From Acidothermaceae bacterium (lineage in GTDB: Bacteria > Actinomycetota > Actinomycetes > Acidothermales > Acidothermaceae), in assembly GCA_025934355.1 (NCBI GenBank), contig JAICYF010000009.1, forward strand, positions 1 through 32,725: a stretch of 32,725 bases of DNA, in the 5' to 3' direction. The notes under the pieces were generated by a model, which ran no database searches, was not told where the DNA came from, and worked only from the letters and a program-made list of their open reading frames with translations. The first letter of the stretch is position 1. Each line of letters starts with the position of its first letter. Shown here in pieces: positions 1-32,725 of this stretch. The translations under genes were made by a program, and so were the position numbers.

Positions 1-28
1 GCTCTGACGGCGATCGGCTGACCCGGGT

Positions 29-34
29 TAACGT
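29..34 (+). promoter_or_regulatory. Candidate -10 (TAACGT) for a leaderless selD mRNA
   Basis: TAnnnT lies exactly at -12..-7 relative to the GTG at 41; no Shine-Dalgarno between it and the GTG. Confidence 0.45.
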
Positions 35-40
35 GACCGC

Positions 41-1036
41 GTGACCTATCGGTTGACCCAATTCGCCCACGGCGGCGGTTGCGCGTGCAAGATCCCGCCC
101 GGCGAGCTCGAGGAGCTGATGGCTGACCTGGACGTCGGAACGGCGGGTGCCCCAACGCAGCTGCTGGTCGGCCTCGACAGCGGCGATGACGCGGCCGCCG
201 TCCGCATCGACAAAGACCGCGCGATTCTCGTCACCACGGACTTTTTCACGCCGGTGGTCGACGACCCGTTCGACTGGGGACGCATCGCCGCCGCCAACGC
301 GCTGTCGGACATTTACGCGATGGGCGGTGAGCCGCTGGTAGCGGTCAACTTGCTTTGCTGGCCGCGCGATGTGCTGCCGTTCGACCTTGCTAGAGAGGTT
401 TTGCGCGGCGGCTTCGACGTCGCCCGGCAAGCTCAGTGCCATCTCGCGGGCGGTCACAGCGTCGACGATCCGGAACCGAAATATGGCATGGCGGTCACCG
501 GAATTGCCGACCCCGCACGGCTTTTACGCAACGACGCCGCGAAACCGGGTGTGCCGCTCACGCTCACCAAACCGCTCGGCATCGGGGTGCTCAACTCGCG
601 GCACAAGGCCACCGGCGAGGTCTTCCAAAACGCGATCGACACGATGACCACGCTTAACCGCGACGCCGCGCGCGCTGCGGTCAGGGCCGGCATCGCAGCC
701 GCCACGGACGTGACCGGATTCGGCCTGCTCGGACATTTGCACAAGATGGCGCGCGCGAGCGGCGTGAGCGCAGTCATCGACGTCGGCGCGGTGCCGATGC
801 TGGAGGCCGCCCGCGACGCCGTTCGCGACGGCTATGTCAGTGGGGGGACGAGGCGCAACCTCGCCTGGGTCACGTCGTCCACCGACTTCGGCAAGACCAG
901 CGAGGACGACGTGTTGTTGCTCGCCGACGCGCAGACGTCGGGCGGACTGCTCGTCGCCGGCGAGTTGCCGGGATATCCGGTAGTCGGCGAGTTGATCGTG
1001 GCACGAGATGACGGCATTACGATCTCGTTGCGCTGA
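41..1036 (+). CDS. selD: Selenide, water dikinase (selenophosphate synthetase), Cys form
   Basis: 331 aa; N-terminal RLTQFAHGGGCACKIPPGEL matches the SelD catalytic motif (HG-GCGCKI type) with Cys (TGC), not Sec; GLDSGDDAAAV, DFFTPVVDDPFDWGRIAAANALSDIYAMGG and TDVTGFGLLGHL are typical of SelD. Confidence 0.96.
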   Translation: MTYRLTQFAHGGGCACKIPPGELEELMADLDVGTAGAPTQLLVGLDSGDDAAAVRIDKDRAILVTTDFFTPVVDDPFDWGRIAAANALSDIYAMGGEPLVAVNLLCWPRDVLPFDLAREVLRGGFDVARQAQCHLAGGHSVDDPEPKYGMAVTGIADPARLLRNDAAKPGVPLTLTKPLGIGVLNSRHKATGEVFQNAIDTMTTLNRDAARAAVRAGIAAATDVTGFGLLGHLHKMARASGVSAVIDVGAVPMLEAARDAVRDGYVSGGTRRNLAWVTSSTDFGKTSEDDVLLLADAQTSGGLLVAGELPGYPVVGELIVARDDGITISLR

Positions 1037-1070
1037 CGTTTAAAAAACGGGCTCACCGCTTCAACACCGC

Positions 1071-1099
1071 CTCACATGGGGATCAACGCCCCGCGTGAG
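1071..1099 (+). promoter_or_regulatory. RNA hairpin overlapping the ribosome-binding site of the APC permease
   Basis: CTCACATGGGG-atcaacg-CCCCGCGTGAG: 5 bp + A/C mismatch + U.G wobble + 4 bp; the 3' arm overlaps the SD AGGAGG (1098-1103) upstream of ATG 1113. Confidence 0.5.
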
Positions 1100-1112
1100 G
1101 AGGTGCGTGACG

Positions 1113-2762
1113 ATGGCGGTTTCCACCGGCAATGTTTCAGGCCTGCGCGTCGAATACGCGGCCGAGGACGCGACCAGCGGACTACGTCGACACGTCGGAC
1201 CGGTAGGCCTGCTGTTCGCCGGCATCGGCTCGATTATTGGCTCAGGCTGGTTGTTTGGCGCTTTCAACGCCACCCACATCGCGGGGCCGGTCGCGATCTT
1301 CGCCTGGGTGCTTGGCTCGATCATGATCATGCTGATCGGCTTGGTGTACGCCGAGCTCGGCGCGATGTTCCCGGTCGCCGGAGGTGTGGTCCGCTTCCCG
1401 CACTACTCCTTCGGATCGTTCGCCAGTTTCACGATGGGCTGGGTCACCTGGCTCGCGGCTGCGGTGGTCGCGCCGATCGAAGTCGAAGGCGCCATCCAGT
1501 ACGCGAGCAGCTACGCGCCGTCCCTGTTCACGAAGTCCGGTGTGCTGAGCTGGCCAGAGGGATACCTCGCGGCAGCCGGCGGGATGCTTCTGTTCTCGCT
1601 CATCAACCTGGTCGGCATCCGCTGGTTCGCCCGCATCAACAACGTGGTGGTCTGGTGGAAACTGGCCATCATCCTGATCACGATTTTCGCGTTCCTCTTC
1701 ACGACGTTCCACACCCAGAACTTCAGCAAGTACGGCTTTGCGCCAAGCGGGATGCAGGGCATGTTCCACGCCATCGTGGTGGCTGGAATCGTCTTCTCGT
1801 TCCTTGGTTTTCGGCAGGGCGTCGAACTTGGCGGCGAGAGCGACAACCCTCGTCGCAACATCCCGCTCGCCGTCGTCGGCTCGATTCTCATCACCGCGGT
1901 CATCTACGTGCTGCTGCAAATCGCGTACATAGCCGCCGTCCGACCGGCCGATCTCGCGAAGTCGCACGGCTGGGCGACGCTGTCGTTCACCAACGACGCC
2001 GGGCCACTTGCCGCCATCGCCTCGCTGATCGGCTTGGCTTGGCTTTCGACGACGTTGCTCGTCGACGCGGTCATCTCCCCCGCCGACACCGGCCTGATCT
2101 ACACCACCGTCACCGCACGGCTGTCGTACGCGATGGGCCGCAATGACAACGCACCGCGCGCACTGGCGGCGACGAGCAGTCGTGGCGTCCCGTGGCTCAG
2201 CGTTTTCCTGGCCTTCATTGTGGGGCTCATCATCTTCTTGCCGTTCCCGAGCTGGAGCAAGCTGGTCGGGTTTGTCACCTCTGCGACCGTGCTGTCGTTC
2301 GGCTCGGGCTCGTTGGTGTTGATGGCTATGCGCCGCCAGTTGCCTGGTCAGGAACGTCCCTTCCGGGTTCCCGGCGGGCACGTCATCCCGTTCCTCGCGT
2401 TTTACTCGGCGAATCTGATGATCTACTGGGCCGGCTGGGACGTCGACTGGAAGTTGTTCGCCACCGTCGGCATTGGCCTGGTGTTACTCGGCATCCAGCT
2501 CGCCACGCGTCGCGAGCTCTGGCGGGTCATGCAATTCCGTCACGGCTGGTGGATTTTGCTGTGGTACGGCGGTCTGGCGCTGATCTCGTGGCAGGGCATT
2601 TACAGCTCCGACGACAAGCCCCACGGGCAGCAGGGCAACATCGCGTTCGGCTGGGCGTTCCTCGTCGTCCTTGGGCTGACCGCGATCGTCTACGTGCTCG
2701 CATTGCGAAGTCGGCTCAGCTCGGAGGAAGCGCGTCGCCAAATTGCAGGCACGCCCGCGTGA
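1113..2762 (+). CDS. APC-superfamily amino acid permease
   Basis: GPVGLLFAGIGSIIGSGWLFG...GPVAIFAWVLGSIMIMLIGLVYAELGAMFPVAGG is the APC N-terminal signature; multiple hydrophobic helices. ATG 1113 is preceded by AGGAGG; the ORF track extends upstream to 1095. Confidence 0.93.
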   Translation: MAVSTGNVSGLRVEYAAEDATSGLRRHVGPVGLLFAGIGSIIGSGWLFGAFNATHIAGPVAIFAWVLGSIMIMLIGLVYAELGAMFPVAGGVVRFPHYSFGSFASFTMGWVTWLAAAVVAPIEVEGAIQYASSYAPSLFTKSGVLSWPEGYLAAAGGMLLFSLINLVGIRWFARINNVVVWWKLAIILITIFAFLFTTFHTQNFSKYGFAPSGMQGMFHAIVVAGIVFSFLGFRQGVELGGESDNPRRNIPLAVVGSILITAVIYVLLQIAYIAAVRPADLAKSHGWATLSFTNDAGPLAAIASLIGLAWLSTTLLVDAVISPADTGLIYTTVTARLSYAMGRNDNAPRALAATSSRGVPWLSVFLAFIVGLIIFLPFPSWSKLVGFVTSATVLSFGSGSLVLMAMRRQLPGQERPFRVPGGHVIPFLAFYSANLMIYWAGWDVDWKLFATVGIGLVLLGIQLATRRELWRVMQFRHGWWILLWYGGLALISWQGIYSSDDKPHGQQGNIAFGWAFLVVLGLTAIVYVLALRSRLSSEEARRQIAGTPA

Positions 2763-2796
2763 CGGCGGCTCGTCATGCGATCTGTCACCGGGTCGA

Positions 2797-3552
2797 TCAC
2801 GCCAAACCGGCGTCGCGTGCGGTGATCCTGACGCAGCACTCCCCCGGCGTCGGTTTGAATTCCGCCGCAAGGTCGTGCAGCGACATTCCTTCGAGCAAAC
2901 CGTGGAGCAGGTGCACGTTCAGCTGGCAGACCAGCTCCGGCTCGACCTCGACCACCGCGTGGAACGGGCAGTTGCGCAATCGCAGCGACCCGGCATCGCC
3001 GGTCTCGTCGTCCGAGACGGGCTCGTACCCGAGCTCGGCGAGCACCGCGCAGACGTGCCCGAGAGGCCCGGACGACGCGCCGCCGGTGCCCGCCACCGTG
3101 TTGACTCGTTCCTGGCCAAGCTCGCGGCCGGTCATTTCGGCCGCGTTGAACGTTGCCGAGCGCGCGTCGGTGGCCCCACCTGAGCGCGAGGCGTCGCGCA
3201 CGCCGGCGGCCAGGATGCGGCCGGCTAGGTCGTAGCGACGAGCGGGAACACTGGCCGCGACCTCCCCGGCGGTGGCCCGGTACCGCTTGGCCGGTCGGCC
3301 TGCCCCAGGACCTCGACGGCCGGGCGGCCGGGCGTAGTCGACGTCGACCAACCCGGCCTTGGCGAGCGCGTCGAGGTGGAACGCGGCGAGCGGCCGCCCA
3401 AGCTCAAGTGCGCCGGCGACCTCGTCGCGGGTCGCGGGCGCGCCGGTTGCGCGCAGGTGCTCGTACACCCGCCGCCGCGTCGGCTCAATGAGCGCGGCAA
3501 GGGCGTCAATTGCCAGATCGGCTCGGTCGCGGCGCGGGTTCTCGGAAGTCAT
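2797..3552 (-). CDS. SufR/ArsR-like HTH transcriptional regulator with C-terminal Cys cluster (probable Fe-S or redox sensor)
   Basis: N-terminal winged HTH (ALIEPTRRRVYEHLRATGAPATRDEVAGALELGRPLAAFHLDALAKAGLV); C-terminal RNCPFHAVVEVEPELVCQLN...PTPGECCVRI. ATG at 3552 preferred over the ORF-track start at 3627. Confidence 0.85.
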   Translation of the reverse strand: MTSENPRRDRADLAIDALAALIEPTRRRVYEHLRATGAPATRDEVAGALELGRPLAAFHLDALAKAGLVDVDYARPPGRRGPGAGRPAKRYRATAGEVAASVPARRYDLAGRILAAGVRDASRSGGATDARSATFNAAEMTGRELGQERVNTVAGTGGASSGPLGHVCAVLAELGYEPVSDDETGDAGSLRLRNCPFHAVVEVEPELVCQLNVHLLHGLLEGMSLHDLAAEFKPTPGECCVRITARDAGLA

Positions 3553-3579
3553 TGACAGCTCACGGTCTTCACGTCTAAA

Positions 3580-3598
3580 AATAGTAACTGTTATTCTT
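3580..3598. promoter_or_regulatory. Palindromic operator AAtAgTAACtGTTAtTcTT between the divergent regulator and the DUF2231-folE operon
   Basis: Inverted repeat with perfect core TAAC-t-GTTA plus outer matches; overlaps TATTCT (+, 3592-3597) and TACTAT (-, 3581-3586) -10-like boxes. Confidence 0.65.
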
Positions 3599-3674
3599 AG
3601 ATTCGTCCCCCCGGAGCGAGACGTCAAGGCCAGCCTCTCATCGAGGCAGCAGGTGGAGCCGAAGGAGCACAGAC

Positions 3675-4286
3675 ATGAGGCACTTCACATTCCGTCCGTC
3701 CCTGACCTTGACCGGCAGACGCAACCGCGGGCTGCGCGGGCTCGCCGGCAAGCCGTTCCACCCGCCGCTCACCGACATTCCGATCACCGCGTACATGTTT
3801 CTCGCGGTGTTCGACATCTTGTCGATCGCCTTGCACTCCACCTATCCGACGGCCGCCCGTCAGCTGTATGTCGTCGGATTGTGGCTGTTGCTCGGGGCTG
3901 CGGGGGCGTCGATATTGGCCGCGCTGACTGGGTGGGCCGACTGGCGCCGCTCGAGCGAGCCGGGCACGCAGGCCCGCCGCACCGTCAACGCCCACGCGAT
4001 CACCATGATCACGGTGACGACGATCGCGCTCGTTGACCTCGCCGTGCGCGGCCTCGCCTATCCGGACGACGCGTACGCGCCGGTGGTGACCGTCGTCTTG
4101 TCGGTGATCCTCGCGCTGCTCGTGTCTTTTGGCGCCACGATCGGTGGCTCGCTGGTCTATGACTACGGCTTCAACGTGGAGACCGCGGGTGACCATCCGG
4201 TCTGGCACCACAGCGAGGTCGATGTGCTGCCCGGCAAGAAGACCGCGCCAGACGCGCCGTCCGAGCCCGTGAGCGAGAAGGCCTGA
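3675..4286 (+). CDS. DUF2231 family membrane protein
   Basis: GKPFHPPLTDIPITAYMFLAVFDILSIALH matches the DUF2231 N-terminal pattern; four hydrophobic segments; AAGGAG upstream of the ATG. Confidence 0.85.
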   Translation: MRHFTFRPSLTLTGRRNRGLRGLAGKPFHPPLTDIPITAYMFLAVFDILSIALHSTYPTAARQLYVVGLWLLLGAAGASILAALTGWADWRRSSEPGTQARRTVNAHAITMITVTTIALVDLAVRGLAYPDDAYAPVVTVVLSVILALLVSFGATIGGSLVYDYGFNVETAGDHPVWHHSEVDVLPGKKTAPDAPSEPVSEKA

Positions 4287-4291
4287 TTGCA

Positions 4292-4933
4292 GTGACCGTG
4301 GAGAACTCCGACAACGTGACGACGCTTTCCCACGTCGAGCAATCCCGTCGTCCTGATCTGCGCGTTGTCTCGCGGCCACGCGTCGACATCGCGCGAGCGG
4401 AACTGGCCGCGCGCGAGTTTCTCGACGCGCTTGGGCTCGACCTCGACGACGCGACCATCGCCGCCACGCCAGGGCGGATGGCGCGCGCGTTCGAGGAGCT
4501 GATGACGCCGCGCGACTTCGTCCTCACGACGTTCCCGAACGACGAGAACTACGACGAGCTGGTCATCGCGCGGCAGATCCCGTTCACCTCGGTGTGTGAG
4601 CACCACATGTTGCCGTTCACCGGTGTCGCGGCCGTTGGATACCTGCCTGGCGGCCGCATTCTCGGTTTGTCGAAGCTGGCCCGCGTCGTGGAGTTGTTCG
4701 CCCGTCGGCCACAGGTGCAGGAGCGGCTGACGACGCAGGTCGCGCGCTGGCTTGACACGCACTTGTCGCCGAAGGGCGTTGGCGTCGTCATCGAGGCCGA
4801 GCACAGTTGCATGACGTTACGTGGCGTCGAGGCGCACGGCTCGAAGACAGTGACGTCGGCGCTTCTCGGCGTCCTGCGTTCAGACCCCTTGAGCCGCAGT
4901 GAGTTCCTGAACCTGGCCGGCTACCGCAACTGA
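4292..4933 (+). CDS. folE: GTP cyclohydrolase I
   Basis: TSVCEHHMLPFTGVAAVGYLPGGRILGLSKLARVVELFARRPQVQERLTTQVA and EAEHSCMTLRGVEAHGSKTVTSALLG: zinc and active-site motifs of FolE. Confidence 0.97.
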   Translation: MTVENSDNVTTLSHVEQSRRPDLRVVSRPRVDIARAELAAREFLDALGLDLDDATIAATPGRMARAFEELMTPRDFVLTTFPNDENYDELVIARQIPFTSVCEHHMLPFTGVAAVGYLPGGRILGLSKLARVVELFARRPQVQERLTTQVARWLDTHLSPKGVGVVIEAEHSCMTLRGVEAHGSKTVTSALLGVLRSDPLSRSEFLNLAGYRN

Positions 4934-4978
4934 TCTTGGCCGTCGTTTTACACGTTAAGCCGTTGCCAACTGGGTAGG

Positions 4979-5017
4979 TCGTCGTCAAGGCGGCGGGATG
5001 CGCCGCCCTACCGACGA
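4979..5017 (+). promoter_or_regulatory. Two-tier stem-loop in the leader of the 5038-7891 operon
   Basis: TCGTCG-tcaa-GGCGGCG-ggatg-CGCCGCC-ctac-CGACGA: 6 bp outer and 7 bp inner stems around a 4x4 internal loop. Confidence 0.45.
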
Positions 5018-5037
5018 GCTGTCCAGGAGCAACGTCA

Positions 5038-5529
5038 ATGCCGTTCGCGCGCAAGCTATCGCCGACTAGCAAATCCGGGCCTGTCCACGGCATCGACCGG
5101 TTAATCGGCGACGTGCGCACCGGCCGCTTTGAGCGCAGCCTCGCCGCCCTCACGGCGGGCGGTGCGCTAGTCACGACCGCTGAGATCTACATGTCGCACG
5201 ATTCCGCGAGCTTTGGCAATCGCACGATGTGGTGGCCGATCTTTGTCATGCCGACGCTGATTCCCGCCGGAATCGCAGCGGTGTTCTCGAGGCGCGCGGC
5301 GAAGACCGTGTTGCCGGTGTCGTCGGTGCTGGTCATCGCCAATGGTTTGCAGGGCACGTACCTGCACGCACGCGGGGTGAGCCAGAAGCCCGGCGGCTGG
5401 AAGCTCGGGCTTTACAACATCGAGATGGGTCCGCCGTTGTTCGCGCCGCTGCTGGCCACGCTGGTCGGCGGCATGGGGCTGCTCGCCTCGATACTGCGCC
5501 GCGAGGAAGACCCGAAGGTGCCGGCCTGA
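5038..5529 (+). CDS. Small integral membrane protein of unknown function
   Basis: 163 aa, about four hydrophobic segments; AGGAG 9 nt upstream; abuts the next gene. Confidence 0.8.
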   Translation: MPFARKLSPTSKSGPVHGIDRLIGDVRTGRFERSLAALTAGGALVTTAEIYMSHDSASFGNRTMWWPIFVMPTLIPAGIAAVFSRRAAKTVLPVSSVLVIANGLQGTYLHARGVSQKPGGWKLGLYNIEMGPPLFAPLLATLVGGMGLLASILRREEDPKVPA

Positions 5530-6236
5530 TGCCTTATCGCGCACCCAACCAACGAGCTGTCACGCCGCAAAACCGCGGCCGCTTTCCCGGCTACGACGTT
5601 CTCGACGAAGTCGAGCGATGGGACGACGTGACGGCGGGCGCCGTGCTGGAGCGGCTGACGCCGATCACCGACTTGTCGTTCTTCAGCAAGGAAGAGGACG
5701 CGATTGCGACGCCGTTGTGCGACCTGCTGTTAGCCCAGGACGGCGAACCCAAGATACCGGTGGTGGGGTTGATCGACGTCCGCCTCGCGTTGGGCGAAGG
5801 CGACGGCTGGCATTACGACGATATGCCGCCCGACCCGCAGGCGTGGCGAGAGTCGCTGCAGCACCTCGATGACGACGCGCTGACGGTCTTCAGGTTGAAG
5901 TTCGCCGCGCTGTCGCGCGACCAGCAGGCGTCGATTGTGCAGGCGGTGCAAGACAAGTCGTCGTCCAGCGAATCGTGGCACGATAAGCCCGCGCAACAGG
6001 TGTGGAGTCTGTGGACTCGCTACGCCTGCGCGGCGTTCTACTCCCATCCATGGGCGTGGAACGAGATCGGTTTCGGCGGACCCGCGTATCCCCGCGGCTA
6101 CAAGAACCGGCACGTGGGCGGTCGCGAGGCGTTCGAGGTTGCCGATCACGCCGATCGCGACCCCGTGCCGTTCGCGAGTCGTGTCGAGGAAGCGCGGCGC
6201 AACCACGCAAAGCTGGTGGAGTCGGGTAACCGATGA
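5529..6236 (+). CDS. Gluconate 2-dehydrogenase subunit 3-like protein
   Basis: FYSHPWAWNEIGFGGPAYPRGY and LTPITDLSFFSKEEDAIATPLCDLLLAQ match the gluconate_2-dh3 pattern. The ORF-track entry begins at 5229, but ATG 5529 follows the upstream gene directly. Confidence 0.82.
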   Translation: MPYRAPNQRAVTPQNRGRFPGYDVLDEVERWDDVTAGAVLERLTPITDLSFFSKEEDAIATPLCDLLLAQDGEPKIPVVGLIDVRLALGEGDGWHYDDMPPDPQAWRESLQHLDDDALTVFRLKFAALSRDQQASIVQAVQDKSSSSESWHDKPAQQVWSLWTRYACAAFYSHPWAWNEIGFGGPAYPRGYKNRHVGGREAFEVADHADRDPVPFASRVEEARRNHAKLVESGNR

Positions 6237-7891
6237 GGCACCGGCTTCTGGGGCTCGAAGACGTGCGGCGCCGCAATGAGTCGGCGTGGCTGATCCCGAA
6301 CGACGGCTCGCGCGACAACCACCGGCTGCGTGACGACATGCGGCGCTTCCCCGACTCCGAGGAAGTGGACCTCGTTGTCGTTGGCGCAGGCGCAGGCGGC
6401 AGCGTGCTCACTCAGCGGATGGCTCGCGCAGGGTGGAAGGTCGTCGCTTTGGACGCCGGGCCGTTCTGGGACCCGGACGCCGACTGGGTCAGTGACGAGC
6501 GGGCGTCACACCATCTGTATTGGACGGAACCACGGCAGATCGGCGGCGCCGATCCGGTGCCGCTTGGCAGCAACAACTCCGGTCGAGGCGTCGGCGGCTC
6601 GATGGTTCACTACGCCGGTTACACGCCACGGTTTCACCCCTCCGATTTCCGGGTCGCGACATTGGACGGCGTCGGTGCCGACTGGCCGATCGCGTATGAG
6701 GATTTGCGCCCGTACTACCAGACGATCGAAGAGGAGCTGCCGGTCGCGGGTGAAGACTGGCCGTGGGGCGACCCGCACCGCTACCCGCAGCAGGCCCACC
6801 CGGTTGGCGGCAACGGTGAAGTCTTCATGCGTGGCGCGCGGGAGCTCGGCATCGTCGCGAAGGTGGGGCCGGTCGCCATCACGAACGGCCGCTTCGGCAA
6901 TCGCCCGCATTGCATCTATCGCGGGTTCTGTTTGCAGGGCTGCAAAGTCAACGCCAAGGCGAGCCCGCTCATCACGCACATCCCCGACGCGCTCGCGCAC
7001 GGCGCGGAGATACGAGCGAACAGCCACGTCTCGCGGATCCTTGTCGACGACGAGACCGGCCGGGTCACGGGAGTCGTTTACATCAAGGACGGCGTTGAGC
7101 GCCGCCAGCGGGCGCGAGTCGTGGCGGTCGCCGGGTACTCGATCGAGACGCCGAGGCTGCTGCTCCTCTCGTCGTCCAAACGCTTTCCCAACGGCATTGG
7201 CAACGAGCACGACCAGGTCGGGCGCTACCTGATGGTGCAGGGCGCGCCGCAAACGGCGGGTCGGTTCGAGGACGAGGTGCGCATGTACAAGGCGCCTCCA
7301 CCCGAGGTCACCAGCGAGCAGTTCTACGAGACCGACCCCCGAAAGCCGTACAAGCGCGGTTGGTCGATCCAGACGGTCAGCCCGTTGCCCATCACCTGGG
7401 CGGAGCATGTCGCCGCGCAAGGGCATTGGGGTGAGACGTTGCGCGAGTACATGCGCGACTACGTGCACTGGGCGGTGCTCGGCGCCCTGTGCGAGTTCTT
7501 GCCAATGCCGGAAAACCGGGTGACGTTGGCCGACGAGCTCGACCGGCACGGGCTCCCCGTGGCGCATTTTGCCTACAGCCAAAGCGAAAACGACCATCAA
7601 CTGGTCGACGCGGCGCAGGGCGTGATGGAGGACCTACTGCGAGCCGCGGGCGCGTCGGAGGTGATGACCATCAAGCGTTACGCGCACCTGGTGGGCGGAG
7701 CGCGGATGGCGGCGCGGCCGGAGGACGGCGTGGTCGACGCGCATCAGAAGGTCTTCGGTGTCGAAAACTTGTTCCTGTCGGACGGCAGCGTGCTGCCGAC
7801 GCAAGGCTCAGCGAACCCGGCACTCACCATCATGGCGTTGGCCGCCCGGTTAGCCGACCGTCTCGCCGGTCCCGTTTCTATGGTGCGATAG
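6233..7891 (+). CDS. GMC family FAD oxidoreductase
   Basis: DLVVVGAGAGGSVLTQRMARAGWKVVALDAG (Rossmann FAD motif), RGVGGSMVHYAG, C-terminal HLVGGARM...LFLSDGSVLPTQGSANPALTIMALAARLADRL. Confidence 0.94.
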   Translation: MRHRLLGLEDVRRRNESAWLIPNDGSRDNHRLRDDMRRFPDSEEVDLVVVGAGAGGSVLTQRMARAGWKVVALDAGPFWDPDADWVSDERASHHLYWTEPRQIGGADPVPLGSNNSGRGVGGSMVHYAGYTPRFHPSDFRVATLDGVGADWPIAYEDLRPYYQTIEEELPVAGEDWPWGDPHRYPQQAHPVGGNGEVFMRGARELGIVAKVGPVAITNGRFGNRPHCIYRGFCLQGCKVNAKASPLITHIPDALAHGAEIRANSHVSRILVDDETGRVTGVVYIKDGVERRQRARVVAVAGYSIETPRLLLLSSSKRFPNGIGNEHDQVGRYLMVQGAPQTAGRFEDEVRMYKAPPPEVTSEQFYETDPRKPYKRGWSIQTVSPLPITWAEHVAAQGHWGETLREYMRDYVHWAVLGALCEFLPMPENRVTLADELDRHGLPVAHFAYSQSENDHQLVDAAQGVMEDLLRAAGASEVMTIKRYAHLVGGARMAARPEDGVVDAHQKVFGVENLFLSDGSVLPTQGSANPALTIMALAARLADRLAGPVSMVR

Positions 7892-8017
7892 GTACGTCCG
7901 ACGAGCGTTCGCATCGGCGTCAACGGAACTGGCGTCACTCGGGAGTTCGGACGGTGGTCTGGCTGAACGCGCGTGGCCGGCGCACGCCACACGAGACATG
8001 GGATTAGGGGTGAATGG

Positions 8018-9034
8018 ATGAAGGTGGCGATGCTCGGGCCGATTGCGTGGCGCACGCCGCCTCGGCACTACGGTCCATGGGAGCTCGTCACCAGTTTGCT
8101 TACCGAGGGTCTGGTCGTACGCGGCATCGACGTCACCCTGTTCGCGACCTTGGATTCACAGACCAGCGCGCAGTTGCAAGGCGTGAGCCCGCACGGGTAT
8201 GCCGAGGATCCTTCGATGGACGGCCGGGTGTGGGAGGCCATGCATGTGGCACATGCGTTCGCGCAGTCAGCAGAATTCGAGATTGTTCATAACCAGATGG
8301 ACTGGCTTCCACTGGCGTTCGTCGAGCACTGCGACGCGCCGATGCTAACGACGATCCACGGCTTTTCGGGCGCCGGCATCCTGCCCGCCTACGCCAATGC
8401 GCGTTCGAGGTACGTGGCGATATCGGACGCCGACCGCTGCCCTGACCTCGACTATGTCGCGACCGTTCATCATGGAATCGACCTCGACGCCCTGCCGTTG
8501 CGGGAGACCGCTGGCGACGACCTCGTTGTGTTCGGGCGCATCCATCCTGACAAGGGCACCGCCGACGCGATCGACATCGCCCGCAGATGCGGTCGACGTC
8601 TCGTGATCTGCGGCATCATCCAAGACGCCGTCTACTTTGCCGATCGGGTCGAGCCGCGTGTCGACGGCGACCGAGTCGTCTACCGTGGTTCGGTAGGTGC
8701 CCAGGAGCGCGCAGAGGTGTTGGGTGCGGCGGCCGTGCTGCTGCATCCGATCTCGTTCGACGAGCCATTCGGCCTTTCCGTCATCGAGGCGATGGCCTGC
8801 GGGACGCCGGTCGTTGCCTACCGGCGTGGCTCAATGCCGGAAGTGGTCGACGAGGGCGTGACGGGGTTTCTCGTCGATGACGTCGCGCAGGCGGTGCGCG
8901 CGGTCGAGCGAGCGGCGGGTCTTAGCCGGCGAACGGTGCGGGAAAAGGTGGCGGCGCGCTTCGGCGTCGATCGCATGGTCGACGACTACGTTCGCGTCTA
9001 CGAGCGCATTGCGGCGAGCAGTTCATCGACGTGA
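8018..9034 (+). CDS. GT4-type glycosyltransferase
   Basis: MKVAMLGPIAWRTPPRHYGPWE; VVFGRIHPDKGTADAIDIAR; HPISFDEPFGLSVIEAMACGTPVVAYRRGSMPEVV. ORF-track start is 7973; ATG 8018 follows an AGGGG. Confidence 0.93.
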   Translation: MKVAMLGPIAWRTPPRHYGPWELVTSLLTEGLVVRGIDVTLFATLDSQTSAQLQGVSPHGYAEDPSMDGRVWEAMHVAHAFAQSAEFEIVHNQMDWLPLAFVEHCDAPMLTTIHGFSGAGILPAYANARSRYVAISDADRCPDLDYVATVHHGIDLDALPLRETAGDDLVVFGRIHPDKGTADAIDIARRCGRRLVICGIIQDAVYFADRVEPRVDGDRVVYRGSVGAQERAEVLGAAAVLLHPISFDEPFGLSVIEAMACGTPVVAYRRGSMPEVVDEGVTGFLVDDVAQAVRAVERAAGLSRRTVREKVAARFGVDRMVDDYVRVYERIAASSSST

Positions 9035-10467
9035 GCCCAGGCGACGCCGATGCGCGAGTCGCCGATGCCGTACGGCAGCCAAAGTCGCCCGTCATGAATG
9101 ACGCTGCCGCAGGAGTAAACGACGTTCGGCACGTAGCCATAACGTTCGCGGTCGGTGCCTTGCAGCAGCGGCTCCTCCAACTGCGCGATGACACGGGTCG
9201 GATCGTCGAGGTCGAGGAGCATCGCGCCGATGGTGTACCTGCGCATCGGCCCGACCCCGTGCGTGAGGACCAGCCAGCCTCGGTCGGTCTCGATCGGCGA
9301 GCCGCTATTGCCGACCTGAACCACCTCCCACGACGCTTTGGGCGCCTGGATCACGCTTGGCTTTCCCCAGACCAGCCCGTCGTCGGAACGTGCCACGCAG
9401 TTGCTCTCGCCGTCCGACCTGCATAGCGACCAGTGGCGACCGTCGACCAGTCGCGGAAACAGCGCCATGCCTTTGTTGCGTGCCGCCGAGCCGGCGAGGC
9501 GGTGTGCGCGGAACGTTCGCAAGTCAGGACTGGTCAGGAGCCTTGGGGCTATCACACGCCCGTCGTATGCCGTGTAGGTTGCCCGATACTCAACCGTTCC
9601 GTCGTCGCCCATGAACCGTACGAGTCGCGCGTCTTCCAGCCCGTTGCTCTCGTCCGGCACCGATGGCAACAACACCTGCTGGCTGATCGCGACGTCGTCC
9701 GCGAAGGAGACCTCGTAGGCCGAGGCGACTAACCGACGTAGGTTATCGAGCGTTGCGGCGCTGCCCGGTTGGCCGAGGAGATCTTGATGTGCCTCGGCAA
9801 GCGCATGCTCAAGTTCGGCGCCCGTGAAGTTATCGGGCAGCGCGGCCAGCACGCTGTGCGAGAGCCCGTTGATGCGTCCCTGATCCGCCAGAACGGCTCG
9901 CAGATGGTCCCTGGTCCACGTCGCGGCATGACTGGTTCCAGTCACCACGGGCAGCACCCGCGGTTCGAACTGCCACGAACCCGCACCGATTACCGCGGTG
10001 CAAAAGCCCAGCGAAGAGAGGTGCCCTTCCCCAATGGCCCGCAAGGTGAGGGCGACCCGAGTCTGTCCGGCCTGCAACCCGCTCTGATCGGGGTCCAACA
10101 CGACGCTGGGATTGCAGAGCGCAGCGCCCTCGATCGCGTACTCGGCCGTGAAGCTCGCACCCATCAGGAGGGTGCGGGCCTGGCTCATCGGGATGGCGGC
10201 TTGCAGGTGCGAGCTGATCGTCGACGCGTGCTCGTTGAGCAAGCGGATGAAGTCGTGGTGCCGGCACGAGAACTCGTCGATCAGATCGGCTGTGGCCCGT
10301 TCGACGTCCGCTTCGGGTAGCGCAAGAACGCGAGCGACCACGGCGCTGGCGCGTGAACGTCCGCTCGGCAACTCCTCGCCAGGCAGGAAAAGTCGGGCGA
10401 TTACCCGAGCAGGGTCAGGCAGCAGTGCCTCGTCGGTGTGGTGTATGACGGGCGCTTGCGTGTTCAC
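8998..10467 (-). CDS. GH130 family protein (beta-mannoside phosphorylase/hydrolase-like) with N-terminal helical extension
   Basis: NGLEDARLVRF, YTAYDG, RNKGMALFPRLVDGRHWSLCRSDGES, GLVLTHGVGPMRRYTIGAMLLDLDDPTRVIAQLEEPLL-type motifs. GTG 10467 overlaps the upstream stop (GTGA). Confidence 0.88.
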   Translation of the reverse strand: MNTQAPVIHHTDEALLPDPARVIARLFLPGEELPSGRSRASAVVARVLALPEADVERATADLIDEFSCRHHDFIRLLNEHASTISSHLQAAIPMSQARTLLMGASFTAEYAIEGAALCNPSVVLDPDQSGLQAGQTRVALTLRAIGEGHLSSLGFCTAVIGAGSWQFEPRVLPVVTGTSHAATWTRDHLRAVLADQGRINGLSHSVLAALPDNFTGAELEHALAEAHQDLLGQPGSAATLDNLRRLVASAYEVSFADDVAISQQVLLPSVPDESNGLEDARLVRFMGDDGTVEYRATYTAYDGRVIAPRLLTSPDLRTFRAHRLAGSAARNKGMALFPRLVDGRHWSLCRSDGESNCVARSDDGLVWGKPSVIQAPKASWEVVQVGNSGSPIETDRGWLVLTHGVGPMRRYTIGAMLLDLDDPTRVIAQLEEPLLQGTDRERYGYVPNVVYSCGSVIHDGRLWLPYGIGDSRIGVAWAHVDELLAAMRS

Positions 10468-11489
10468 GTCAACACACCGAGCCGCTTTGCATGCTGAGCA
10501 GTCGAGAGCAACGCAAGTGTTGATTCGGCACCCTGGTTTAGATTGCAACCGTGGCGTTGCAGACCATCGAAGCCGCCGCCGGTCGCGGGATCGAACATCA
10601 TGGTTCCGTTGTCATTGTCGCCGCCGAACCAGGCCCAGGCCATGCACACGCCGCGCAACCATCGAGGGTCATCCGTCACGTCGTACGCGCGCGCGCACGC
10701 CTCAGCGAGGGTGGCCGCCTCGACAGGTTGCTGGTCGAACTGCGGCCCCGACTCACCCGGGCTTCGCCCAGCGACGCCGGTTAGGGACAGGTGTCCGTCA
10801 GTGGTCTCGACGGAGAGCAGGAATGTGAGCAGCCGAAGCCCATGTGAGTGTGCTGCGGGGTCGGGCAACGCCTCCCCCGCGACCAACAGCGCATCGGCGA
10901 TCGAAGCATTCGCGTAGGTCATCCGCGGCTCCGGCCATGGCCAATCGCTCGTACCCTCATCGGCGCCGATCGCCGCCACGGCATCCGTGAGGAGCTCTCG
11001 CGCGGCCAGCTCGTCGGGACGACGGAGCAGAAGCTCGCCGGCGCCGAGCGCAGCGAAGGCCATTGCTCGCCGGTGCGGCGACCGGCGGCGGGCGGCGGTC
11101 CGAAAACCGAGGAGTGCGGTTGCCCGCATCGCTTGTGTGTGCGCCTGCACCGCGGCCACACCAAGACCCCACAGCGCGCGACCCCACCAGTCGCCGAGCG
11201 CGGGCTCGTCCTCCCAATCGCCGTCCGCGCTCATGCGGTTGTGACACGATCCGTCGGGTTGCACCGCCGTCAACGTGAAATCGAGATACTGCCTTGCAAG
11301 TCGTTGCAGCCGGGCATCCGGGCGTGGTTCGCGACACGTCACGACGAGCGCGCGGGAGACATCATCGAGGCAGTACCCGTGCTCGCGGCGTGGATCGCGA
11401 TGTAGTGCGTGTTCGAACAAGCCTCGACCATCTGTCAGCCGCTGGAGATGATCGAAGATGGGCGCCGACGCGACACCCGCGAAGCTCAC
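10464..11489 (-). CDS. Predicted alpha/alpha-toroid (glycan-processing-like) protein
   Basis: 341 aa, helical repeats; GYCLDDVSRALVV, EDEPALGDWWGRALWGLG, GGGFDGLQRHGCNLNQGAESTLALLS; GTGA-coupled to genes on both sides. Confidence 0.7.
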   Translation of the reverse strand: MSFAGVASAPIFDHLQRLTDGRGLFEHALHRDPRREHGYCLDDVSRALVVTCREPRPDARLQRLARQYLDFTLTAVQPDGSCHNRMSADGDWEDEPALGDWWGRALWGLGVAAVQAHTQAMRATALLGFRTAARRRSPHRRAMAFAALGAGELLLRRPDELAARELLTDAVAAIGADEGTSDWPWPEPRMTYANASIADALLVAGEALPDPAAHSHGLRLLTFLLSVETTDGHLSLTGVAGRSPGESGPQFDQQPVEAATLAEACARAYDVTDDPRWLRGVCMAWAWFGGDNDNGTMMFDPATGGGFDGLQRHGCNLNQGAESTLALLSTAQHAKRLGVLT

Positions 11490-12613
11490 GCCGCGAGTCG
11501 CGCGTTGATCAGGCGGGCGGCCAATCTGCGGTATCGCTCAGCGACCGCTGGCCATAGCAACTCAGGCGCAGTCGCGACGGCTGCTCTTGTCATCCCCGCC
11601 GCCAGCTCACGATGGGTTAACAAAGTGCGCAACGCTTCTGCGATGGCGACCGGATCTTTGTGCGGCACCAGCAAGCCGGCGCCGTCGCCGAGCAACTCGA
11701 TGGCATGCGGGAACCGGGTGGCGATCACTGGCTTGAGCGCCGCGACCGCTTCAATCAGTACCCCGGACGTCACTTGGTCGGTCGAGTCGTAAGGCAGCAG
11801 GACGACATCGGCCGCGAACACCAGGTCGGCGAGTGCGGCGCGGTCTCGGTAGTGGCTGTCGAAGCTCACCCGGCCAGCGAGCCGGAGCGCCTGCACTTCG
11901 TGCGTCAGCCGCCTGCGGTACGCCTCGCCCTCGCGCGCGAGCACCTTGGGATGGGTCTGCCCAGCGACCAGGTACCGCGGCGGGGGGTAGAGGTCGCCGA
12001 GCAGGCTCATCGCTTGGATGCCCCACTCGATTCCCTTGCCGGGACCGATCAGCCCCCACGTCAAGACGGTGGGCTCGACGCTTCGAAAAGTCGGTACGCG
12101 GCTCGGCCCGAACGCCGGGGCACCATGAGGAATGACACTGACTTTGGCCATGTCCACCGAATAGCCAGCCGCAAGGCGATCTCGGGCAGTCGCGGTCATC
12201 GTCACCACCGCGTCGGCCGAAGATGCGATCAGCTCGAGAACGGTTCGCTGGTGAGACGTCGGTGCGCTAAGCACGGTATGCAGGACGACGATCGACGGGA
12301 TAGTCAGTGCGGACAGCAAACCGACGACCTCGTCGCCGTCCGCCCCGCCATAGAGGCCGTATTCGTGCTGGACGATGGCGACGTCGTTCGCGGCCAACAT
12401 GCTCGCCGCGCGCTCAGCGCTGTTCGGGTCGCCCGCGAGTAGCTCTGCGATGACTTCGGGCCCGGGCCGTGGCTGGGGCGTGTCGACGACGCGGACGACG
12501 CTCCCGACCGCGTCGTGGGCGTTCGCAAGCTCGGCAAAAAGCGACGACGTGAAGGTCGCCACGCCGCAAAGTGTGGGCGGATAGGTACTGACAAAACCGA
12601 AGCGTGTCGTCAC
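11486..12613 (-). CDS. GT4-type glycosyltransferase
   Basis: FVSTYPPTLCGVATFTSSLFAEL; IVQHEYGLYGGADG; VLTWGLIGPGKGIEWGIQAMSLL; LPYDSTDQVTSGVLIEAVAALKPVIAT. GTG 12613 preferred over the 12829 start. Confidence 0.9.
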   Translation of the reverse strand: MTTRFGFVSTYPPTLCGVATFTSSLFAELANAHDAVGSVVRVVDTPQPRPGPEVIAELLAGDPNSAERAASMLAANDVAIVQHEYGLYGGADGDEVVGLLSALTIPSIVVLHTVLSAPTSHQRTVLELIASSADAVVTMTATARDRLAAGYSVDMAKVSVIPHGAPAFGPSRVPTFRSVEPTVLTWGLIGPGKGIEWGIQAMSLLGDLYPPPRYLVAGQTHPKVLAREGEAYRRRLTHEVQALRLAGRVSFDSHYRDRAALADLVFAADVVLLPYDSTDQVTSGVLIEAVAALKPVIATRFPHAIELLGDGAGLLVPHKDPVAIAEALRTLLTHRELAAGMTRAAVATAPELLWPAVAERYRRLAARLINARLAA

Positions 12614-12710
12614 AGGACGAGACCTTCCGTTCGGGAGGCACCGCGGCAGAACACGAAGCCTCACGCGGGCGACGAAACAGGGTCGCGGCGTGCGACGGCA
12701 GCGTGGGTGC

Positions 12711-12736
12711 AAGCGCTCGTCAAAAAACGAGCGTTT
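12711..12736 (-). promoter_or_regulatory. Stem-loop about 100 nt upstream of the GT4-toroid-GH130 operon
   Basis: AAGCGCTCGT-caaaaa-ACGAGCGTTT: 10 pairs (one G.T), 6-nt loop (U-rich on the minus strand). Confidence 0.45.
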
Positions 12737-12980
12737 GCGCCAGCGACGATAATTCGTTTGCTCGAATCCCTGCCCGGTCGGGCGAAAAAAGGGATCGACC
12801 GCCGCTGAAATCACAGCAGCGATTCGCACTCTACCTCGCGAAGAGTCGCGCGGCTAATCTCCTGTCCGAACCTTGTGAGGTCTCAGTCGGCCGCGGTGGC
12901 CCTGCCAGACACCGTCACCGGTCAACTAGGGCCCTTGACGCGTCACGGACCCATCCGCCAAGCCCAAGCGCTCGCAGCGG

Positions 12981-15227
12981 TCAGACCTCGCTGTATTCGT
13001 GCGGCGGCGTCTCGGGCGCCCCACCGATCGCCGAGGTCAAGTCCTCGGGCGGCTCGACTGAGACACGCGGAGTGATCTTCTCGAGCCAGGCCGGGAAGAA
13101 CCAGTTGGATTTGCCGAACAGATGCATCAGCGACGGCACCAGCATGGTTCGCAAGATGAACGCGTCGAGGAACACCGCGGACGCCAGCCCGGTGCCAAAT
13201 ATCTTGATTGGTCGGCCGGGGGTCAGCAGGAAGCCGAGGAACACGGCGATCATGATGATCGCGGCGGCGGTGATGATTCCGCCGGTCTCGCCTTGCCCGA
13301 CCGTGATTGCCCGTCGGTTGTTCTTGGTGTGCACCCATTCCTCATGCATGCGGCTGACGAGGAACACCTGGTAGTCCATCGACAGACCGAACAAAATCGC
13401 GAACAGCATCACCGGTATCCACGCGTCGATCGGTGCGCCCGGGCCGGCGTTTAAGACGTCAGAGCCCCAGCCATACTGGAACACCGCCACGACGAGGCCA
13501 AACGAACCGGCCGCCGCGAGCAGATTCATCACGGCCGCCGTCAACGGAATGACGAGGCTGCGGAACGCGATGAGCAGCAGGAGAAACGACAGGCCGACGA
13601 CCACCGCGATGAACAGTGGCATCTTGCGACCGAGCACCTTGGCGAAGTCGACGTTGATGGCCGTGTCGCCGTATGTGTAGATGTGGTTCGCAGTGCCCTC
13701 GTACAGGGGCGGGAGGACGTTCGAGCGCAGGTTGCGCACGAGTTGGTAAGTCTTCTCCGATTGCGGCGACGTGGTCGTCTTGAACGACACGAACGCGATG
13801 TCCTTGGTGAGCGGCACCACGCTGACGCTGCTCGCGTCGACACCCTGCACGCCCCCGACAGCATGGGAGACCTTGTCCAAGAACGCATGGTCGGTGGCGC
13901 CGGGACCGTTGACGACGGCTTCGAGCGTGGAGTTGTAGCCCACACCGAACTCGGAGCTGATCAGGTCGTAACCGACGCGGGTGGTGGAGCCTTTCGGGTC
14001 GCTGCCTTGGTCGCTGCTGCCCAACTCCATCGAGAAGAACGGGATCGCGAGCGCGACCATGACGACGCCCGAGCCGACCGCCACAAGCGCGCGACGGTTC
14101 GCGATCATCGCCGACCAGCGCGCCCAGAACCCGACGGGGTGGTGGTCGATGAAGTCGCCCGCGCGCACGGCCGCGCGCTGCTTGCGCGGCAGCACCTTGA
14201 GGCCGAAGAGGCTGAGCAGCGCAGGCAGCAAGGTGAGCGAGGCGGCCATCGTGAAACCGACCGCGAGGGCGGTCGCCACGGCCATGCCGTTGAAGAAGCT
14301 CACGCCAAGCGCGATCAGGCCGAGGATGGCGATGCAGACGGTGGTGCCGGCAAACAGCACAGCCCGGCCGGACGTGTTGATCGCCGTCACGATCGACTCG
14401 GCCATCGGCATGCCGCGCCGCAGATTTCGGCGATGCCGGGTGACGATGAACAGGGCGTAGTCGACGCCGACGCCGATCACCATCAGCTCCGCCAGATACG
14501 GCGTGATATTCGAGACGTTGATGGCGTGGCTCAGCATGTAGATGACGCCAAGGCCGCCGACGAGGGCGACGATCGCGCTGGCCAACGGCAACACGGTGGC
14601 GGCAACCGTGCGGAACACGAGCGCCAATATGACAAGCGCCGCGAGGAACCCGATGAAGACCGAGCTGCTCGATCCCTCGCTTTGGCCGATCCCGGCGAAC
14701 GCGTTACCGGTGAACTCCACCTGAAGCGATGAGCTGCGCAGCGTCTTCAACGAATCGAAGACGCCCTTGAAGATCGCGGCGTCGAAATGATTGTTTTCCC
14801 AGCTGACCTGGACCAGCGCCGTGTTGGAGCCATGGCCGGTGTTCAACAGCTTGGAGTCGCCCGCGGTCACTGCCGCGTTCTTGGAGCAGTCGACCGACTG
14901 CCACGGGGTGGCGACCAGGGCCACGTAGTCGCCGGCGTCGCAGAGTTTGGTGAGCGCCGGCTCCAACTGCGCTGGGGCGGCGGTGAACGCCGAGCCGTCC
15001 TTGTTCTTGAGCACGACGGTGCCCGAGACGCCGCTGCGGTTGGTCAGCCCGGCGTCTTTCAGCAAATTCGTCACGGTCGCGGTCTCGGTGTGCGGAAGGC
15101 TGAACGTGTCGTGATACGCCGAGCCGCCCATGGCGCCGGCGATGCCTTGAGCCGCGATGATCAGCACGAGCCAGCCAGCGATGACCAGCCAGCGGCGGCG
15201 GATCGCGAACTCGGCGATGGCTTTCAT
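12981..15227 (-). CDS. MMPL/RND family transporter
   Basis: 748 aa; MKAIAEFAIRRRWLVIAGWLVLI; two TM domains with GVGVDYALFIVTRHRRNL and GLSMDYQVFLVSRMHEEW; RBS GGGAG before the ATG. Confidence 0.95.
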   Translation of the reverse strand: MKAIAEFAIRRRWLVIAGWLVLIIAAQGIAGAMGGSAYHDTFSLPHTETATVTNLLKDAGLTNRSGVSGTVVLKNKDGSAFTAAPAQLEPALTKLCDAGDYVALVATPWQSVDCSKNAAVTAGDSKLLNTGHGSNTALVQVSWENNHFDAAIFKGVFDSLKTLRSSSLQVEFTGNAFAGIGQSEGSSSSVFIGFLAALVILALVFRTVAATVLPLASAIVALVGGLGVIYMLSHAINVSNITPYLAELMVIGVGVDYALFIVTRHRRNLRRGMPMAESIVTAINTSGRAVLFAGTTVCIAILGLIALGVSFFNGMAVATALAVGFTMAASLTLLPALLSLFGLKVLPRKQRAAVRAGDFIDHHPVGFWARWSAMIANRRALVAVGSGVVMVALAIPFFSMELGSSDQGSDPKGSTTRVGYDLISSEFGVGYNSTLEAVVNGPGATDHAFLDKVSHAVGGVQGVDASSVSVVPLTKDIAFVSFKTTTSPQSEKTYQLVRNLRSNVLPPLYEGTANHIYTYGDTAINVDFAKVLGRKMPLFIAVVVGLSFLLLLIAFRSLVIPLTAAVMNLLAAAGSFGLVVAVFQYGWGSDVLNAGPGAPIDAWIPVMLFAILFGLSMDYQVFLVSRMHEEWVHTKNNRRAITVGQGETGGIITAAAIIMIAVFLGFLLTPGRPIKIFGTGLASAVFLDAFILRTMLVPSLMHLFGKSNWFFPAWLEKITPRVSVEPPEDLTSAIGGAPETPPHEYSEV

Positions 15228-15435
15228 TCAGTACTCCCGCTTTCCCCGATCGAGTGGTGTTCGCTCAGCGTACGTTAGCGGCCGTGGCCTCTTGAAGCCG
15301 TTTTCGACCGCCGCAAGACCAAGCCGTTGAGGTGTTCGGAAACGTACCCTAACGTTATTGGCCACCGGCTGGCGAGCCCGTTGCTCGTCTTGTGCGCGGC
15401 GGCCAATGCGCTGTGCGTTCGGCGATCTCGGTACC

Positions 15436-16119
15436 TCAGCCTTCGCGCAGTTCGCCGTCCGACATCGTCAGCACGCGGTCGGCGTAACCGAGGCCCGCGG
15501 GATCGTGCGTGGCGACCACCACGATCGCGCCACGCTCCGCCGCCGAGCGAAGCGCGCCGAAGACCGCGTCGCCGTGATCGGCGTCTTGATGGGTCGACGG
15601 TTCATCGGCAAGCACGATCGGTTGCCGCAACACGAGCGCGCGCGCCACCGCCACCCGCTGCTGCTCGCCAAGTGACAACTCCCCCGACATAGAGTTCTTT
15701 AGTTTCTCGATGTCGAGACGGTTCATCAGATCGCGCGCATGACCGTCACCGGCGTCGGGATTGGTCGGCAGCTTCGCCAACCGAGCCGGCAGCATCACGT
15801 TTTCCTGTGCGGTGAGATCGGTCATCAGACCTAGCGACTGCGGCACGATCCCCATGCGAGACCAGTCGAGATCGGACGGCGAGTGCGAGCCGCGCTCATC
15901 GACCACCGCGGCGACGCCGTCGTCCAGATTCTCCCATCCCGCGAGCACCAACAACAGTGTCGACTTTCCCGATCCGGACGGTCCGCGCAGCGCCACGAAC
16001 TCGCCGCCGCGGAGTTCGAGTTCGATGTCGCGCAAGGCGTGCACCCGCTCGTCACCGCGGACGAACGTGCGGCTGCCGCCGGTGATTCGCAACTGGGTCG
16101 TCAACACCGACTCGGTCAC
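15436..16119 (-). CDS. ABC transporter ATP-binding protein (LolD/MacB-like) with atypical signature and D-loop
   Basis: Walker A GPSGSGKST; signature LSLGEQQR; Walker B IVLADEP; D-loop STHQD; H-loop VVATHDP. Confidence 0.92.
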   Translation of the reverse strand: MTESVLTTQLRITGGSRTFVRGDERVHALRDIELELRGGEFVALRGPSGSGKSTLLLVLAGWENLDDGVAAVVDERGSHSPSDLDWSRMGIVPQSLGLMTDLTAQENVMLPARLAKLPTNPDAGDGHARDLMNRLDIEKLKNSMSGELSLGEQQRVAVARALVLRQPIVLADEPSTHQDADHGDAVFGALRSAAERGAIVVVATHDPAGLGYADRVLTMSDGELREG

Positions 16120-16823
16120 ACACCCTCCACTCGGCCGTGCGTGATTCGGACGACGCGGTCGGCCGCCTCGATCACCACCGGATCGTGCGAGCTCGCCACC
16201 ACCGTGAGGCCGCGCCGGGCAAGTGCGACCAGCGCTTCCAGCACCCGCGCTCCCGCGGCGTGGTCGAGCGCCGCGGTTGGCTCGTCAGCGACGAGCAGCT
16301 GCGGTCCCCCGGCGACAGCGAACGCGAACGCAAGCCGTTGCTGCTCGCCGCCCGACAACTGCACCGGCCGGTGCGTGAGTCGGTCGGCCAAGCCGAGGAA
16401 CTGCAAGGTGTCGACTGCACCGGCGTTGACGTCGCCGCCGGTCTTGGCGCGAAGTCTGCCGCCCAGCCGGACGTGTTCTCGGGCGTCAAGGTAGTCGAGC
16501 AGGTTGTCGGCCGGCTGCTGAAACATGTAGCCGATGTGCCTGCGCCGCAAGGCGCGCCGCCGCCGCGCGCTCGTCCTTGTGACGTCGCGTCCGTTGAATC
16601 CGACCAGCCCCTCTTGTGGTTTGTCGAGGAGCGCCGCAACCCGGAGCAGCGTCGACTTTCCGCTACCTGACGGCCCGGCGACCACCGTGAACACGCCAGC
16701 TTCGAAGCGTGCGCTGACGCCGTCGAGCGCGCGCACTCCCCCTGTGGCGCCCGAATAAGTACGCACCACGTCGGTCAATTCGACCGTCGCCGGCTCCTCC
16801 AACACCGGAAGGTCAAGCGTCAC
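16116..16823 (-). CDS. ABC transporter ATP-binding protein (canonical)
   Basis: GPSGSGKST, LSGGEQQRLAFAFAV, LLVADEPTAALDH, VVASSHDP. GTG 16823 follows GGAGG and overlaps the FtsX stop. Confidence 0.93.
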   Translation of the reverse strand: MTLDLPVLEEPATVELTDVVRTYSGATGGVRALDGVSARFEAGVFTVVAGPSGSGKSTLLRVAALLDKPQEGLVGFNGRDVTRTSARRRRALRRRHIGYMFQQPADNLLDYLDAREHVRLGGRLRAKTGGDVNAGAVDTLQFLGLADRLTHRPVQLSGGEQQRLAFAFAVAGGPQLLVADEPTAALDHAAGARVLEALVALARRGLTVVASSHDPVVIEAADRVVRITHGRVEGV

Positions 16824-19509
16824 GCAACACCTCCGCCGGCTTTGCCCGTTCGCTGGCGACATGCGCGGCGAACGACGCGATGACGAGGACGACGAGAACC
16901 ACGACCGCGTCGATGAGCACCGCCACCAACGGCCATGCCAACACCGTCGACGGTGGTATTCCGGGGTCGACGTTGAACCGTGATCGCAATGCTTCTGTCG
17001 CGATCACGGCCAGTCCGACGCCCGCCGCGATGCCGACCATCATGGTCACCGCGAGTTCGATGACGATCGAGCCGAGATGGGCAGACTTGCGCAGACCCAT
17101 CCGCCTCGTCAGCACAAGCGCGAGTCGTCGACTGCGGGCTCTTGCGTCGAGATACAGCAGGAGTGCTCCCGCGGCGACGGTGGCGGCCAAGGTGACCAGC
17201 GCGGTCAAGAACGAGAACGTGTAAGAGACGGGCTGCACGTACGAGCCGTCGGTCACGTCGTTCGCGACGCCGACGTGGCCATACTCGATGCCGGCGGTGT
17301 TGAGCGCGGCTGTGATGTCCGTTGGATTGCCGCGCGCCCAAAATTCGTACGTGCCATGCGTGCCGAACCGCTTCAACGCCGTCAAGTTCACAAACATGAC
17401 CGGGTAACCGGCCTGCGCGCCCGGCAAGAGCTCCGGGGTGGCGACGACGTTGACGGGCACGTCCACCTTGGAGCTGTCCTCGACGAAGTGCAAAGTCGAA
17501 TTCGACGGGGCCGAGCCGGAAAAGATGGCGCGAAGTGGCTTGCCCGGTCCTTCGTCGGTCAGTTGACGGATCAGGTTGGGTACTGACGGACCGGCAACCG
17601 CGTCGTCCCAAAACACGTTCTTTGCGAAGTCGTCGGGCGTGACCCCGACGACGCTGACCAACGTGTCGTTCAACGCCGGGTGGTCGCGTCGGAGGACCAG
17701 TGACGCCTTCCCTTGCAGAGAGGGCGGAACCTTGGCGGGGCCGGCGAGGTCGACGACGACGTCGGCCCCGATCAGCAGGTGATTTTGGTCGTCGAGCGTG
17801 CGGTGCACTGAGGCGTTGACGGTCGCGCCGTAGACCCCGACCGCAGTCGGGAGCGCGACCGCGCCGATCAGCAGCGCGCACGCCGCCGGCATTCCGGTGA
17901 CGCGCCGCCAGGCCAGCCAACCGACGTTCGGCAACCGGTCGCCTCGGGTGCGCACGCGCCGCAGGAACACTACGACAAGCCGCCCAAGTAACGCGGTGGC
18001 GGCAAGGAATCCAAGCAGCGGAACGATGAGGACGACGGGATCGATGCGCGCCACCGCGCCGCCCTCGGTGTTGGTCGCCAGGGCGCCGCTCGAGGAGGCG
18101 GCGGCGACGACGCCCGCGGCCGCCCCCGGGATGACGACGTCCCACGGGAATTTCCGTAGCCACGACCGGTGTTGGGTCGACAGCCGCTCGCGGGCCGAGC
18201 AACGCATCGCGGCGACGAGCGCGATGCACAACGCGCCAACCAGGGTCGCCCCACCGGTGACGACGACTGCCTGTCGCACGGCGCGCGCCGACACAACCTC
18301 ACTGGGCCCCAACGTCGCGACGAGCAACCCTCCAAGGAAGTAGCCACCGATCGCCCCTGCGAGAACCGGTACGACCGATTCGAGAACCGCTTTCAATCCG
18401 AGCGCGGCTGGCGACACCCCGTGCGCCAGCAACACGTCAACCTCGCGCCGCCGTCGTTCGAACCAGAAACTCGCCGAGCCGCCTACAAGCAGCAACGCGA
18501 CCGCGATCGCGGCAATTGTGATCGGCAGAATCGTCGACGGCAGCACGTCAGAGACGAACTGCGCGCGTTTGGTGGCGAGGTCGAAGCGAGTTTGCGTCTG
18601 TTCACGGCCGCCGAAGGCGACCAACTCGTCCATGGTGGCGCCGGGATGGGCCCGCTGAAAAGCCGCCAGGCGGGCGTCGGACATCGCTTGCGGCAGCGTG
18701 TTGGTGACGTCGTTGAGGTGGTTGCTGAGCACAGTCGCCTCGTCGACGTCCAGTCCCTTGCGGTCGATCCCCCAGCTGGTGATGTCGGTCAGGTCGAGGT
18801 GTAGCGCGGCACCGAGCCGACCGGCCGTTTGGGTGTCAGCCAGCATCAGCGGGAAGCGCGGCGAGTTTCCAGACGCGTAGATGACACTGAGGTCGTCACA
18901 CCAGTACGGCCCGGCGACAACCTGCTGCAGATCGCGGAATGTGCCGGCGACCGGCAGCGTCACCGGCGGGAGACCAGGCGTGTCGCCAGAGATCGAGATG
19001 GTGTCACCGGCTTTCGCCCTGGCTGCGGCAGCTGTCGTGTCAGCCAGCCAGACACCGGGTGATGTCTTCGATCCGGACAGGATCGCGACGTTGTCGAGCG
19101 CTCCGTCCTTCGCCATCACTGTCACGTACGCGGGGGCGGAAGCGTCAGGCTTGCTCACCGCGAGATGCATGGAATACAGCTGACGCACCGGTGCCTGCAG
19201 ATGCGCCGGTGTGCCGACGACCTTCGACCGGACGGAGGAGTGCAGGTCGAACATCTGCTGTGCCAGCGGGTCGGGACCGCTGGCGGATCCGTGGAACAGG
19301 TCGACCGCGCTCGACGTCAAGCCAACGCCCTGCTGGCAGCCCTTCGCCAGTTGGCCAGCCAAAGTGGCGTCGGTCGCGGCCGAGACGAACAGCGGGCCGG
19401 ACGCCGCCGCGGCCGCGAGGACCGCCGCCGCGACTGCCAGCACCACGGCCACCGAGCGGCGACGCCACAGCAGAAGCGGAGCGCGCCGCCAAGGGGCAAG
19501 CGACAACAT
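16813..19509 (-). CDS. FtsX-like ABC permease with large extracytoplasmic domains
   Basis: About 898 aa; N-terminal TM (SVAVVLAVAAAVLAAAAASGPLFVSAA); FWFERRRREVDVLLAHGVSPAALGLKAVLESVVPVLAG and LVLTRRMGLRKSAHLGSIVIELAVTMMVGIAAGVGLA are two FtsX-like cores. Confidence 0.9.
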   Translation of the reverse strand: MLSLAPWRRAPLLLWRRRSVAVVLAVAAAVLAAAAASGPLFVSAATDATLAGQLAKGCQQGVGLTSSAVDLFHGSASGPDPLAQQMFDLHSSVRSKVVGTPAHLQAPVRQLYSMHLAVSKPDASAPAYVTVMAKDGALDNVAILSGSKTSPGVWLADTTAAAARAKAGDTISISGDTPGLPPVTLPVAGTFRDLQQVVAGPYWCDDLSVIYASGNSPRFPLMLADTQTAGRLGAALHLDLTDITSWGIDRKGLDVDEATVLSNHLNDVTNTLPQAMSDARLAAFQRAHPGATMDELVAFGGREQTQTRFDLATKRAQFVSDVLPSTILPITIAAIAVALLLVGGSASFWFERRRREVDVLLAHGVSPAALGLKAVLESVVPVLAGAIGGYFLGGLLVATLGPSEVVSARAVRQAVVVTGGATLVGALCIALVAAMRCSARERLSTQHRSWLRKFPWDVVIPGAAAGVVAAASSSGALATNTEGGAVARIDPVVLIVPLLGFLAATALLGRLVVVFLRRVRTRGDRLPNVGWLAWRRVTGMPAACALLIGAVALPTAVGVYGATVNASVHRTLDDQNHLLIGADVVVDLAGPAKVPPSLQGKASLVLRRDHPALNDTLVSVVGVTPDDFAKNVFWDDAVAGPSVPNLIRQLTDEGPGKPLRAIFSGSAPSNSTLHFVEDSSKVDVPVNVVATPELLPGAQAGYPVMFVNLTALKRFGTHGTYEFWARGNPTDITAALNTAGIEYGHVGVANDVTDGSYVQPVSYTFSFLTALVTLAATVAAGALLLYLDARARSRRLALVLTRRMGLRKSAHLGSIVIELAVTMMVGIAAGVGLAVIATEALRSRFNVDPGIPPSTVLAWPLVAVLIDAVVVLVVLVIASFAAHVASERAKPAEVLRDA

Positions 19510-19538
19510 CACCGGTGGGGACCACCCCCGGTGGTGAT
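19508..19538 (-). promoter_or_regulatory. Inverted repeat overlapping the FtsX start codon
   Basis: On the minus strand ATCACC...GGTGAT encloses an internal GGTGG-tcc-CCACC; the outer right arm runs into the ATG. Confidence 0.45.
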
Positions 19539-19633
19539 CGCGTGGGCCGTTTTCACCCGGTCAACTTATGCCAACGGTGGTATCCGGCATTGCCGATTCG
19601 ACCCGACCATCGAGCGCGGCTCGCGCCTCCGGC

Positions 19634-20512
19634 TCAGGCCTCCGCGCTCGTGCGGGTCGGCTTGCGCGACTTCATCTTGTACATCTCCGCGTCGGCCCGA
19701 TTGAGCACCTGCCCCGGTTCGACGCCCGGTGCCAGGATCGCCTCTCCAATCGACATCCCGATCGTCGCGGCCACGCCACCGGGCAGCACCATCGGCTGCT
19801 CGATCGCGCGCAACAACCGCCGGGCCAAACCCTCGAAGCTGGCCTCCGGGGAAGGTGGCACCACGATCACGAACTCGTCGCCCCCGAGTCTGGCCACAAA
19901 GTCCTCGCCGCGCACGGTTCGTTGGAGCCGCCGGGCGGTTTGCACGAGCACGGCGTCGCCGGCCGCATGGCCAAGGCTGTCGTTTACCGACTTGAAACCG
20001 TTCAGGTCGCAAAACACCACCGACGCACCGGTGCCGACCATGGTCATCAGATGGTCCAGAAGGCCGGCTCGATTCGCCAGACCGGTGAGCTGGTCGGTGC
20101 TGGCCCGCGCCCGCAGGTCCTCGACCTCCTCGCGCGCCGCGGTGATGTCGACACCCACGCACGCGATCAGGCACGGCGATTCGCTGACGCGGGTGATCGA
20201 CCATGCGACGCCACGGGCGCCGGTGGGGCTGGCCGACGCGAGGGTGTGCTCCTGGGTCGAGGCGGCGCCCTTGGCCGCGTCGCGCAGCGCCTGGCGGAAT
20301 TCCGGGACGTGTCGGGCCGCCACCAGAAGGGCGGCGTCCTCGCCGACGAGGCTGCCGACGTGGGCGCCCGGCAGCGCCTGGGCCATCGCGTCGTTCACCG
20401 CGACGAGCCGTTGCTGGTCGTCGACCAGCAGCATCATCGCCTTGCTGTTGGCGAAGATCGCAGCCACGCTTGCGGCAGCCAGCTCGCGCGTCGCCGTCAT
20501 CGAGACCGTCAC
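19634..20512 (-). CDS. PAS-GGDEF diguanylate cyclase with intact A-site and I-site
   Basis: STDQLTGLANRAGLLDHL; VVFCDLNGFKSVNDSLGHAAGDAVL; RGED-FVARL-GGDEF (RxxD-x5-GGDEF). GTG 20512 follows AGGGAGG; the ORF track extends to 20542. Confidence 0.92.
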   Translation of the reverse strand: MTVSMTATRELAAASVAAIFANSKAMMLLVDDQQRLVAVNDAMAQALPGAHVGSLVGEDAALLVAARHVPEFRQALRDAAKGAASTQEHTLASASPTGARGVAWSITRVSESPCLIACVGVDITAAREEVEDLRARASTDQLTGLANRAGLLDHLMTMVGTGASVVFCDLNGFKSVNDSLGHAAGDAVLVQTARRLQRTVRGEDFVARLGGDEFVIVVPPSPEASFEGLARRLLRAIEQPMVLPGGVAATIGMSIGEAILAPGVEPGQVLNRADAEMYKMKSRKPTRTSAEA

Positions 20513-20639
20513 GCCTGCGACCTCCCTGTCACTCGCCTGCACTAATCGGCGGCCGGGTCACGCTCTGAATGAATTCCGGACGGCAACCCGCGTGCCGTTG
20601 TCGTGACCGTTTACTTGCTAATGCGTGACCGACGGATGT

Positions 20640-20645
20640 TACCGT
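20640..20645 (+). promoter_or_regulatory. Candidate -10 (TACCGT) for a leaderless CGNR gene
   Basis: TAnnnT at -12..-7 relative to GTG 20652; no SD. Confidence 0.5.
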
Positions 20646-20651
20646 TAGGCC

Positions 20652-21224
20652 GTGCCCGCGAGGATCTTGGCTCCGCTCGTTGGCGAGCCGCTCCCGCTCG
20701 ACTTTGTGAACACGCGTCCGTTGCGCGCGCGGGGTGTCGCCGCGCCAGCCGACCAATTCGGTTCGGTATCGGGCCTGCAGCAGTGGCTGGCGATGGAGGC
20801 CGACCGGTTGTCCTATGTCGAGATCACCGAGCCGTTGCGGCGATCGGTGATCGAATTGCGCGAGCAAACCGGCGCCGCGCTTGACGCGGTGGTCGACAGC
20901 CTGGTGCCGCCGCAGCCGACGATCGACGCGATCAACGCCGCGCTGCGCGGCGCGTCGAGTCACGCCGTCTTGCGCTGGTCGGGCACCGGCGGGTACCTCG
21001 AGGTGATTCGCGACGCCGACGGCGACGGTGCGTTGCTCGGCGCCCTCGCAGAGGCGGCGGCTGAGTACCTTGCCAGCGAGCTTTGCGCCAAGACGCGGCG
21101 GTGCGAGGCGCCTGACTGCGACTTGCTTTTCTCGCAGACCCATCCGCGTCGACGGTGGTGTTCGTCAACGGTGTGCGGCAACCGCACCCGGGTGGCGCGC
21201 TACTACGACCGGCACAAGAACTGA
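20652..21224 (+). CDS. CGNR zinc-finger (ABATE-type) putative regulator
   Basis: C-terminal CEAPDCDLLFSQTHPRRRWCSSTVCGNRTRVARYYDRHK carries the CGNR motif; N-terminal LDFVNTRPLRARG typical of the family. Confidence 0.92.
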   Translation: MPARILAPLVGEPLPLDFVNTRPLRARGVAAPADQFGSVSGLQQWLAMEADRLSYVEITEPLRRSVIELREQTGAALDAVVDSLVPPQPTIDAINAALRGASSHAVLRWSGTGGYLEVIRDADGDGALLGALAEAAAEYLASELCAKTRRCEAPDCDLLFSQTHPRRRWCSSTVCGNRTRVARYYDRHKN

Positions 21225-21258
21225 CGTCGCGCTGCCCGGCTTCGAGACGGCTGACCGA

Positions 21259-21264
21259 TACGGT
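21259..21264 (+). promoter_or_regulatory. Candidate -10 (TACGGT) for a leaderless DUF1345 gene
   Basis: TAnnnT at -12..-7 relative to GTG 21271. Confidence 0.45.
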
Positions 21265-21270
21265 CGGGTC

Positions 21271-21957
21271 GTGGCCTCCGCCAAGCGCACCGCGCCCGAT
21301 CGGCCCGTCAACAGCGACAGTCCTGAACATGGCATGTCGAGCCGGCCAAGGCTGCTTGCCGCCATCGGGTTCGGCGTGGTCGGCGCGGTGGTCACCGGAG
21401 TGCTCGCCGGCTGGTCATACGCCGGGCTTGTCGGGTGGGACGTCGCCGCGTTCGTGCTCGTGTTGGCGACCTGGTTCAAGCTCTGGCCGATGGACGGCGA
21501 GGTCACCGCGCGCCACGCGGTGCGCGAAGAGCCAGCGCGCGCGATCACCGATCTGCTGCTGGTCGGGGCCAGCCTGGCCAGCCTGGTCGGCGTCGGCTTC
21601 GCGGTGGTCGCCGGCAACAACGCGCACGGCGCGGAAAGCGGCCTGCTCGTGGTGCTCGCCGCGTCAACCATCGTCGTCTCATGGAGCGTGGTGCACACGA
21701 CGTTCACGCTGCACTATGCCCGCATCTACTACAGCGGTCCGGACGGCGGTGTTGACTTCAACAACGACGACTCCCCGCGCTACTCAGACTTCGCGTATCT
21801 CGCGTTCACCATCGGAATGACCTTCCAGGTGTCCGACACCAATCTGACGTCCGGCGACATCCGCCGCGCGGCGTTGCGCCACGCGCTGCTGTCATATGTG
21901 TTCGGCGTCGTCATCATCGCGGTGATGATCAATTTGCTCGCCGGGTTGTCGCACTAA
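21271..21957 (+). CDS. DUF1345 family membrane protein
   Basis: VVSWSVVHTTFTLHYARIYYSG...YSDFAYLAFTIGMTFQVSDTNLTSGDIRRAALRHALLSYVFGVVIIAVMINLLAG matches DUF1345. Confidence 0.88.
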   Translation: MASAKRTAPDRPVNSDSPEHGMSSRPRLLAAIGFGVVGAVVTGVLAGWSYAGLVGWDVAAFVLVLATWFKLWPMDGEVTARHAVREEPARAITDLLLVGASLASLVGVGFAVVAGNNAHGAESGLLVVLAASTIVVSWSVVHTTFTLHYARIYYSGPDGGVDFNNDDSPRYSDFAYLAFTIGMTFQVSDTNLTSGDIRRAALRHALLSYVFGVVIIAVMINLLAGLSH

Positions 21958-23516
21958 CGCCGAAGCGCTCGTCCGCAGTCCGACGTCACGACCGACCCGT
22001 CTTTGAACGCCAGAACGCCGTTGACGTACACGTCGTCGACACCGGTGGCCAGCCGTCGCGGATCGTCGTAGGTCGCGTTGTCGGTGACCGTTGTCGGGTC
22101 GAGGACGACGAGATCGGCGGCGAGTCCTGCTCGCACGAAACCGCGGTCGGCAAGGCCGAATCGGCGGGCCGCCCGACCGGCGAGGTGGGCGGCGGCCTCG
22201 CCCCACGTCCAGTCGCGTCTGTCCCGGGTGTGGGTGCCGAGGCAGCGCGCAAACGCGCCCCAGGCGCGCGGATGCGGCGATCGACCGAGAAAAATCCCGT
22301 CCGATCCGACGAGCTGCACGTCGTGTCGAAGCAGCGCGCTCACCTCGTCGTCCGAGTTCGTCGGCGGGTGCCGAAAGACCGCGCCGACGTCTAGCCGGGC
22401 GGCGATGAGCAGCTGGCAAACGAAGTCGCCGACCGGCCTCGCGGCGCGGTCGGCCGCCGCGGTCAGGAGCATCCCCTCGGCCCACGAGAACGCGGGCGCG
22501 CCGACGTGCGACAGCCTGGTGCGGGCCAGCTCGTCGGCCTTTGCCGGAAACCAATTCACCGCCAGCTCGGCCCGAACGCGGTTGTCCTCCAGACGGCTCA
22601 GGGTGGCTTCGGCGCCGCCCTCTTGGAGATCGGGCGGCAAGGCGGTCATCGCGAGAATCGACGAACCGAACACGTAGGGGTAGCTGTCGAAGGTGACGTC
22701 GATGTCATCGGCGAGCATCCGATCGACCAACCCGCTTAGCAGGTCAGCGGGTCCGTGGTAGTGGCTGATATGCGCGGCGACACCGCTGCGGTCGACGATT
22801 TCTCTGACTTCGGCCATCCCCCGAGGCGCCGCGGCCTCATAGCCCCGCATGTGCGTGACATAGACGCCGTCGGCCGACGCGACGAGTTCGCACAACGCAG
22901 CAAGCTCTGCGACGTCGGCAAAACTGCCGGGAACGTAGTCAAGACCCGTCGACAAGCCGACGGCCCCATCGTCGAGCGCCTGTTCCAGCATCGCGCGCAT
23001 CGAGGTCATCGCGGCGGCGTCGGCAGGGACGTTTGCGGCGCCGAGTGCGTCTAAGCGCAGGTTGCCGTGTGGCACGAGCGTTGCCACGTTGAGCGGGGTC
23101 GCCCGATCGTAGGCCGAGAGCAGGTCGACGACCGAGCGCGGTGGCGCGTGGGTCGGCCAGCATCCGTTGACGGCGGCGAAGTACTCCGAGACATACCGCG
23201 ACGTCTTAGCCGAGGCCGGGGCGAACGACAGGCCGTCCTGCCCGACGACGAAGGTTGTGACGCCCTGCGCCAAAGCGGCGACTTGCGCGGCGGGGTCGAA
23301 CACCAACGCGTCGCCGTGCACGTGCGCGTCGATAAATCCGGGAAAGAGCAGCCTTTCTCGGCACTCGACGACCCGTCGGGCCTCGGCGTTTTCGAGCCCG
23401 CCTGATTCGCTGACCACGGCAATGCGGTCGCCGGCGAGTGCGACGTCGGCGCGCCGGGGCGGCGAACCGTCGCCGTCGACGACCGCGCCGCCACGCAGCA
23501 CGACGTCGAACATCAC
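21954..23516 (-). CDS. N-acyl-D-amino-acid deacylase (D-aminoacylase) family amidohydrolase
   Basis: DVVLRGGAVVDGDGSPPRRADVALAGDRIAVV; FPGFIDAHVHGD; THMRGYE; ISHYHG; GSDGIFLGRSPHPRAWGAFARCLG. Confidence 0.87.
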   Translation of the reverse strand: MMFDVVLRGGAVVDGDGSPPRRADVALAGDRIAVVSESGGLENAEARRVVECRERLLFPGFIDAHVHGDALVFDPAAQVAALAQGVTTFVVGQDGLSFAPASAKTSRYVSEYFAAVNGCWPTHAPPRSVVDLLSAYDRATPLNVATLVPHGNLRLDALGAANVPADAAAMTSMRAMLEQALDDGAVGLSTGLDYVPGSFADVAELAALCELVASADGVYVTHMRGYEAAAPRGMAEVREIVDRSGVAAHISHYHGPADLLSGLVDRMLADDIDVTFDSYPYVFGSSILAMTALPPDLQEGGAEATLSRLEDNRVRAELAVNWFPAKADELARTRLSHVGAPAFSWAEGMLLTAAADRAARPVGDFVCQLLIAARLDVGAVFRHPPTNSDDEVSALLRHDVQLVGSDGIFLGRSPHPRAWGAFARCLGTHTRDRRDWTWGEAAAHLAGRAARRFGLADRGFVRAGLAADLVVLDPTTVTDNATYDDPRRLATGVDDVYVNGVLAFKDGSVVTSDCGRALRR

Positions 23517-24715
23517 GCGCCAATCGCGGTGGCCGCGGCATCAAGCCCGCTCAAGGGCATCAGTCCGTAGTGATAGAAATCAACCGCCGCCGCGCCGCTT
23601 TCCCTTGCCACATCGACTTTCTCGCGCAACTCGGCCGCTGTCGTGTAGTCGGGGCCACCGTGCCGCAACACGCATCGCAACCGCGTGCCGGCACACGCCC
23701 TCGCGTAGCTGGCGACGTCGAGCGCCACCCGGCCAACGTCCTTCGCGTACGCGAGCGCGACGTATTCGTCAACGGCCGACGCCACCGCGCTCGCGTCGAT
23801 GCCGAGCCGCCACGCGTCGGCACAACTCGAAGCTCCGGCCGGCGCCCCCGTGGCGTAGCCCTTCAACGCGCCGGTTTGGTCGATGTAGCCGAACCTGACT
23901 CCGTTTTCGCGGGCCGCCTCAGCGCAGCGGGCGGCGAGCGCGGTCGTGGTGGCTTCTCGCACCACGAGGTAGTCGAGCAGGCCTGGACCGCAACGGCGGG
24001 TTAGCTCATCGCGGTCGGGGGTGCCGCCAGTCGTCGCAGGGTCGCGAAGCTCATCCCGGACGACGTCGCGCACCCGTGCGGCCAGTGCTGCGACGTCGAC
24101 GCGGTCAGTCGCGCGCGAGCCGCAAGCGGCGCAAAAGCACAATGAGAGGAGAAAGTCGGCCGTCGGCGACATGGGCACGAAAGCGCGTTCGTGGTGAGCG
24201 CCATGCGAGAACGCCGCGTGATGCAACGATTCGGCGACGATCAGTGCCGGACCAAGCCGTGCGACGTCCGTCGTCAGCGCGATCGCGTAGTCGAGGACCT
24301 CGGCGGACGACGGGCACAGGTCGCTGCGGTAGCAGTCGCCGAACGCGTTCGTGACCGCGAGTTCTGGTCGTGCGCGGGCGAGTCGTCCGTTGTGCAGGTA
24401 CACCGTCCAGGCGTGCCACGACAAGCCGCCGTCCACGAGCTCGGCGGCGACCTGCGAAAGCTGAGGCCGGCTGGCGAGCCGCGGCCGCAACTCGCCGCGA
24501 TAAAGCGCGTCGTCGGGCGCGAAGTAGCAGGCGCCTTCGTCGCGTTGTGCGATCGCTCGCCGGGGATTGTGCGGCAGCAAATCGCGCGCCGCGTGATAGA
24601 CCGCCGCTAACGCGGCCGCGGAAAACCCCTGCTTCGCAAGGCGCGCGACGACCTCTGCAACCCCTTCGTCGACGAAGTCGTCGACGAACGCGTAGACCGC
24701 TGAGTCAACGGTCAC
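23513..24715 (-). CDS. Uncharacterised protein, possibly a glycoside-hydrolase-like TIM barrel
   Basis: 400 aa; WTVYLHNGRLARARPELAVTNAFGDCYRSDLCPSSAEVLDYAIALTTD, IVAESLHHAAFSHGAHHE, LSLCFCAACGSRA; GTGA-coupled to the deacylase. Confidence 0.75.
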   Translation of the reverse strand: MTVDSAVYAFVDDFVDEGVAEVVARLAKQGFSAAALAAVYHAARDLLPHNPRRAIAQRDEGACYFAPDDALYRGELRPRLASRPQLSQVAAELVDGGLSWHAWTVYLHNGRLARARPELAVTNAFGDCYRSDLCPSSAEVLDYAIALTTDVARLGPALIVAESLHHAAFSHGAHHERAFVPMSPTADFLLSLCFCAACGSRATDRVDVAALAARVRDVVRDELRDPATTGGTPDRDELTRRCGPGLLDYLVVREATTTALAARCAEAARENGVRFGYIDQTGALKGYATGAPAGASSCADAWRLGIDASAVASAVDEYVALAYAKDVGRVALDVASYARACAGTRLRCVLRHGGPDYTTAAELREKVDVARESGAAAVDFYHYGLMPLSGLDAAATAIGA

Positions 24716-24745
24716 GGCGGACGACTGTCACTCTCGCTGTCACTG

Positions 24746-25135
24746 TCACTGTTTCTGTCGCAGCGCCGCGACGACGTCTATCTCGACCAAGATGCGAGGG
24801 AGCGCCGAGCCCACCGTCGTCCGGACCGGAAAACCGTCGGTGAAGAACTCCCCGTATGCGGAGTTGAAAACGGCGAAGTCGCGCGCGACGTCGGCTAGGT
24901 GCACCGTCGCCTTCACGACGTCTTCGAAGCCAAGCCCGGCCGCCTCGAGCACGACGCCGATGTTGCGCATCACCTGCCGGGTCTGCTCCCCGATCTCGTC
25001 GCCCACGACGTCGCCGGTCTGCGGGTCGATCGGACCGAATCCGGCGGTGTAGAGGAATCCGTTGGCTTCGACGGCGTGCGAGTACGCGCCGCCGGGGGCG
25101 GGCGCGCCTGCGACCTGCAGGCGTCGCAGCGGCAT
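24746..25135 (-). CDS. RidA (YjgF/UK114) family enamine/imine deaminase
   Basis: GGAYSHAVEANGFLYTAGFGPIDPQTGDVVGDEIGEQTRQVMRNIGVVLEAAGLGFEDVVKATVHLADVARDFAVFNSAYGEFF is the RidA pattern; AAGGAG upstream. Confidence 0.93.
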   Translation of the reverse strand: MPLRRLQVAGAPAPGGAYSHAVEANGFLYTAGFGPIDPQTGDVVGDEIGEQTRQVMRNIGVVLEAAGLGFEDVVKATVHLADVARDFAVFNSAYGEFFTDGFPVRTTVGSALPRILVEIDVVAALRQKQ

Positions 25136-25150
25136 CCCGGTCTCCTTTCG

Positions 25151-26098
25151 TTAGCGGGTGACGGGGTCGGACCGGCGGGCGAATGCCGTCAGCTCGGCGC
25201 GGGTGGGCAGCCCTTCCCAGTCGCCTGGCGCGGCGACCGCGAACGCGCCGACCAGGTTGGCGGTCTCCAGCGCTCGCGCGGGCGTGGCGCCGTCGAGCCA
25301 CGACGCCAGGTATCCAGCGACGAACGCGTCGCCCGCTCCGACCGGGTCGGCGACGGGCACCGAGATGGACGGGCCGCCGAACGGTTTCCCGTCGATGTCT
25401 GCCAGGTAGCCACGGTCGCCGCGTTTGATGATGGCGTGTCGCGGCCCCAACGCGGCCAGTCGGGTCGCGGCGTCGGCGTGTTCGACAACGCCGACAACGA
25501 GGGCGGCCTCGTGGTCCGACGCGAAGACGACGTCGCACTGCTTGACCAGCTCACCCAGGACGGCGGCCGCCTCGTCGTCCGGCCAGAGCCTGCTGCGGTG
25601 GTTGAGGTCGAGGCTGACTAGCACGCCGTTCGCCCGCGCGATCTCGACCGCTCGGAACACGGCGGCCCGCGCAGTCTGGCTCAACGCCGGCGTGACGCCG
25701 GTGACGTGCAGCACCTTTGCGGAGGAGATCACATCCACCGGGAGGTCGTCGGGCCGAAGCCGCGAGCCCGCGCTGTCGCGGCGGGCGTACATCACCTCGG
25801 TGGTGGCGGTGGTGCGTCGGACCTTCAGCATCAGCCCGTTCGCCGCCTCGTCGACGATCGCGTGCGAGACGTCGACCCCCTCGGCCCGAAGTTCGCGCAG
25901 CACCAGCTGGCCGATCTGGTCGCCGCCCACCCGGCCGATCCACGTCGCGTGGCGCCCGAGCCGAGAAACGCCGATGGCGACGTTGCTCTCCGCGCCGGCG
26001 ATGCCAAGCACCATCCGGTGACCGGTGCGCAACGGACCCACCTCATCGGCGGCCAACACGCCCATCGTCTCGCCGAGTGTGACGAGTTCGTGGGTCAT
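25151..26098 (-). CDS. kdgK: PfkB-family sugar kinase, probable 2-keto-3-deoxygluconate kinase
   Basis: GETMGVLAADEVGPLR; GAESNVAIGVSRLG; YARRDSAGSRL; SLDLNHRSRLW; DPVGAGDAFVAGYLA. Substrate assignment rests on KdgK-like residues and the adjacent KDPG aldolase. Confidence 0.85.
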   Translation of the reverse strand: MTHELVTLGETMGVLAADEVGPLRTGHRMVLGIAGAESNVAIGVSRLGRHATWIGRVGGDQIGQLVLRELRAEGVDVSHAIVDEAANGLMLKVRRTTATTEVMYARRDSAGSRLRPDDLPVDVISSAKVLHVTGVTPALSQTARAAVFRAVEIARANGVLVSLDLNHRSRLWPDDEAAAVLGELVKQCDVVFASDHEAALVVGVVEHADAATRLAALGPRHAIIKRGDRGYLADIDGKPFGGPSISVPVADPVGAGDAFVAGYLASWLDGATPARALETANLVGAFAVAAPGDWEGLPTRAELTAFARRSDPVTR

Positions 26099-26754
26099 GC
26101 GGACGGACCTTCACGGGCGGCCCGTACGGCGTCGATCAGCTGCTTCGCCCGAGCCGACAACGCGCCGAGGTCGCCGTTGTCACGCAATGCGTCGCCGAAC
26201 AGCGGGCCGCCGACTCCAACCGCAATCGCTCCGGCGGCGAAGTACTTTGGCACGTCGGCCACCGACACGCCGCCGGTTGGAATCAGCGGAATGTCGGGCA
26301 GCGGAGCGCGCACGTCACGAAGGTACTGCGGCCCGACCGCGGACGCCGGAAAGACTTTGACCGCAGCCGCGCCCGAAAGCCAGGCGGCCACGATTTCGGA
26401 CGGCGTAAGTGCGCCCGGAAACACCGGAATCCCTTGTGCGGAGGCAAATTCCACCACATCCGGAACCACGCTGGGTGCCACGATGAACTTGGCGCCCACA
26501 TCGATGCACTGGCGCGCCTGTTGCGTGGTCAACACCGTCCCGGCGCCGACGCAGGCTGTTTCGCCGAGTGAGGCGGCCAGGGCGGCGATGGCCTCAATCC
26601 CCCCCGGCGTCGTCATGGCCACCTCGACACAGCTGACGCCCGCCTGCACAACGGTCTCAACGGCGGCGACGATCCGTTGCGTCGACGGCGCGCGCGCGAT
26701 CGCCACCACACCCGTGGCGGTGAGCTCGGCGGGTAACGCGGGACGGTCGGGCAT
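26095..26754 (-). CDS. eda: 2-dehydro-3-deoxy-phosphogluconate (KDPG) aldolase
   Basis: VVAIARAPS; CVEVAMTTPGGIEAI; VGAGTVLT; AAVKVFPASAVGPQYLRDVRAPLPDIPLIPTGGV with catalytic Lys. ATG 26754; the ORF track uses TTG 26757. Confidence 0.92.
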   Translation of the reverse strand: MPDRPALPAELTATGVVAIARAPSTQRIVAAVETVVQAGVSCVEVAMTTPGGIEAIAALAASLGETACVGAGTVLTTQQARQCIDVGAKFIVAPSVVPDVVEFASAQGIPVFPGALTPSEIVAAWLSGAAAVKVFPASAVGPQYLRDVRAPLPDIPLIPTGGVSVADVPKYFAAGAIAVGVGGPLFGDALRDNGDLGALSARAKQLIDAVRAAREGPSA

Positions 26755-26766
26755 CAAGCGTCCTCG

Positions 26767-26806
26767 ATCTCGGGAATCTCGGGAATCTCGGGAATCTCGG
26801 GAATCT
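26767..26806. repeat. 9-bp tandem repeat (ATCTCGGGA)x4 plus partial between DSD1-like and eda genes
   Basis: Direct reading: ATCTCGGGA at 26767, 26776, 26785 and 26794, followed by ATCTT. Confidence 0.97.
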
Positions 26807-28038
26807 TAGAAATAGAGCCGAACACAGTCGACAACCCTTCGATCGTCGTCGAGCAACGGGACCAACCGCCAGTGGTCGAGCGCAGTGCACGGGTGGGAGA
26901 TGCCGAGGCACACGAGGTCGCCGACGTCGAGGGCTTCGCTCGCGGCGAGGTTCAAGAAGGCGTGCTGGTCGTTCAGTCGCACGACCTCGCCGGCGAGCGC
27001 GGTCAACTCCCCCGCCGCGTCGCGACGCAGCAGCGGCGTCGGCATGCCGGCGTCGAACGACACATCGCGGCGACCGGCGCCCAGCAACGCCAGCCCCGGT
27101 TCGGGCCTCGACCACACCTGGCACCAGACCTCGATGGCTGGTCGTAGCAGGGCTGCCAACGACGAGGTTCGCGAGTAAAGACCGTCGTCGTGGGTGATGT
27201 AGGAGCCGCTGCGCAACACCCGACGCACCGGTCGAGAGGTGTTGATCGGACGACGCAGCGCCTCGGTCACGACGTCGACATGCCCGCTGCCACCGCAGGT
27301 GAGGATGAGCTCGTCGGCGGCGGAGTCGAGCAGGCCGCCGGAGTCGAGATCCTCGAGCAGCTCGCCCAAACCCTCGGCGTACGCGCGCACGGCGTCGAGT
27401 GTTGTGGCGTCGCGGTTGTGACCCAGGGGCCCCTCGTATCCGGCGACGCCGACCAGAGACAGGCCGGGCAGTTCGCGCACGCGCGCGGCGAGCGCGCGGG
27501 CCGCGCCGTCCGACCTGACACCGGTGCGGCCCGCCGGCAGGCCGCGCTCGACAAGGACCTTGACCGGCCTGGGCGCGTCGAGGGCCGATTCGCTGATCAT
27601 CTCGGCGCCGGCCGCCGAGTCGACGTAGCAGTAGAAGTCGAACTCCGGGTCGGCGAGCTCGCGGGTGACCCATTCGACGAACGAGCGGTCGACGAGTTCG
27701 TTGGCGAGCAGTATCCGGCCCAGGCCGAACGCGCGGTAGCCGCGGGCTTGCCATGCAGTCGCGGCGGTCATGGCCCACGCGCCCGCCGCGAGTTGGCGGG
27801 CGAACAGTGCGGGGGCCATCGTGGTTTTCCCGTGTGGCGCAAGGGAAATCTCCCGCTCGGCGCACCATGATGCGAGCACGTTGACGTTGTTGTCGATGGC
27901 CGACTCGCGCAAGGCGAGGATCGGCCAGCTGAAGCCCGCGTCGAACAGCTGCGGCTTCGCGGCGACGAACTCGGCAACGCTCACGCTGATCGCGGGAAAG
28001 CCTTTGCATCGCCAGTCGATGATGTCGTCGCCCGCCAT
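26806..28038 (-). CDS. PLP-dependent D-amino-acid deaminase/dehydratase (DSD1/alanine-racemase-like fold)
   Basis: FSWPILALRESAIDNNVNVLASWCAEREISLAPHGKTTMAPALFARQL (PLP Lys region); LTCGGSGHVDVV; GSYITHDDGLY; ISHPCTALDHWRLVPLLDDD (DSD1-type metal motif). ORF-track start is TTG 28056; ATG 28038 is used here. Confidence 0.9.
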   Translation of the reverse strand: MAGDDIIDWRCKGFPAISVSVAEFVAAKPQLFDAGFSWPILALRESAIDNNVNVLASWCAEREISLAPHGKTTMAPALFARQLAAGAWAMTAATAWQARGYRAFGLGRILLANELVDRSFVEWVTRELADPEFDFYCYVDSAAGAEMISESALDAPRPVKVLVERGLPAGRTGVRSDGAARALAARVRELPGLSLVGVAGYEGPLGHNRDATTLDAVRAYAEGLGELLEDLDSGGLLDSAADELILTCGGSGHVDVVTEALRRPINTSRPVRRVLRSGSYITHDDGLYSRTSSLAALLRPAIEVWCQVWSRPEPGLALLGAGRRDVSFDAGMPTPLLRRDAAGELTALAGEVVRLNDQHAFLNLAASEALDVGDLVCLGISHPCTALDHWRLVPLLDDDRRVVDCVRLYF

Positions 28039-28118
28039 GGACGGCCATTCTGCCAACGCGCGTGGTGACGTTGCTCACGAGCGCTTAGTCCGGGCAGGTA
28101 TACGCCGATCACATAAGT

Positions 28119-28823
28119 GTGTTCGCCGCCGCCGCCCTTGCCGTCGCGACGACGACAGTTCCGCACCACGCCATCGGCGCGCTCGCGACCGCGTGTGGCG
28201 TCATCGCCGGCGGCGTCGGTGTCTGCACCAGCTGGCCGCAAGCGTGGCGGTTGTGGATCGGCCGACAACACGCTGGCCTCGCCCTCTCGACCAATGTGAT
28301 GGGCGTGTTGTACGGCGTCGCCTGGTTGCTTTACGGCGTGCTTTGTCACAGCGAGGTGCAGATCCTGACCAGCGTCGCCGGGCTGATCGGCGCGACCGCG
28401 GTGCTTGGCGGCCATATCGTGCGCGCCCGGATCGGACCCCGTTCCTGGCTGCCCGGTTTCGCGGTAGGTCTTTGTGTCATCGCCGGCGCCAGCGCCAGCG
28501 GCCGGGCGACGCTCGGCGTCGCGGCGTCCATCGCGACGATCACCGGGGTGGTGCCGCAGTTGCTCGCCCTGCTCGATGATTCCCGCGTCCAAAGCTCCGC
28601 CGGGGTGTCGCGCTCGCGCTGGGCACTCGCGGTCGCGTGCAACCTGCTGTGGGTCGGCTACGGCGCGATCGTCGGCGACCGGCTCATCCTTGCGAACTCA
28701 ACGATCATCGCGCTGCTCGCGGGCACGATCGTGTTGGTCGCCACGCGGTCACGGGCCCTGGATCCGCAAACTCGCGCTTCGGCACCGCTGTGGCGAGGCC
28801 CAAGCACGAGTTTCGAGGTCTAA
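28119..28823 (+). CDS. PQ-loop/SWEET-like sugar transporter, apparent 7-TM (3-1-3) architecture
   Basis: Two internal repeats: GVGVCTSWPQAWRLW...NVMGVLYGVAWLLYGVL...LTSVAGLIGATAVL and ATITGVVPQLLALL...ALAVACNLLWVGYGAIVG...STIIALLAGTIVL, joined by hydrophobic WLPGFAVGLCVIAGASA. Confidence 0.8.
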   Translation: MFAAAALAVATTTVPHHAIGALATACGVIAGGVGVCTSWPQAWRLWIGRQHAGLALSTNVMGVLYGVAWLLYGVLCHSEVQILTSVAGLIGATAVLGGHIVRARIGPRSWLPGFAVGLCVIAGASASGRATLGVAASIATITGVVPQLLALLDDSRVQSSAGVSRSRWALAVACNLLWVGYGAIVGDRLILANSTIIALLAGTIVLVATRSRALDPQTRASAPLWRGPSTSFEV

Positions 28824-28880
28824 GGGCGAGCCAAGCCCCTGCGATGCTCGCACCTCGGCCCGCGGTGCAGGATTCCAGTC

Positions 28881-29861
28881 ATGCCGTTACGCGTGCTTGT
28901 GCTGGACGATTACCAAGACGTCGCGAAGACCATGGCTCCGTGGGGTCAGCTTTCCGACCTCGAGCCGCAGCTTGACGTGCGAACGACGCACCTGGACGAC
29001 GCGGCGCTGCGCGGCGCGCTCGCCGACGCCGACGTGCTGGTCGCGATGCGGGAGCGCACCCCGGTGCCGCGCGACGTGTTGGCCGCCGCGCCCCGGCTGA
29101 AACTGCTTGTGACGACCGGCATGCGCAACGCGTCGATCGACCTCGAGGCCTGCCGCGACCGCGGGATCGAGGTGCGCGGCACGGCCGGTCTTCGGACGTC
29201 GACCGCAGAGCTGACCTGGGGACTGATCATCGCGCTGGCCCGCGACATGTGCGGCGAAGAGCAGGCACTGCGCGCCGGCCGCTGGCAGAGCCGTTCGGGG
29301 CGGCTCGGGTTGGAATTAGGCGGCGCCCGGCTTGGGGTGATCGGACTCGGCCGGCTCGGCGAGAAGGTCGCTCGGGTCGGGTTGGCTTTCGACATGGACG
29401 TCGTAGCCTGGAGCACGAACCTCACCGCTGAGCGGGCGGCGGAGGTCGGCGTGCGCGCGGTGAGCAAGGAGGAGCTGCTCACGTCGTCCGACTTTGTGAG
29501 CTTGCACCTGGTCTTGAGCGCCCGCAGCAAAGGCGTCATCGGCGCCGCCGAGCTGGCGATGATGAAGCCAACCAGCTACCTGGTGAACACCTCGCGCGGT
29601 CCGCTGATCGACCAAGACGCCCTGGTCAGCGCATTGCGCCGCGGCCAGATCGCCGGCGCCGGGCTCGATGTGTACGACGAGGAACCGCTGCGGCCCGGAC
29701 ATCCCTTGCTCGGCGCGCCCAACACCGTGCTCACCCCGCACATCGGTTACGTGACCCGCGCCACCTACGAGGTGTGGTGGCGGCATGTGGTCGAAGACAT
29801 CCGGGCGTGGGCCGACACCACCCGAACCGGGGCCGCGCCGAGCCCGCTGCGCGTGCTGTAG
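28881..29861 (+). CDS. D-isomer-specific 2-hydroxyacid dehydrogenase
   Basis: LGVIGLGRLGEKVARVGLAFDMDVVAWS; YLVNTSRGPLIDQDALVSALRRGQIAGAGLDVYDEEPL; TPHIGYVTRATYE. Confidence 0.94.
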   Translation: MPLRVLVLDDYQDVAKTMAPWGQLSDLEPQLDVRTTHLDDAALRGALADADVLVAMRERTPVPRDVLAAAPRLKLLVTTGMRNASIDLEACRDRGIEVRGTAGLRTSTAELTWGLIIALARDMCGEEQALRAGRWQSRSGRLGLELGGARLGVIGLGRLGEKVARVGLAFDMDVVAWSTNLTAERAAEVGVRAVSKEELLTSSDFVSLHLVLSARSKGVIGAAELAMMKPTSYLVNTSRGPLIDQDALVSALRRGQIAGAGLDVYDEEPLRPGHPLLGAPNTVLTPHIGYVTRATYEVWWRHVVEDIRAWADTTRTGAAPSPLRVL

Positions 29862-29987
29862 GCCCGGCGCGGCCGGGGGTTCGATCGCCGCCCAGGGGGA
29901 AGGCCGTAACCGCGCGCGCGATCTTTCGATTCGAGGGGCGCACGGCGAACCAAGGGGGTGGGCGCGGCGTCATCTGTGTTGTGGGCC

Positions 29988-30014
29988 GGGAATCCTCCCG
30001 GCGGCTCGCACGTT
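29988..30014 (+). promoter_or_regulatory. SigR/SigH-type promoter upstream of rbpA
   Basis: GGGAAT-N18-GTT (GGGAAT cctcccggcggctcgcac GTT) 33 nt before the rbpA ATG. Confidence 0.75.
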
Positions 30015-30046
30015 GGAGCAGGTGAGCCTGGCGAGTGGAGGCAAAG

Positions 30047-30394
30047 ATGGCCGAACGAGCGCTTCGAGGCAGCCGGCTAGGCGCCGTGAGCTACGAAAAC
30101 GATGAGTCGACGGAGCCTGTCGAGCGGCAGGTCGCCGGTTACAGCTGCCCGAACGGGCACCGATTCGCCGTGCCCTTCTCGGCGGAAGCCGATGTTCCAA
30201 CGACCTGGGAATGCCGGTTCTGCGGCGCGTCCGCGACTCGTGACGACGCCGCCGCGCCGCCGGCGAGCCGCACCAAACCGGCCCGCAGCCACTGGGACAT
30301 GCTGCTCGAACGCCGCAGCATCCCCGAGTTGGAAGCGATTCTCGCCGAGCGGCTTGAGCTGCTCCGCGAGCACGGACGACGCAAGACCGCCTGA
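30047..30394 (+). CDS. rbpA: RNA polymerase-binding protein RbpA
   Basis: MAERALRGSRLGAVSYENDESTEPVERQVAGYSCPNGHRFAVPFSAEADVPTTWECRFCG...TKPARSHWDMLLERRSIPELEAILAERLELLRE; GGAGG 5 nt upstream. Confidence 0.97.
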   Translation: MAERALRGSRLGAVSYENDESTEPVERQVAGYSCPNGHRFAVPFSAEADVPTTWECRFCGASATRDDAAAPPASRTKPARSHWDMLLERRSIPELEAILAERLELLREHGRRKTA

Positions 30395-30438
30395 TCCACG
30401 CCGCCGTCGAAGGACGGCCGCACAATCGAGCTGAGAGC

Positions 30439-30490
30439 GCCGAGCCACGCCTGTTTTCCCCCGGCGGCGTGGCTCGGCTTTTCGTTTTCC
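30439..30490 (+). terminator. Intrinsic terminator downstream of rbpA
   Basis: Perfect 13-bp stem GCCGAGCCACGCC / GGCGTGGCTCGGC, 14-nt loop, followed by TTTTCGTTTTCC. Confidence 0.92.
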
Positions 30491-30525
30491 CTTGCCGGCT
30501 TTCGTTTTCCCCTACCGGCTTTCGG
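30475..30525. repeat. Direct repeat of about 20 bp (CGGCTTT(T)CGTTTTCCCyTnC), two copies plus partial third
   Basis: 30475-30495, 30496-30515, then CGGCTTTCGG at 30516-30525. Confidence 0.9.
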
Positions 30526-31312
30526 TGTGCAGCTTGCGGTCGAGTCGGCCGGTGCGTGACTGCACGCCCCAGACGGTCACCCGCCACAGCGCCTCGACGA
30601 CGATCGCGCGGCTCATCTTGCTCGCGCCGTGCTGCCGTTCGACAAACTCGATCGGAACCTCGACGACTCGAAATCCGCTACGCAGCGCGCGCAAGGTCAG
30701 CTCGATTTGAAAGCAGTAGCCCTGCGAGCGAACGGCGTCCAACTCGAACGAACGCAACACGCGCGCGCGATACGCGCGGTAACCGCCGGTGGCGTCGCGG
30801 ATCGGGATTCCGAGCAGCACCCGGGCGTAGGTGTTGGCGCTGCGGCTGAGCGCCTCGCGTGACTTCGGCCAATTGCGGACGGTGCCGCCGCGCACCCACC
30901 GCGAACCGAGCGCGACGTCGGCGGTTTGCAGCGCGGCGAGGAGCGTCGGCAGCTGCTCGGGCTGATGCGATCCGTCGGCGTCCATCTCCACCAGCGCGCC
31001 GTAGCCGCGCTCGAGCCCCCACCGAAAGCCGGCGATGTACGCGGCGCCAAGACCCTGCTTGCTGGCCCGATGCAGCACGTGGACGTGCTCGTCGTCCAGG
31101 GCGATTTGGTCGGCTACTTCGCCGGTGCCGTCGGGGCTGCCGTCGTCCGCAACCAAGATGTCCGCCTCGGGCACGGACGCGCGCACCCGCGCGACGATCA
31201 ACGGCAGGTTTTCCCGCTCCTGATAAGTCGGGATGATGACGAGGACCCGCCCGATTCCCTCGTCGTCCCCGGTGGTGGCCGTGTCGGGCAGCGCGCGGAC
31301 ATCAGCGGTCAT
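30512..31312 (-). CDS. ppm1: Polyprenol monophosphomannose synthase (GT2)
   Basis: VLVIIPTYQERENLPLIVARV; ILVADDGSPDGTGEVAD; VEMDADGSHQPEQLP; GSRWVRGGTVRNWPKSREALSRSANTYARVLLGIPIRDATGGYRAYR; adjacent to lnt. Confidence 0.94.
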   Translation of the reverse strand: MTADVRALPDTATTGDDEGIGRVLVIIPTYQERENLPLIVARVRASVPEADILVADDGSPDGTGEVADQIALDDEHVHVLHRASKQGLGAAYIAGFRWGLERGYGALVEMDADGSHQPEQLPTLLAALQTADVALGSRWVRGGTVRNWPKSREALSRSANTYARVLLGIPIRDATGGYRAYRARVLRSFELDAVRSQGYCFQIELTLRALRSGFRVVEVPIEFVERQHGASKMSRAIVVEALWRVTVWGVQSRTGRLDRKLHTESR

Positions 31313-32725
31313 CAGCGGGCGAGCTCTCCTTCGGGCGCCGCGCGGACCGACCGGCCACGAGCGGGATGGCGAGTGCGGCGATCACCGCCAGCCCTCCGAG
31401 TATGCCGAGAGTCCATTCCGGGGCGGCGCCGAGGTGGTCGGCGATCGTGAGTTGCGACCGCTCGACGACCGGCAAGTCGATGATCGCGGGCGTCAGCTCG
31501 CCGGTGCGGGTGACGACGTGGCCGTCAGGTGCGATCACCGCGCTGATGCCGCTGGTCGAGGCGACCACCACCGATCGGCTGTGCTCCACCGCGCGAAGCT
31601 GCGACATCGCCAGCTGTTGCTTCGTCTCCGCCGTGCCCATGTAGGTGGCGTTATTGGTTTGGACGACGATGATCCGGCCGCCGTTCGTGACACCTGAGCG
31701 CACCGCGTCGTCGAAGGCCACCTCGAAGCACATGACGTCGGCGATGCGGGTCGGCCCGATGTCGAGCGCTCCTGGCGTGTGGCCCGGCAGGAAGTTCTGC
31801 GGCACCAACGAGGTGAGCTTGGTCAGGTGCGAGACAAAGCCACGCCACGGGATGTACTCGCCGAACGGCACCAAGTGTCGCTTGGTGTAGCTCTGCCCTG
31901 GACCGCTCGACGGGCTCCAGACGATGCCGGTGTTGGTCACGTGATCAGGTCCGGCGTCGAGCACCGCGCCGACCAGGATCGGCGCGTTCACCGCCTCGGT
32001 GGCGGCCTGGATTTTGGCGAACACGCTGGCGTCGTGCAGCGGGTCGACGTCGGATGCGTTCTCCGGCCACAACACGATCTGCGGCTGTGGCAGCACACCG
32101 CTCTTGATGTCGGCGACCAGCTTCGCGGTCTCGGCGAGATGGTTGTCGAGCACCTGCTCGGCGCGCCCGAGGAAGTGCTTGCCGGGATGGGCGACGTTGC
32201 CCTGCACCGCGGCCACCTGGATCGACCGGCCGTCGGTCGGACGCGGGATCAGGCTCGCCACCAGCGGGACCACCAGCGCCGCGAGCGCGAACGTCGCCGC
32301 CGTCGCCCAACCGTGGGTTCGGCGGCCGGTCGCCGGTGTCGGTCCGGCTGCCGGTGTGCGGACGGCGTCGGTGGCAGCGATGACGGCGGTCGCCAGGAAC
32401 GCGGCGCACAACGCGACGGCGAACGTCACGAGCGGCGCGCCGGCGATCGCCGCGTAGCTGGTGAACGGGGTGTCGGCCTGGCTGAACGCGAGGCGCCCCC
32501 AGCCAAACCCGCCGAGCGGCCAGCGGCTGCGGATCAACTCCTCGCCGACCCACGCGCAGGCCGACCAGACCTGCCAGCCGGGCAGTCGTCCGACGAGGAG
32601 GGCAAGACCGGCCCCGAGGGCGGCCAGGTAGAGCGATTGGGCGATCGCGAGGACGATCCACGCCAGCGGCGTGACGACGTGCAGCCAGAAAATCAACGGG
32701 ACGAACTCGGCGAGCCCGGCGGCGA
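31302..32725 (-). CDS. lnt: Apolipoprotein N-acyltransferase (5' end beyond window)
   Basis: WPLGGFGWGRLAFSQADTPF; VAAVQGNV; LWPENASDVDP; YTKRHLVPFGEYIPWRGF; MCFEVAFDDAVR; frame stays open to the window edge (AEFVPLIFWL). Confidence 0.94.
   Translation of the reverse strand, partial: AAGLAEFVPLIFWLHVVTPLAWIVLAIAQSLYLAALGAGLALLVGRLPGWQVWSACAWVGEELIRSRWPLGGFGWGRLAFSQADTPFTSYAAIAGAPLVTFAVALCAAFLATAVIAATDAVRTPAAGPTPATGRRTHGWATAATFALAALVVPLVASLIPRPTDGRSIQVAAVQGNVAHPGKHFLGRAEQVLDNHLAETAKLVADIKSGVLPQPQIVLWPENASDVDPLHDASVFAKIQAATEAVNAPILVGAVLDAGPDHVTNTGIVWSPSSGPGQSYTKRHLVPFGEYIPWRGFVSHLTKLTSLVPQNFLPGHTPGALDIGPTRIADVMCFEVAFDDAVRSGVTNGGRIIVVQTNNATYMGTAETKQQLAMSQLRAVEHSRSVVVASTSGISAVIAPDGHVVTRTGELTPAIIDLPVVERSQLTIADHLGAAPEWTLGILGGLAVIAALAIPLVAGRSARRPKESSPADDR

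Follow-up and report, generated by a model that had tools for sequence, protein, structure and literature searches.

An actinobacterial operon predicted to degrade N-acylated 2-amino-2-deoxyaldonic acids

The ong pathway and the layout of the operon

The enzyme set for use of N-acetylglucosaminate (GlcNAc1A) has been proven experimentally in Pseudoalteromonas. In Pseudoalteromonas prydzensis ACAM 620, the cluster for oxidative chitin utilisation (ong) encodes OngB, OngC, OngD and KdgK together with a linked GH20 enzyme (OngA) and an SSS-family transporter; the clusters of Vibrio, Klebsiella and Serratia also contain kdgA (PMC9537276). The GlcNAc1A deacetylase OngB has a Cys/His/His metal site and a catalytic Asp; for the sugar chain and carboxylate it uses Glu226, Lys254, Ser290, Ser292 and Gln298 (PMC12017989). 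The original prediction for the DNA studied here had pointed to a comparable chitin-oxidation route from marine Gammaproteobacteria, and the ong pathway bears this out. An actinobacterial version was not found in the open literature searched.

We analysed a 32,725-nucleotide stretch of DNA from an Acidothermaceae bacterium (contig JAICYF010000009.1), referred to here as the window. An ORF check of the window found a six-gene operon at 21954–28038, with every ORF on the minus strand and within the stretch originally given (Table 1). The coordinates give junctions, in transcription order, of a 48-bp gap, a 4-bp overlap, a 15-bp gap, a 30-bp gap and a 4-bp overlap. The DSD1-like gene has an in-frame ATG at 28038 and an in-frame TTG at 28056. 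As in the ong cluster, a D-aminoacylase-like deacylase, a fold-III PLP deaminase, RidA and a KDG-type kinase are encoded together, and as in Vibrio there is also an aldolase. Neither a linked GH20 OngA nor an SSS-family transporter was seen among the window genes scanned. The window had been predicted to lack a regulator; this is correct for the operon itself, but a CGNR/ABATE-type putative regulator is encoded beyond its 3′ end. No clear operator emerged when the operon upstream region was compared with that of the family relative described below.

Table 1. Features of the operon and its neighbours (window positions)
Feature	Coordinates	Strand	Evidence or remark
DSD1-like fold-III PLP enzyme, first operon gene	26806..28038	-	PF14031 (D-ser_dehydrat) 2e-17; PF01168 (Ala_racemase_N) 2e-8
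KDPG/KHG-type aldolase (Eda)	26095..26757	-	PF01081 4e-39; TIGR01182 168 bits, cut-off 156
PfkB kinase, proposed KDG (or KDGal) kinase	25151..26098	-	PF00294 8e-52
RidA-family enamine/imine deaminase	24746..25135	-	PF01042 2e-31; TIGR00004 111 bits, cut-off 106
400-aa accessory protein, predicted glycoside-hydrolase-like TIM barrel	23513..24715	-	AlphaFold2, Foldseek, homologue alignment
D-aminoacylase-like amidohydrolase, proposed N-acyl-aminoaldonate deacylase	21954..23516	-	PF07969 (Amidohydro_3) 4e-22
Divergent PQ-loop/MtN3-like membrane protein	28119..28823	+	MtN3_slv 8e-5, just under its cut-off
Divergent D-2-hydroxyacid dehydrogenase	28881..29861	+	2-Hacid_dh_C 1e-57
CGNR/ABATE-type putative regulator	20652-21224		~730 bp past operon 3′ end

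Conservation and linkage of the operon genes

Five of the six operon genes are present in the same order, at ∼60–65% identity, in a genome from another genus of the same family (G058). The run is therefore not an artefact of ORF calling. The MtN3-like (55% identity) and D-2-hydroxyacid dehydrogenase (66%) neighbours also lie in the same places beside the G058 operon. The gene missing from G058 is that of the 400-aa protein: the deacylase gene comes directly after RidA, and a 23-base run of N lies inside RidA rather than between genes. Elsewhere in the source genome there are two further aldolases of the operon aldolase family, and as these have different neighbours, the kinase and aldolase of the operon look like a dedicated pair.

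In 40 actinomycete loci centred on DSD1, the kinase was linked in 9 of the 14 with a true deacylase homologue compared to 3 of the 26 without one; where DSD1 was lacking, it was present in none of 13 loci. A ridA-iclR-kdgK arrangement facing dsd1-deacylase-eda-gntP occurs in Tsukamurella tyrosinosolvens (L056), Arthrobacter StoSoilB13 (L060) and at L088, L095 and L102. Since the kinase and aldolase recur with the DSD1-like and deacylase genes both in G058 and in several actinobacterial lineages, their placement in the operon is not accidental. Incidental adjacency, which the original prediction had named as grounds for its own refutation, is rejected on this conservation and on the locus counts.

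The origin of a substrate from oxidised chitin fared less well. No AA10 LPMO was found in the source genome bin (84% complete), although the ong pathway goes with such a gene in the genome; the chitin origin is therefore weakly supported for the source organism. A GH20 gene is present on another contig. One genome (G223) has an LPMO gene ∼4 kb from a related cluster; we dropped this as a link to chitin, as unrelated genes intervene, the frequency is about the chance rate and the amidohydrolase there is a different one.

Proposed route and rival explanations

The operon is probably dedicated to the breakdown of an N-acylated 2-amino-2-deoxyaldonic acid, and the likeliest substrate is N-acetyl-D-glucosaminate. 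The reactions and substrates that we infer would run as follows. The amidohydrolase, whose metal site has Asp instead of the usual Cys, would carry out the deacylation. The DSD1-like PLP enzyme would then turn the D-2-amino acid into 2-keto-3-deoxygluconate (KDG) through loss of water and ammonia, and RidA would remove the enamine/imine formed on the way. Finally, the PfkB kinase would convert KDG to KDPG, which the aldolase would cleave to pyruvate and glyceraldehyde-3-phosphate.

The best solved relatives of the 520-aa deacylase are 9g5m, 1m7j, 3gip and 9kb1, and every close relative of solved structure is either a D-aminoacylase or OngB. Site comparison showed that the HxH motif, the metal ligands His222 and His252 and the catalytic Asp368 are kept, as are Tyr194, Tyr285 and Arg379, which hold the N-acyl oxygen and the α-carboxylate in D-aminoacylases and OngB. 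However, the position of OngB Cys97 is occupied by Asp94 (in a GQDG motif), so that the Cys/His/His site is not present. The five OngB specificity positions read Tyr, His, Gly, Ser and Glu, the alignment near residue 298 being unsure; all five OngB residues are present at the ong-type loci L063, L064 and L061. We therefore rejected orthology with OngB, and by its residues the enzyme falls in a separate Asp-ligand subfamily. Sco4986 from Streptomyces, which belongs to the wider deacylase group, reportedly acts on N-acetyl-D-Phe and -Trp, an activity that we weigh against the aminoaldonate route.

The DSD1-like enzyme has the domain pair of D-serine dehydratase-like enzymes, with the PLP Lys motif in the N-terminal domain. 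Its best solved relative is 3gwq, named a D-serine deaminase (2e-71), and the two have a PHGKTTMAP motif in common. In the DSD1 tree the Pseudoalteromonas, Vibrio and Klebsiella sequences group together (100/99); the window enzyme is placed outside this OngC clade, on a lineage of its own. For the kinase, the best solved relative is the KDG kinase 1v19 (3e-59) and the best NCBIfam model is KDG/KDGal kinase, at 205 bits against a cut-off of 400.

An unlikely alternative is that the operon scavenges ordinary N-acyl-D-amino acids, with the deacylase, deaminase and RidA acting on D-Ser, D-Thr or similar, and that the kinase and aldolase belong to another sugar-acid route and are merely co-transcribed. 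The naming of 3gwq fits this, as does a cassette (L033) that also carries a class IV aminotransferase and a creatininase-family gene, and the top-scoring DSD1 homologues sit without kinase or deacylase. However, the breakdown products of D-Ser and D-Thr require neither KDG kinase nor KDPG aldolase, and in several lineages, in more than one arrangement, the two genes are found together with those for the deacylase and DSD1. It is decidedly improbable that the chemistry is as proposed but acts on another stereoisomer, N-acyl-D-galactosaminate or -mannosaminate, or on another acyl group, to yield KDG or KDGal. Among NCBIfam models, those closest to the kinase describe bifunctional KDG/KDGal kinases, KDPGal aldolase models score the aldolase too, and the deacylase pocket is unlike that of OngB; against this, the only experimentally known case of the enzyme set uses GlcNAc1A (PMC9537276).

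We give very little weight to the view that the amidohydrolase has a hydrolytic role other than N-deacylation in a sugar-acid route, such as that of a lactonase, and that the operon handles an unacylated aminoaldonate. The replaced Cys ligand would suit such a role, and at L041 an Asp-type amidohydrolase and a 400-aa homologue lie near SDR dehydrogenases, an IlvD/EDD dehydratase and ABC permeases. Conservation of the three residues for the N-acyl oxygen and α-carboxylate argues for N-deacylation, as does the identity of the close solved relatives. Counting against the proposed route are the loss of most OngB specificity residues from the deacylase, the acceptance of D-Ser and D-Thr by OngC, the lack of an AA10 LPMO in the bin and the loci of the nearest DSD1 relatives from other families, which contain neither kinase nor deacylase. 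The logic of the N-acyl-aminoaldonate route, through KDG and KDPG to pyruvate and glyceraldehyde-3-phosphate, holds up on the proven ong enzyme set and the recurring linkage; the original prediction needs amending in that the deacylase is not OngB, the deaminase lies outside the OngC clade and the 400-aa protein is not core.

The 400-aa protein and comparison with known systems

The most novel part of the operon is the 400-aa protein, which had been counted as one of the six operon genes. Its absence from the G058 operon rules out a core role, and we therefore regard it as accessory. No Pfam family matched over its cut-off and a sequence search of solved structures gave nothing reliable; only the fold search and the profile comparison were informative. 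Foldseek matched the AlphaFold2 model (pLDDT 94) to PgaB, Cwp19 and GH42. Residues C134, C193, C195 and C198 are invariant in an alignment of 24 homologues and align with GH42 in the profile comparison (probability 73%). The model and alignment point to a TIM barrel resembling those of glycoside hydrolases, in which the four cysteines form a site of GH42 type. The GH42 catalytic Glu pair (strands 4 and 7) is incomplete: Glu162 on strand 4 is present in 23 of 24 sequences, and strand 7 has Arg351 and Asp356 with no Glu. Homologues lie near a deaminase, RidA or deacylase gene in 17 of 27 loci, and one locus is on a Rhizobium plasmid. The protein may act in the cytoplasm much as a glycosidase does, releasing the acid from a small oxidised glycoside, and would then be the counterpart of the GH20 enzyme OngA in Pseudoalteromonas.

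It is possible, although we propose it only tentatively, that oxidised amino sugars are broken down in Actinobacteria with the help of two families not recognised for this. Aldonate deacylation would fall to an Asp-ligand branch of the D-aminoacylase group, and the 400-aa TIM-barrel family would supply it with substrate as a cytoplasmic glycosidase or sugar-acid enzyme of a new kind. If so, oxidised amino sugar use, proven in a marine gammaproteobacterium, would extend to several actinobacterial lineages with a deacylase from another branch. Many genes labelled ‘D-aminoacylase’, ‘alanine racemase’ or ‘sugar kinase’ would gain a testable function, and the TIM-barrel family, including its plasmid-borne Rhizobium member, a first pathway context.

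With GH42 β-galactosidases and GHL10-type TIM barrels, the 400-aa protein shares the predicted barrel, one Cys before strand 4 with CxCxxC after it, and a Glu at the end of strand 4; it differs in having no conserved strand-7 Glu, a longer spacing before CxCxxC and no Pfam match over cut-off. The deacylase-dsd1-ridA-400aa cassettes (Nonomuraea gerenzanensis L057; L032 and L038) resemble the window operon in having the 400-aa protein and a deacylase from the nearest subclade, but they have no adjacent kinase or aldolase, the aldolases being elsewhere in the genomes tested. In contrast, the ridA-iclR-kdgK/dsd1-deacylase-eda-gntP clusters have the same five gene types and the same Asp (GQDG) deacylase motif, but their genes are ordered differently, IclR and GntP (symporter) genes are linked to them, the 400-aa protein is absent, and DSD1 and the deacylase come from subclades other than those of the window. 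Compared to ong, the window operon has an Asp-ligand-branch deacylase, a deaminase outside the OngC group and an extra 400-aa protein, and comes from a different phylum, whereas the five enzyme families and their inferred reaction order are the same.

The six-gene operon and the ong pathway

The six genes form a genuine operon. As the original prediction described, and as the ORFs and Pfam families bore out, they make one minus-strand run, transcribed in the order DSD1-like PLP enzyme (dsd1), KDPG/KHG aldolase (eda), PfkB kinase (kdgK), RidA, a 400-aa protein and a D-aminoacylase-like amidohydrolase (the deacylase). Two junctions have 4-bp overlaps, and spacers of 15, 30 and 48 bp separate the genes at the other three. 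The genome bin to which the window belongs, as contig C53, measures 3.19 Mb and is 84% complete. The gene set's closest named carriers belong to the Actinomycetes, and this, together with the mainly Actinomycetota relatives of the 400-aa protein, is why we call the window actinobacterial. Nothing ties the gluconate-2-dehydrogenase subunit 3 and GMC oxidoreductase genes of the window to the operon.

Coordinates of the operon and of other features observed in the window and in compared loci
Feature	Location	Coordinates	Strand	Remark
Six tightly packed genes	window	28038 down to 21954	minus	ORF calls and Pfam
Putative CGNR zinc-finger/ABATE regulator	window	20652-21224	plus	near operon 3′ end; G058 contig ends before the comparable place
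Gluconate-2-dehydrogenase subunit 3, then GMC oxidoreductase	window	5529-7891	plus	probable sugar or aldonate dehydrogenase, ~14 kb from operon
GH130-type phosphorylase gene (8998-10341) flanked by two GT4-type glycosyltransferase genes	window	8018-12562
Small AA10 LPMO gene	L122 (G223)	10312-10836	minus	~4 kb from dsd1/kdgK/eda cluster; may be chance
Opp-type ABC transporter genes	L103 (G289)	11264-16837		directly after ridA/deacylase/dsd1/kdgK/eda cluster; possible importer
dsd1-ridA-deacylase-400aa run with Cys-type (GNCG) deacylase	L033 (G113)	434-10372		with enolase-superfamily gene, creatininase-family gene and class IV aminotransferase
'Hypothetical protein', 30% homologue of the 400-aa protein	L062, Rhizobium phaseoli plasmid	8719-9903	minus	neighbours: DSD1-like gene, RidA, amidohydrolase, aspartoacylase-family gene, sugar ABC transporter
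Divergently oriented pair of ong-type deacylase and deaminase genes	L061, Klebsiella pneumoniae plasmid	15-2875		beside hpa genes, without kinase

The ong cluster of Pseudoalteromonas prydzensis breaks down N-acetyl-D-glucosaminate (GlcNAc1A): OngB deacetylates it, OngC, a fold III PLP enzyme with D-Ser and D-Thr as further substrates, yields KDG and ammonia, KdgK phosphorylates the KDG, and OngD, a RidA protein, is essential (PMC9537276). The Vibrio, Klebsiella and Serratia clusters have an additional KDPG aldolase, and complete pathways are reported from Gammaproteobacteria and one Betaproteobacterium (PMC9537276). All five enzyme families are present in the window; the comparable gammaproteobacterial route named in the original prediction was therefore the right one. 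The best interpretation of the operon is that it encodes an actinobacterial pathway of the ong kind acting on N-acylated aminoaldonic acids, for which we infer both reactions and substrate.

Kinase-aldolase linkage and a possible link to chitin

The kinase and aldolase might be adjacent to the other genes only incidentally. In G058, a relative from another genus of the same family, dsd1, eda, kdgK, ridA and the deacylase gene follow the same order as in the window, at about 60–65% identity, and the divergent PQ-loop and 2-hydroxyacid dehydrogenase genes beside the operon are also kept. Among 40 DSD1-centred actinomycete loci, with neighbours counted within 6 kb, a deacylase match was seen in 15, a kinase in 12 and an aldolase in 5; the kinase occurred in 0/13 loci without DSD1. 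One deacylase match (L082) is a different amidohydrolase and was excluded from the deacylase-positive group, leaving the kinase linked in 9/14 loci with the deacylase compared with 3/26 without (p = 0.001, a guide only as the loci share ancestry). Gene order and linkage both argue against incidental adjacency, and the kinase-aldolase pair is most likely not accidental. Two more aldolases of this family are encoded in the window's genome: the gene for the first has another PfkB kinase gene as its neighbour, and that for the second lies downstream of an enolase-superfamily dehydratase gene. Other KDG-type routes therefore appear to have enzymes of their own.

Tsukamurella, Arthrobacter and three further genomes share a common layout, ridA-iclR-kdgK facing dsd1-deacylase-eda-gntP. 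The window differs from these clusters in gene order, and its DSD1 forms a separate lineage in the tree. GntP transporters carry gluconate, but a D-serine carrier belongs to this family as well, so the symporter alone is not decisive for substrate.

The window's bin (84% complete) contains one GH18 domain match and one GH20 gene, and no AA10 LPMO was found in it, whereas LPMOs, which are common in such genomes, were present in 8/12 other genomes carrying the dsd1 cluster. The acid could be supplied by neighbouring organisms or another oxidase.

The deacylase

Deacylase sites were mapped from PMC12017989 onto the window protein and three reference ong-type loci (L063 and L064, Pseudoalteromonas and Vibrio plasmid records; L061, Klebsiella plasmid). 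Cys97, Glu226, Lys254, Ser290-292 and Gln298 are all present in the reference deacylases. At the first four of these places the window protein instead carries Asp, Tyr, His and Gly-Ser-Ser; it has no Gln at the 298 place, where there is a longer insertion within which the alignment is unsure. HxH, His222, His252, Asp368, Tyr194, Tyr285 and Arg379 are retained. The machinery for an N-acyl group beside a carboxylate is therefore kept, without the OngB sugar pocket. The GQDG (Asp) motif is common to nearly all actinobacterial cassette deacylases, which split from the ong-type group in the tree; the window deacylase thus belongs to a different branch from the OngB type. We found no account of an Asp ligand in the openly readable literature, and it may be described in other literature. 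Sco4986 of Streptomyces coelicolor, a member of the wider group, reportedly deacylates hydrophobic N-acetyl-D-amino acids.

The 400-aa protein

The window's 400-aa protein has no Pfam family and sequence searches with it gave no match; a few homologues match GHL10/GHL6 weakly, and its named relatives are mainly Actinomycetota. AlphaFold2 with 24 homologues predicted a confident TIM barrel (pLDDT 94, pTM 0.94), for which Foldseek matched PgaB, Cwp19, GH42 beta-galactosidases and GH20 hexosaminidases (query TM about 0.5–0.6, 10–15% identity). C134, C193, C195 and C198 are invariant in 24/24 aligned homologues and line up with the GH42 cysteines in a profile comparison (probability 73%); the GH42 cysteines bind zinc. 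Glu162 ends strand 4 in 23/24 homologues, but a nucleophile Glu is missing from strand 7, where Arg351 and Asp356 are found. The fold is therefore glycosidase-like with a catalytic pair that is not that of GH42, and glycosidase activity is a guess.

Of 27 loci with a homologue, 17 have DSD1, RidA or the deacylase nearby, one of these being on a Rhizobium plasmid, and none of the 27 has a kinase or aldolase close by. G058 lacks the gene from its operon, the RidA stop directly preceding the deacylase start, and the rest of its genome (84% complete) yielded no copy. Among the loci sampled, only the window joins the 400-aa gene to the kinase and aldolase, which suggests, without proof, that KDG is also the product of the cassettes that lack a kinase; each of the eight f17 genomes examined carries a KDPG/KHG-type aldolase elsewhere. 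Other homologues adjoin enolase-superfamily or IlvD/EDD dehydratases, SDRs and ABC permeases, neighbours that point to a probable sugar-acid role as the common thread.

The operon thus represents a known kind of pathway, which departs from ong in the branch of its deacylase and in an added TIM-barrel accessory protein.
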